Shown here: positions 1 through 64,000 of the stretch, one piece after another
How the letters are laid out: each line of letters starts with the position of its first letter
Numbering within the stretch: position 1 is the first letter of the stretch
Assembly: GCF_003086295.3 (NCBI RefSeq)
Contig: NC_092052.1
Location: forward strand, 71,216,910 to 71,280,909
Reading direction: 5' to 3'
Source: Arachis hypogaea
Lineage: Eukaryota > Streptophyta > Magnoliopsida > Fabales > Fabaceae
Length of the DNA: 64,000 nucleotides
The notes under the pieces: model-generated
What the model was told of the DNA's origin: nothing
The model's database searches: none
The model's input: only the letters and a program-made list of their open reading frames with translations
Translations under genes and position numbers: made by a program

Positions 1-46
1 CTGTTGATTTGGGAGTAGCTTTCTCTTTTCCTTTCTTGGAGGCCAT
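1..46 (-). CDS. T1 third ORF, first 15 codons (runs off the window)
   Basis: The minus strand has an ATG at 46 followed by an open frame beginning MASKKGKEKATPKST. A lysine-rich start of this kind is also seen at the third ORF of T9 (MAPKAGETSRKRKGK) and in the remnant in T11 (ATKKGGKKK), which supports the start. The position, after pol and before the 3' LTR, is that of the envelope-like ORF in Athila elements. The ATG sits one base after a pyrimidine-rich CCCTTTTTCAG, a likely splice acceptor. Only 15 codons are visible, so the product itself cannot be identified here. Confidence 0.5.
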   Translation of the reverse strand, partial: MASKKGKEKATPKST

Positions 47-837
47 TCTGAAAAAGGGAAGAGAAAGTAAATTAAATTCAAAGAGATAGAGCAAGGAAGA
101 GAATGGAAAAGGGTGGTTATGAATGCACAGTAAAAGGTAAATGATGTTATCACATGGTCATGACTACATGTGAAAAGTCATCAATGGAAAATAGTTAGTG
201 CATATGAGGACAAGTGAATGCAAGGTGTTTATTGGCATGCTGGCAAAGGCATGAGTAGCATAGATCAAGCATCACTCGTAACAAACCATCACGTTTGTAT
301 TGACAATTATTTATAACGAATAAAATATAAAAGGGGTTTTGTGAAAAATGGGCATTTAATAGTATAGTAGAATAACGGAGAAAAGTGCAAAATATCATAT
401 GGGCTTTTTCACAAACACATAGCATGCATGGTGAAATAATGTATGGAAAGTATTAAATTGAACATGCAAGCAACCCTTTAAAAAGTAATATATAATTGCC
501 AAACAAATTTAGAACAATCCACAAGCATATAATGAGAAATAATGACTCAAATAAATTTCTAACACCAAGTAAAAAGTAAGAAAATATGAATAATGAAAGT
601 AAAAAGAAAAGAAAAGAAGATAACATAGAAAAAATAAGAAGAAAAATAGAAAAGTAAGGAGAGAAGAAGAAAAAGAAAACCTTGTTAATGGGGGAGAGAG
701 AGAGAGAGTGAGGGTGTAAAAAGTAAGAAAGAAGGAAGAAGGAAGAAGGGAGGAAGAAGAAATAAGGAGGGAAAAGAGAAAATAGGATTTGAGGAGAAAA
801 AGATAAGATAAGTGGCAAATCAGGGAAGTTGTGCGGC
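47..837 (-). other. T1 AT-rich region upstream of third ORF, probable intron
   Basis: About 0.8 kb of AT-rich sequence with a long purine-rich stretch on the plus strand (about 590-800), so pyrimidine-rich in the element's sense. It ends in CCCTTTTTCAG at 48-60, directly before the third ORF. The open frames across 453-841 are low-complexity and not convincing. I see no clear donor; AACAAG/GTTTTC near 690 is a weak candidate. Confidence 0.4.
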
Positions 838-1350
838 GCAATCGACGTGGTCGCGTGGGGAACGCGGTCGCGCGACTTGCGCTGATACTGATTGACGCGG
901 TCGCGTGACCCGTTTTATGCCACTGGCGCGAGGGCAGCCTTGCACTCGCAGAACTCTCTGTTCAAAATCATTAATTGCCAAATATTGGGTGACGCGATCG
1001 CGTGGGGCATGCGATCGCATAAGTGGCCATTAGAAGGATATGACGTGGTCGCGTCGGTCACGCGGCCGCGTGGGAAGGATTGTGCGTTCAGCACCAATCC
1101 AGCACCACTCTAGCACAACTTTCGGTCGTTCACCCTTTTGACGTCGAATTCTAGGGCACGCGGCCGTGTGGGTCACGCGGTCGCATGGGAGGCCAATGTT
1201 CCCATGTGACGCAGACGCGTCGGCGACGCGGTCGCGTGGAGCAATTTGTGCCATTGGCACGCCTCCAGCCACGCTCCTACGTGACTCTCTGTTTGTTTTT
1301 ATTTTCTCCCATCTCCTTGCGACGCGGACGCGTCAATGATGCGGTCGCGT
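838..1350. repeat. T1 spacer cluster of CpG-rich dyad motifs (ACGCG-GT-CGCGT type)
   Basis: Around a dozen or more imperfect copies of a short inverted repeat with ACGCG and CGCGT arms around a 2-base centre, for example near 845, 868, 897, 990, 1044, 1157, 1213 and 1320. The same unit recurs in the T1 5' LTR at 8160-8352. The cluster lies between integrase and the third ORF, a position also used in T9, T10 and T11 with different units. Confidence 0.7.
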
Positions 1351-1480
1351 CGCGTAACCCCCCCTTTTTTTTTAAAAAAAAAATAAAAGTATGTAAATGT
1401 AGATGCACGAAATGTACTAATAAAGAGAAGAGTTATTAAATAGAAAAAACTAAAAATAAAGAAAAGAACGATCATACCAT

Positions 1481-1531
1481 GGTGGGTTGTCTCCCACCTA
1501 GCACTTTGCTTTAACGTCCGTAAGTTGGACG
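1481..1531 (-). promoter_or_regulatory. Two-hairpin module downstream of T1 pol
   Basis: On the minus strand, hairpin 1 pairs CGTCC (1531-1527) with GGACG (1519-1515) around a 7-base loop. Hairpin 2 pairs GGTGGG (1498-1493) with CCCACC (1486-1481) around AGACAA. The spacer is 16 bases. It begins 11 bases after the pol stop. Homologous modules are at 20245-20292, 35698-35746, 49323-49370, 58115-58164 and 61694-61744, with compensatory changes in the stems. Function unknown; export, packaging or translation control of element RNA are guesses. Confidence 0.65.
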
Positions 1532-1541
1532 CTCCATTAGC

Positions 1542-2951
1542 TCACTCTTCGGCTATGTGAGGATCTTCCAAGAAGAAGATCTCGAGCTCCTTGTTTTTCT
1601 GCATCCTCTCTCCATGGTACAGCTTTAAATGATGTCCATTAACTTTGATAAGTTCAGAGCTTGAAGGATGGCTTAGGTGATAAACTCCGTACTGTTCGGC
1701 CTTCTCTACTGTGTATGGACCATCCCATCTTGATCTCAACTTGCCTGGCATGAGTCTCAGTCGAGATTTGTAAAGGAGGAGTAAGTCCCCAGGTTGGAAC
1801 TCTTTTCTCTTAATGTGCTGATCATGTACAGCCTTTATCTTCTCCTTGTATAGTCTGGAGTTCTCATAAGCTTCTAGGCGAAGGCTTTCCAATTCTTGCA
1901 GTTGCAATTTCCTTTCAGCTCCGGCTTCCTCAATTCCCATGTTGCACTCCTTTACTGCCCAAAAGGCTTTGTGCTCGACTTCAACAGGGAGATGACAAGC
2001 TTTTCCATAGACTAAGCGAAAAGGACTCATCCCAATGGGTGTCTTGTATGCGGTTCTGTATGCCCAAAGTGCATCTTGTAGCCTGGTGCTCCAATCTCTT
2101 CAATGAGGTTTGACTATCTTCTGCAAGATACACTTTATCTCTCTGTTTGACACCTCGGCTTGCCCATTAGTCTGAGGATGGTATGCTGTTGCAACTTTAT
2201 GATTTATTCCATGCTTTTTCATTAATCCTGTTAGTCTCCTGTTACAAAAATGGGTGCCTTGATCGCTCACGATTGCTCGTGGTGATCCAAAGCGACAAAT
2301 AATGTGGTTTCTCACAAAGGAAATAACAGTGTTAGCATCATCAGTGCGGGTAGGAATTGCTTCCACCCATTTGGAAACATAATCTACAGCTAACAATATA
2401 TAAAAATAACCATTAGAATTTGGAAATGGACCCATGAAGTCAATGCCCCAAACGTCAAAAATTTCACAGAAAAGCATAATTTGTTGAGGCATCTCATCTT
2501 TCCTGGATATATTACCAAATTTTTGGCATGAGAAACAAGATCTACAAAATTCAGCAGCGTCTCTAAAAAGTGTAGGCCACCAGAATCCACAGTCTAAGAT
2601 TTTTCTAGCTGTTCTTTGAGGGCCAAAATGTCCTCCACTCTGAGATGAGTGACAGGCCTCTAAGATGGACTGGAATTCTGATTGAGGAACACACCGTCTG
2701 ATTACCTGGTCAGCGTCACATCTCCATAAATATGGGTCATCCCATATATAATATTTAGACTCGCTTTTCAGCTTGCCTCTTTGATGCTTAGAAAAGTTTG
2801 GAGGAAAAGTGTGGCTAACTAGATAATTAGCTACAGGTGCATACCAAGGGACTACCTCGGATACTGCTTGCAGGTTATCAAATGGGAAATTATCAGCTAT
2901 AGGAGTGGGGTCATCTGAAATGTGCTCAAGGCGACTCAAGTGGTCTGCCAC
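1542..2951 (-). pseudogene. T1 integrase (zinc-binding HHCC, DDE core, GPY-type C-terminal module)
   Basis: Integrase joins the cDNA to host DNA. In order the reading has the RNase H to integrase linker ([11 protein letters not shown]), a zinc-binding domain with HSSQSGGH and CRSCFSCQ, the catalytic core with [17 protein letters not shown] and GQAEVSNRE (the D, D and E residues all present), and a C-terminal module with [12 protein letters not shown] and [10 protein letters not shown]. The frame is interrupted by a TGA near 2100 and a shift before 2030. Close to full length for an Athila integrase. The stop at 1542 is followed by the two-hairpin module. Confidence 0.92.
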
Positions 2952-2959
2952 TAAATTCT

Positions 2960-4536
2960 GGTTACCACTCCTATCCTTAATTTCTAAATCAAATTCTTGT
3001 AATAGCAGTATCCAATGTATAAGCCTTAGTTTGGACTCCTTTTTTTAGCTAATAGATACTTTAGAGCTGCGTGGTCCGAGTACACTACTACCTTCGTACC
3101 AAGTAAATAGGCTCAGAATTTATCCAGAGCAAAAACAATAGCAAGAAGCTCTTTCTCAGTAGTAGTGTAATTGGATTGTGCTGCATCTAGAGTTTTAGAC
3201 GCATAAGCGATAACAAAAGGGTCCTTACCTTCACGCTGAGCCAATGCTGCTCCTACTGCATGGTTAGAAGCGTTGCACATTATTTCGAATGGCTGGCTCC
3301 AGTCTGGTCCTCTCACAATTGGAGCTTGAGTCAGGGCAGTTTTCAGCTTAACAAATGCTTATTTTCAATCTTCACTGAACTCGAACTCAATATCCTTCTG
3401 CAGTAGTCTGGATAAGGGAAGTGCTACCTTACTGAAGTCCTTAATGAATCTCCTGTAAAAACCTGCATGGCCAAGGAACGAGCGGACTTCCCTCACAGAA
3501 GAGGGGTAAAGTAAACTAGAAATAACATCCACCTTTGTTGAATCTACAGAAATGCCAGTATTAGACACAACATGTCCTAGTACAATCCCTTGTTTAACCA
3601 TAAAGTGACATGTTTCAAAATTTAATACAAGGTTTACACTGACACATCTATCTAATACTCTAGATAATCCATCTAAGCAAAGACTAAAGGAATCGCCATA
3701 AACACTAAAATCATCCATAAAAACTTCCATACAGTCCTCAATAAGATCAGAGAAAAGACTCATCATGCACCTTTGGAAGGTAGCGGTGCATTGCACAAGC
3801 CAAAGGGCATTCTCTTGTAAGCATAAGTCCCAAAAGGGCATGTAAAAGTAGTCTTTTCCTGATCCTCAGGAGCTATATGAATCTGGAAATAACCTGTGTA
3901 ACCATCTAGAAAATAATAATGTGATTTACGTGACAGGCGATCCAGCATTTGATCAATGAATGGAAGAGGATAGTGATCCTTATGGGTTGCTTGGTTGAGG
4001 TGTCTGTAGTCAATGTAGACCCTCCAAGCGTTCTGTGCTCTGGTTGCTATGAGCTCTCCATGCTCATTCTTCACTGTAGTGACTCCAGACTTCTTTGGTA
4101 CTACTTGTAGTGGGCTTACCCATTCACTGTCTGAGATGGGATAGATGATCTGCCTCCAGTAGTCTGGTCACTTCCTTTTGACAACCTCTAAGATAGTGGG
4201 GTTCAGTCTTCTCTGGGGTTGACGAACGGGCCTTGCTCCCTCTTCTAAAAATATTCTATGCTCACATACTTGAGGGTTGATGCCTACTATATCTGCCAAA
4301 CTCCACCCAATTGCCTTCTTGTGCTTCCTCATCACACTAAGTAACTGCTCTTCTTGTTGAGAAGTGAGTTCCCTTGCAATGATAACTGGACACTGTTGCT
4401 TGTCCTCAAGGTAAGAATATTTGAGGTGTGGAGGAAGGGGTTTTAATTCTAACTTCTGGTCATGGTCAAGCTCTGGGTTGTTTGGAGCTGGCAACAATGG
4501 GAAAGCACTGTCATTGTCTTCTGACAATGTCCCCAC
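2960..4536 (-). pseudogene. T1 reverse transcriptase and RNase H
   Basis: RT copies element RNA into DNA, and RNase H removes the RNA strand. The RT begins with the linker before RQPQRRLNP, then YRHLNQATHKDHYPLPF, FLDGYTGYFQI, FTCPFGTYAYKRMPFG and the catalytic FMDDFSVYG, all typical of Athila. The thumb (FLGHAGFYRRFIKDFS) leads into an RNase H-like domain with YASKTLDAAQ and TTTEKELLAIVFA. The first RNase H motif reads CNAS where CDAS is usual, so one catalytic Asp is probably lost. Frame changes near 3765 and 3350 and a stop near 4168 break the gene. Confidence 0.92.
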
Positions 4537-4542
4537 ACTTGG

Positions 4543-5349
4543 ACCTTGTCCTGTGTGCTTCTCTTCTAACTCCTCCTAGGGAACTTTAGCCACGGTTTCA
4601 TCTATAATGTCACACTGGAAGATAGAATGATCTTCTGAAGGGTGCTTCATAACTCCATTCAGATTGAAACTTACTAATCGGCCATCTATTTCAAAAGAGT
4701 ATGTTCCTGAAAAAGCATTCAATTTGGACTTAGATGTCTTCAGGAATGGTCTTCCAAGTAGGATTGATGATGGCTTCTCTGAGTCATTTTAGGGCATCTC
4801 CAGAATATAAAAATCAGTGGGGAATGTGAGTCCCTTAATGCCCACTAATACATCTTCAGCAACTCCAACCACTGTAATAATGCTCTTATCTGCTAACACA
4901 AAACGAGCTGCCGACCTTTTTAAGGGAGGGAGCCTCAAAATATCATATATAGACAAAGGCATTATACTCACACATGCTCCTAAATCACACATGCAGTTAG
5001 AAATTATCACACCACCAATAATACAATTAACCATAGAAGGACCTGGGTTACTACACTTTTCAGGTAAAGCTCCCATTAAAGCAGATATGGAACTACCTAA
5101 AGAAATAGTTTCTAATTCATTAATTTTGTCTTTATGTATACATAAATCTTTTAGAAACTTTGCATATTTAGGTACCTGTTGAATAACATAAAAAAGAGGA
5201 ACAGTTACCTCAACCTTTTTGAATATCTCTACCATTTTGGGATCAGGTTCCAGCTGCTTTCTGGGCTTCCTTGCAAGTTGTAGAAATGGGATAAGAGTGG
5301 TGTCTTCTGCAGTATCTGTGCCCTGTGGTGCTTCCTTTTGTGGTTGCAC
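4543..5349 (-). pseudogene. T1 retropepsin-type aspartic protease and linker to RT
   Basis: The protease cleaves the polyprotein. The active-site motif DLGACVSIMPL follows the conserved CIIGGVIISNCMC strand, and the domain continues to FPTDFYILEMP. A stop at 4789 interrupts the frame just before the conserved LLGRPFL segment. The catalytic Asp is present. The N-terminal part (KYAKFLKDL and following) is the usual Athila gag-protease linker. Confidence 0.88.
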
Positions 5350-5451
5350 TTCTTCTTTTTCAGCTATGTCCTATATGTCCTCTTCCTCTTCAGCATCTTC
5401 TATTTCCACTACCTCCTCAGCTGAGGCGTGCTCTGGTAGGGTTGGCTCCTC

Positions 5452-7043
5452 CTAATTCCTCTCCTGAAGTGTGGTTCCGGACCTCAGGGTGATGGTATTA
5501 ATGCCACCCTTGGGATTGGGTAATGGTTGAGAGGGGATTCTACTGGAGCTCAAAGGTTGGTTATTGGAGTTATTCATTGATCCAATCTGTGAGACAAGAG
5601 CTTGTAGAGTAGCGTTCAGACCATTTAGAGTGGCATTAATGTTATTTTCCATGGTCTGTTGTCTCGGATCAATGGATTGTAGTAAATCATCATTAGAAGA
5701 TGAGGAAGGATAAGTAATTTGAGAGGTCTACTGTTGGGTATTCTATGGTCCTTGGGACTGTCTCAGGTGAGGTGCTCTGTAAGGCTGATTCTGGTTCTGC
5801 TGCCTATTGTTGTTATTATTCCACCTCTGATTTCCCTGATTGTCTCTGCCTCCTCAGTTGTTGTTGTTGTCCCTCCAATTCTGGTTAGAATTGTCCTGCC
5901 ATCCATGGTTGTAGTTGCCACCTTGATTGTACCCTTGGTTGGGGCGGTCATAGATGTTATGAGTGGCTGCTAGGTGTTGTCTTCTTGCTGGAGCTGCGGA
6001 CACTCATCAGTATAGTGGCTATAATCAGCACAGATTTTGCAAACTCTCTGTGGGAGTAACTGTTGGTTTTGCTGTGGTGGAGAGGGTTGAGCTTGCTGAA
6101 CTTGTTGTTGATTCAATTGCATATGCTTAAGCAAGTTGGTCATTTCACAAATACTCTGAGTCAAAGCAGCAGTCTCTCTACTAGAGGATACTTCTGCAAC
6201 GGCTTTTGAACGGCCTTGTTTCTGCCTGTGATTTCGAGTAGATTCAGCTAAGTCACTGATCAATTGCCATGCCTCGTCAGTGGTCTTGTACTTTTTCATA
6301 GACCCATTGCTAGCACTTTCCAATGTGGTCTTATCTTGGGGCCTCATGCCTTGTGTGACGTAACCGAGTAATACTATCTTGTCAATCATATGGTGGGGGC
6401 ATGCTTCCAGAAGATTATTGAAGCGCTCCCAGTATTCATAGAGAGTCTCAGATTCATCCTGAACAATCATGGAAATGTCTTTCCTCAGTTTATCAGTAAC
6501 TTTGGCTGGAAAGAATTTTTCCAAGAATTCTCTTCTCAGTGTATCCCAGTTGGATAAAGTTGCTGCTGGTTGAGTGTAGTACCACTCTCTTGCCTTCCCC
6601 TCAAGACAAAACGGGAAAGCTTTCAGTAAAATTGAAGTTTCATCTGCACCATAATGCCTGACGGTAGAACAGGCTGCTTGAAAATCTCTCAGGTGCTTGA
6701 TAGGCTCTTGAGCAGGCAAGCCATGAAACTTGGGCATCAAATTGAGCAGTGCGGTCTTTATTTCAAAGTCTGTAGTCACCGCTGGGTGATGTGCTTGAAA
6801 TGGTTGCATTGTAAAATCAGGGGCTCCAGCCTCCTGGATAGTAACTCTCCTAGCTGCTGCCATATTACCTGCACGTAAATCAACCAAATCAGTAGAACGG
6901 GGGCTGGTTTCTTTCTCAAGTGAGGTTTCAGATCCGCCCTCAGAGAGGACTAACCGACGCCGAGCTTGCCTTATTCGTGAAATAGTTCTTTCAATCTCAA
7001 GATCGAATACTAGCAAGTTTGGATCAGGAAGTGAACGTGTCAT
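5452..7043 (-). pseudogene. T1 gag with CCHC zinc knuckle
   Basis: Gag forms the particle and packages RNA. From the ATG at 7043 the frame holds the Retrotrans_gag core (FHGLPAQEPIKHLRDF, WDTLRREFLEKFFP, ESLYEYWERF-like stretch) and then a zinc knuckle CKICADYSHYTDEC at about 6040-6000, fitting C-x2-C-x4-H-x4-C. The intact frame ends at 5970. The C-terminal part continues through frameshifts to the Athila-typical PNPKGGINTITLRSG segment at 5452-5652. The start lies 93 bases from the primer site, as expected for the first ORF. Confidence 0.9.
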
Positions 7044-7135
7044 CTAATGAAAGAAACAAGCAGCTCATGGTAGCAAGATAAAATAAAATACAAATAAATA
7101 AAATCTAATTAATAACTTTAGCACTCTATTGCAAC

Positions 7136-7153
7136 TCCCTGGCAATGGCGCCA
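7136..7153 (-). other. T1 primer binding site, tRNA-Asp type
   Basis: On the minus strand the 18 bases read TGGCGCCATTGCCAGGGA, matching the complement of the plant tRNA-Asp 3' end with two mismatches. It lies 5 bases inside the 5' LTR boundary. Confidence 0.9.
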
Positions 7154-7158
7154 AAAAT

Positions 7159-8638
7159 TGACGTGGCAGAAATTGGCTAATTAAGAATTGATATAAGTCG
7201 TGCGTTGCAAGTATAGTTCTTAACCAACCAGAAATTCGCTTATCAATTTAGAAAGGTTGTCACAAAAATTAAAATTTAAAATATGGGGAGTATGAATCCC
7301 AGGTCGTCTCCCAACGAGTTGCAGAAAGGTGTGCTATTTTATTAATCAAATATTTTCAGAAAAAGTTTGAGTTGAATAAACAGGAAATTAAATTGGAGAA
7401 ATTAAGTAATTTAAATAAAAGCCTTGACTGGGAGTAGATTAGTTGGAAGCCCTATTCTTGTTGCAGTACTCTCAAGATTAATTGATAATTGAAGATCGTT
7501 CTATTTAGTTATCCCTTACTAAATAAGGGAAAGTCAAACTAGTTGGAATGATGTTTCTACTCACAAGTCCCAATCCGCTTACTTGGAAGGATTGGCGTTA
7601 GTGACTAGAGAGCCATCCAACAATAAACCCAATTACAATTTCTCCTTTGAACATTCTAACTCAAGGGTTCCTTTCAATCAACTCCCCATCAAGTCAAGGA
7701 ACTACTCGCTCATTGTGAATGTAGAACTCGTAACATAGGAAAGGGAATTAAAGAAAGACATGATAAATAAAACTCAAAGAAATTAATTAAAAATAAAAGT
7801 AACTCTTGTATTAATAAATTCTAAAATAATCCAATAGTAAAATTGAGTAAATTAAAGGACATGGAAGAGTAAATCCAAGTAAAGAAAACGAACTAGAATG
7901 ACGAAGTCTTGATGAGGTAATAACTCTTCTCAATATCCCAATGCAAAGAGCAATTGAAATAAAAATCCTAAGAACTATGAATGTGTAGAAAGAAAGCCTA
8001 GAGGAGGAGTAAAACTAGATCTAAAAACTAAAAATTGTGTAGAATGAATGTTGTCTTTGGTTTCTGCATGTCCTCTGGCTCTAGTCGGCTTTTCCGGGCC
8101 GAAAACTGGGTCAAAACAGGGCCCAAAATCGGCCCCAGCAAATTCTGCAGATTATGCAGATCGCGCATGTCATACGATCGCGTCATTCATGAGGACGCGT
8201 CATGCGGCGTTTTGCTTTGCCACGTGGGCGTGTCGTCCACGCCTCCGCGTCACTTGTGCTATTCCAATCCGCGCGGTCGCGTGAGCCATGCGACCGCGTC
8301 ACTGTGATTTCCTCTCTTCCGTGCGGTTGCGTGAGCCATGCGGCCGTGTCACTTCTCGCTGGTCATCTCCTTAATTTCTTGTGTTCCTTCCATTTTTTGC
8401 AAGCTTCCTTTCCAATCTCCAACTCATTCATGCCCTGTAAAGCCTGAAATACTTAATCGAATGGAATAAAGGAGAATTAAAATACATAATTAAAATTCTC
8501 TAGGAAGCAAGTTTTCAATCATGTAATAATTTTAGGAAGGAAATATAAATGCATGCTAATCATATGAATAAGTGGGTAAAGATCATGATAAAACCACACA
8601 ATTAAACACATTATAAACCATAAAATAGTGGTTTATTA
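7159..8638 (-). repeat. T1 5' LTR (about 1480 bp)
   Basis: In the element's orientation the LTR runs from TAATAAACCAC (TG eroded to TA) at 8638 to TGCCACGTCA at 7159, directly before the primer site. It carries a CpG-rich palindrome cluster. No clear TATA box was found. Its head resembles the LTR heads of T2 and T11 (TGATAAACCCC), so these families are related. Confidence 0.8.
8160..8352. repeat. CpG dyad cluster in T1 LTR
   Basis: Repeated GCGGTCGCGTG and CCACGCCTCCGCGTC-like units with dyad symmetry, the same family as the cluster at 838-1350 in the spacer of this element. Confidence 0.6.
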
Positions 8639-9093
8639 GGCACCATCGGTGTGTATGCATACTATGCATGTGCATGCCCCTTATATCATTTCGAAGCCAT
8701 GGATGTTAGCTTTCCAACGCAACTGGAACCGCATCATTTGGACCTCTGAAGCTCAAGTTATTGTCGATTGAGTGCGAAGAGGTCGGCTTGACAGCTTTTG
8801 CGATTCCTTCATTTCTTCATGAGTTCTCCACTTTTACATGCTTTTCCTTCATTCCCTTGATCCAATCCTTGCCTCCTAAATCTGAAATCACTTAACAAAC
8901 ATATCAAGGCACCTAATGGAATCAAGATAAATTAAATTTAACTATTGTAAGACCTAAAAAGCATGTTTTCACTCTTAAGCACAATTAAAGGAGAAGTTAT
9001 AAAACCATGCTATTTCATTGGATAAATGTGGGTAAAAGATCATAAAATCCCCTAAATTAAGCACAAGATAAACCCTACAAATGGGGTTTATCA
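8639..9093 (-). repeat. T2: head of a T11-type LTR, interrupted by T1
   Basis: The minus-strand reading from 9093 (TGATAAACCCCATTTG) follows the T11 LTR at 58166 closely for about 450 bases, up to the CGATGGT region. The fragment then abuts the T1 LTR at 8638, which suggests T1 inserted into this LTR; the rest would lie left of the window. At 9093 it abuts T3 sequence. Confidence 0.75.
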
Positions 9094-9414
9094 ACTGGCC
9101 CTTGATGATGACAAGACTCCTGCTCCTGACTCGAAGGCCAAAGCTTCTGTGGCCCCTTCTGCTGAAGCTACCTGATCTGAGGCTGACCCTGATGTGGAGA
9201 TCCTGAATGGTCTAGATTGTGTCGTCGGGGCCGTTCCTATTTCGGTTATTCCTCCATCTCCTCAAGATGCGGTGACGGAAGCGAAGTTGGATCCCTTATG
9301 ACCTCTCATTTTATTGCTTTTTCGATTATGTGTTGATGCGGTCTGACCTGTGGACCTTTGAACTATTTTCATTGTAATATTCTAGGTTGTTCTCTGACAT
9401 TTATGGTTGCTTTG
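9094..9414 (-). mobile_element. T3 fragment: distal 3' region of the Tat-like element
   Basis: This stretch is the left flank of T4, whose right flank at 27342 is the 3' region of the T3 pol. Continuity across T4 is inferred from this position and from similar flanking bases (CTTTG before, CTTCT after). It contains an ORF remnant on the plus strand, antisense to T3 pol. Confidence 0.5.
9101..9301 (+). pseudogene. Remnant of a plus-strand ORF, antisense to T3 pol
   Basis: Sixty-seven codons read LDDDKTPAPDSKAKASVAP, one TGA, then an acidic stretch to a stop at 9301. I recognise no domain. Tat-lineage elements are known to carry extra ORFs, often antisense, between pol and the 3' LTR, and the location and strand fit such an ORF's C-terminal end. 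The upstream part is cut off by T2. This could also be chance coding potential. Confidence 0.35.
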
Positions 9415-9714
9415 TGATGCATTCGCATTTTAGCTAGATTAGCTAGTTAGTTTAATTTGTTTTAGTTTAGTTTCATGCATTTTAATCAAAATAAACAAGC
9501 ACTTAGATGGATTCTCTCATCATACATTGATATGTTAAGAACTACGTCAATTTTATTCAATTTCATGCGGACAATTCAAGAAAAGTATGAATGAGTGAGT
9601 TATCTAAAGTTAGTTGCTCAAGAGACAGAGCTTTGATGTATTGCTATTTTGTTTTGTGATTATGACAGGGGAGAAGAGCACCAAATGTCCTTCAAGAACA
9701 CCTCACAGCCAATA

Positions 9715-10135
9715 GCGCTACGCTCGCTTGAGCTTTCAGAATGCTACGTTCTCCTACAGCATAATCCTTGGCGCTACGCTTTCTTTACCACAGCGCTACG
9801 TTCTTCAACAAAGAGCGCCTGCGATACGGAATTGGGAAAATTTAGCTGGCGACGCGTACGCGTGGGTGACGCGTACGCATGAAGGTGATATTTTGAAGAT
9901 CGCGCGTATGCGTGAGCGACGCGTACGCGTGAGAGCAACATTTTTTAACAAGCATGCGTACGCGTGGATGATGCGTGCGCGTGGGAGAGCACTCTTGGCA
10001 CAAATGCTGCACTCTCCTGGAGAGTGCTGAAGATGACGCGTATGCGGAGGTGATGCGTACGCGTCACAAGTGCCAAAATGTTGAACGACGCGTACGCGTG
10101 GGTGCATGAGCGCTCCGCTCCCCTCAAGAATGCTA
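9715..10135. repeat. Palindrome cluster in T4 5' LTR
   Basis: Two unit types are mixed: GAGCG-NNN-CGCTC forms (GCGCTACGCT near 9716, 9771, 9801) and ACGCGTACGCGT forms (9850, 9869, 9918, 9956, 10086 and others). It ends about 90 bases upstream of the TATA box. Confidence 0.75.
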
Positions 10136-10220
10136 CGTTCTCCTGGAGCAGAATATTCCACCAACCAAAAAGCCCATTTTGAAGAGTTTCCAAGTACACC
10201 TGAAGAAGAAAGTACACTAG

Positions 10221-10229
10221 TATAAATAG
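10221..10229 (+). promoter_or_regulatory. T4 LTR TATA box
   Basis: TATAAATAG, downstream of the palindrome cluster and upstream of a T-rich stretch. Matching boxes are at 24334 in T5 and, as TATAAATTG, at 26176 in the T4 3' LTR. Confidence 0.7.
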
Positions 10230-11396
10230 ATGGCATCTTGAATTATTAGTGACTTCTTCTGGAGCTTCTTTTTCAGCTTTTTTTTCTTTTAGATGGTTTT
10301 TTTTTGTACTTTTGCACGTTTGAATTTTACTTTCCGCGGAGACTCTGATCACTTTTCCAGTTTCGTTTCTGTTTATAGTTTTATTTTCTTTTCCCTTTTC
10401 TATGTTTAGTTTAATTTTCAGTTTTGAAATTCTGTTTGAACTTAGAGCTATGAATCACTAAACCGCATTTTCACTAGGGGAGGAGCTTTGTTGGTTGGAA
10501 TGAATTAATACTTTTTCTTTTCTTCTCAATTCAAGTTGATCTGTCTAAGAGGAAACTCTTGTGCTTCACAGACTCAATTACTATCGAGAGAGGGATTGAA
10601 TCTATTTGAATTGTGTGATGAACTTGAGAAAGGAGTCACAGAAATTCAGTTTGGAGTTAATCCTCTCATAATTTTCTTGATTGATATATTCTTGATCGGT
10701 ATGTGAGATGTAACCACCCTAAATTGAGATCATGAGAGTTGTGTGGCATTTAGGATTAGAAATTGATCTTCACCTCTTCCCATGAGCAATTAGATCAAAA
10801 GATTGGCAATTGTTTGTGATAAGAGAAATTGAATCAACAAGAGATTGGTATCCAATTACTCTCAATCCTCCATAGATCTATTCACATGATTGACAAGGAA
10901 TTGATCACCATTAATTCATGAGAAATCAATATCTCTGATCCCTAGTGATCTCACCCATCATAAATCTTTATTTCTATTCTTTTGAATTTCTAATTGCCCA
11001 CTACTTGATTCCCCTGTTTACATTTCTGTAATTTATCATTTCTGCCATTTATATTTCAGCTCTACTTTCTTGTAATTTAAGCTTCTGTTATTTACATTTT
11101 AGTTTCCACTTTCTTGCACTTTAAGTTTCTGTTATTATATTCCCAGCCATTTAATTCATTCTCTTTTACTTTCAGTCATTTCAATTCCTTGTCCTTTATA
11201 GTTATGCACTTTACTTTCATGTTAAATATATCAAGAAATCACAAATTGTGTGCCCAACTAAACCACCATTTAACTGAAGTTGCCTAATCTACCAATATTC
11301 GTGGGATCGACCTCACTCTTGTGAGTCTTACTACTTGATGCGATTCGGTATACTTGCCGGCAATTACGTGAAAAAAAATTTTCCATATCAAGTTTT

Positions 11397-11414
11397 TGGC
11401 ACCGTTGCCGGGGA
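11397..11414 (+). other. T4 primer binding site, tRNA-Asp type
   Basis: TGGCACCGTTGCCGGGGA, one mismatch to the tRNA-Asp complement, 6 bases after the LTR. Confidence 0.9.
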
Positions 11415-11458
11415 TTGGTAAAGATTAACAATGATTAAGTCAGTGGTAGTCTGAGGAG

Positions 11459-13121
11459 GTGGCTAAAAACAATGGCCGACCACCAAGGAGAGTTCTAGCA
11501 TCTTACACTTTCTCCAACCCAAGAAACTGTGGGAGCAATATACTGACTCCAAATGTTCATGCCAATAACTTTGAGTTAAAGCATCAACTGGTCACTCTGG
11601 TGCAGAATAATTGCTCCTATAGAGGGGGTCCTCTTGAAGACCCAAATGAACACTTATCTATCTTCTTAAGGATATGTAAAATAATCAAGAAAAATGGTGT
11701 GCATCCAGATATCTAAACGTTGCTGTTATTTCCATTCTTGTTGAGAGATAAGGCATCTCAATGGCTGGAGACATTTCCCAAAGAATGCATCAATAACTGG
11801 GATGATTTGGTGAGCAAATTCCTAGCTAAGTTCTACCTACCTCAGAAAATCATCAGATTGAAGACAGAAGTGCAAACCTTCACTCAAATAGATGGAGAAT
11901 CACTATATAAGGAATGGGAGAGATACAAAGCCTTGATTAGGAAATGTCCACCAGAAATGTTTAGTGAATGGGACAGACTTCAGAATTTCTATGAGGGTTT
12001 GACTTTAAAATTCCAAGAGGCCCTGGATTACTCTGCAGGAGGTTCACTGCAGCTGAAGAAGCTCAGAATCTCATAGATACTGTGACCAACAATCAATATT
12101 TTTATGCTCATCAAAGGCAACGCCAACCAGCTTTAAAGAAAGTGGTATCAGAGCTTGAAGGTGTGGACACTATCTTGGCACAGAACAAATTGATGCACCA
12201 ACAAATCCAACAGCAAATAGAGATTATGGCAATGAGAATAGATGGTCTTCAACTAGCTGCAATGAGCACTGCAAACTAACCACCAGTTGTGTGGGGAAAA
12301 ATGAAGAGAGCTATGAAGAACAGCAACTTGAACAAGTTCAGTATATGCACAACCAAAGTTTTGGGCCAAATGATTTCCATGGGGACACGTATAACCCCTC
12401 TTGGAGGAACCACCCCAATCTGAAGTGGGAAGAGAACCAAAACTCATGGCAAAGAAATTCCAACCCAAGCAACTCCCGTAACACAAACCACCAGAACCAT
12501 CAACCAACTAACCAAAACCCCTACAGGAAACCACAGAACAACTACCCCACATCCACTTATTATACACCCAATAACTCATCAACTAACCAAAATAACTTTA
12601 ATCAACAATCATCACCCCACACTCAATCACAGCCACCCCAAGAAGCACAGAGAATCTCCAACCTTGAGAAAATGATGGAGAAATTAGCAAAGAACCAAGA
12701 ATTGGCCCACAAAAACTATGAAGCCTCTTTAAGGAACTTGGAAAGACAAATTGGGCAGCTATCCAAGCAGCCAACAGAAAGGCCAATCAATGCTTTCCCG
12801 AGTGATACTATCCCAAATCCTAAGAAAGAATGCCAGGTGATCCAAATCAGAAGTGGAAAAACACTGAAAGATGGAACCAAATCTGCTAGCAAGGAACCAA
12901 CAGAGGCAGAGAAAAGTGACCAGGAAAATTCCAAGAAGAAAGAGGAATCACAAGCACTAAAGAAAGGAAAGCAAGTCATAGAAGAGGAACAACAAGAGCG
13001 AAAAAAGGAGGTGATGCCCTATATCTCTCCTCTGCTATACCTTCAGAGGTTGAAAAAGGAGGTCAAAGACCAACAATTTTTTTCCCAAGTTCTTAGAGGT
13101 TTTCAAGAAGCTAGAAATTAA
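11459..13121 (+). pseudogene. T4 gag, N-terminus deleted
   Basis: The frame begins abruptly at a sequence equal to the middle of the T6 gag leader, so a few hundred bases of leader and gag N-terminus are missing. The gag core follows (FELKHQLVTLVQNNCSY, DKASQWLETFP, SLYKEWERYKALIRKCPP), then a Gln/Asn/Pro-rich region with YNPSWRNHPN and a coiled-coil-like segment ending near QIGQLSKQ. No zinc knuckle is seen. A stop at 11717 and frame changes near 12076 and 12280 break it. Confidence 0.88.
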
Positions 13122-13130
13122 CCTTCCACT

Positions 13131-14109
13131 TGCTAAAGCTTTGGAGCAAATGCCATTGTATACAAAATTCCTCAAGGAACTCATCAATAAGAAGAGAAGT
13201 TTGAATGAAATGGAAACTGTGATCTTGACTCAAGAGTGCAGTGCAGTGATTCAAAGAGGCATTCTACCAAAACTCAAAGATCCAGGGAGCTTCATCATAT
13301 CATGCACCATAGGCAACATGACATTGGAAAGAGCTCTCTGTGATTTAGGTGCCAGCATCAATTTAATGCCTCTTTCAATGATGAAAAAGCTTGCAATAGA
13401 GGAAGTTAAACCCACCAGGATGTCACTTCAAATGGCAGATAGATCACTCAAGATACCTAATAGAGTTGTAGAGAACTTATTGGTAAAGGTTGAAGAATTC
13501 ATCTTCCCTGACGACTTTGTCATCTTAGACATGGAAGAAGAGGGACACAACTCAATTATCTTGGGGCAACCTTTCTTAGCCACAGCAAGAGCCATCATTG
13601 ATGTGGAGAAAGGTGAAATGATCCTCAGGGTGCATGATGAATAAATGATCATCAATATCTTTAAAGCAATGCAATATCCCCCTAAGAAAGAAAAGCACAT
13701 AAGAGTGGAAATAATAGAAGAATTGGTGGAAGAAGTGCTTGGAACAGGCGGTCAGGAGGAACAAGAAGAAGAAATAAAAGTGGTCATGGATGAACAAGTA
13801 ACTGAAATCTCTTTTGAAGACAAGACAGAGGAGGCAACAAAGCAAGAGTTGAAGCATCTTCCTCCTCATCTCAAGTATGCATTTCTTGGAGGAAAAGAGA
13901 CCTTGCCAATCATCATCAATTCCTCCTTAAGCATGAAAGAGGAGGAAAAACTGATTGAAGTGCTGAAAACTTATAAGACATCTTTAGGGTGGGCAATTGA
14001 TGACATCAAGGGTATAAGCCCTGCTATTTGTATGCATAAGATCCTGCTAGAAGAGGACTCAAGACTTGTGGTGCAACCTCAAAGAAGGCTTAACCCAACC
14101 AGGAAATAA
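13131..14109 (+). pseudogene. T4 protease and linker to RT
   Basis: The active-site segment DLGASINLMPLSMMKK is intact, followed by FIFPDDFVILDM and IILGQPFL. A stop at 13644 separates this from an acidic linker that ends in VVQPQRRLNPTRK, the entry to RT. Frame is otherwise open. It is the best preserved protease of the plus-strand copies; T6 has lost the same motif. Confidence 0.88.
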
Positions 14110-14484
14110 GTGGTTCAAAAGGAGGTGATGAAGCTATGGAATGCGGGAATTATATACCCAATCTCTAATAGCCCTTGGGTGAGCCCAGTGCAAGTGGTAC
14201 CAAAGAAAGGAAGAATGACTGTCATCTTTAATGAGAAGAATGAACTCATTCCTACAAGGATAGTGACAGGATGGAGAATGTGTATCGACTATAGAAGGCA
14301 GAATGATGCCACAAGGAAGGATCACTTCCCTCTTCCCTTCATTGATTAGATGCTAGAAAGATTGGCTGGCCATGCTTACTATTGCTTCTTGGATGGGTAC
14401 TCTGGATACAATCAGATATTGGTAGACCCCAAGGACCAAGAAAAGACCTCCTTCACTTGTCTATTTGGAGTCTTCACCTGTCTA
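14110..14484 (+). pseudogene. T4 reverse transcriptase, N-terminal fragment
   Basis: Starts with the Athila RT fingers (NAGIIYPISNSPWVSPVQVV, CIDYRRQNDATRKDHFPLPF, FLDGYSGYNQI). A TAG at 14347 interrupts it. The reading stops within FTCLFGVF, just before the segment leading to the catalytic DD, where T5 LTR sequence begins. The palm with the catalytic residues, RNase H and integrase are absent from this copy. Confidence 0.88.
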
Positions 14485-14717
14485 TTTTGCTTTAGATTAG
14501 CTAGTTAGTTTAAATAATTTTAGCTTAATTTTATGCATTTTATTCAAAATAAATAAGCATTTGAATGAAGTTCTCATTATACATTAAGATGTCAAAGGCT
14601 AAGTAATTTTATGGTTGATTTTATGCAAATGACAAAAGAAAAGTGTTAAATACTTAAATTATAAAAATTGAGATGCAGAGCTTTGATGAGATGTTGTTTT
14701 ATGATCATGGCAGGGGA

Positions 14718-15100
14718 GAAGAGCGCTACGCTCATTAGAAGAACGCTACGTTCCCCTGCAGCACACCTCCTGGCACAATACTCCCTTTCAAGAGCGCTAC
14801 ATTCTTCAGTGACACGTACGCATATGTGACGCGTACGCGTGGAACAACATTTTTTGAAGGGCCACGTGTATGCGTGCATGACGCGTAGAGCGCTACGCTC
14901 TTCAAACCAAGAGCGCTACGCTCTCTCTCAAAGAGCGCCTATGACAACCTTCAAAGTGGGATTAAGAATTTGCCACCGACGCGTATGCGTGGATGACGCG
15001 TACGCGTGGGTGTGGCATTTGAGAAGAATCACGCGAACGTGTGAATAAGGCAGCAGCGTGGAATTGGCATTTTTGAGCCCACGCGTACGCATGGGTGACG
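14718..15100. repeat. Palindrome cluster in T5 LTR, left part
   Basis: GAGCG-CTA-CGCTC units near 14720, 14738, 14887 and 14911 mixed with ACGCGTACGCG units near 14828, 14996 and 15081. It continues after T6 at 24013-24215. Confidence 0.7.
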
Positions 15101-15102
15101 TG
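15098..15102 (+). other. T6 target site duplication, left copy
   Basis: ACGTG directly before the LTR. The right copy at 24013-24017 is ATGCG. Both could come from ACGCG by one C-to-T change each, at different CpG sites. Confidence 0.5.
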
Positions 15103-15384
15103 TGATGACAAGTCATTTTAGGCTAGTTTTACTAGCACTTTTTACTTATTTTCATTAGGTTTCATGCATTTCTTGCACAATAAGTAAGTGGTTGGAGTGA
15201 AATTTCATGTCTATCTTGATTTAGTCAAACATTGTTGATTTTATCCAATATCATGAGATTTATGCGAGAATTATATGATTATTATGAATGATGCAAAATC
15301 TTATGATTTTAACAAGGCTTTGATTGAATGTTTTGATTGATGACAGAAGAAAAGAAGAAACAGAAAAGAAAGCAATCCAGAGGA

Positions 15385-16010
15385 ACGCTACGCTCAATTG
15401 AAGAACGCTACGCTCTCTAGCGACGCACATGTGTACATGACGCTTACGCTTAGGGCAACAATTTTTGGAGACCCACGCGTACGCGTGCATGACGCATATA
15501 CGTGGGTATGGTCAGCGCTCGTTAACAAAGAGAGCGCTATGATCTCTAAACGAGTGCCTGCGACAAGTTTCAAATTTGGGATTGAAGATTTGCAACTGAC
15601 GCTCACGTGTACATAATGCGCACGCATGGATGCAACAATAGTGATGAACAACGCGCACACGTACATGACTCGCACGCGTCGATGGAGCATCTGGGAACAA
15701 GCACGCAAACGCATAGATGGCGCAGAAGTTGGGAATTGATGATTTGCCATCCACGCGCACGTGCAAAGGATGCACACGCGTGGGGAGCGCTGATGGCGCC
15801 AACATAGCGGTCGTTTAAAGAACGCTACCAGGGACGCGCACGCGTGAATGGTACGTGCAAGCATGGCTGAGGCTGAAGACAGTGGCGACGCGCACGCATA
15901 TGTTACGCATACACGTCGATGTGCAAAAAATGAATGGGACGCGCACGCACAAGGGACGCGTACGTGTCGGTGAAGAGCATTGTGCTCTCTTTGAGAACGC
16001 TACGTTCTCC
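15385..16010. repeat. Palindrome cluster in T6 5' LTR
   Basis: GAACGCTACGCTC and GACGCGCACGCGT-type units, many with one or two changes, for example near 15385, 15405, 15475, 15655, 15835 and 15955. The cluster ends about 90 bases before the TATA box. Confidence 0.7.
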
Positions 16011-16098
16011 TGAAGCTGCAACCAAGTACCTTTTCTGATCCACTTCATCAAGGGTCAAAAAGTCCACTCCAAGTACTTGATTACTGAATTATAAAGTG

Positions 16099-16107
16099 TA
16101 TAAATAG
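16099..16107 (+). promoter_or_regulatory. T6 5' LTR TATA box
   Basis: TATAAATAG, with the same surroundings at 22888-22896 in the 3' LTR. Confidence 0.7.
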
Positions 16108-17228
16108 AGGAAAATTTGATTTCATTAGGACCTTTTGATCTTTTACCTTTTCTTTTAGTTCTTATTTTTAGGAGTTCTTCAGAATTTTAGATCTGAATTT
16201 GGATTTCTTTCTATTTATCAAGTTTCTGTAATTTTTCTTTTCTATTTTGATGTTAGAGCAATGATGAACTAAACCCAAATTTCATTAGGGGGAGGAGCTC
16301 TATTGTAATTCTAATAAATCAATGAAATTCTTCTTATTCTCAATTCAATTGTGTAGCTATTGGGAATCTTCTGTTTTGATTTTAAATTACTCACTCCAAA
16401 AGGGGTTTTAATTCAGTGAATGCTTGTGTGAGCCTCGAAAGGGGAATCACTTGCATTAGAGTTGGAGCTCTATCCTTCACAACTCTCTTGATCAACACCA
16501 TTCGGGAGGAATTGAGATCTTGAGAGATTTTGTGGCTTATAGATGAGAGATATGCACTTAACCTCTTCTCATGACAATTAGATCAAGGAATTGGCAAGAT
16601 TGATTGTGATTAGAGAGATTGGATTACCAAGAAATTGGGATCCAATCAATTTCAATCCGCCATAGATCTACTCAAATGATTGAGAAGGGAGTTGAGACTC
16701 AATTGATTCATGATGGATTACAGTATCTCCAATCCCTGATGAATCACTTTCTTTGATTTCATTAATTCAGATCTCTTAAATTTCTTTAATTCTACAGTTG
16801 CTTACTGTTGTTTTGATCACCTGCACCCAAATCCCTTTATTATTCATGCAATTTAAGTTTCCTGGCAATTTAGATTCTGCAATATAAATTTCTTGCACTT
16901 TAAGATTCAGTTATTTACCTTTCTTGCAATTTAAGTTTCAGCTCTTTTAATTTCTTGCACTTTAAGTTTCAGCCATTTAAGCTTCCTACAATTTACTTTT
17001 CTGTCAATCTATATTTTGCACTCTAGCTTTCGTGTAATTTACTTTCTGTTAATCAAATTTCACTCCATTAATCAATATTAGCTTAACTAAATTCATCACC
17101 ATACTAAAATTGCTTAATCCATCAATCCCTGTGGGATCAACCTCACTTTTGTGAGTTTTACTACTTGATGCAACCCGGTACACTTGCCGGTAAGTTTGTT
17201 TGGAATCGATTTTCCCTCATCAAGTTTT

Positions 17229-17246
17229 TGGCGCCGTTGCCGGGGA
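17229..17246 (+). other. T6 primer binding site, tRNA-Asp type
   Basis: TGGCGCCGTTGCCGGGGA, a perfect complement to the plant tRNA-Asp 3' end as I know it, 6 bases after the LTR. Confidence 0.92.
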
Positions 17247-17413
17247 TTGATTTAGATTGACAATGATTAAGTAAGTGATAATCTAGATAAAGCATTTTTT
17301 CCTTTGTTTTTGCTAGGCATATTAACTGTTTGTGATTTTATTTCAGCTAACTTTAACTTTACTCTGGCAATAGAGTGTTCTGTCTTTGTTTTCCTTGGGT
17401 TTGTTTGTGTTGT

Positions 17414-19058
17414 ATGCTAGGAGGGAGAAGAGGTGCATCCACCTCTTTTGATTCTGAGCCAGAGAGAAGATTCTTGAGGTTGAGAAGAGAAGCAAGAGGG
17501 AAGGGAGTGATTGGAGAAGAAGAATCAGAAGGGGAAGATCAAGAGATGGAAGGTAACTTCCTTAATCCACCAGAAGAGGTGGCCAACAACAATGGCCAAC
17601 CTCCAAGGAGAGTTCTAGCATCACACACCTTCCCCAACCCAAAAAACTGTGGGAGCAGTATACTCACTCCTAATGTTCATGTAAATAACTTTGAGTTGAA
17701 GCCTCAACTTATCACTTTGGTACAAAACAATTGTTCCTATGGAGGAGGCCCCCTTGAAGATCCGAATCAACACTTATCTGTCTTCTTGAGGATATGTGAA
17801 ACTGTTAAGACAAATGGTGTGCATTTAGATATCTACAATTTGCTGCTATTTTCATTTTCTTTGAGGGATAAGGCATCTCAATGGCCAGAGACATTTCCCA
17901 AAGAAAGCATCAACACTTGGGATGATTTAGTGAACAAATTCCTAGCTAAGTTCTACCCACCTCAGAGGATCATAAGATTGAAGACGGAAGTGCAAACATT
18001 CACTCAAATAGATGGAGAATCACTTTACGAGGCATGGGAGAGATACAAAGCTCTGATTAGGAAATGTCCACCTAAGATGTTTAGTGAATAGGACAGACTT
18101 CAGAATTTCTATGAGGGGTTGACTCTAAAAGCTCAAGAGTCCCTGGATTACTCTGCAGGAGGTTCATTACAACTAATGAAAATAGCTGAAGAAGCCCAGA
18201 ATCTCATAGACACTGTGACCAACAACCAATACTTGTATGCTCATCAAAGGCAACGCCAACTAGCTCCAAAGAAAAGTGTATTAGAGCTTGAAGGTGTAGA
18301 CACTATTTTGGCACAAAACAAAATGATGCACCAACAAATCCATCAACAAATGGAGATATGGCAAAGAGGAAAGATGGTCTTCAACTAGCTGCAGTGAGCA
18401 CTACAAACCAACCACCAGCTGGGTGGGGACAACAAGAAGAGAATTATGAAGAGTAGCAGCCAGAACAAGTTCACTATATGCACAACCAAGGTGCTGGACA
18501 GAATGAATCTCATGGAGACACTTACAACCCCTCTTGGAGGAACCACCCCAATTTAAGGTGGGGAGACAACCAAAATTCATGGCAAAGAAATTCCAACTCA
18601 AGCAACCCTCGCAACATAAACCACGAAAACCATCAAACCACTAACCAAAACCTATATAGAAAACCACAAAATAATCACCCCTATCCAATTTCTATCCACC
18701 CAATAATCCATCAACTAACCAAAATAACTTTCAACCACCATCTACATCCCACATTTAGCAACAACCACCCTAAGAATCCCAATGAATCTCCAACTTAGAG
18801 ATGATGATGGAGAAAATGATAAAGCATCAAGAATTGGCCAACAAGAATCATGAGACTTCAATAAGGAATTTAGAAAGACAAATTGGACAATTTTCCAAAC
18901 AGACAACAGAGAGACCAAAAAATGTTTTCCCAAGTGATACCATTTCAAATCCCAAAGAAGAATAAAAAGCAATTAAACTCAGAAGTGGAAGGACACTGGA
19001 AAATGATGAGGGTGACAGTGAAGTGGCAGCTGAAGAGAAGGACTAGGAGAAACTCAAG
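17414..19058 (+). pseudogene. T6 gag
   Basis: The start at 17414 (MLGGRRGASTSF) is chosen because it begins the region that looks like gag; an upstream in-frame ATG at 17375 adds a hydrophobic stretch that is probably leader. The core matches T4 gag closely (FELKPQLITLVQNNCSY, DKASQWPETFP, SLYEAWERYKALIRKCPP). A TAG at 18089 lies in frame inside the core, and a small deletion near 18360 shifts the frame before the Asn/Gln-rich tail (YNPSWRNHPN). No zinc knuckle is seen. Confidence 0.88.
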
Positions 19059-20020
19059 ATGAAGGAGGAAGAGCCACGAGGTCCAAGGAAGGGAAAACAA
19101 GTCATGGAAGAGCATCCACAAGAACAGAGGAAGGAGGTGAAGCCTTACATTCCTCCTCTGCCATACCCTCAAAGGTTGCAAAGAGATCTCAAGGACCAAC
19201 AATTTCCCAAGTTTCTAGAGGTTTTCAAGAAACTGGAAATCAACTTACCACTAGCTGAAGCATTGGAGCAGATGCCCTTATATGCAAAATTCCTCAAAGA
19301 ACTCATTAATAAGAAGAGAAGTTGGAATGAAAAGGAGATCGTGATCTTGACCCAAGAATGCAGTGCAGTGATTCAAAAAGGTCTCCCACCAAAACTCAAT
19401 GACCCTAGGAGCTTCTTCTTGCCTTGCACCTTTGGCCTCTGTCTATGATGAGAAGGTTGTCTATAGAAGAAGTAAAGCCTACACGAATGTCCTTGCAACT
19501 TGCTGATAGATCAATGGTGATCCCCAATGGAGTGTTTGAGAATTTCTTAGTCAATGTGGGTAAGTTCATATTTCCAGCGGAATTTGTGATCCTGGATCTA
19601 GCTGAAGAGGAAAGCGATTCTATCATATTAGGACGACCCTTCTTAGCCATAGCAAGAGCTATAATTGATGTGGAAAAAGGTAAAATGATCCTCAGATCAC
19701 ATGATGAGCAGATCACTCTAAATATTTTTAAGGAGATGCAACATCCTGCTGAAAAGAAAGTTTGTATGAGAATTGAGGAGGAAGATTTAAACTGGAAGGA
19801 AAAACCCAAGGAAGCACTCATCAACTCACCCTTGGAGAAGAAGATAGACACTGAAGAAAAACAAAAGGGTCATGAAGATAAGAAGGCTGAGAAGGGAGTG
19901 CAAAAAGAGGTTACAAGATTAATCATTAAGAAAAAAGCCCCTGACATAAAGCCTGCTGCCAAGAAAGAAAGGTCACCAAAGGAAGGAAAGAAGAGCAAGA
20001 AAAAGGTTCCAAACGGGTGA
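19059..20020 (+). pseudogene. T6 protease, active site deleted, with basic C-terminal extension
   Basis: The reading enters with PYPQRLQRDLKDQQFPKFL as in T4, but after the CT of the IISCT-like strand about 53 bases are missing compared with T4 (around 19431). The gap removes the DLGASIN active-site segment and shifts the frame; the second frame resumes at PLSMMRRLSIEEVKPTRMSL. Past the protease, a Lys/Glu-rich tail runs to a TGA at 20018, where T4 instead leads into RT. A TGA in place of CGA is possible. Confidence 0.82.
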
Positions 20021-20233
20021 AAAAACAGGAAAAACCCAACTGAGGAGTTCTCAGAAGGAGACAAAGTAAAACTAATCTACCAACAGTTGAAGGCATTTCC
20101 ACAAGCTGATGATTATTACACTATCAATAAGATACTCTCATTGGAGCATATAGAAATTGTTCATCAAAACACAGGAAAAAGGCTCACAGTAAGAGGGGAC
20201 AAGCTGAGGCACTATGATCATCAGCCACCCTAA
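20021..20233 (+). pseudogene. T6 reading like the integrase C-terminal module only
   Basis: In the same frame as the preceding ORF, after one TGA, a 70-codon reading has EFSEGDKVKLIYQQLK, then HIEIVHQNTGKRLTVRGDKL and RHY before the stop. It compares with the end of the T1 integrase ([15 protein letters not shown] and [10 protein letters not shown]). This fits an internal deletion joining the protease region to the tail of integrase. The similarity is short, so the call is moderate. Confidence 0.6.
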
Positions 20234-20244
20234 CAAAGAACCAA

Positions 20245-20292
20245 TGTCAAGCTAGTGACAATAAAAGAGTGCTTGTTGGGAGGCAACGCAAC
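20245..20292 (+). promoter_or_regulatory. Two-hairpin module in T6
   Basis: Hairpin 1 pairs TGTCA (20245-20249) with TGACA (20256-20260) around AGCTAG. Hairpin 2 pairs GTTGGG (20275-20280) with CGCAAC (20287-20292) around AGGCAA, with one G-G mismatch. The spacer is 14 bases. It begins 11 bases after the stop at 20233. Confidence 0.65.
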
Positions 20293-21960
20293 CAGAGGTA
20301 GCTTTATTTTCCTAGCTATTTCAATAAAAGAGTTAAGTAAGTTCATATGTATTGCAAGGAGCTAAGTTTGGTGTTACACACCAAAATAATTTAAAGGTGA
20401 ATGTAGGATGCTATGTTTGGTGTTCCACCAAAAATTTCACTAAAAACATGTTTCAACCCTCTGCATAAATGGTCACTGGCTCCAAACAATCAGGGAAACT
20501 ACTCAACCATTGTTTGCTTTCTAGTTTATAATTTGTTTTCTTTAATAAAAGCACAAGGTTTCATGTATGAGATTAATCTGATGCATAGCAGACAGTGGCA
20601 AAGAACTAAGTTTGGTGTTCACATACCAAAGTAAGTTCAAAAGCCTACAACCATTCATGCATGCTAACCATCTTTCAAGTGCTTGAGGAACAAGCAACTT
20701 CTAATAACTTTGCAGGAATTCAATCAATCTCTTGGAAGCACTATCCACCCTCACCCAAGGACACAAAGAAGGATGCAAAAGCTATGGAACATGAGGACAA
20801 AGAAATAAAAAATTAGAAGACATCACCAAGAGGTTGTATTGTTACTTAATTCCCTCTGATTTGAAGTGCTTTAAATTGGAAGTATAATTGTTTCCCTGCT
20901 GAGTGGTATTAATCTAGTTATAATTAAATTGAATTCTGTTATCTGTCTTTGAATTATCATTTTGGGCTGCTAGTTTAAAATGCCTAGATCATGCCACCCT
21001 ACTTGAATTCATGTCTTGTATTCCTCTGCATATATAAAAGAAAATGTTGAAACAGAAAGTGAAATTGTCCAATTTGATAAGAATGAGAATAAAGTTCAGT
21101 GGTGGTATATGCTAGATTGTTCAAAGTAAGCTCACTAATAAAGGATAAGGGTTGGAATATTCCTGTATAGTATAAACTAGGCTACTGTTTGTGAACTCTT
21201 AATGATAAAGATCCTTGGAAAAAGAAAGAGTAAGAAGGAAAGAAAGAAAAGCCAAGAATTGGCAACAAAAATGAAAGAAACAAATAATAAAGCTAGACAC
21301 CAATGGCAAGAAAGAGTAAGAAGGAAAGAAAGAAAAGCCAAGAATTGGCAACAAAAATGAAAGAAACAAATAATAAAGCTAGACACCAATGGCTTGGACC
21401 TTGAGACACATGCCTGTGGTGCTGTTGTATTAGGATCTTCTTGGATAATTAGGTTCTGAGGAGTATTTTAAAATTTGGTAACTTGGATTAACTAATCTGG
21501 GATTATCAACCGAAAATCCACTATCAAGAGCAACCTAATTACAAGGCAGTTAGTGACCCAAAGAGGTGCTGAGCATCAATGCTCTTGAGAATAATGAGCC
21601 AAGTGTCTATGGTGTGTATGTGTTGATTGAAAAACAAAGCTAAAAGGCTGCTGCAATACATAACACTTAGCTGCAAAGAAAAGTGTAAGCTTTCTAGCAG
21701 AAAAAAAACAAAAAAAAAAATAAATTCAAACATCAAGGATCAATAAATAAAGTTTCATAGTAGCATCTTGATTAGCACTTAAAGGAACATATAAATCTTG
21801 AAAACTAATAAAAGTAGAGCTTCAATTATAGTCTGCATGAAACCCCATGAACTTAGGCTGAATGCTTTCAAATAAGGATGAATATGCTTTTCTGTTTTCT
21901 TACAATTTTCTCATGTTCTACTGCTTGCTTGGGGACAAACAAGGTCTAAGTTTGGTGTTG
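20293..21960 (+). other. T6 3' internal untranslated region
   Basis: About 1.7 kb without convincing coding sequence. It contains a phrase AAGTTTGGTGTT repeated near 20365, 20413, 20609 and 21949 and a perfect 86-bp tandem duplication. It ends with GGGGACAAACAAGG and AAGTTTGGTGTTG directly before the 3' LTR, the likely region of second-strand priming. Confidence 0.6.
21222..21393. repeat. Perfect 86-bp tandem duplication
   Basis: The unit 21222-21307 is repeated without change at 21308-21393. It starts AAGAAAGAGTAAGAAGG and ends CACCAATGGC. Confidence 0.92.
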
Positions 21961-22239
21961 TGATGACAAGTCATTTTAGGCTAGTTTTACAAGCACTTTT
22001 TGCTTGTTTTCATTAGGTTTCATGCATTTCTTTCACAATATGTAAGTGGTTGGAGTGGAATTTCATGTCAATCCTGATTCAGTCAAACATTGTTGATTTT
22101 ATGCATTATCATGAGATTTTTGCAAGAATTATGTGATTATTACGAATGATGCAAAATCTTATGATTTTAGCAAGGCTTTGATTGAATGTTTTGATTGATG
22201 ACAGAAGAAAAGAAGAAACAGAGAAGGAAGCAATCCAGA

Positions 22240-22800
22240 GGAATGCTACGCTCAATTGAAGAACGCTACGCTCTGTAGCGACGCACACGCGTACAGGATG
22301 CTTACGCATAAGGTAACAATTTTTGGAGACCCACACGTACGCGTGCATGATGCGTATACGTGGGTATGGTCAGCTCTCGTTAACAAAGAGAGCACTACGT
22401 TCTCTGAACGGGCGCCTGCGACAAGTTTCAAATTTGGGATTGACGATTTACCACTACCGCGCACGCGTACATGACTTGCACGCATTGATGGAGCATCTGG
22501 GAACAAGCACACAAATGCGTAGATGGCACGGAAGCTGGGGATTGATGATTTGCCATTCACCCACACGTGCAAAGGACGCGCACGCATGGGGAGCGCTCAT
22601 GGCGCCAACGTAGCGCTCGTTTAAAGAACGCTACCAGGGACGCGCACGCGTGAATGGTACGCACAAGCATGGCTGAGGCTGAAGATAGTGGCGACGCGCA
22701 TGCATATGTTACGCGTCCGCCTCAATGTGCAAAAATGCAAGGGACGCGTACGCATTGGTGAATGAGCGTTGCGCTCTCTTTGAGAACACTACGTTCTCCT
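22240..22800. repeat. Palindrome cluster in T6 3' LTR
   Basis: Same unit types as in the 5' LTR, for example near 22258, 22280, 22335, 22459, 22638 and 22745. Confidence 0.65.
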
Positions 22801-22887
22801 GAAGTTGCAACCAAGTACCTTTTCTAACCCACTTCATCAAAGGCCAAAAAGCCCACTCCAAGTACATGATAACTGAATTAGAAAGTG

Positions 22888-22896
22888 TATAAATAG
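22888..22896 (+). promoter_or_regulatory. T6 3' LTR TATA box
   Basis: TATAAATAG, the counterpart of 16099. Confidence 0.65.
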
Positions 22897-25405
22897 AGGA
22901 AAATTTGATTTCATTAGGACCTTTTGGACTTTTACCTTTTCTTTTAGTTCTTATTTTTAGGAGTTCTTTAGAATTTTAGATCTGTTTCTGGATTTCTTTC
23001 TGTTCTTTAAGTTTCTGCAATTTTTCTTTTCTGTTTTGATGCTAGAGCAATGATGAACTAAACCCCAATTTTATTAGGGGGAGGTGCTCTATTATAATTT
23101 CAATGAATCAATGAAATTCTTCTTCTTCTCAATTCAATTGTGTAGCTATTGGGTATCTTCTGTTTTGATTTTGAATTACTCACTCCAGAAGGGGATTTAA
23201 TTCAGTGAATGCTTGTGTGAGCCTCGGAAGGAGAATCACTTGCATTAGAGTTAGAGCTCTATCCTTCACAACTCTCTTGATCAACACTATTCGGGAGGAA
23301 TTGAGATCTTGAGAGATTGTATGGCTTATGGATGAGAGACCTGCACTTAACCTCTTCTCATGACAATTAGATCAAGGAATTGGCAAGATTGATTGTGATT
23401 AGAGAGATTGGATTACCAAAAAATTGGGATCCAATCAATTTCAATCCGCCATAGATCTACTCAAATGATTGAGAAAGGAGTTGAGACTCAATTGATTCAT
23501 TATGGATTACAGTATCTCCAATCCTTGATGAATCACTTTCTTTGATTTCTTTAATTCAGATCTCTTGAATTTCTTTGATTCTACAATTGCTTACTGTTGT
23601 TATGAACCCCTGCACCCAAATCCTTTCATTATGCATCCAATTTTAAGTTTCCTGGCAATCTAGATTCTACAATTTAAATTTCTTACAGTTTAAGATTCAG
23701 TTATTTACCTTTCTTGCAATTTAAGTTTCAGCTCTTTTAATTTCTTGCACTTTAGGTTTCAACCATTTAGGCTTCCTGCAATTTATTTTTCTGTCAATCT
23801 ACATTCTACACTCTAGCTTTCGTGCAATTTACTTTCTGTTAATCAAATTTCACTCAATTCATCAGTATTAGCTTAACTAAATTCATCACCATACTAAAAT
23901 TGCTTAATCTATCAATCCCTGTGGGATCGACCTCACTTTTGTGAGTTTTACTACTTGATGCGACCCGGTACACTTACCGGTGAGTTTGCGTGGAATCGAT
24001 TTTCCCTCATCAATGCGTACAGGTGGGAGAGTGTTCTTTGCAAGAGCACTACGCTCGCATGGGGAGTGCTCTGAAGATGACGCGTATGCGTAAAATATGC
24101 GCACACGTGACAAGGGCTGTAGAGAGAAACGACGCGCACGCGTAGGTGACGTGTACGCGTCGCAAGTGCCAGAATGATGAACGACGCGCACGCGTGGGAG
24201 ATGCGTACGCGTCGATGCCTGAGCGCTCTATTTTTCTAAAGAGTGCTACATTCTCTTGGAGCTGAATTTAAGTACAAATTAAAAAGCACACTTAAAGCAC
24301 TAGGAAGTACACTTGAAGCAGCCACTAAACTAGTATAAATAGGGGATATTTGGAATCATGGAGGACTTCTTCTAGATCTACTTTTTCATCTTCTTTTTCT
24401 TTTAGATCTCTTTTGTACTTTTGCATTTTTTTAATTTTACTTTATGCTTACAACCTTATTTTCTAGTTCTAAATTTTACCTTTCGAGTTCCATTTTCTGT
24501 TTACAGTTTTATTTTTCTTTTCAATGCTCAGTTTAATTTCCAGTTGGAGATCTCTGTTGATACTTAGAGCTATGAGTCACTAAACCCAATTTTTATTAGG
24601 GGGAGGAGTTCTATTGTAATCATAATGAATCAATGAAATTCTTCTTCTTCTCAATTCATTTGGGTAGCTATAGGATAACTTCTGTTTTGATTGTGAATTA
24701 TTCACTCCGGAAGGGGGTTTAACTCTCCTGAATGCTTGTGTGAGCCTCGGAAGGGGAATCACTTGCATTAGAATTGGAGCTCGATCCTTCACAACTCTCT
24801 TGATCAACACCATTCAGGAGGAATTGAGATCTTGAGAGTTAGTGTGGCTTATGGATGAGAGATATGCACTTAACCTCTTCTCATGACAATTAGATCAAGG
24901 AATTGGCAAGATTGATTGTGATTAGAGAGGTTGGATTGCCAAGAAATTGGGATCCAATCAATTTCAATTTTCCATAGATCTATTCATATGATTGAAAAAG
25001 GAGTTGAGACCCATTTGATTCACGAAGGATTACAGTATCTCCAATCCCTAATGAATCATTTTCCTTGAATTTCTCCAATTAAGATCACTCTGATTTCAAT
25101 TCAATTTAGATTGTTCATTGCTATTTTGATTCCTTGCACCCATTCCCCTTTATAATCCATGCAATTTAAGTTTCAATGCAATTTAGATTCTGCAATTTAA
25201 GATTTAGCTCTTTTAATTTCTTGCTCTTTAAGTTTCTGTCAATTTATTTTCAGCACTTTAAAGTCCTTGCAATTTACATTCTGTTAAATCAAATTTCACT
25301 CAGTTCATCAATATTCGCTTAACTAGACTAATCACCTCACTAAAGTTGCTTGATCCATCAATCCTCATGGGATCGACCTTACTCCAAGTGAGTTTTATTA
25401 CTTGA

Positions 25406-25434
25406 GGACAAGCAAGGTTTTAAGTTTGGTGTTG
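25406..25434 (+). other. T4 3' internal tail before its 3' LTR
   Basis: GGACAAGCAAGG followed by AAGTTTGGTGTTG, the same tail as before the 3' LTRs of T6, T7 and T9. It is joined on its left directly to T5 LTR sequence. Confidence 0.65.
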
Positions 25435-27341
25435 TGAAGCATTCGCATTTTAGCTAGATTAGCTAGTTAGTTTAATTTGTTTTAGTTTAGTTTCATGCAT
25501 TTTAATCAAAATAAATAAGCACTTAGATGGATTCTCTCATCATACTTTGATATGTTAAGAACTAAGTGAATTTTGTTCAATTTCATGCAAACAATTCAAG
25601 AAAAGCATGAATGAGTGAGTTATCTAAAGTTAGTTACTCAAGAGACAGAGCTTTGATGTATTGCTATTTTGTTTTGTAATTATGATAGGGGAGAAGAGCA
25701 CCAAATGTCGTTCAAGAACACCTCACAGCCAATAGAGCTACGCTCACTTGAGCTTGAAGAATGCTACGTTCTCCTGCAGCATAATCCTTGGCGCTACGCT
25801 TTCTTTACAAGAGCGCTACGTTCTTCAACCAAGAGTGCTTGCGATATGGAATTGGGAAAATTTAGCTGGCGACGCGTACGCGTGAAGGTGATATTTTGAC
25901 GACCATGCGTATGCGTGAGCGACGCGTATGCGTGAGAGAAACATTTTTGTACAAGCATGCGTACGCGTGGATGACGCGTACGCGTAGGGGATGCGTACGC
26001 GTAGGGGACGCGTACGCGTCACAAGTGCCAAAATGTTGAACAACGCGTATGCGTGGGTGTATGAGTGCTCCGCTCTCCTCAAGAATGCTACGTTCTCCTA
26101 GAGCAGAATATTCCAGCAACCAAAAAGCCCATTTTGAAGAGTTTCCAAGTACACCTAAAGAAGCAAGTACACTAGTATAAATTGATGGCATCTTGAATTA
26201 TTAGGGACTTCTTCTGGAGCTTCTTTTTTAGCTTCTTTTTCTTTTAGATCTTTTTTTTGTACTTTTTCACTTTTGAATTTTACTTTCCGTGGAGACTTTG
26301 ATCACTTTTCCAGTTTCATTTTTGTTTACAGATTTATTTTCTTTTCCCTTTTCTATGCTTAGTTAAATTTTTTTTTTGAAATTCTGTTTGAACTTAGAGC
26401 TATAAATCACTAAACCCCATTTTCACTAGGGGGAGGAGCTCTGTTAGTTGGAATAAATTAATACTTCTTCTTTTCCTCTCAATTTAAGTTGATCTATCTA
26501 AGAGGAAACTCTTGTGCTTCACAGATTCAATTACTATCGAGAGAAGGATTGAATCTATTTGAATTGTGTGATGAACTTGAGAAAGGAGTCACAGAAATTC
26601 AGTTTGGAGTTTATCCTCTCATAATTTTCTTGGTTGATATATTCTAGGTTGGTATGTGAGATGTAACCACCCTGAATTAAGATCCTGATTGTGTGGCATT
26701 TAGGATTAGAAATTGATCTTCACCTCTTCTCATGAGAAATTAGATCAAGAGATTGGCAATTGTTTGTGATAAGAGAAATTGAATCACCAAGAGATTGGGA
26801 TCCAATTACTCACAATCCGCCATAGATCTATTCACATGATTGAGAATGAATTGATCACCATTAATTTATGAGAAATCAATATCTCTGATTCCTAGAGATC
26901 TCACCCATCATAAATCTTTACTTCTATTCTTTTGAATTTCTAATTGCCCACTACCTAATTCCCCTGTTTACATTTTTGCAATTTATAATTTCTGCCATTT
27001 ATATTTCAGCTTTACTGTCTTGCAATTTAAGCTTCTGCTATTTACATTTTAGTTTCCACTTTCTTGCACTTTAAGTTTCTGTTATTACATTCCCAGTTAT
27101 TTAATTCATTCTCTTTTACTTTCAGTCATTTTAATTCCTTGTCCTTTATAGTTCTGTACTTTACTTTCATGTTAAATATATCAAGAAATCACAAATTGTT
27201 TACCTAACTAAACCACCATTTAACTAAAGTTGCTTAATCCACCAATTTCCGTGGGATCGACCTCACTCCTGTGAGTCTTACTACTTGATGCGATCCGGTA
27301 TACTTGCCGGCAATTATGTGAAAAAAAGTTTTTCCGTATTA
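25435..27341 (+). repeat. T4 3' LTR
   Basis: About 1907 bp, closely similar to 9415-11390. It starts TGAAGCATTCGC and ends CCGTATTA where the partner has CCATATCA. It carries palindromes at 25735-26090 and a TATA-like box at 26176. Confidence 0.85.
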
Positions 27342-28305
27342 CTTCTTAGCAACCTTTTAGTCTTTAGATAAAACACTTTTCACCCTTGGGTTGCTGTTAG
27401 GTAACCCTTGAGGTTTAATGCTTAACTTTTTTTTGAAACTTCCTGTGTTGATTATGATGGCTGGGCTCTAAGTAGCGTTCTCGATGAATGCTTACCTTTT
27501 GGTCGTCTTGGCCTTTCTGGCTTGCACGCTTCCTGACGATCTCGAGGTAGTGTTCTTTCGTGAACTTCTACCTTTGTTTATCGGTCTGTGCTTCTTTTAG
27601 TTGTATTGACAACTTTTCCAAGTTGTTTTACTCTGCTTTGGCGAGTTCGTCCTTGCAATTTAGTGTTAGCACTTCGGGCCTTTAGTCCGGTTCCAAAAAA
27701 TTTTTTAGGTATCATTCTATTTTGAACTTTTACTTTTTAGTTTTTATTTGGACGACCTTCGAGCCTTGTTTGGGCTTGTGGTTGCCTTTGCTTTTTAAGT
27801 AGTGTTCCTTTCAGACTTCTACCTTTTTAGCTTAGCAACCTTTGGCATTAGGTTTTTTCAACCTCTCCCGACCTTCGCGTGGTTAGGAAGGCGTCATTCC
27901 TTTTTTAGTGATCCTTTTGATGGTCCGACTTCTCTATTGGGCCTTTTCAAGTTATTTTTGCAACTCTGTTTTTTATCCGGCCTCGTCAGGTTGCTTTATA
28001 CGAGTTGCTTTTATAACTTCTCACATTAATTTGGACCTCGCCGCTTCACCTTGCCAACCTTTTCTGGTTGTGTGGTGACTTTTGCATTTTTTTTAGTATA
28101 AATTAATGCCCCTTGGTAGGAAACTTTTTAAGGAATCTCTGTTTTTGTTAGAGTAAAATGCAATGAATCAAGGTAAAAATGTAAGTAAGATTATATACAT
28201 ATGGGTGGTTACCCTTCAAGTCGAGCTACTCCTAGTTCTTGGCCTGGTGTCTCGTTAAAAAACCCTTTACTGAAAAAAAGAGTACACCTTAGCTCAAGAC
28301 CTTCC
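27342..28305 (-). other. T3 region downstream of pol
   Basis: Nearly 1 kb after the pol stop. I see no convincing ORF on the minus strand. The plus-strand frames here (for example 27802-28029) are short and lack recognisable motifs. In Tat elements this region is long and may hold extra ORFs. Confidence 0.5.
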
Positions 28306-29650
28306 TTAGCTGTAGTACCTTCTCAGGTTACAGGTGTGCCAGGACCTTGGAAGCTCCTGCCCTTGGGGTCGGCCACCCTATAGTAACCTTTTTCTAGTAC
28401 TTCTACGAGCCGTTATAGTCCTTTCCAATTGGCAGCTAGCTTTCCTTCTCCCAACTTATCGGTTTCGATGTCATTTCGGATTAGGATGAGGTTGTTGATA
28501 GCAAAGCTTCATTTGATTACCTTCCGGTTGTATCTTGAGGCCATTCGATACTTCAGGGCTTCCTCTCTGATCCGGGCTCTTTCTCGGACTTCTGGAAGCA
28601 GGTCGAGCTCTTCCCTTTGTGCTTGGGAGTTGGCGTCCTTATTGTAGGAGATCACCCTTGGGGATCCTTCATCTACTTCAATGGAAATTATTACCTCTAT
28701 TCCATAAGCAAGTCAGAAGGGTGATTCTCATGTGGTGTAGTGCGGTGTTTTCCGATATGCCCATAGGACTTGGGGGAGTTCCTCGGCCCAAACTCCCTTT
28801 ATGTCCTGTAGTCGGTGTTTTAGCCCTGCTAGTATGACTTTGTTTGCGGCCTCAGCCTGCCCATTAGCTTGTGGGTGTTCCACCAGGGTGAACTGGTGCT
28901 TGATTTTCAGATCAGCTACCAATTTTTGGAAGCCTGTATCAGTGAACTGAGTCCCATTGTCTGTGGTGATGGAGTGGAGAACCCCAAACCTTGTGACATT
29001 GTTTCGGTATAAGAATTTTCGACTTCTCTGGGTGGTAGCTGTGGTCAGGGGTTCTGCCTCGGTCCACTTTGTGAAGTAGTCTATTCCTACGATGAGGAAT
29101 TTGACTTGCCCTGATCCCCGAGGGAATGGTTCAAGGAGGTCGAGCCCCCACTTTGCGAATGGCTAGGGTGAGGTGACACAAATGAGCTCTTTGGGTGGGG
29201 CGATGTAGAATTTGGCGTGCTTTTGGCACGAAAAACATGTCTTAATGAACTTGGCCGCTTCCTTCTGTAAGGTCGACTAGTAGAAGCCAGCTCAGAGTAC
29301 CTTTTTGGATAGTGCTCATTCTACGAGGTGGTTGCCACACATACTACTGTGAACGTCCTCCAGGACTTCCTTTGTAGCGAAAGTCGGGACGCACTTTAGG
29401 AGGGGTGTTGAAATCCCTCTGCTGTATAGGACGTCGTGTACCAGAGTATAATATTGTGCTTCCCGTACGAGCCTTTTTCCGTCCTTCTTTTCTGAGGGAA
29501 ATGTTTCGGACTTAAGGTAGTTGATTATAGTGGTCATCCACCCTTGGTCCTAGTCTGATATGTTTAAGACTTTTTCTTCCCTTAAAGTTGATGGGTGCTG
29601 CAAGGTTTCTTGGATGAGGCTTCTATTGTTGCCCCCTGGTTTGGTACTGG
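28306..29650 (-). pseudogene. T3 integrase
   Basis: The zinc-binding part has HSSMCGNH and CFSCQKH. The core has WGLDLLEPF, TDNGTQF and HPQANGQAEAANKVI, so the three catalytic acidic residues are present. The C-terminal module (GEGKLAANWKG, then YYRVADPKG) ends at the stop at 28306. Several stops and frameshifts break it, for example after TPHYTT at 28728 and near 29300. Confidence 0.88.
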
Positions 29651-29699
29651 CTAGTTTTGATAATGCGTCAGCTCGGGCATTTTGTTCTCGAGGTATACG

Positions 29700-30071
29700 T
29701 CAGATTTGATATTCGTTGAAGCTCCCGAGCTGTTCTTTAGTTTTGTCCATGTACTTTTTCATGGTAGGGTCCTTCACCTGGTAGCTTCCATCTATCTGCG
29801 ACGTGATTACCTGTGAGTCACTGAAGATGGTGAGCTTTTGTGCTCCAACTTCTCTAGCCAGCTTCAGTCCGGCCAGTAGGACTTCGTACTCCGCTTGATT
29901 GTTTGAGGCGAGGAACTCGAACCTTAAGGAGAGTTCGAGTTGGGTCCCTTGATTACTTTCTAGGAAGATGCCTGCTCCACTCCTGGTTTTGTTTGACGAG
30001 CCGTTGACGTAGAGGTTCCATTCTGTGGGAGTCCCCGGGGTGTCCATGTACTCGGCGATGAAGTCGGCCAA
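29700..30071 (-). pseudogene. T3 RNase H
   Basis: The Tat-style RNase H begins WNLYVNGSSNKTRSGAG. The usual motif is VDGSSN, so the first catalytic Asp is Asn here. The following Glu (NQAEYEVLLAGL) and Asp (FSDSQVI) are present. This is the best preserved frame of T3, but the residue change alone would be expected to disable it. Confidence 0.85.
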
Positions 30072-30344
30072 GTACTAGGATTTGATGGTGGCTCGTGTTT
30101 CGTACTTGAGGTCAAACTCAGATAGTTCTACTGCCTGTTGTAGGATTCTTCCAGCCAAGTCCGTTTTCTGCAGGACGCTTTTTATGGGTTGGTTGGTGCG
30201 TAATCTAATAATGTGGGTTTGAAATATGGTCGAAGTCTTCAGGATGTGAGTATGAGGGCGTAGGCAAACTTTTCTATCTTTTGATAGTTCAGTTCAACCC
30301 CTTATAGAGCCTTGCTGATGAAGTAGACTGGTTGTTTTCCGTTG

Positions 30345-31504
30345 TCATCTTCTCTGACCAGTGCTGATGTTATTGCCCAACTTTCTACGGCGAGGTATAG
30401 TATCAGTTCCTCTCCTTGTTGAGGTCAGGTCAGGATGGGTGGTTGTCCTAGGAATGATTTGAAGTCCTGGAAGGCTTTTTCGCACTCTGGAGTCCATTCG
30501 AACTTCTTTCCTTTCCTTTGTATTGCATAGAAAGAGAGAGATTTTAGGACTGATCTGGCCAGGAATCTGGACAGTGCGGCTAGCCTTCCATTTAGTTGTT
30601 GTACCTCCTTCACGCAGGTCGGGCTTTTCATGTTGAGTATAGCTTGGCATTTGTCTGATTTTTCTTCAATGCCTCTCTGGGTTAGCATGAACCCTAGGAA
30701 TTTTCCATCTTCTATTGTGGCGATACATTTTGTGGGATTTAGCCGCATCCCATGCTTCCTTATGGTGTCGAATACTTTGATCAGGTCGGATAGCAGTATT
30801 TCTTCTTTTTGGGTTTTGACTAGCATGTCATCTATGTAGACTTCCATTAGCTTTCCGATGTGGTCGGTAAATACCTTATTCATTAACCTCTGATATGTTG
30901 CCCCCACATTCTTTAGTCCGAATGGCATTACTACGTAACAGTAGTTTGCTTTCGGGGTTACGAACGAGGTTTTCTCCTGGTCGGGTTCATGCATTGGGAT
31001 CTGGTTGTACCACGAGTAGGCATCCATGAAGGAAAGGTACTTGTATCCTGACAATACGTCGACCAGGGTGTCGATGTTCGGGAGGGGATAGGGGTCTTTT
31101 GGGCAGGCTTTATTGAGGTCGGTGTATTCTACGCACATTCTCCACTTTTCATTTGGATTTTTTACCAGTACGACATTGGCCAGCCATAGTAGATACTTAA
31201 TCTCTCTTATGAACCCTGCCTCCAGCAAGGCCTGCACCTGTTCCTCCACGACCTGCGATCTCTACGGGCCGAGCTTCCTGCGCTTTTGCTGTATTGGTCA
31301 GGATCCGGGGTACACTGCCAGTTTGTGGCACATTAGGCCGGGATCTATGACGGGCATGTCCGCGGCCTTCCATGCGACAAGGTCGGAATTTTCCCTTAAG
31401 AGCTTGACTAGCATCTCCTTTAAGTCTTCCCTTAGGTTTGTGCCTATATTTGTTGTTTTGTCAGGGGTGTCCCCGACTTGTACTACTTCGGTTTCGCCTT
31501 CTGG
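30345..31504 (-). pseudogene. T3 reverse transcriptase
   Basis: The open stretch 30425-31249 carries CVEYTDLNKACPKDPYPLPN, YLSFMDAYSWYNQI (YSGYNQI is usual), FGLKNVGATYQRLMNKVF and the catalytic YIDDMLVKT. The thumb continues to LAALSRFLARS and WTPECEKAFQDF. Stops at 31250-31320 and 30424 break the frame on both sides. Downstream, the connection to RNase H holds LYLAVESWAITSALVRED. Confidence 0.9.
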
Positions 31505-31674
31505 CTAAGGACGGAGTTCTTCACGGACCTGGGCTCCTCCGAGTTTGATGGCATTTGTCTCTTTTCCTCTGGGGTCACATTTTAGGTTCAGACTTTCATT
31601 GTACCTTCCGCTGTTGGAAATTTTATACACAAGTGTGGAGTGGAGACTACCACCGCGAGCTGGTTTAGGGTTGT
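31505..31674 (-). pseudogene. T3 protease, C-terminal part (after T7)
   Basis: In the reading direction this is the continuation of 39926-40240. The frame after T7 reads TLNQLAVVVSTPHLCIKF, typical of the end of the Tat protease, and is in phase with the part before T7. The frame is lost a few codons later. Confidence 0.8.
31670..31674 (+). other. T7 target site duplication, left copy
   Basis: GTTGT, identical to 39926-39930 on the other side of T7. Confidence 0.92.
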
Positions 31675-32741
31675 TGATGCATGGAAACTTGTCTCTCAAC
31701 AAATTTCCATTCGGCAAGTATACCGAATTATCGTCAAGTAATAACTCACAAAAGAGTGAGGTCGAATCCCACAGAGATTAACAGATTAAGCAATCAATAG
31801 TTGATTAATTATCCTAGTCAGACGATCCAGATTTAAGTGATAAGCAGCAGGAATTGTAAATTAATAGAAAAGAAAGGAAAAGCAATAAAGTGTAGAAAAG
31901 TAAAATGGCAAGAAAAGTAAATTATAAGAAATTAAAGTGCAAAAAATGTAAAGTGCTGGAAAGTAAATGACTATAAAGTAAATATAAGAACTAAAAATAA
32001 AATGAACATTGGGATAGAGAGATGTTGCATTCTCCGGATCAAGTCATTCTCATCTCTTCCTCAATCAATGCATTCATTGATCTCCTTGCCAATCTTAAGT
32101 GATTGGGTCTCAATCCCGTGGCAATCCAATCTCTCTAAGCTTGAACAATTTCCCAATTCCTTGATTTAATTGCTCATGGGAAGAGATGAAGTATGGTTAC
32201 TGATTATACCACACACATTCATAGATCAAAGTATTGGTAGGATTAAATGTCACAATATCCATCCAACACCCAACCTAATCCAATGTGAGAGAGCATTTCT
32301 AGCATGATTTCCTCATTCCTCTTCCAAGGTTCGGAGGAAATCCAAGTATGAGCAATTTCTTTTCCGAGACAATTACCCAATTAGATTAAGATCGAAAGCT
32401 CTCTAGTAAAATCAAGAGAAAGAATGAAGAAGAAGAATAAAAACCACAATTGATCCATTAAATCACAATAGAGCTCTCTAACCTAATGAAAAGAGTTAGT
32501 TGTTCATTGCTCTACCAAAATAGAAAAGAGAGAAAGTGCAGAAAAATAAAGATGAATATCAAAACTGAAATTGAGACTTCAACATTCATAATTGGAAAAT
32601 TACAAACTATAAAATGCACTACTACTAAGGAAAGAAAAAGAAAGAAAAGTGTGTGAGGGGAGGGAGTCCGAAGACCCCAATACAGAATCCCCCCTCCAAT
32701 CCCCCTCTTTCCCAGATGAATTGAATGTTAAAACTAAGGCC

Positions 32742-32749
32742 TTTATATA
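32742..32749 (-). promoter_or_regulatory. T7 3' LTR TATA box
   Basis: TATATAAA on the minus strand, downstream (in element sense) of the palindrome cluster. The partner is at 38364-38371. Confidence 0.7.
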
Positions 32750-32929
32750 GGCTCTCCTAAATTATAAAATGAAATGAAACTAAAAGTAAATTACAATTAA
32801 ATGAAAATTCCTATTCTAGATGCTTCTTGTGACCTTGATTGGTTGACACTTGTGGGCTTGCTTCCTTGTGGTTGGGTGGTCTTTGAAAGAGAAGTGAATC
32901 AAGTTTAGGTCCAGGTGCTAATCGTTAGT

Positions 32930-34030
32930 GCTACCGTTAGCCACACTAACGCTACAAGTGTGGCGTTAGTGCTGAAGTTAGTGTGGCTAACGTCACACTT
33001 GCTACCCAGTTGGTGTTTTTGGGGCTTAAAAGATGCCTCTGTTTTGTGCTCCAATTTCATGCCGACTATAGAGTATTATATATCGTAGGAAAGCTCTGAA
33101 TGTCAGCTTTCTAATGCAACTAGAATCACCTCAATTAGACCTCTGTAACTCAAGTTATGCTCCTTTGAAGTGGACAAGGTTGCTGGCATAGTCGCTGGCG
33201 TTATTGGCAAAAGTGAGTGCCAATAACGTCCGCGTTTAGGGGATTAGTATCGCCAGGTTCTGGAGCTCAAACTTAATGTCCACCGCGTACTATTATATAT
33301 TGTTGGAAAGCCCTGAATGTCTACTTTCCAACGCTATTGGAAGCGCATTATTTGAAGCTCTTCAGCTCGAGTTACACTTCTTGGAAGGTGAAGAGGTCAG
33401 CTGGCCTTACTACAGGTTGATACCATGTTCATCTTTGCACTTTCGGGGCAGGTTTTCTCCCTCAAATTTAGTGTCCACCATGTAGTGCCATGTATGCATG
33501 GAAAGCTCTGAATTCCTACTTTCCAATGCCACTAGAATCACCTCATTTGGAGTTTTGTGGCTCAAGTTATTCTTGTTTGAAGAAGGCATGGTCAGGCTTC
33601 CGGGTGAGATTTTGCCCAAGTTAGTGGCACTAACGTGGCCTTCTTTGCTTCGCAAACGTTAGTGGCGTTCACTTTTTCCACTAACTTTCACAGCTGCCTC
33701 CTTTGTTCCACGTTAATGCCCACGTTAGTGGCACTAACGTGGGTGTTCTTGGCTTCGCAAACGTTAATGGCGTTCACTTTTTCCACTAACTTTCACAGCT
33801 GCCTCCTTTCTTCCACGTTAGTACCATTAACTTTCTCACTAACGTTGAGGCTTTTCCCCTTCTTCCACGTTAGTGCCCACGTTAGTGGCGCTAACAGGGC
33901 AACTAACGTGGGCTGAGATGACCTTCGAAGACGTTAGTGGTGTTAACTTTACCATTAACGTTGCAAACTTTCCTTCCTTCCACGTTAATGGCCACGTTAG
34001 TGCCACTAACATAGCCAATAACGTGCCTCT
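32930..34030. repeat. Palindrome cluster in T7 3' LTR (CACGTTAGTG / CACTAACGTG)
   Basis: Many inverted repeats with CACGTTAGTG and CACTAACGTG arms and partial versions. A perfect example is 33721-33730 with 33732-33741 around one base. Dense at 33610-34030 and 32930-33000. In element sense all lie upstream of the TATA box. Confidence 0.85.
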
Positions 34031-34291
34031 TCTCTGCTTCTTGTTACCTAAAATCAATCAAACAAAGTGCATCAAAGTCTTGCTCTAACTAATGAGATCA
34101 TGCATCATCCATTTTATCATTCAATTCATGCATAATTCTCATGAAATCATTCAAAATTCACAATGTTTTCTTGAATCATGGTATGAATGCATTTTCAACC
34201 AAATACTTTCTTATTTCCTAAGAAAATGCATGAAACCAACCTAAAGCATACAAAAATGGCTAGTAAAACTAGCCAAGATGCCCTGGCATCA

Positions 34292-35697
34292 CAACATCAA
34301 ACTTAAATCTTGCTTGTCCCCAAGCAAGAAAAGAACTATGCACAAAGAATTCTCTTAATTGGAATGTATTGAAGAATTGCTTATGATGCCTTAGTGGGTG
34401 AAGTGAATAAGTGACAATGGGGTCAACTCTAATTTGTATGCTTATGTAAGGATTCCAGTGCTCATTAGTCCTTACATTTTGGAAGTCTTAGATCTTAGGA
34501 CTTTCATTCAAATGATATTATGGAATCCTCTTTATAGATTGTCACCTTTGAAGCAGCACTTATTTTCTAGCATTTTTCTTTTCTTTTTGTATCTTGGCCT
34601 TGACTCTAGGTATCATGTCTCAAAGTGGCTTTTTAGGATAAGCTTTCAATCAATACTCCCAAACCAGTTGTTCTAAGGTATTAGGTGTTGAAGCACCCCT
34701 TAGGATATACTTGCTCAAGCCTCTCTCTTTGACACAAATCAACCACAAGCATTTAACTAGGACAATAACTCTTTGAGTTCTTGTTTCTTTCTTTTTCTTC
34801 CTAGTAATTGATGCTCAGAGCCTTGGGCTTGTTCTTTGTTTTTCTTTTTCTTTTGTTTTCTTTTGTTGCTGCTTCTTGGATCAATAGATGTTTGAGAAAT
34901 TCTATAATACTTCTCTAAATTTTAATTCCTGTCTATGAGCTCCCATGCAAGTTTTCTCAAACATGCAACCTCAATACACAATCATACAATCAGAACCTCC
35001 ACTCCTCTTAATCTTTTGCTTGCCCCAAGATTTATAAAATTCTTCAATATTTTCCTTTCAAAAGAATGATTTCCTTGTTGCATTCTTAGAGATATTGGGT
35101 GCAAGTAAAATTCAAGATGATAATCATGATATCATAGCAACATGTTACAAATCAAATATCAAATTATGCTTATTTACAAGGAGTAATCACACATGCATAA
35201 ATAGAAGACAATCATGCAATTTAAAGTGCTGGAAATAAGTAAGAGGAAAAAGGAACTTTACCACCTTGTAGTTCATCTTTATTGTTGTTGTCCTTTTCCT
35301 CCTATTCTTCTCCTTCCCACACCAAACATAGAATGATTGCTTATCCTCAAGAAACAAGTAAAACAGTGGTGATGGGATTTATGATGGATCATGAATGTCT
35401 TAGAATAAAGTGTGAGTATGCATGTGTTTCAGCAAGCAAGATTAAGGATCACAATAAAGGCACAAGAACTAAAAATAGCAACATTGTGATGGCATTAATA
35501 AATGGTGTTGGCATGGTACTTTGCATGAAAGTTAAGTGGCAACACCAAACTTAGTGTGACACTGTCATTTTAGAATGATGCAAATACCTAGTGAAGATTG
35601 AAAATCATTTTGTTGCATGGCAACACTAAACTTAGAATGCAATCATATGTCAAATTATTGAAAGTAAACTAAGCAAGGAAAGAAAATGTTACATACA
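34292..35697 (-). other. T7 3' untranslated region
   Basis: About 1.4 kb between the two-hairpin module and the 3' LTR. No coding support; plus-strand frames such as 35282-35554 are open by chance. Next to the LTR it carries the shared tail GGGGACAAGCAAG and AAGTTTGATGTTG (minus strand). Confidence 0.6.
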
Positions 35698-35746
35698 GTT
35701 GGGTTGCCTCCCAACAAGCACTCTTTTAATGTCATTAGCTTGACAT
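35698..35746 (-). promoter_or_regulatory. Two-hairpin module in T7
   Basis: On the minus strand hairpin 1 pairs ATGTCA (35746-35741) with TGACAT (35734-35729) around AGCTAA. Hairpin 2 pairs GTTGGG (35715-35710) with CCCAAC (35703-35698) around AGGCAA, a perfect 6-bp stem. The ORF stop codon TAA forms part of the hairpin 1 loop. Confidence 0.7.
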
Positions 35747-37126
35747 GTTGTTCATGAATTTCCTCCTCTTCTTCCAGTTTGTTAAGAGGAATGACCTTAA
35801 GAGGAAAGAGGAGCCAGTTAATGCCCCTTGTTTTGAGTGCCTCTCCCCAGTAAGTCTTCTTCTGTTGTTAGCTTGAGTAAACTTGCTTGTTGGAGTAGGG
35901 GTGGGATGGCTTTTGGTTGACCTTTTCTTCTTCATGGATATTGTCCTTCTTTTCTTGGTCACCATCCTCTTTTTAATGCTCATGTTGATTGCCTTCACCA
36001 CCTTGATTTTAGTACTTGGGTGTTGTATGATGGTTGGAGCATCCTTTTCATCAAGAGCTTCTTGAATTGGTGGTTCAATGAACTCACCTTTTGTGCAACT
36101 CTCTGTTTCATTGGAGTAGTGTGAAATCCCTTGATTGACTTCCTCCCTTTCTTCTACATGATGTTACATTGAGTCTTTTGGGAGTGAGTTTGCATGTTCC
36201 TTTGTCACCCCTAGTAACCTCTGTGGGTCTGGAGCCTTAGGCTTATATACTCTCACAACCTCCTCCTTCTTCATATGAATCTCACTTGGCATGGCTGCCT
36301 CTTTTTCTTGTTCTTCTGATTCCTCCCTTATTCTTGACCTTTGAATGAACTCCTTTGTTTCTGGAGAGAATGAAGTGGTCTCTCTTTGTGATCTCAGCTC
36401 TTCAATGAATTATTCTTCAGAATAGAGTTGTGCATTCTGTCTCAATTTTTCTTCATGGTCCCTTTTTGCTATTTTCTCCTTTTCGTTTGTCTTTATCATT
36501 CCTTCAAGGAGGAGTTCTATCCTAGCGAGTCTATCTTCTTCTCTACTTTTTTTGATTTCTTCAATGATGAGTTCCATCCTAGCAAGTCTATCTAAAGGCG
36601 GTTGGATAGGTTGTAATGGTTGGTCGGGGTTGGCTTGTAAATGGAATTGGTTGTTTTGTTGTTGTGTGTTCTGAAAGTGGTATGACTCTTGTGGGTAGTG
36701 GATTGAGTTTTGTGGATGGTGAAATGAATTGTATAGATTTGGGACAAAATTTTGTGCTGAGGTATACTCAAGTGATGAAGAATTTAGGCATGTAAAACTT
36801 GGAGGTGAGGTTGGATAATTGAGAGGTGATGGCTCTTGAAGAATGGGGTATGAATGAGTGAAATCGCTTTGATTTTGATCTTCCCAGCCACAACTTGAGT
36901 AGTGATCAATTTCACCAAAATATGGACCATTTTGTGGCTCTGAAAAGTACCCCATTTTATGTTCATGATACTCCCACCCACCATGAGCATAGCAAAGTGA
37001 ATCATTCTGTGGTGGTGGAGAGTTTCCTATGAAATTTGATTGACTAAAATATGATGGATGCTCTTTTTTTTCCTGCAAAAAGCTCTGTCTCAAACAATAA
37101 TCACCAAAAGAAATTAGAATCTCCAT
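35735..37126 (-). pseudogene. T7 Pro/Gln/Tyr-rich ORF of unknown function
   Basis: One frame of 464 codons runs from the ATG at 37126 to the TAA at 35735 with two in-frame stops (TAA near 36410, TAA near 36167). Residues 1-170 are rich in Pro, Gln, Asn, Tyr and Ser. Then a duplicated coiled-coil-like motif follows (RLARMELIIEEI and RLARIELLLEGM). The C-terminal third is basic (KKRMVTKKRRTISMKKKR). I recognise no retroviral gag core. Its place, next to the primer site, is that of gag. A distant comparison can be made with the T11 ORF, also Pro/Tyr-rich then coiled. Confidence 0.6.
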
Positions 37127-37271
37127 TGTAATAAATGAGGGATTCTTAGTGAGGCAATATCACAAACAGTTGGTTAGCAAAAGAAAATAAAGAAACAAAA
37201 GAAAACAAGGACAAAAGAAAAGTGCCTAATCTAGTAAATCAATCAACCGGTAGTTTGTTAATCACAATTAA

Positions 37272-37289
37272 TCCCCGGCAACGGTGCCA
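37272..37289 (-). other. T7 primer binding site, tRNA-Asp type
   Basis: On the minus strand TGGCACCGTTGCCGGGGA, one mismatch to tRNA-Asp, 6 bases from the 5' LTR. Confidence 0.92.
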
Positions 37290-38363
37290 TAAACTTGATG
37301 CACAGAAACTTGTCTCTCAACAAATTTTCCTTCGGCAAGTATACCGAATTATCGTCAAGTAATAACTCACAAAAGAGTGAGGTCGAATCCCACAGAGATT
37401 AACAGATTAAGCAATCAATAGTTGATTAATTATCCTAGTCAGAGGATCCAGATTTAAGTTATAAGTAGCATGAATTGTAAATTAACAGAAAAGAAAGGAA
37501 AAGCAATAAAGTGTAGAAAAGTAAAATGGCAAGAAAAGTAAATTATAAGAAATTAAAGTGCAAAAAATGTAAAGTGCAGGAAAGTAAATGACTATAAAGT
37601 AAATATAAGAACTAAAAATAAAATGTACATTGGGATAGAGAGATGTTGCATTCTCCAGATCAAGTCATTCTCATCTCTTCCTTAATCAATGCATTCATTG
37701 ATCTCATTGGCAATCTTAAGTGATTGGGTCTCAATCCCTTGGCAATACAATCTTTCTAAGCTTGAACAATTTCCCAATTCCTTGATTTAATTGCTCATGT
37801 GAAGAGATGAAGTATGGTCACTGATTATACCACACATATTCATAGATCAAATTATTGGTAGGATTAAATGTCACAATATCCATCCAACCCCCAACCTAAT
37901 CCAATGTGAGAAAGCATTTCTAGCATGATTTCCTCATTCCTCTTCCAAGGGTCAGAGGAAATCCAAGTATGAGCAATTTCTTTTCCGAGACAATTACCCA
38001 ATTAGATTAAGATCGAAAGCTTTCTAGTAAAATCAAGAGAAAAGAACGAAGAAGAAGAATAAAAACTACAATTGATCCATTAAATCACAATAGAGCTCTC
38101 TAACCCAATGAAAAGAGTTAGTTGTTCATTACTCTACCAAAATAGAAAAGAGAGAAAGTGCAGAAAAATAAAGATGAATATTAAAACTAAAATTGAGACT
38201 TCAACATTCATAATTGGAAAATTACAAACTATAAAATGAACTACTACTAACGAAAAAAAAAGAAAGAAAAGTGTGTGAGGGGAGGGAGTCCGAAGACCCC
38301 AATACAGAATCCCCCCTCCAATCCCCCTCTTTCTCGGATGAATTGAATGTTAAAACTAAGGCC

Positions 38364-38371
38364 TTTATATA
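38364..38371 (-). promoter_or_regulatory. T7 5' LTR TATA box
   Basis: TATATAAA on the minus strand; identical surroundings to 32742. Confidence 0.7.
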
Positions 38372-39239
38372 GGCTCTCCTAAATTACAAAATGAAATTAA
38401 ACTAAAAGTAAATTACAATTAAATGAAAATTCCTATTCTAGATGCTTCTTGTGACCTTGATTGGTTGACACTTGTGGGCTTGCTTTCTTGTGTTTGGGTG
38501 GTCCTTGAAAGAGAAGTGAATCAAGTTGAGGTCCAAGAGCTAATCGTTAGTGCTACCGTTAGCCACACTAACGCTACAAGTGTGGCGTTAGTGCTGAAGT
38601 TAGTGTGGCTAACGTCACACTTGCTACCCAGTTGGTGTTTATCGGGCTTAAAAGATGCCTATGGTTTGTGCTCCAATTTCATGCCGACTATAGAGTATTA
38701 TATATCGTTGGAAAGCTCTAAATGTCAGCTTTCTAACGCAACTAGAATCACCTTAATTGGACCTTTGTAACTTAAGTTAAGCTCCTTTGAAGTGGACAAG
38801 GTCGCTGGCATAGTCGCTGGCGTTATTGGCAAAAGTGAGTGCCAATAACGTCCGCATTTAGGGGATTAGTATCGCCAGGTTCTGGAGCTCAAACTTAATG
38901 TCCACCCCATACTATCATATATTGTTGGAAATCCTTGAATGTCTACTTTCCAACGCTATTGGAAGCGCATTATTTGAAGCTCTACTGCTCGAGTTACACT
39001 TCTTGGAAGGTGAAGAGGTCAGCTGGCCTTACTACAGGTTGATACCATGTTCATCTTTGCACTTTCGGGGCAGATTTTCTCCCTCAAATTTAGTGTCCAC
39101 CATGTAGTTCCATATATGCTTGGAAAGCTCTAGATTCCTACTTTCCAATGCCACTAGAATCACCTCATTTGGAGTTTTGTGGCTCAAGATATTCTTGTTT
39201 GAAGAAGGCATGGTCAGGCTGCCGGGTGAGATTTTGCCC

Positions 39240-39660
39240 ACGTAGTGTCCACGTTAGTGGCACTAACATGGCCTTCTTTGCTTCACAAACATTTGTGGCG
39301 TTCACTTTTTCCAGTAACTTTCACAGCTGCCTCTTTTGTTTCACGTTAATGCCCACGTTAGTGGCACTAACGTGGGTGTTCTTTGCTTCGCAAACGTTAG
39401 TGGCGTTCACTTTTTCTACTAACTTTCACAGCTGCCTCCTTTCTTCCACGTTAATACCATTAACTTTCTCACTAACGTTGAGGCTTCTCCCCTTCTTCCA
39501 CATTAGTGCCCATGTTAGTGGCGCTAACGGTGCAACTAACGTGGGCTGAGATGACCTTTGAAGACGTTAGTGGTGTTAACTTTACCACTAACGTTGCAAA
39601 CTTTCCTTCATTTCACGTTAATGGCCACGTTAGTGCCACTAACGTAGCCACTAACGTGGC
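39240..39660. repeat. Palindrome cluster in T7 5' LTR
   Basis: Same CACGTTAGTG / CACTAACGTG units, for example 39354-39374 with a single central base. Confidence 0.85.
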
Positions 39661-39925
39661 TCTTCTCTGCTTCTTGTTACCTGAAATCAATCAAACAAAG
39701 TGCATCAAAGTCTTGTTCTTACTTATGAGATCATGCATCATCCATTTTATCAATCAATTCATGCATAAGGCTCATGAAATCATTCAAAATTCACAATGTT
39801 TGATTGAATCATGGTATGAATGCATTTTCAACCAAGTACTTTCTTATTTCCTAAGAAAATGCATGAAACCAACCTAAAGCATACAAAAAATGGCTAGTAA
39901 AACTAGCGAAGATGCCCTGGCATCA

Positions 39926-39930
39926 GTTGT
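39926..39930 (+). other. T7 target site duplication, right copy
   Basis: GTTGT, identical to 31670-31674. Confidence 0.92.
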
Positions 39931-40240
39931 CCTGCCTATGAAGGCATTGTACGTAGAGTTCACATCAACTACAATGTAGTATATACTTAGCGTCCTGGAC
40001 CGGACTTCATTCCCGAAGGTAGTGTGTAGCGGGATGTATCCGAGGGGCTGGATGGGAGCATCTCCTAGCCTGAATAGGCTGTTGAGGTATGCTCTTAGTT
40101 CTTTTTCTTTGAGCCCGAGCTTGTCAAAGGCAGATTTAAATAGGATGTCTGCGGAACTTCCCTAGTCGACCAGTGTTCGGTGGAGGTTGGCATTGGCTAA
40201 TACGATAGTGATGACCACGGGATCGTCATGCCCGGGGATA
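39926..40240 (-). pseudogene. T3 protease, N-terminal part with active site
   Basis: The reading has HRTLVD, a TAG at 40164-40162, then GSSADILF. Tat proteases have DQGSSADIL here, so the TAG probably replaces CAG. The catalytic Asp codon itself is intact. The frame continues to a YNAFIGR stretch at the T7 insertion point and resumes at 31674. Confidence 0.85.
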
Positions 40241-40603
40241 ATGCCAGTGGAGTCTTCCTTGGTGAAAGAGATGCTGGGGAGGTCGGGTGACCTACTCACT
40301 TCTCTGACGTGATATATTTCTTTAAGGTACCTTTTGCGGGATGACTTTGAGATCCCTCCTCCTGCGAATCTTCCGTTGATCATATGAACGTGTCTTTCCG
40401 GGGTGTGAGGGGGCGTTCGGCTCGTCCTCCCTCGTCGTCCCTCCTTCTCCATTTAGGCTCGTCCGTTCTGCTGGGGCCAACTTCTCTATGACGTTCTTCA
40501 AGTCGTAGCATTCGTTAGTAGGGTGCCCATAGATTTTGTGGTATTCACAGTACTCAGTCCGACTTCCTCCCCTATTGTGCTTGATTTTGTGGTATTCAAG
40601 CAA
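40241..40603 (-). pseudogene. T3 gag C-terminal part with zinc knuckle-like motif
   Basis: The frame holds EYCEYHKIYGHPTNECYDLK, a Cys/His cluster like the Tat gag knuckle, followed by an acidic and basic linker. It then shifts frame into the protease ORF near 40450. A 15-base phrase encoding EYHKI is present twice near the junction with T8, which marks the end of T3 in this direction. Confidence 0.75.
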
Positions 40604-41447
40604 GAAATGAAAGATTAAAAGAACTAAGCAATAAAAGAACTAAGCAATGATCAAAATTAATGCAAGCAAGGGTAAATAGGATCAAAACTAGTGAAAATGC
40701 TATAAATTCAATAAAGATCCTTGACTCGGGAATTAGCATCCAAGGAATCCTATCATCGCCATAACCACAACTATGGTAATTATGATGAGTCAATCTCGCC
40801 TAGTAAACCCCAACCATCGAGGAGTAAGTCAAGCAAGCATAATTGACCTTAATCCATAAGTCCTAACAACCTTACCAGACTAGTTGATAAAAGGCTAGCG
40901 TCAATGGAAACAAGAGTCAACTAACTACCCAAGAATTACCACTAAATGTCGGACATTATGACTCTAGTATCCTAGGAATTCAAACCACAAACCAAGGTAT
41001 AAAAATCTACTCAAAATCTAGAGTTGGCATTTTCACAAACACCTTGTATGCATGAAAATAAAACATGGAGAATTGCAAAGTAAAATGGAAAACTATTACC
41101 AACTATCAACAAAACCAAACATAAACAAGCAAGCAAACATAAAGGAAGCATGAAACATTAAATTCATTAATCAAAACTTCAAGAAACACAAAATTGCAAA
41201 TATAAACAAGTAACATGAACCAAAAGGAAATGAGGGTAAAGACAATGTAATTAAAGAGGAAATTTAGAGTACTTACAATTGAAGAACTAAAAATCCAAAA
41301 TCAAAGCTTGTTATAAAATGCTACAATGGAAATTGATAAATGAAACCCTAAGAGAGCAATGCTACACTACTCCTACTCCTACTCCTAATTACTCTCTAAA
41401 ACTATCTAAGTGAGCTCTTCCCCCCTTTGATAAGTGTTCAAGTCCCT

Positions 41448-41455
41448 TTTATATA
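41448..41455 (-). promoter_or_regulatory. T8 LTR TATA box
   Basis: TATATAAA on the minus strand, about 80 bases downstream of the palindromes in element sense. Confidence 0.65.
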
Positions 41456-41534
41456 GCACTACCAATCAGCATTTCAGCCTTCCAAAAATGAGCCAAGGGC
41501 CTCCAAATTCACGCAGCACGTGTTTCATTAATGC

Positions 41535-41690
41535 AATCACGTGCAGGGACCTGTGCGGACGCACAGACGTGTGCGTCCGCACACTCGGCTGAAAATTGAC
41601 CTGTGCGTACGCACTGGTGCGTTCGTACGCACACATGGAAATTCTCGCTTGTGTGTGCGCTCGCAGGGCTGTGCGCACGAACACTTCGCT
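41535..41690. repeat. Palindrome cluster in T8 LTR (GTGCG..CGCAC)
   Basis: Inverted repeats such as GTGCGGACGCAC (41557), GTGCGTCCGCAC (41571), GTGCGTACGCAC (41602) and GCGTTCGTACGCAC (41620). The same unit fills the T10 spacer. Confidence 0.75.
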
Positions 41691-41987
41691 GTGGGTGCTT
41701 TTCTTGTTTTCTTCATGTTTTCTCCCTTATACATGTTTTCTTCCGCTTTTACCCATCCATTCTTGCCTCGAAGGCCTGAAATCACTCTCAAACCATATCA
41801 CGGCATCGAATGACATAAAAGTGGAATTAAAAATCACTAATCTAAGCATTAAAATGCATGTTTTCACATTTAGAATCAAATTAGGGATCAAACACAAAAG
41901 TATGCTATTTGAGTGCTTAAGTGTGAGTTCATGTACTAGAATCCATCCAAATCAAGCCAAAATACATCGGAAAATATGGACCCATCA

Positions 41988-43786
41988 TTTCTCCCACACT
42001 TAAACAATAGCATGTCCTCATGCTAAACTAACAAGGAGAATGATCAAAGGGGTAATCAACTTATTAAATGCAACTACCTATATGCATGCAAGTATATTAT
42101 AGACTATCTATATCTATATATCTATCTGTAGTATCTATATGAAATTGGTGAAAACAAACAATCAAGTTTCCAAGCAAGTATGGACAAATAGGGCTAAGCA
42201 AGGAAATAATCGAATGCATCCAAAATCTAAAGAATTGATTCAACTCATCAAAGTGAAACCACTTGCAAGAATACATGATAAGAAACATGGAAACATAGAG
42301 TCGAGTAATTGAACCCTCACTAGGTGTGTATACACTTTGATCACTCGGTATTTAGGGTTTCAATCACTCAAGTCTCTTCTAATCATACTTTCAAGGAATT
42401 GCTTTTCATTTAACAATCAACAACAAGTGATGCATGAATGCAATTATCATGAGGACTTTATATGGTTGTCATGGGGTTAGGGTAAAGGTGGGATAGATAT
42501 GGCTAAGTAGACTAAAATGGTTGAATCCTTGATTAGTTTAAGTCATCCACATCAACCTATATCAACCAAATCAAAACAAAATGCAATCCTAACCTTCCAT
42601 TAATTCTTTTTTACAAACACTCATGTATGGCTTATCATTCACATCACATATGCATTTCTTATTCATTTTTCTTTTCTTCGGGATAACTTTCATCCCATTT
42701 TTATGATGATGATTTTTTTATTATATATATATATATATTGAAGTGTGTTGCATATGGGTCCAGTAGCTCATACATGAGTGCACCCATTTTCCAAAATTTT
42801 CAATGAAATACCCAAATTAAACATTTTCATTTACTACCAAAGTTTTCCAAAAGATTCCCCCACACTTAAATGATACACACATCTCCAACCTAAGACAATC
42901 AAGGATACAATCCAAGGTAAGACATGGTTTTTCGCTTAAGGTTTTGATGTGGTGATATTATAAACAATGGGGTCAATTAAAGCTCAAAAGGGTTTAACAA
43001 TGGTAGATGCAAATGGTAGGCTATATGGAAAAAGTAAGCTTTTAAACAAAGATGGCCTCAATCATGCTCAATGCAATTCAAAAAATCAATCATTGGAAAT
43101 AAAGAATTAAGCAAAACCAATTTTACAATCATAGAAGAGATGTATCACACAATGAACAAAATTAGTGGTTAAAATATGTAACCACTCAATATAGCTCAAA
43201 AACTCACAAGGTAATTGTTCTTTACTCTTCTATGTTCCAAAAAGAAATCATTCAAGCAAGTTTGAAAGCAGTTTTCTCAATCAATTCAATAGCATGCTCT
43301 TGAATAAATTCTTAGAAATCCTTGTTGTTTTTTACCAATATTATTTCCTATATGTATGTATGATGTGATGGATGCAAAATTTTTCAAAATTTCCTAGTTC
43401 TTTTCCTAATTTTCAACAAGCAAAAAGTAACATGAACAATTAGGATCAAGATAAACTAGGCATAAGCTATTCACATCATCCAATCACAATCCATATCTGT
43501 ACTATATACCAGCAATATAAGGATGCAATGTATATACCAAAACTAGAAACGCAATGCTAAAGATAACTAGAAGTGAAGCAAGCTACTATATATACAAAAG
43601 TACTAATAGTAGTACATAGGTAAAGTGCTGTCAATATCAACAAAAGCATAATAAAACTGAAAATAACTAGATAAGAGTATTCAGGAGAGAATGTTTACAC
43701 CCAAAATGTCGTAGATCCTCCCCCACACTTAAATCATGCACTGTCTTCAATGCTCAAAATAATCACTCGGGGGGGGGGAGGGGGAA
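41988..43786 (-). other. T8 3' untranslated region
   Basis: AT-rich, no coding support. It holds three copies of a TTAAGTGTGGG motif (minus strand) at 41993-42003, 42859-42869 and 43722-43732. The first abuts the LTR and is probably the polypurine tract. A TA-repeat lies at 42720-42739 and a G-run at 43770-43787. Confidence 0.6.
42720..42739. repeat. Short TA microsatellite
   Basis: About ten TA units. Confidence 0.8.
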
Positions 43787-44654
43787 TCAACCATGTGAAG
43801 CTCCACCGTCAGATGGTAGTGGGTGATGATGATGTTGATAAACAATGAGGGCTCCAGATGTCACTGGTGTGGACTCAACTGCCGGCTGCTTAACTGCCTG
43901 GTTAGCTGTCTCGACTGCAATGTCAACTGTCAACTCAGCTCCAGCTGCCGGCTGCTCAACTCTAGGCTCCTCAACTCTATGCTCCTCAACTCTGGGCTCC
44001 TCAGGTCTCCGCTCAGGTGTCTGAACTGCCTGGCCAGCTTCAGCTGCCGGCTCCTCAGATACAGGCTGCTCAGTCTCAGGCTCTGGTGTATCTGGAGGAG
44101 GTGGCCCAGGGTCTCTACCCTCAAACTTTGCCACTATCCAGTGGAAGCGGCAAGTGTTGTGGCGTTCAAATTGGTGGATGGCCTGAAGGATCTCCCGGCA
44201 CAACTCATATGGTGTCTGGGGTTGGGGTATGGGTGTGGGTGCTGTAGGAGGTGCTGGAGGCTCTGCTGCTGCTGATGTAGGCTCAGTGGTCTTCCTCTTC
44301 TTTTGAGGCGGCCCGCCATAATCACCATATGGTAGAAATGGCTGCTTACTGATGTAGACAGACGTCTTGTTTGTCGAGTGTCTCTCTACACTAAATAGAG
44401 TTGCTAATCTGGTGATCAATGATGGAAAGGGAATGTTGAATTTTTGCTGTTGGTTCACCTTACACATCGACTACCTGATAAGGGGAAGAACATAGATCCT
44501 CTTCCCCTCTAGAATAGCCCACAGTAAAACTGCCACACGGATTCTGATATGCGTGGCATGCGTGCTCGGAAGAATGTAGTAGGCAATGATCTGCTGCCAT
44601 ATCCTTGCCTCTGGGTTGAGGTCAGTGCACATAATGCTCAACGGGACTGCCTAC
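43787..44654 (-). pseudogene. T8 third ORF (Transposase_32-like), C-terminal part
   Basis: The reading from 44654 has LNPEARIWQQIIAYYILPS, RVAVLLWAILEGKRI and FNIPFPSLITRLATLF, which match the T10 ORF (VRIWHQIVADYIISS, LLPWAILQGKHI, NINIPFPSMVMRLAN). This is the plant putative transposon protein domain (Transposase_32). One stop lies between the two halves near 44467. After residue about 130 a Pro-rich and acidic tail with repeated EEPRVEEHRVEEPRVEQP runs to the stop at 43787. Position is that of the Athila envelope-like ORF. No transmembrane segment is evident. Confidence 0.7.
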
Positions 44655-46243
44655 TGGTACACGAAATCGTGATTGCACACTTTTCATGCAACTCCGTGCA
44701 GCTGACCAGCAAGTGCATTGGGTCATCCAAGTAATACCTTACGTGAGTAAGGGTTGATCCCTCAGACATTGTCAGCTTGAAGCAAGCTATGGTCATCCTA
44801 TTAAATCTCAGTCAGGCGGATTCAAATGGTTATGGGATTTTGATAATTAAAATATAATTAAAACAGAAAATAAGATAGAAATATTTATGTAATTCATTGG
44901 TAGGATTTTAGATAAGCGTATGGAGATGCTTATTGCTTCTGAACCTCTGCTTTCCTATTGCTTTCATCCAATCAGGCGTACTCCCTTCCATTGCAAGCTA
45001 TATGTTGGGGGATCACCGTTGTCAATGGCTACCGTCCGTCTTCTCAGTGAAAATAGTCCAAATGTGCTATCACCGCACGGCTAATCATCTGTCGGTTCTC
45101 ACTCATGTTGGAATAGGATCCATTGATCCTTTTGCGTCTGTCACTACGCCCAACACTCGCGAGTTTGAAGCTCGTCACAGTCATGCCATCCCAGATCCTA
45201 CTCGAAATACTATAGACAAGGTTTAGACTTTCCGGATCTCAAGAATGCTGCCAATTGATTCTAGCTTATACCACGAAGACTCCGATCTCGAGGCTAAGAG
45301 ATATGCATTCAAGCTCGTTTCAATGTAGAACGGAAGTGGTTGTCAGAGACGTGTTCATAGGTGAGAATGGTGATGAGTGTCACATAATCATCACATTCAT
45401 CATGTTCTTGTGTGCGAATGAATATCTTAGAACAAGAATAAGCTTGAATCGGATAGAAAAACAGTAGCAATTGCATTAATTCATGAAGAACAGCAGAGCT
45501 CCACACCTTAATCTATGGGGTGTAGAAACTCCACCGTTAAAAATACATAAGAACAAGGTTCAGGCATGGCCAAATGGCCAGCCCCCTAAACGTGATCAAG
45601 AGATCAAAAGTGATACAAAGATAGTCTCAAAAATGATCTGAATATGAAAATACAATAGTAAAAAGTCCTATTTATAATGAACTAGTAACCTAGGATTTAC
45701 AGAAATGAGTAAATGATGCAGAAATCAACTTCCGGTCCCACTTGGTGTGTGCTTGGGCTGACCATTGAAGCTTTCACATGTAAAGACTTTTCTTGGAGTT
45801 GAACACCAGCTCTGGTGTCAGTTTGGGTGTTTAACTCCAGCTTTTATGCCAGTTCTGGCGTTTAACGCCAGAATAGGGTAGAAAGTGGGCGTTTAAACGC
45901 CAATTTGCGTTATCAAAACTCAGGCAAAGTATGGACTATTGTATATTGCTGGAAAGCCCAGGATGTCCACCTTCCAACACAATTGAGTGCGCGCCAATTG
46001 GAATTCTGTAACTCGAGAAAATCCATTTCGAGTGCAGTAGGGTCAGAATCCAACAGCATCTGCAAAAACTCATTGTAAAGTCCAGAAAATACCTGAAATC
46101 ACAAAAAAACACACAAACTCATTGTAAAGTCCAGAAATGTAATTTTTATTTAAAAACTAATAAAAATAGATTAAAATCAACTAAAACGTACTAAAAACTA
46201 TGTAAAAATAGTGCTAAAAAGCATATAAATTATCCGCTCATCA
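44655..46243 (-). repeat. T9 3' LTR
   Basis: About 1589 bp, TGGTACACGAAATCG to CCGCTCATCA on the plus strand. TATA box TATAAATAG at 45676-45668 (minus), palindromes at 45830-45905. Confidence 0.92.
45668..45676 (-). promoter_or_regulatory. T9 3' LTR TATA box
   Basis: TATAAATAG on the minus strand; partner at 54377-54385. Confidence 0.7.
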
Positions 46244-47305
46244 CAATACCAAACTTAAATTGTTGCTTGTCCCGAAGCAACTAAAAAAAAGTAGGATAAA
46301 AAGAAGAGAATATACAATGAATTCCGAAAACATCTATGAAGATCAGTCTTAATTAGATGAGCGGGGCTATTAGCTTTTTGCTTCTGAACAGTTTTGGCAT
46401 CTCACTTTATCCTTTGAAGCTCAGAATGATTGGCATCTGTAGGAACTTAGAATTCAGATAGTGTTTTTGATTCTCCTAGTTCAGTATGTTGATTCTTGAA
46501 CACAGTTACTTTATGAGTCTTGGTCGTGACCCTAAGCATTTTGTTTTCCAGTATTACCACCGGATACATAAATGCCACAGACACAAAACTGGGTGAACCT
46601 TTTCAGATTGTGACTCAGCTTTGCTAGAGTCCCCAATTAGAGGTGTCCAGAGCTCTTAAGCACACTCTTTTTGTTTTGGACCACGACTTTAACCACTCAG
46701 TCTCAAGCTTTTCACTTGACACCTTCACGCCACAAGCACATGGTTAGGGACAGCTTGGTTTAGCCGTTTAGGCCAGGATTTTATTCCTTTAGGCCCTCCT
46801 ATCCATTAATGCTCAAAGCCTTGGATCCTTTTTTCTTTTACCCTTGCCTTTTGGTTTAAAGGGCTATTGGCTTTTTCTGCTTGCTTTTTTCTTTTTTTCT
46901 TTTATTATTATTTTTTTCCGCAAGCTTTTGTATTCACTGCTTTTTCTTGCTTCAAGAATCAATTTTATGATTTTTCAGATTATCAATAACATTTCTCCTG
47001 TTTCATTATTCTTTCAAGAGCCAACAATTTTAACATTCATAAACAACAAATTCAAAAATATGTACTGTTCAAGCATTCATTCAGAAAACAAAAAGTATTG
47101 CCACCACATCAAAATAATTAAAATATTTTAAAATTCGAAATTCATGTACTTCTTGTTCTTTTGTAATTAAAAACATTTTTCATTAAGGCATAAACACTAG
47201 ACACTACTGATCATGTTAATAAAGACACAAACATAGATAGAACATAAAGCATAATTTTCGAAAAATAGAAAAATAAGAGCAAGGAAATTAAAGAACGGGT
47301 CCACC
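46244..47305 (-). other. T9 3' untranslated region
   Basis: About 1.06 kb after the third ORF. No coding support. Next to the LTR it has the shared tail GGGACAAGCAAC and AAGTTTGGTATTG (minus strand). Confidence 0.6.
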
Positions 47306-48461
47306 TTAGTGATGGCGGCTAGTTCTTCCTCTTGAAGATCCAATGGAACGCTTGAGCTCCTCTATATCTCTTCCTTGCCTTTGTTGCTCCTCCCTCATGG
47401 CTCTTTGGTCTTCTCTAATTTCATGAAGGAGGATGGAATGCTCTTGGTGCTCCACCCTTAGTTGTCCCATGTTGGAACTTAATTCTCCTAGGGAGGTGTT
47501 AATTTGCTCCCAATAATTTTGTGGAGGGAGGTGCATCCCTTGAGGCATCTCAGGGATTTCATGATGAGAAATTTCCTCATGCTCTTGTTGAGGTCCATGA
47601 GTGGGCTCTCTTGCTTGCTCCATCCTTTTCTTAGTGATGGGCTTGTCCTCAGCAATGAGGATGTCTTCCTCTATGTCAATTCCAGCTGAATTGCAGAGGT
47701 GAGAAATAAGATGAGGGAAGGCTAACCTTGCCAAAGTAGAGGACTTGTCTGCCACCTTGTAGAGTTCTAGGGATATAACCTCATGAACTTCTACTTCCTC
47801 TCCATTCATGATGCTTTGGATCATGATAGCCTGGTCTATAGTAACTTCAGACCGGTTGCTAGTAGGAATGATTGAGCGTTGGATGAACTCCAACCATCCC
47901 TAGCCACTGGCTTGAGGTCAAGCCTTCTTAGTTAAACCGGCTTCCCTCTTGAATCTCTCTTCCATTGGATGCCTTCCACACAAATGTCCATAAGGACTTG
48001 GTCCAACCTTTGATCAAAGTTGACCCTTCTAGTGTAGGGGCGTGCATCTCCTTGCATCATTGGCAAGTTGAATGCCAACCTTACATTTTCTGGACTAAAA
48101 TCTAAGAATTTCCCCCGGACCATTGTGAGCCAATTCTTTGGGTCCGGGTTTATACTTTGATGATGGTTTTTGGTGATCCATGCATTAGCATAGAACTCTT
48201 GAACCATTAAGATCCCAACTTGTTGAATGGGGTTGTGAGAATTTCCCAACCTCTTCTTCGAATCTCATGTCGGATCTCCAGATATTTACTCTTTTTGAGC
48301 TTGAAAGGGACCTCAGGAATCACCTTCTTCTTGGCCACAACTTCATAGAAGTGGTCTTGATGGACCTTTGAGATGAATCTCTCCATCTTCCATGACTCGG
48401 AGATGGAAGCTTTTGCCTTCCCTTTCCTCTTTCTAGAGGTTTCTCCGGCCTTAGGTGCCAT
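47306..48461 (-). pseudogene. T9 third ORF (Transposase_32-like) with coiled-coil tail
   Basis: The ATG at 48461 opens a Lys-rich start (MAPKAGETSRKRKGKAKAS). The domain follows in three frames: VQEFYANAW and VRGKFLDFSPENVRLAF in 48249-47932, then LEFIQRSIIPTSNRSEVT and FPHLISHLCNSAGID in 47893-47306. Frameshifts near 48220 and 47900 break it. The last 80 residues look like a coiled coil (EHSILLHEIREDQRAMREEQ) ending in a basic RTSRHH. This fits the plant putative transposon protein domain, function unknown; despite the family name there is no evidence that it acts as a transposase. It lies in the envelope position. Confidence 0.75.
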
Positions 48462-48959
48462 AAGTGGTTATGAAAAAAAAAAGCAACGGTTTTACCACAC
48501 CAAACTTAGAAGGTTTACTCTTCCTCGAGCAAAACAAGAAAGAAAAAAGTAGAAGAAGAAGAAATAGAGGAGATAGAGGGGGTTTAGTGGTTTGGCCATG
48601 GGGGAGAAGTAGTGTTTATGATGTGTGAAAATGAAGGAGTAAAAATGGGTTTATATAGGAATGGAAAGAGAGAGGTTTGTGTATTAGGGATTGGGTTTGG
48701 GAGGGAAAGCATTTGAATTTAAATTGTGAGGTGGGTAGGGTTTTTGGGGAAGAGTGGGTGTAGGTGATTGGTGAAGAGATGATGGGGAAGAGAAATGGAG
48801 GTGATTGGTAAGGGGTATTTGGGGAAGGGTGTTATGGGAAGGTGTGATGAAGAGAGAGAGAGAGTTGAGGTAGGTGAGGATCTTGTGGGGTCCACAGATC
48901 CTGAGGTGTCAAGGATTTCTCATCCCTGCACCATTTTGGCTTGTAAACACCACTTGGAG
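48462..48959 (-). other. T9 region upstream of third ORF
   Basis: AT-rich and G-rich stretches; no convincing ORF and, unlike T1, T10 and T11, no clear splice acceptor directly before the ATG. Confidence 0.4.
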
Positions 48960-49180
48960 TGCCAATCCTAGCGTTAAACGCCAGGTTGCTACCCATTTTT
49001 GGCATTTAACGCCAGCTTTTCTTCTCTTTTTGGTGTTAAACGCCAGCTTTGTGCCCTTTTCTGGCGTTAAACGCCAATCTGGTGCCCTTTTCTGGCGTTT
49101 AAACGCCCAGAATGGTGCCAGATTGGGCGTTTAACGCCCATTTTGTTACCCTTACTGGCGTTTAAACACCAATAAGATCG
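48960..49180. repeat. T9 spacer palindrome cluster (GGCGTTTAAACGCC type)
   Basis: Seven units about 25-40 bases apart, centred near 48975, 49006, 49036, 49067, 49099, 49130 and 49161. Most read TGGCGTTWAACGCCAG with one or two changes. Confidence 0.9.
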
Positions 49181-49322
49181 TCCTCCAGGGTGTGCTATTT
49201 TTAATGCTGTTTTTCATTTTGTTTTTGCTTTTTCAGTTGTTTTTGTGACTTCATATGATCATCAACCTAAAGAAAACATAAGATAACAATAGAAAATAGA
49301 AATTTAACATAGATAAGTGAAG

Positions 49323-49370
49323 ATTGGATTTCCTCCCAACAAGCGCTTCTTTAATGTCAATAGCTTGACA
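49323..49370 (-). promoter_or_regulatory. Two-hairpin module in T9
   Basis: On the minus strand hairpin 1 pairs TGTCA (49370-49366) with TGACA (49359-49355) around AGCTAT. Hairpin 2 pairs GTTGGG (49340-49335) with TCCAAT (49328-49323) around AGGAAA: four standard and two G-U pairs. The module starts 18 bases after the ORF stop at 49389. Confidence 0.65.
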
Positions 49371-49388
49371 GTGGGCTCTCATGGAGCC

Positions 49389-50252
49389 TCACAGATACTC
49401 AGAGCATGATGATGGCCTCCTAAAACCAAACTTAGAGTTTGAATGTGGGGGCTCTGTTTGACTCTGCATTGAGAGAAGCCTGGCATGCTTCTTCTCCATG
49501 TGTGCATAAGGAGATCTTTGAGCCTTAAACACAAGGCAGGCCTCATTCACTTGAATGACTAGCTCTCCTCTGTCAACATCAATCACAGCTTTTGCTGTGG
49601 CTAGAAAAGGTTTGCCAAGGATGATGGATTAATCCATACTCTTCCCAGTGTCTAGGATTATGAAGTCAGCAGGGATGTAGAGGCCTTCAACCTTTACCAA
49701 GACATCCTCTACATGTCCATAAGCCTGTTTCCTTGAATTGTCTGCCATCTCTAGTGAGATTCTTGCAACTTTCACTTCAAGGATCCCTAGTTTCTTCATT
49801 ACAGAGAGGGACATGAGGTTTATACTTGACCCTAGGTCACACAAAGCCTTTTCAAAGGTCATGGTGCCTATGGTATAGGGTATGAAGAATTTTCTGGGCT
49901 CCGGTTTCTTCTGAGGTAATTTTTGCCTAACCAAGGTACTCAGTTCATTGATGAGCAATGGAGGTTCATCCTCCCAAGTCTCATTACCAAATAACTTGGG
50001 ATTCAGCTTCATCATTGCTCCAAGGTGCTTAGCAACTTGCTCTTCAGCAATATCTTCATCCTCTTCAGAGAAAGAATACTCATCAGAGCTCATGAATGAC
50101 AGAAGTAGGTTCAATGGAATCTCTATGGTCTCTGTGTGAGCCTCAGATTCCTCTGGTTCCTCATTAGGGAACTCCTTGGAGGCCAGTGGACGTCCATTGA
50201 GGTCTTCCTCAGTGGATACCACTACCTTTCCCTCCTCTACAGGTTCGGCCAT
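49389..50252 (-). pseudogene. T9 protease
   Basis: The active-site segment ALCDLGSSINLMSLSVMKK is intact. The N-terminal part is acidic. A stop near 49629 precedes IILGKPFLATAKAVIDV, after which a tail of about 60 residues ends at 49389 with no passage into RT. In T1 and T4 the equivalent point leads through a linker into the RT fingers. Confidence 0.88.
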
Positions 50253-50299
50253 GTGGGATGTGTTTATGGCCTTGCACTCTCTTTTTGGATTTTCTTCTG

Positions 50300-51690
50300 T
50301 ATTGCTTGGGAGAGTACTAGGAGGGAGTTATGTAACTTTCTTACTCAGCTGACCCACTTGTGCCTCCAAATTTCTAATGGGGGACCTTGTTTCAATCATG
50401 AAACTTAGTGAGGTTTTAGATAGATCAGAGACTATGGCTGCTAAGCAAGAGAGACTCTGCTCAGAATTCTCTGTCTGTTGCTGAGAAGATTATGGAAAAG
50501 GCTTGCTATTGTTAAACCTGTTTCGTCCACTATTATTATTATTGAAGCCTTGATTAGGCTTCTGTTGATCCTTCCATGAGAGGTTAGGATGATTCCTCCA
50601 TGAAGGATTGTAAGTGTTTCCATAGGAATCTCCTATGTAATTCACTTCTTCCATTCCAGGATTCTAAGGGTCATAAGCTTCTTCTTCAGCGGAAGCTTCC
50701 TTAGTACTGCCTGTTGCAGCTTGCATTCCAGACAGACTCTGAGAAATCATATTGACTTGCTGAGTCAATATTTTGTTCTGAGCCAATACGGAATTCAGAG
50801 TATCAATCTCAAGAACTCCTTTCTTCTGAGTTGTCCCATTATTCACAGGATTCCTTTCAGAAGTGTACATGAATTGGTTATTTGCAACCATTTCAATGAG
50901 TTCCTTGGCTTCTTCAGGCGTCTTCTTCAGATGAAGAGATCCACCAGCAGAATTGTCCAATGACATCTTGGATAGTTCAGATAGACCATTATAGAATATG
51001 CATATGATGCTCCATTCTGAAAGCATACCAGAAGGACACCTTCTAATCAATTGCTTGTATTTTTCCCAAGCTTCATAGAGGGATTTGCCTTCCTTTTGTC
51101 TGAAGGTTTGGACTTCCACTCTAAGCTTACTCAATTTTTGAGGTGGAAAGAACTTTGCCAAGAAGGCATTGACCAGCTTTTCCCAAGAGTTCAGGCTTTC
51201 TTTAGGTTGTGAGTCCAACCATGTCCTAGCTCTATCTCTTATAGCAAAAGGGAAGAGCATAAGTCTGTAGACCTCAGGGTCAACCCCATGGGTCTTAACA
51301 GTGTCACAGATTTACAAGAATTCAGCTAAAAACTGATGAGGATCTTCCAATGGAAGTCCATGATACTTGCAATTCTGCTGCATTAGAGAAACTAATTGAG
51401 GTTTAAGCTCAAAGTTGTTTGCTCCAATTGCAGGGATTGAGATGCTTCTTCCACAGAAGTCAGAAGAAGGTGCAATGAAGTCACCAAGCATCTTCCTTGC
51501 ATTGTTGGCATTGTTGTTATTTTCGGCTGCCATGTCTTCTTCTCTTTCGAAAATTTCTGTTAGGTCCTCTCCAGAGAGTTGTGCTTTAGCTTCTCTTAGC
51601 TTTCTCTTCAAGGTCCTTTCAGGTTCTGGATCAACTTCAACAAGAATTCCTTTGTCCTTGTTCCTGCTTATATGAAAGAGAAGAGAACAA
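50300..51690 (-). pseudogene. T9 gag
   Basis: The core is typical (FELKPQLVSLMQQNCKY, DRARTWLDSQPKESLNSWEKL, KSLYEAWEKYKQLIRRCP). A TAA at 51316 breaks the frame in the core and further stops lie near 50664, 50490 and 50335. The C-terminal part has YNPSWRNHPNLSW and an Asn-rich stretch; no zinc knuckle. The start is unclear: the frame is open upstream of the ATG at 51611 to about 51690. Confidence 0.85.
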
Positions 51691-53338
51691 GAAAGTATGG
51701 AATCCTCTATGTCATAGTATAGAAATTCCTTGAGGTGTCAGAGGAAAAGAAGAATAGAAGGATGAGGTAGAGAGGATAATTCGAACTTATAGAGAGGGAG
51801 AGAGTCTGAATTGCTAATAGAGGAGAAGTGTTAGTCCTTAAATAGAAGAGGGTGAGGAGGTGGGGAAATTTTCAAAAACAAAATTTAAAAAAATTTAAAT
51901 TAATTAAAAGAAATTTTGAAAAAGTGGTTGATGGTTTTCGAAAATTAAAAGTGAGAAAGTGGTTAAGTAATTTTGAAAAAGATTTTGAAATTAGCAATCA
52001 AAAATATATGATTGAAAATTATTTTGAAAAAGATGTGATTGAGAGGATATGATTGAAAAGATATGATTGAAAAACAATTTAAGAGGATTTGATTTTGAAA
52101 ATTAAAGTTGATTACTTGACTAACAAGAAACTAAAAGATATGATTTTAAAATTTAAGAATTGAACCTTTCTTAATAGGCAAGTAACAACTTGAGATTTTG
52201 AGTCAATCATATTGAATATTAGCATTAATTTTGAAAATATGAAATAAAAATAAGAAAAGGGTTTTGAAAATCATTTTGGAATTTTCGAAAATATTAAAAA
52301 GGAAATTAAAAAAGATGAGATTTGAAAAAGATATGATGTGAAAAAGATTTGATTTTGAAAAATTTTGAAGATTTGAAAAAGATTTGAATTGAAAACAAAA
52401 TCTCCCCTCCTGTGCCATCCTGGCGTTAAGCACCCATAATGGTATTTATTCTGGCGTTTAACGCCCAAAATACTACTCTTTTGGGTGTTTAATGCCCAAC
52501 CAGGTACCTTGGCTGGCGTTTAAACGCCAGTTTTCCTTCCTCACTGGTCGTTTTGAACGCCCAGCTTTTTCTTTGTAATTCCTCTGCTGTATGTTCTGAA
52601 TCTTCAATTCTCTGTCTTATTGACTTGAAAAGACATAATTTTGAAATTTTTTTTTTGAATTTTTAATAATGAGAAATAACAAAATGAAGCTAATCATGGA
52701 AGACTAAGATCAAATAAACAATGCATGCATGACACCAAACTTATAAATTTTTATATCAGAGACACTAACAAATTGAGAGTGCAATGAGAAACAACAAAAG
52801 ACACAAAACAAGAGAATTTAAATATCTGACCCAAGAAAATCATCAAGAACAACTTGAAGATCAATGAGGAACATAATGCATATATTTGAAAAATGCAGGA
52901 AAATTAAAAATATGCAAAACACCAAACTTAAAAAATGATACTAGACTCAAACACAAATTATTTTTTATTTTTATGATTTTATTAATTTTTTTATATTTTT
53001 TTCGAAAATTATTTGGAAAAAGAAAACAAGGAATTCAAAATTCTTAATGAGAATTCCAGGAATCATGCAATGTTAGTCCAAAACTTCAGTCTAAAGAGAT
53101 TAGACAGGGCTAAACAAGCTTCAGTAGGACATTACATACAATAGCCAAATTGATGGGAATCAACTGGCTTCTGTGATGATAAAAGTAGCATCTGAAACTC
53201 TAGAATTCGTTCTTAAAATCTCTGAAGAACAAAATTAAAAATTTTTTTGAATTTTTTGAAAATAAAAAGCTTAAAAATAAAATAAAATTACCTAATTTGA
53301 GCAACAAGATGAACCGTCAGTTGTCCAAACTCAAACAA
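51691..53338 (-). other. T9 leader between primer site and gag
   Basis: About 1.6 kb, very A/T-rich with many TTTTGAAAA-like phrases. No ORF of note. It includes a palindrome cluster at 52420-52566. A leader of this length is common in Athila elements. Confidence 0.6.
52420..52566. repeat. T9 leader palindrome cluster
   Basis: Five units of the GGCGTTTAAACGCC type near 52426, 52459, 52488, 52524 and 52553, the same family as the spacer and LTR clusters of T9. Confidence 0.85.
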
Positions 53339-53356
53339 TCCCCAGTAACGGCGCCA
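53339..53356 (-). other. T9 primer binding site, tRNA-Asp type
   Basis: On the minus strand TGGCGCCGTTACTGGGGA, two mismatches to tRNA-Asp, 6 bases from the 5' LTR. Confidence 0.88.
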
Positions 53357-53362
53357 AAAACT

Positions 53363-54984
53363 TGGTACACGAAATCGTGATCGCACACTTTTCACACAAC
53401 TCCGTGCAGCTGACCAGCAAGTGCACTGGGTCGTATAAGTAATACCTTACGTGAGTAAGGGTTGATCCCACGGAGATTGTCGGCTTGAAGCAAGCTATGG
53501 TCATCCTTGTAAATCTCAGTCATGCGAATTCAAATGGTTATGGGATTTTGATAATTAAAATTATAATTAAAACAGAAAATAAGATAGAAATACTTATGTA
53601 ATTCATTGGTAGGATTTCAGATAAGCGTATGGAGATGCTTATTGCTTCTGAACCTCTGCTTTCCTATTGCTTTCATCCAATCAGGCGTACTCCCTTCCAT
53701 GGCAAGCTGTATGTTGGGGATCACCGTTGTCAATGGCTACCGTCTATCCTCTCAGTGAAAATGGTTCAAATGCGCTGTCACTGCACGGCTAATCATCTGT
53801 CGGTTCTCACTCATGTTGGAATAGGATCCATTAATCCTTTTGCGTCTGTCACTACGCCCAACACTCGTGAGTTTGAAGCTCGTCACAGTCATCCCATCCC
53901 AGGTGCTACTCGGAATACCACAGACAAAAGTTTAGACTTTCTGGATCTCAAGAATGCTACCAATTGATTCTAACTTATACCACGAAGGCTCTGATCTCGA
54001 ATCTAAGAGATATGCATTCAATCTCGTTTTCATGTAGAACAAAAGTGGTTGTCAGGCACGCATTCATAGGCGAGAATGGTGATGAGTGTCACATAATCAT
54101 CACATTCATCATGTTCTTGTGTGCGAATGAATATCTTAGAACAAGAATAAGCTTGAATTGGATAGAAAAATAGTAGTAATTGCATTAATTCATGATGAAC
54201 AGCATAGCCCCACACCTTAATCTAAGGGGTGTAAAAACTCCGCCGTTGAAAATACATAAGAACAAGGTCCAGGCATGGCCAAATGGCCAGCCCCCTAAAC
54301 GTGATCAAGAGATCAAAAGTGATACAAAGATAGCCTCAAAAATGATCTAAAGATGAAAATACAATAGTAAGAGGTCCTATTTATAATGAACGACCTAGGG
54401 TTTACAGAAATAAGTAAATGATGCAGAAATCCACTTTCGGGCCCACTTGGTGTGTGCTTGGGCTGAGCATTAAAGCTTTCACATGTAGAGACTTTTTTTG
54501 GAGTTAAACGCCAGCTCTGGTGCCAGTTTAGGCGTTTAACTCCAGCTTTTATGCCAGTTCTGGCGTTTAACGCCAAAATAGGGTAGAAAGTGGGCGTTTA
54601 AACGCCAGTTTGCGTTATCAAAACACGGGCAAAGTATGGACTATTATATATTTCTGGAAATACCAGGGTGTCTACTTTCCAACGCAATGGAGGGCGCACC
54701 AATTGGGCTTCTGTAGCTCGAGAAAATCCATTTCGAGTGCATCAGGGTCAGAATCCAACAGCATCTGCAGTCCTTTTTCAGCCTCTGAATTAGATTTTTG
54801 CTCAGGTCCCTCAATTTCAGCCAGAAAATACCTGAAATCACAGAAAAACACACAAACTCATAGTAAAGTCCAGAAATGTGATTTTTATTTAAAAACTAAT
54901 AAAAATATATTAAAAATTAACTAAAACATACTAAAAACTATGTAAAAAATAGTGCCAAAAAGCGTATAAATTATCCGCTCATCA
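53363..54984 (-). repeat. T9 5' LTR
   Basis: About 1622 bp, similar to the 3' LTR throughout except for one replaced segment near 54765-54830 (partner near 46065-46120). Palindromes at 54500-54615; TATA box at 54385-54377 (minus). Confidence 0.92.
54377..54385 (-). promoter_or_regulatory. T9 5' LTR TATA box
   Basis: TATAAATAG on the minus strand; the 5' LTR is the one expected to drive the element RNA. Confidence 0.7.
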
Positions 54985-55251
54985 ATGACAATTCGGTTGT
55001 CAACGTCGAAAGGTGCAGGAAGAAGCGCTCGCTCAGTCGCTCTCTATGCGTGACAGCAGTAGCGCTGTGTTATGCAGCGTCTCTGAGTGAGGAAACTATT
55101 GTGAGTGTGTGAGTGAGGGAACGATTGTGAGAGAGTGAAGAGGGTGATGTGTGTCATTTGTGAGTGCGGCATTATGTGTATGTTAGTGATGTGTTAGGGT
55201 TAGGTTTAGTCAGGGAAAGGTTATTTTTTGGGGTTTTTTTGGTTCGGTTCC
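54985..55251. other. Unassigned 267 bases between T9 and T10
   Basis: Not recognisable. It has GTGAGTGAGG-like repeats and one TTAGGGTTAGG phrase. It may be the decayed end of the T10 third ORF or a different repeat. It is not a continuation of the T8 ORF that abuts the other side of T9. Confidence 0.4.
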
Positions 55252-56171
55252 TCAGTTTGGTAGAGTTGATGGTAGTGCTATGGGTGTCTTCCTCTTAGAA
55301 GGTGTAATGTTTATTGATCTTTCCAAATCTCTCCTCGGAATGAATTTGTTGCCTCTAAAAGTCCGGAACATAATGTCCATTGGTCGCCTCTCTACCCCCG
55401 CTGCGTTTGCTAAGCGCATCACCATCGACGGAAATGGAATGTTGATATTTTTCTTCTCAATCAATTTCCAAATTGATTTATGCAATAAAGGCAAGATGGC
55501 TATATGCTTCCCTTGCAGAATAGCCCAAGGTAGCAAAGCAGTTCTAAATCTCACATTGGTAGTGTGGGTGCTCGAGATGATGTAGTCCGCCACAATCTGA
55601 TGCCATATACGCACTTCAGCATTCAAATCAGAGTATGCAATACTAGTGGGAACATAATTCCTCCCCTTGCTATACTCCCAAAATGCACCAGGACGGCCTA
55701 TTCTCTCAAGGATGGGAGTCAGAGATACTCTTCCTTTGAAGACATCCACCGTTATCTTGGAATATTCATATTTCTCAAGTGGAATGTGGGGGATGTCCAT
55801 AATAGCTTCTAGAGCTTGATTGGATGTATCCAACATCTTTCCCCGGAGGAAGACTGACTTCGCTTCCCAAGCTTGTAGTTTGCATAAAATTCCCGCACCA
55901 TAGTCTCATTGATTTCAATGGGTTCTCGCTCGAGAAACTCCTAATGAAGCGAGGTAATCCTTTGGTAGATAGTCGCCTTGTATTGGCTTGGAACCTTCAA
56001 TGGCTGCTCCCAATGGATGGTATGCTTCTTAATAGCCTTGTGTTGATAGTTGGCTCTCCGGTTAACCAAGGTATCCGGTCTATGGCCTTGGCGATCCCAC
56101 CAAATGTCAGGAGAGTGAGCGGTAGTTTGCTCAACCGGCGAAGTAACCGGTGTCTTATCCTTCTTCATCAT
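55252..56171 (-). pseudogene. T10 third ORF (Transposase_32-like)
   Basis: The ATG at 56171 lies directly after a splice-acceptor-like TTCCTTGCATTTTCAG. The first frame (56171-55941) is basic and ends at a stop; a bridging stretch has EINETMVREFYANY. The best frame (55836-55252) has ITVDVFKGRVSLTP, RIWHQIVADYIISS, LLPWAILQGKHIAILPLL and FPSMVMRLANAAGV, matching the plant putative transposon protein domain. Frame changes near 55930 and 55840 break it. It is the most complete third ORF in the window for the domain core. Confidence 0.75.
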
Positions 56172-56172
56172 C

Positions 56173-57124
56173 CTGAAAATGCAAGGAAAAGAACTTCGAG
56201 ATCATAGGGCAACAATAAAGTAAAATCAATGAGGAAGCACTAAGAATGTTAAAAGAGCTGATAGAAATAATGTGATTTACAAAAATACGGTGTGTATATT
56301 CCAATGATACGCGCGGTTGGAACACACACACCGGCCGGATATCACGGCAATCACACCCTTAAGGCAATTCATAGCTCAAAGCTTCACGATTTAGTGCTCA
56401 AGTTGCAAATATAAAACCGAGAAATGCACACAACTTCAAGCGAGCACCCAAAAGGGAATTGTCCATTGTTCATCCTCAAAAAGTGGTAATCACACATACA
56501 ATGTTCTCAATAGGAAGCCCAAAAGATGTTTGATCAAGACATCATCAAAAGTTGAACATTAGTAGAGTGGTTACTCAATTGAAATTCCAAGATGAACCAT
56601 GAAACTTAGATGGCACCAACACAATGCATTCACAACCAAAACTTCACATCAACAAAAAGGAAATGCATTGGTGATTTCAATTTCCTACCATCAAAAGTCA
56701 TAATAGAAGTTGCACCATTCATACAATATGCCTAACAAGAGATAAATTGAACACATATGATGGCCAAGTCATATAAATCAAACAAAATGTTCATTGAGGC
56801 ATTTTATCGAGCACGTGGTATACAATGTCCAAGTTCATCACAATTAAGCTCAAATTTGATCATAACTATTCCAACAGTCAAGCAACAACACTTTGCAATA
56901 TAAGGAAACAACAAAGAAAACAACTAATGAAATCTAAGAAACATAAAAGAAATGAAAGCAATTGCAAAAATATTAACATATAAGAAAGGAAAAACAAGAA
57001 CCTAAGATATAAAGGTTGAATAGAACAAGAATGAGGAAGGAACAATGGCACTCCTTAAAGCCACTGCGAAATCGCAGCGGTTGGGTTCGCCAGAGAAAGA
57101 AGCACTGGAAGAGATAGTACTCAC
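56173..57124 (-). other. T10 probable intron upstream of third ORF
   Basis: Donor CCG/GTGAGTA at 57124 and acceptor TTTTCAG at 56173 (minus strand) bound 952 AT-rich bases. Both fit plant splice sites well. Known Athila-type envelope-like ORFs are thought to be expressed from spliced RNA, so this is plausible, but it is inferred from sequence alone. Confidence 0.5.
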
Positions 57125-57339
57125 CGGTGATGTATAGAGAAAAAGGGAAGGGAAAGAAAGAAAGAAAATAGAAGAGAAGAGAAGAGAAAGAGAGAAAGAG
57201 AGAGAGAGAGATCGCTGGCGGTGGACTGACGGTGGCGGTAGCCGATGGCAGGGCTGGGCAGACAAGAGGGAGAGAGAGCAGCGACAATGAACGAAGAAAA
57301 AAAAGAAGAAAGCTGCCTCACAACAGGGCAGGTTTCCCT

Positions 57340-57895
57340 GTTATTGCCCAGAATGCGTCGCGTGCAGACGCACAGGTGCCTGTGCGGACGCAGTGAGAGC
57401 GCAACTAAGAAAGGTTGCGAACGCACACAACGTGCGATCGCTGCGACCAGGGAGGTTGCAAAAGGACGTGCGGACACACAAAGATGTGCGACTGCACAAA
57501 CAGGCTCTCGTTTTTTTTACTTGGGGACAAAGGCATGTGTGCATGCGCACACAGGTCCGTGCGCACGCACAGTGGTTAGAAATGGGGGAGGTTGTTAACG
57601 CGCACAAGTTGTTCCCTCGCTCCCACCAGAGGGGCTCTCAAGTTGTTTGTGAGTGCACACGTCTGTGCAGCCGCACAGATGAAGTATGAGAGGGGTTGTA
57701 TATGTATGCACGCAGTTGTGCGCACGTACAGATCAGAGAAAACAGGGCAGCGCACATGCACAAGCTGTGCTGGCACTGCAACCAGAGGGCACATTAAGTT
57801 GTGTGCGGATGCACATGTGTGTGCGGCGGCACAGATGGCGAAAAACATAGTTTTGTGCGCACGCACAGGTGGGTGCGTACGCACAGATGTCCTGT
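57340..57895. repeat. T10 spacer cluster (GTGCG..CGCAC)
   Basis: A long series of inverted repeats such as GTGCGCACGCAC (57555, 57853), GTGCGGACGCAG (57379) and GTGTGCGGCGGCAC (57819). The same unit type is in the T8 LTR, so T8 and T10 may be one family. Overlapping open frames here on both strands reflect the repeats, not genes. Confidence 0.8.
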
Positions 57896-58114
57896 TTCAT
57901 AAAAATTGTTTTCTTCAAAACTAAGGTTTTTACCCTTAGCATAGCAACAAACCAACCCCGAATCATTCAAACAAGCACAATTTCATGGTCCACAAGTAAT
58001 TTAACTCATTCAACTCAAAATTGTCAAACCAAACGTAAACTACTCATTATATCACAAGAAAGCAATTAATTCAAAAAGCTATAAACAAGAGATAAAATTG
58101 AAAAATATTACCAT

Positions 58115-58164
58115 GGCGGGGTGTCTCCCACCGAGCACATTGGTTTAGAGTCCTAAGTTGGACT
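58115..58164 (-). promoter_or_regulatory. Two-hairpin module in T10
   Basis: On the minus strand hairpin 1 pairs AGTCC (58164-58160) with GGACT (58153-58149) around AACTTA. Hairpin 2 pairs GGTGGG (58132-58127) with CCCGCC (58120-58115) around AGACAC, with one U-G pair. Spacer 16 bases as in T1. T11 begins one base away, so the ORF that preceded it is cut off. Confidence 0.65.
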
Positions 58165-58165
58165 T

Positions 58166-59709
58166 TGATAAACCCCATTTTTGGGGTTTATCTTGTGTTG
58201 AATTAGAGGGTTTTGTCAACTTTTCTCCCATGTATCCAATGAAATAGCATGGTTTTATACCTTCTCCTTTAATTGTGCTTAAGAGTGAAAATATGCTTTT
58301 TTGATCTTAGAATAGAAAATTTTAATTCACCTTAATTCCATTATATGCCTCGATATGTTTGTTAAGTGATTTCAGATTTAGGAGGCAAAGATTGGATCAA
58401 GGGAATGAAGGAAAAGCATGTAAAAATGGAGAACTCATGAAGAAATGCAGGAATCGCAAAAGATGTCAAGCCGACCTCTTCGCACTTAATCGACCATAAC
58501 TTGAGATACAAATATCCAAATGATGCGATTCTAGTTGCATTGGAAAGCTAACATCCAAAGCTTCGAAATGATATAAGATTTGCCATAGTTGCATCGCGTT
58601 TAGGGGCACGCACGCGTACTCTACGTGTATACGCCGATGGTTGCACATGATTCACTTAATGCAACTCGTGGCCAGCGATTTTAGAAGCCTTCTGGGCCCA
58701 ATCCAACTCATTTCTGATTCTATTTAACCCAAGGATTGAAGAGGGATGTGAGATATAGTTAGTTAGTGAGTTTTATTTTAGTTTTATCATGCTTTAGTTA
58801 GTCTCTAAAGAGAGAAGCTCTCTCTTCTCTCTAGAATTAGGAGTAGGTTAGATCTAGATTAGGAATTCTTAGATCTAGGTTAATTTCATGCTTAGATTTA
58901 CTTTTCCTTTATTAATTCTTCTTCTTCTACATCTCTTCCCTCTAGTTTAGCGTTTAATTCTTGTAATTTTCTACTTTTATGTTGATGCACTTTGTTCTTC
59001 CATTTTCCTTTAATGCAATTTATGATTCATGTTCCTTTATTGTTGATTTGCTTTATTGTTATTTAATTCCTTGCAATTGAGTAGTGTTGATTTACTTTCC
59101 TTACAATTTTACTATGATTTCCTTTTAGGCCTTCCAAGTGTTTGATAAAATGCTTGGTTGGATTTTAGAGTAGAATTTTATGCTCTTGGCTTGAGAAGGT
59201 AACTTAGGAACTCTTGAGTTACTAATGTCTAAGTAATTTATGATTGGGAGCCATTAACTCTTGATCTCACTAATTGAATTGGTGAAGAATTAGGACTTAT
59301 GGACTTGGATTGATATAGCTCATTTGACTTTCCTTTACTACAAGTTAGACGATGACTTAATGGGATTGATCCTTGCCAATTCTCATGTTGTGGTTAGTGA
59401 TTAAGATAGAGATCCTTGACCACCAAACCTTGCCAAGACCTTTTTAGCTATTAGTTTACTTTCATTGCCATTTACTTTTCTTGTCTCTTATCCCAAAAAC
59501 CCCAAAATATCTCATAACCAATAACAAGACACTTTATCGCAATTCATAGGGAGAACGACCCGAAGTTCCAATACTTTGGTTTATAAATTTAGGTGTTTGT
59601 ACTTGTGACAAACAAAATTTATGTATGAAAGAATTATTGTTTGGTTTAGAAACTATACTTGCAACGAGAGTTTATTGTGAATTCTAAACAATCAAAAATC
59701 CGTGCATCA
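58166..59709 (+). repeat. T11 5' LTR
   Basis: About 1544 bp from TGATAAACCCC to CCGTGCATCA. It begins with an inverted repeat, GATAAACCCCA around TTTT to GGGGTTTATC. A few CpG palindromes are near 58606-58640. No clear TATA box; TATTTAA near 58724 is a weak candidate. Confidence 0.85.
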
Positions 59710-59712
59710 AAA

Positions 59713-59730
59713 TGGCGCCGTTGGAGGGGA
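59713..59730 (+). other. T11 primer binding site, tRNA-Asp type
   Basis: TGGCGCCGTTGGAGGGGA, two mismatches to tRNA-Asp, 3 bases after the LTR. Confidence 0.85.
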
Positions 59731-59868
59731 ATTGCAATGGTGTTGTGTTATTGGTTATTGTATATATGTGAATAGTGTGAATATGTTTACTTTTGTTAGT
59801 TCTTGCTAGTTTTAGGATTTGGTTTTTTTGTCTCTTATTTGATTTTATTTCCCTTTCCTCTTGCCATC

Positions 59869-61595
59869 ATGAATTCTCACTTTGGCTATGAGTGTGATTA
59901 TAATTATGTTGTAGGATATGGGACCTACAATGAAGATATGCATCAAGGATGGGATAACTAAAGGTGGGAGGAGCCATATGCATATGATCAATCTTTATGG
60001 CAACAACCTCCACCAATGCACTATGAACAAGAGCCATTCTATGATGCATACCAACCCAATGGCTTTGGTGAATCTCCTTTTGACTTTCAAGAACCACCAC
60101 CATATGCCTATGAACCATATCCACAACATAACACTCAACTATACTCACAAGCCCCTTCTTACTAACCACCTTCATATGTCCCTAATCCATATCCACCATT
60201 CCAACAATAATATGAGCCATATGAACCACATATAGAGCCACCACCATTCCAACATCAACATTTTCAAGAGCTACCTCCTCTATACTATTACCAAGATGAA
60301 CCACCTCCAATGTATGAAAATTTTTAACCACAAGATGAATACTACTTTCCACCACAACCTCCCATGGAAGAATACTCATGTCCATTGATCCAAGAGCCAT
60401 ATGATCCTACTCATGATATCCAAGAGGAACAAGAGTCAAGAGATCGTCTCAAGGAAGCATTGGATCAATTTCAAGCAACCATGGAGCGTGTTGTGCAACA
60501 AGTGGAAAGAGTGGAAAGTATTGAACCACCACAACTCTACCAAGAGGAACCACCTTCCTACTATGAGTCCTTCCTTCAAAATGATAAACCCTTCCATCCA
60601 TCCCAACCTCTAATAAATGACATCTTTGATGTTCTTGTTCAAGGACAAGAGGAGATGAAAAGGGATGTGCAACAATTCACGGCCACCTTGGACGAGGTGG
60701 TAAACCGGTTAGCATCCCAATGCTTGAACACTCAAGGAACTCCCATGGCTACATGTGGAGAACCTAATGAAGAGCATAGCATGAAGACAAGGAAGAAGTG
60801 GTTGAAGACTTGGGAGATGCGAAACTACCTTGGGAACATAGAGTTGAAGAACTTGATGCTAAGGAGGAATGTGCACAACCTCCAATGCATATCCCTTATG
60901 AAGACTTGGATGGGATAGAGCAAGAATTGAATTCCCGTGGGATTAAAGATCAAGCATCTAGTCTTAGTGGTGAAAAATCTTTTGAGCATGAAGAACCTTC
61001 TCCTGATGAGATGGAAAGCAATGTGGAGGAAAATTTCTCTCACCCTCCCATTTATGATTTGAATAAAGGAAAAGGCTTAGATAGAATTGATGAACAAAGG
61101 ATTGAAATTAAGAGATCTCTTGAAGAGGTGGAAGTCCCTAGAAATAGAAGGACGGGGGTTGGTTATGCTTTGTCAAGATCCTTAGACGCTTCTTTGCCTA
61201 GGTTGCCATCTACATCTTCATTTGAGTGGGTGAAATTCATTTCTATTAGCTTTATTATCCCACTTGAATATGGTTTGCTTGAAATGGATGGCCAACTTAG
61301 GGAACTTTGTGCGATGAAGCGTAAGCGAAAAAGGTTTTGTGGTTGGCGTTGCAAATCAAGGCTCATTTTGGTTGATATATCAAACATGAAATACAAAGGT
61401 TGGAGTAGTGCTAAACTAGATGGGTCTAGAAGGATTGTTGGTCACTTCATAGAGAATTCATCTTGCTTACCACCGAAATGGAAAAATGATGATCAACTTG
61501 AAGATGGGTGTAGCAACAAGATATGGGATCCGGGAATACATGAGGATCAATTTTGGGAGCCCATAATCTATGAAGAACTCCATCAAAGCTTGTAA
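59869..61595 (+). pseudogene. T11 Pro/Tyr-rich ORF of unknown function
   Basis: From the ATG at 59869 (MNSHFGYECDY) one frame runs to 60918 with four in-frame stops; a second frame continues to 61595 after a shift near 60785. The first 165 codons are dense in Pro, Tyr, Gln and Glu (EPPPYAYEPYPQHN, QEPYDPTHD). Then come helical segments (DRLKEALDQFQATMERVVQQ, QGQEEMKRDVQQFTATLDEV). The C-terminal part has EYGLLEMDGQLRELCAMKRK and a basic Trp/Cys-rich stretch (KRKRFCGWRCKSRLIL). I recognise no retroviral domain. I recall similar uncharacterised legume repeat proteins, without a known function. Confidence 0.6.
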
Positions 61596-61693
61596 AAATT
61601 GAACTTGAAGAATGGATTTTATTGGAAATGCAAGCATTGGTGGGTGTTCAAGGATGTTTTCAAGCACAAGCCACCTTGATGGAACTCCCTATA

Positions 61694-61744
61694 AGTCCAA
61701 CTTAAGGACAATAAACAAAAGTGCTATGTGCGAGACACCCCACC
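61694..61744 (+). promoter_or_regulatory. Two-hairpin module in T11, second hairpin decayed
   Basis: Hairpin 1 pairs GTCC (61695-61698) with GGAC (61706-61709) around AACTTAA. The second position reads TGTGCG AGACAC CCCACC (61727-61744), so hairpin 2 is weakened by changes in its 5' arm. The spacer GTGCTA is kept. It lies 98 bases after the ORF stop. Confidence 0.6.
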
Positions 61745-61949
61745 ATAGTAAATTCTTTTCATTTTTCTCTTTTGAAAATATTGGTAGAATAGGTTTGATT
61801 TCATGTTTTGTTTTGTTTGTTGAGTTATTTGGTAGTTTGGTATGTTAAATAAGGTTTTAGGGTGTTTTGGTAGCTGTTTGGAGGTTTGGAAGGCTTGATT
61901 TGGTGCAAGAACTAGGAAAAAATTTGAAAAACAGAGTACTAACCAACGC

Positions 61950-62355
61950 CTGCGCGCACCTGACGCGTACGCGTGACCCAAGCATTTTCGACCATCCACG
62001 CGCACGCGTACATGGCACGTACGCGTGGATGCAAAAATTCTATCCCCAACCAAAAACCCGAGAGTTAGGCCTGCATTATGCGAACATTGGACCTCATGCA
62101 CAAACCAACCCGCGCGTACGCGCACCTGGCGCGTACGCGTCCATGTTCCCAAATGCGCAATGCACGCGTATGCACGCTGTGCACGCACACGTCGATTGCG
62201 CCACCTGTCCTCCTGGTACATTTTCCAGAGAGCTGGGCCAACCCTGAACTGACACTGTGCCCTGCGCCTAATCCCACCCACGCGTGCGCGCACCTGGCGC
62301 GTATGCGCCCTTCGGCCAAACTGCACATCGGCACGTAAGCGTTCATGATGCGTCT
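61950..62355. repeat. T11 spacer cluster (ACGCGTACGCGT type)
   Basis: Perfect or near-perfect palindromes near 61959, 61997, 62016, 62111, 62130, 62163, 62280 and 62298, many written GCGCGTACGCG or ACGCGTACGCGT. Confidence 0.85.
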
Positions 62356-62361
62356 GCGCCG

Positions 62362-62894
62362 GTAAAAAAATAGTTTTTTTTCCTCCTCTTCCATTTTCTT
62401 TTGTTTATTGCATTCGTATACTTCTATTCTTTGCATTTCAATTTTGTTTTTATAGCTTGTTTTCATTTTTTTATTTTGTAAGTTTCTCATTTTAATAATG
62501 GTGTTGCATTTTCCTACTCAATTGTTGAGAATTTCTTGCATTATTTTGGTGCTTCTTGACTTGTTTGATATTGATGGGTGATGAAACTTTTAAATCAATG
62601 CTTCATCTTTTATGACTCTTGTATCCCTTGTGCATTGATATGAGCTCATATTGTTTTTTCATGATCCACTTTTTCTTATTTGAACTTGATCTCAATATGC
62701 TCTTCATGCTTTGACTTTACTCTTGCATCAAGCTCAATGATATGCCTTAGCTTACATTGTTTTCATACTCACATGTTGTAGCTACCATGTAGTAGAGAAC
62801 TTTACTCTTATTTGGCATTAGCCCCCGCCTATGTTCTATTTGCTTTGATATCTTTGTTGTAGGTTTAATTCTCTTTCTTTTTCTTTCCTTTTAG
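62362..62894 (+). other. T11 probable intron upstream of third ORF remnant
   Basis: A donor-like CCG/GTAAAA at 62362 and acceptor CTTTCCTTTTAG at 62894 bound 533 T-rich bases. The donor shares CCGGT with the one in T10 and the acceptor lies directly before the ORF as in T1 and T10. Confidence 0.4.
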
Positions 62895-62895
62895 G

Positions 62896-62961
62896 TTGGC
62901 CACCAAGAAAGGAGGAAAGAAAAAGCTTCGAAATGGGGCAACAAACAAGTCATCCGTATAA
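62896..62961 (+). pseudogene. T11 third ORF remnant (start eroded to TTG)
   Basis: Twenty-one codons, TTG then ATKKGGKKKLRNGATNKSSV, then a stop. The basic start compares with the third ORF starts in T1 and T9. The rest of the ORF is absent, and 60-90 bases later the sequence is already the AAGTGTGGGGAGG motif that in T8 follows the ORF. A large internal deletion is likely. Confidence 0.5.
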
Positions 62962-64000
62962 CCTTTTGAAGAAGCTCATCAGTTGTAGCAACCCGTCCAC
63001 CTTGCTCTTCTTTGCATGCACCGAGGACGGTGTAATCTTCAAGTGTGGGGAGGTCGTCCGACCGATCTCCATGGGTAACAATTCCCTTTTCAACACCAAT
63101 TTTTAGTTTTCTTTGTTAGATTAGTTATTGCATTGCATGATAGGTTGCATGCTAGTTAAAATTTGTACATATTTTTACCACTTCTTTCTTATTAGGACTA
63201 CTTGGTTAGGGTAATGATTTCCTTCCAAGAAATTACAATTTTTGGGCAACCCTACCAATTTAAAATTTTTGGTGAACTTGCTTGAAAGGATTTATTTTAG
63301 AACATGGTTTTTGATCTAAGAACACAAGCTTGTGAGTTTTGAGCCTAATAGTGTGATTACATCTTAAAACCACTTATTTTTCCTTCTTGTGTGCATTATT
63401 CTCTTTCTATGACTGTAATCTTTGATTTGTTTGATTCTTTATGTCCATTATTTTGTGTATTCATGCATTTATATGATTGAGGCCATCATTTCATTTAGCT
63501 CACTTACCCAAATACCCTACCTTTTATCAACCTTTGCTAGCCAACTTTGAGCCTACGATTAACCCACTTTGTTCTTTAATTTAGCACATTACAAGCCTTA
63601 AAGCAAAAAATAATAAATGTCCTTAATTTGGATCTTTGATTAGCTTAGGCTAGTGTGAGTGTGTATCATTCAAGTGTGGGAAAACTTGGGACATTGGTTG
63701 GGATAAAAGGGTGTATTGTATTGTTGTTGGTAATATTGGGAATTGGGTACATGCTCATGTGTTAATTAAATGTAAAACCATATGCATTGATACTTTTGTA
63801 TATACTTTATTGCAAAAAGAAAATAAAAAGAAAAAAAATATATGTAGATATCAAAAGAAAAAGAAAAAAATAGAAAGAAATGAAAAAAAGAAAAGAAAAG
63901 AAATAAAAAGTAGACAAAATGCCCCAAGTGAAGCTCAATAATAATCAATGCATATGTGTTGTGATTAAGAAAAAAATGCATGAGCATGTGAAAAAGTGAA
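62962..64000 (+). other. T11 3' untranslated region
   Basis: About 1.0 kb, AT-rich. The motif GGACGGTGTAATC then AAGTGTGGGGAGG at 63025-63053 is related to the tract after the T8 ORF (43717-43746). A second AAGTGTGGGAAAA is at 63671. No 3' LTR before the window ends. An A-rich stretch at 63810-63910 gives spurious frames. Confidence 0.55.

Follow-up and report, generated by a model that had tools for sequence, protein, structure and literature searches.

In the 64,000-nucleotide stretch of Arachis hypogaea DNA analysed here (the window), six LTR retrotransposons, T1, T6, T7, T9, T10 and T11, had been described as carrying a conserved two-hairpin RNA module after the main open reading frame (ORF), with compensatory base changes. 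The locus raises two questions: whether this module is an RNA structure kept by selection, and what it would do for its hosts, some of which have no recognisable pol.

Six two-hairpin modules in the window

All six modules were found at the places given in that preliminary description, each in the sense of its own element and about 50 nt long. Hairpin 1 has a GTC core, 4–5 bp and a loop of 6–7 nt; a spacer of 14 or 16 nt with TAAA and GYGCT follows, and then hairpin 2, with 6 bp and a six-base loop, mostly AGRCAA.

1481..1531, minus strand, T1 module: hairpin 1 at 1515–1531 (CGTCC/GGACG), 16-nt spacer, hairpin 2 at 1481–1498 (GGTGGG/CCCACC)
20245..20292, plus strand, T6 module: hairpin 1 at 20245–20260 (TGTCA/TGACA), 14-nt spacer, hairpin 2 at 20275–20292 (GTTGGG/CGCAAC)
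35698..35745, minus strand, T7 module: hairpin 1 at 35730–35745, hairpin 2 at 35698–35715 (GTTGGG/CCCAAC); 20 relatives fetched
49323..49370, minus strand, T9 module: hairpin 1 at 49355–49370, hairpin 2 at 49323–49340 (GTTGGG/TCCAAT)
58115..58164, minus strand, T10 module: hairpin 1 at 58149–58164 (AGTCC/GGACT), hairpin 2 at 58115–58132 (GGTGGG/CCCGCC)
61694..61744, plus strand, T11 module: hairpin 1 at 61694–61710 (AGTCC/GGACA), hairpin 2 at 61727–61744 (TGTGCG/CCCACC), decayed

A 24-nt core pattern with up to three mismatches matched five times in the window versus 0.00 in 100 shuffles, the T9 module being more divergent. Scanning the window with a hairpin-2 profile returned the same six modules and no seventh, and hairpin-1 profiles added two weak matches, both without hairpin 2. 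Two details needed amendment. The T7 module, first given as 35698–35746, is correctly placed, with its structured part ending at 35745; and of the spacer letters said to be kept, TAAA is present in all six window modules, but GTGCT is GCGCT in T9 and many relatives. Both GTGCT and GCGCT are frequent among modules of the 14-nt-spacer type that are otherwise equal.

Rfam 15 did not match the module, either across the whole window at the gathering score or in positions 1430–1580 (the T1 region) at E ≤ 1. Its sole match in the window lies elsewhere: the C/D snoRNA snoR71 at 6384–6491 on the plus strand (42.5 bits against a gathering score of 40, E 3e-5), which is the strand opposite the T1 gag ORF.

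Host elements and their shared blocks

Judged from sequence alone, as in the preliminary description from which the label is taken, the hosts are putative Athila-lineage (Ty3/gypsy) LTR retrotransposons. LTR pairs were found for three of them.

17223..21959, plus strand, T6 internal region, between LTRs at 15101–17223 and 21959–24013 (89% identical): gag and protease-like ORFs, then the module, then ~1.7 kb to the 3' LTR
34291..37295, minus strand, T7 internal region, between LTRs 95% identical: ORFs without Pfam match, then the module, then ~1.4 kb to the 3' LTR
46243..53363, minus strand, T9 internal region, between LTRs 90% identical: gag and protease-like ORFs, then the module, then ~3.1 kb to the 3' LTR

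No second LTR was found inside the window for T1, T10 or T11. Primer-site-like TGGCGCC or TGGCACC was located by pattern in T1, T6, T7 and T11 and by eye in T9; tRNA-Asp is known as primer for related elements, according to the accessible text of PMC1142308. T1 has Pfam matches to Retrotrans_gag and to the integrase core and zinc domains, and reverse transcriptase pieces similar to an ORF with an RVT_1 match. None of the protease-like pieces passes the Pfam cut-off (the T9 Asp_protease match scores 18.8 against 26 bits), T6 and T9 show gag and protease-like ORFs with no reverse transcriptase or integrase match, and in T7 and T11 neither Pfam nor tblastn with T1 and T6 pieces recognised gag or pol. 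A strongly diverged gag could escape both methods. The module is thus kept in elements without recognisable pol.

Comparison of the elements at the nucleotide level (E ≤ 1e-3) isolates the module further. T6 and T7 share three blocks, namely the LTR end with the primer site, the module and the 3' LTR boundary. T7 and T9 share the same three and one internal copy of the boundary motif, and T6 and T9 additionally share gag and protease pieces. Besides the module, T1 and T11 have a repeat piece and a short stretch of LTR end in common. For T1/T10 and T10/T11 the module is the only common block, and T1 has no common block with T6, T7 or T9. When 35 modules were compared with ~880-nt flanks, they fell into five flank groups, one of 31 members and T6, T7, T9 and T10 each alone; across groups, alignments reach the module bin in up to 22% of the 260 ordered pairs, and no bin more than 140 nt downstream or more than 40 nt upstream exceeds 0.3%. 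T6 lies inside an outer element, with LTRs at 9400–11382 and 25419–27332, that has no module.

Several further features of these elements were recorded. Beside the 3' LTRs stands a hairpin-like stretch (CTTG..GGGA/AGGA..CAAG type) followed by a TTTAAGTTTGGTGTTG-like boundary motif; judged by eye, T7 has C-G and T9 has G-C as the outer pair of this stretch.

21928–21960, hairpin-like stretch at the 3' LTR of T6
25401–25440, the same in the outer element
34290–34324, the same in T7
46240–46277, the same in T9

Second, internal copies of the boundary motif lie in T7 (35314–35361) and T9 (48492–48541), ~1.0 and 2.3 kb upstream of the 3' LTR. The 5' LTR of T11 seems to start at ~58168, at the 5' edge of T10 hairpin 1 (region 58164–59735), and T11 appears to have inserted beside the T10 module, separating it from its upstream part. 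A related piece is found inverted at 8680–9094.

Stem pairing in the window copies

The stems had been reported to change as pairs. Standard pairs occupy 62 of the 66 stem cells of the six modules; the preliminary description had passed over four broken cells: three in T11 (the outer A.A of hairpin 1, and T.C and C.C in hairpin 2) and one in T6 (G.G in hairpin 2). The T6 break is private, CGCAAC occurring only in T6 and its re-fetched self (locus L008); among 27 other fetched relatives the 3' end of hairpin 2 is CCCAAC in 26 and CACAAC in one. The outer A.A of T11, by contrast with this private break, is common to the fetched T11-type copies (12 A.A cells in 102 rows unselected on stems), and several T10-like copies also have a mismatch at this outer pair, so that four pairs can suffice for hairpin 1.

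The G-U pairs noted in hairpin 2 of T9 also divide. The outer one is shared by its 20 fetched relatives; the second, in TCC, is found only in T9, L071 and one further row. We discarded the TCC pair as evidence, as it is private and matches the expected C-to-T decay.

Between T1 and T7, three of the eleven pairs differ, each by a change in both partners; when six stem letters were substituted at random, all pairs were kept with three double changes in ~2 of 10,000 trials. Single-sequence folding gave mixed predicted support: out of 200 shuffles, those folding at least as well numbered 1 for T1, 6 for T11, 8 for T7, 9 for T10, 50 for T9 and 114 for T6. For 50 distinct sequences of the bare module, the lowest-energy fold formed hairpin 1 in 44 cases, hairpin 2 in 40 and the two together in 34. 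The window by itself offers few independent changes; the argument depends on copies from across the genome.

A structure model links the two module types

A covariance model was built only from T6, T7 and T9 and then scored on the other window modules. It returned T1 with 34.7 bits (E 6e-8), T10 with 23.7 bits (E 8e-5) and T11, weakly, with 11.9 bits (E 0.14). The same alignment without structure gave T1 17.2 bits, a gain from structure of 17.5 bits, and found neither T10 nor T11 at E ≤ 10. Since T1 shares no nucleotide block with T6, T7 and T9, the module is detected across the two types only through the structure model.

Copies across the genome

The window's own genome, in which copies were searched for, comprises 2.56 Gb in 440 contigs. 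Pattern 1, which fixes spacer and loop letters and leaves stem letters free, gave 2,765 + 2,696 = 5,461 sites versus 4 + 1 in the reversed control. Pattern 2, written for the 14-nt spacer with its 3-nt gap and excluding G as the first 5' stem letter, gave 5,455 + 5,496 = 10,951 versus 4 + 2. Modules of the 14-nt type escape pattern 1, and GTTGGG stems, as in T6 and T7, enter neither count. Neither the core patterns nor the T1 integrase query found a match in viral or prokaryote contigs, and a viral or bacterial source was set aside; seven loose-pattern viral matches look like chance (one match, E 3.9).

From among the pattern-2 matches listed, 40 copies, all on contig C1, were fetched to cover different 5' arms, the 3' arm being unseen at the time of choice. 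Pair 2 of hairpin 2 is standard in all 40 (U-A 26, A-U 11, C-G 3) and pair 1 in 34 (A-U 23, C-G 11), with A.C in three and U.U in three. Eleven of these copies are CATGGG, whose partner was already known from L086–L089; without them, pair 2 is standard in 29/29 and pair 1 in 23/29. The exceptions include three TTTGGG copies, with U.U at pair 1, and an ATCGGG copy, with C.A at pair 3. These copies add stem types beyond those of the window (ATTGGG/CCCAAT, CATGGG/CCCATG and ACTGGG/CCCAGT). The T9 relatives with GTTGGG/CCCAAT share flank letters, by eye, with many ATTGGG/CCCAAT copies, placing G-U beside A-U.

A different sample, 40 further copies out of 90 genome-wide matches, was picked for A or C as the 5' letter of hairpin 2 pair 2. 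Five are compensated (L086–L089 and L103, of which L086 and L087 are near neighbours of one family), 34 are uncompensated, and the truncated L113 pairs accidentally. The majority are T1-type modules with a single change, where the remaining copies carry G-C. Compensation at the level of single copies was accordingly rejected, the 34 of 40 being what decay after insertion predicts. A G-to-C change from GGTGGG to GCTGGG recurs in L091–L097 with different flanks and, except in one, an unchanged 3' arm, either by recurrent mutation or by conversion.

Covariation and the case for an RNA structure

The main set consists of 104 matches from one genome, giving 81 distinct modules. It leaves out L086–L125 (selected), most near-identical T7/T9 relatives, L008, four near-duplicate T1-type loci, L063 and L185, and it includes 39 copies (L146–L184) chosen by 5' arm. 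L063 was dropped because the pattern matched and the model did not, and row w-22623 as chance.

In these modules 95.4% of 887 stem cells pair versus 82.8% with the 3' letters shuffled, and 105 cells are changed on both sides versus 33.9 (0/500 shuffles in each case); these changes are not independent events, because the alignment follows the model's structure and its rows are related sequences from a single genome. The covariation score is 0.352 versus 0.128 shuffled (0/500), and sliding the partner by 1–3 columns leaves no more than 0.073; these figures lean towards structure because the rows are related and the alignment was fitted to it. Covariation in a large alignment had been proposed as the test on which the structure should stand or fall, and the structure came through it in these 81 modules. 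Every Watson-Crick type occurs at pair 2 of hairpin 2 (U-A 47, G-C 22, A-U 8, C-G 3, with one G-U). Change is concentrated, most of it falling in four of the eleven pairs, and two further counts show no excess in the 81 modules: pairs with a double change number 4 versus a shuffled mean of 4.4 (reached by 500/500), and further pair types 17 versus 16.2 (186/500).

Smaller sets behave similarly. The six window rows have a covariation of 0.388 versus 0.173 (0/500), with double-change pairs and further pair types reached by 223 and 128 of 500 shuffles. A set of 61 distinct rows, which contains the probable chance match L016 833–880, shows 95.8% pairing and a covariation of 0.323 versus 0.128 (0/500), the two counts being reached by 41 and 21 of 500 shuffles. 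The 102 rows unselected on stems hold 1,122 cells, with 1,056 Watson-Crick, 33 G-U, 11 A-C and 22 other; 22 of the G-U cells are pair 1 of hairpin 2, nearly all in T9 and relatives. At the level of families, the stem changes are few but clear.

Could the conservation have a source other than RNA? The candidates are a DNA-binding palindrome, a coding remnant and shared ancestry alone; two inverted repeats are DNA palindromes too, and copies within families share ancestry. A binding site should, however, keep its letters, and one pair here takes four Watson-Crick types; G-U throughout the fetched T9 relatives, beside A-U and G-C types, fits RNA better. The family-wide G-U stem, together with the gain from the structure model, favours RNA over a DNA palindrome. 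Flanks between families have diverged beyond alignment. Coding conservation was rejected, as the 14- and 16-nt spacers give different downstream frames and reading frames differ between types. Explanations by palindrome, coding or ancestry alone are therefore very improbable, and the comparisons indicate that the module is almost certainly a selected RNA structure.

Position relative to the main stop codon

For 63 parsed loci with at least 300 nt upstream, the longest ORF of at least 60 codons in three frames was taken and its stop accepted from 60 nt before to 20 nt after the start of hairpin 1. This left 47 loci, in which T6 is counted twice (window and L008) and some are near-duplicates. 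The main stop lies 10–18 nt upstream of hairpin 1 in 44 of the 47 and at 47 and 54 nt in two; the stop codons are TGA in 28 and TAA in 19. In the window, a stop close to or overlapping the module had been claimed for four elements, and this was borne out: in three it lies upstream as given below, and in T7 the best upstream ORF has its stop inside hairpin 1 (−11).

1542..1544, minus strand, T1 TGA stop, ending the integrase-C-terminal ORF piece, 10 nt before hairpin 1
20231..20233, plus strand, T6 TAA stop, closing its last ORF and lying 11 nt ahead of hairpin 1
49389..49391, minus strand, T9 TGA stop, closing its last ORF piece and lying 18 nt ahead of hairpin 1

The last T6 ORF matches an integrase tail only at E 0.015, and T10 and T11 have no ORF of 60 codons ending near the module. 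Downstream, the composition changes, with 49% T in the 60 nt after the module versus 20% in the 60 nt before it (n = 83 modules with both). Structure, position and retention in elements without recognisable pol together make the module a cis-acting RNA element after the main stop codon.

Such a position could suggest that the hairpins act on the terminating ribosome, by readthrough, reinitiation or slow termination. The 10–18 nt spacing would suit this, the frame stays open for a while past the stop in T1 and T6, and T1-type copies often carry CCACCATGG immediately 3' of hairpin 2. Distances vary, however, and hairpin 1 of T7 contains the stop itself. Several copies have lost the ATG, which in T1 opens, by eye, a 2-codon frame, and no conserved downstream ORF was apparent. 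Stop-codon readthrough was rejected, as neither stop codon (TGA 28, TAA 19 of 47) nor spacing is fixed, and a translation signal in general seems improbable. As to the letters themselves, CCACCATGGTATGATC-like letters follow hairpin 2 at 1465–1480 (minus strand) and in T1-type loci; the stretch presents a good-context ATG overlapping a donor-like GGTATG, and the ATG is lost in some copies.

A signal for RNA processing, in which the hairpins would frame an AATAAA-like motif and a GTA donor-like site and steer polyadenylation or splicing of the 3' region, is also rather unlikely. It would account for TAAA in all six window copies, for the T-rich tract downstream and for the 115 of 143 modules in which a GTA follows hairpin 2 by no more than 12 nt. 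These 115 come, however, from a few families; GTA is missing in the T9 family, in L086, L087 and L089 and, by eye, in ATTGGG copies with T9-like flanks; and such motifs do not require stem covariation.

A third reading makes the module and the T-rich stretch a means of nuclear export, or of protection from nonsense-mediated decay, for unspliced RNA whose 3' UTR is very long. The stop just upstream (44/47), the ~1.4–3.1 kb that remain to the 3' LTR in T6, T7 and T9 and the shift from 20% to 49% T are consistent with it. Gene-poor copies would need such an element too. The stability element (RSE) of Rous sarcoma virus adjoins the gag stop on its downstream side, in the accessible text of PMC2925335. 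Against it, the minimal RSV element is 155 nt and polypyrimidine-rich, and a plant assay found that an unstructured region following the stop conferred resistance to decay, which a hairpin at that place abolished (accessible text of PMC6277124). A post-stop hairpin favoured decay in that assay, a result that argues against a simple shield from decay. By analogy, export or stability is a possible function, close behind packaging and nearly as likely.

By eye, the region 100–600 nt downstream of the T1, T9, T10 and T11 modules holds GC-rich short palindromes in loose tandem, of ACGCGACCGCGT-, GGCGTTTAACGCC- and TGTGCGTACGCACA-types that differ between elements.

A candidate signal for recognition of genomic RNA

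The function that we tentatively put first is recognition of the genomic RNA in trans. The module would mark unspliced genomic RNA, most likely for Gag or nucleocapsid during packaging, and RNAs of copies without pol would be taken into particles of autonomous relatives. Its site just beyond the terminating ribosome would let it stay folded during translation of the same RNA, and if it preceded a downstream ORF expressed by splicing, spliced RNAs would lack it. We infer packaging because gene-poor copies keep the module together with two reverse-transcription signals; T7 and T11, where Pfam and tblastn with T1 and T6 pieces recognised no gag or pol, are such copies. BARE2 makes no Gag and yet has kept its dimerization and packaging signals, as the accessible text of PMC3735527 reports.

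Some points count against packaging. T1 has no block in common with T6, T7 or T9, the two types being joined by the structure model only. The dimer site of Ty3 is at the 5' ends (PMC11381356, accessible text), and the stop distance of 10–18 nt fits a termination-linked role equally well. General loop-loop dimers were rejected, as the palindrome AGCT in loop 1 is confined to the 14-nt-spacer type. By eye, no pseudoknot between spacer and loops is kept across both types.

Extending the packaging reading, the module may be a third near-universal cis signal beside the primer site and the 3' LTR boundary, by which autonomous copies would recognise and carry the RNAs of dependent ones, although we put this forward with still more reserve than packaging itself. 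The primer binding site and 3' LTR boundary of the Athila lineage have long been known. Like the module, they are cis sequences common to otherwise unalignable elements, but they function as sequence and the module as structure.

Relation to known elements and significance

The MPMV CTE is an RNA transport element of the same kind as the IAP RTE and the MusD MTE; these are animal elements, larger, and are not known to share sequence or loop with the module. The likeness is that IAP RTE and MusD MTE are structured cis RNAs serving unspliced retroelement RNA (PMC12786077, accessible text, according to which export of plant LTR element RNA has so far had no direct study). The RSV RSE is comparable as a cis element directly past a retroelement stop and before a very long 3' UTR, a position the module shares at 10–18 nt in 44 of 47 loci; the accessible text of PMC2925335 mentions no compact two-hairpin motif, and the minimal RSE of 155 nt is polypyrimidine-rich and tied to PTBP1 (accessible text of PMC6277124). 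BARE signals resemble the module in being conserved in BARE2 without Gag, but BARE is Ty1/copia (PMC12786077), and no covarying two-hairpin structure after the stop is described in the accessible text of PMC3735527. A further comparison is Diaspora, a soybean Athila-lineage element in which a short stretch after pol yields a predicted transmembrane segment, as a T-rich stretch would; that report, in its accessible text, gives no hairpin for the region, and its authors' BLASTn and tBLASTx found nothing there (PMC1142308).

The structure had been presented as undescribed, and our search of the literature by title and abstract, with most subscription papers outside it, likewise returned no description of the module. 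Athila-type elements fill much of many plant genomes. For these, a compact module with family-level compensatory stems provides a covariance model with which degraded copies can be found and classified, and offers a defined RNA of 50 nt for testing export, decay and Gag binding. If it is a packaging signal, it would help to explain the spread of element RNAs without pol, and it would represent a structured signal for packaging and trans-mobilisation of plant Ty3/gypsy elements, with more than 16,000 sites in one genome.
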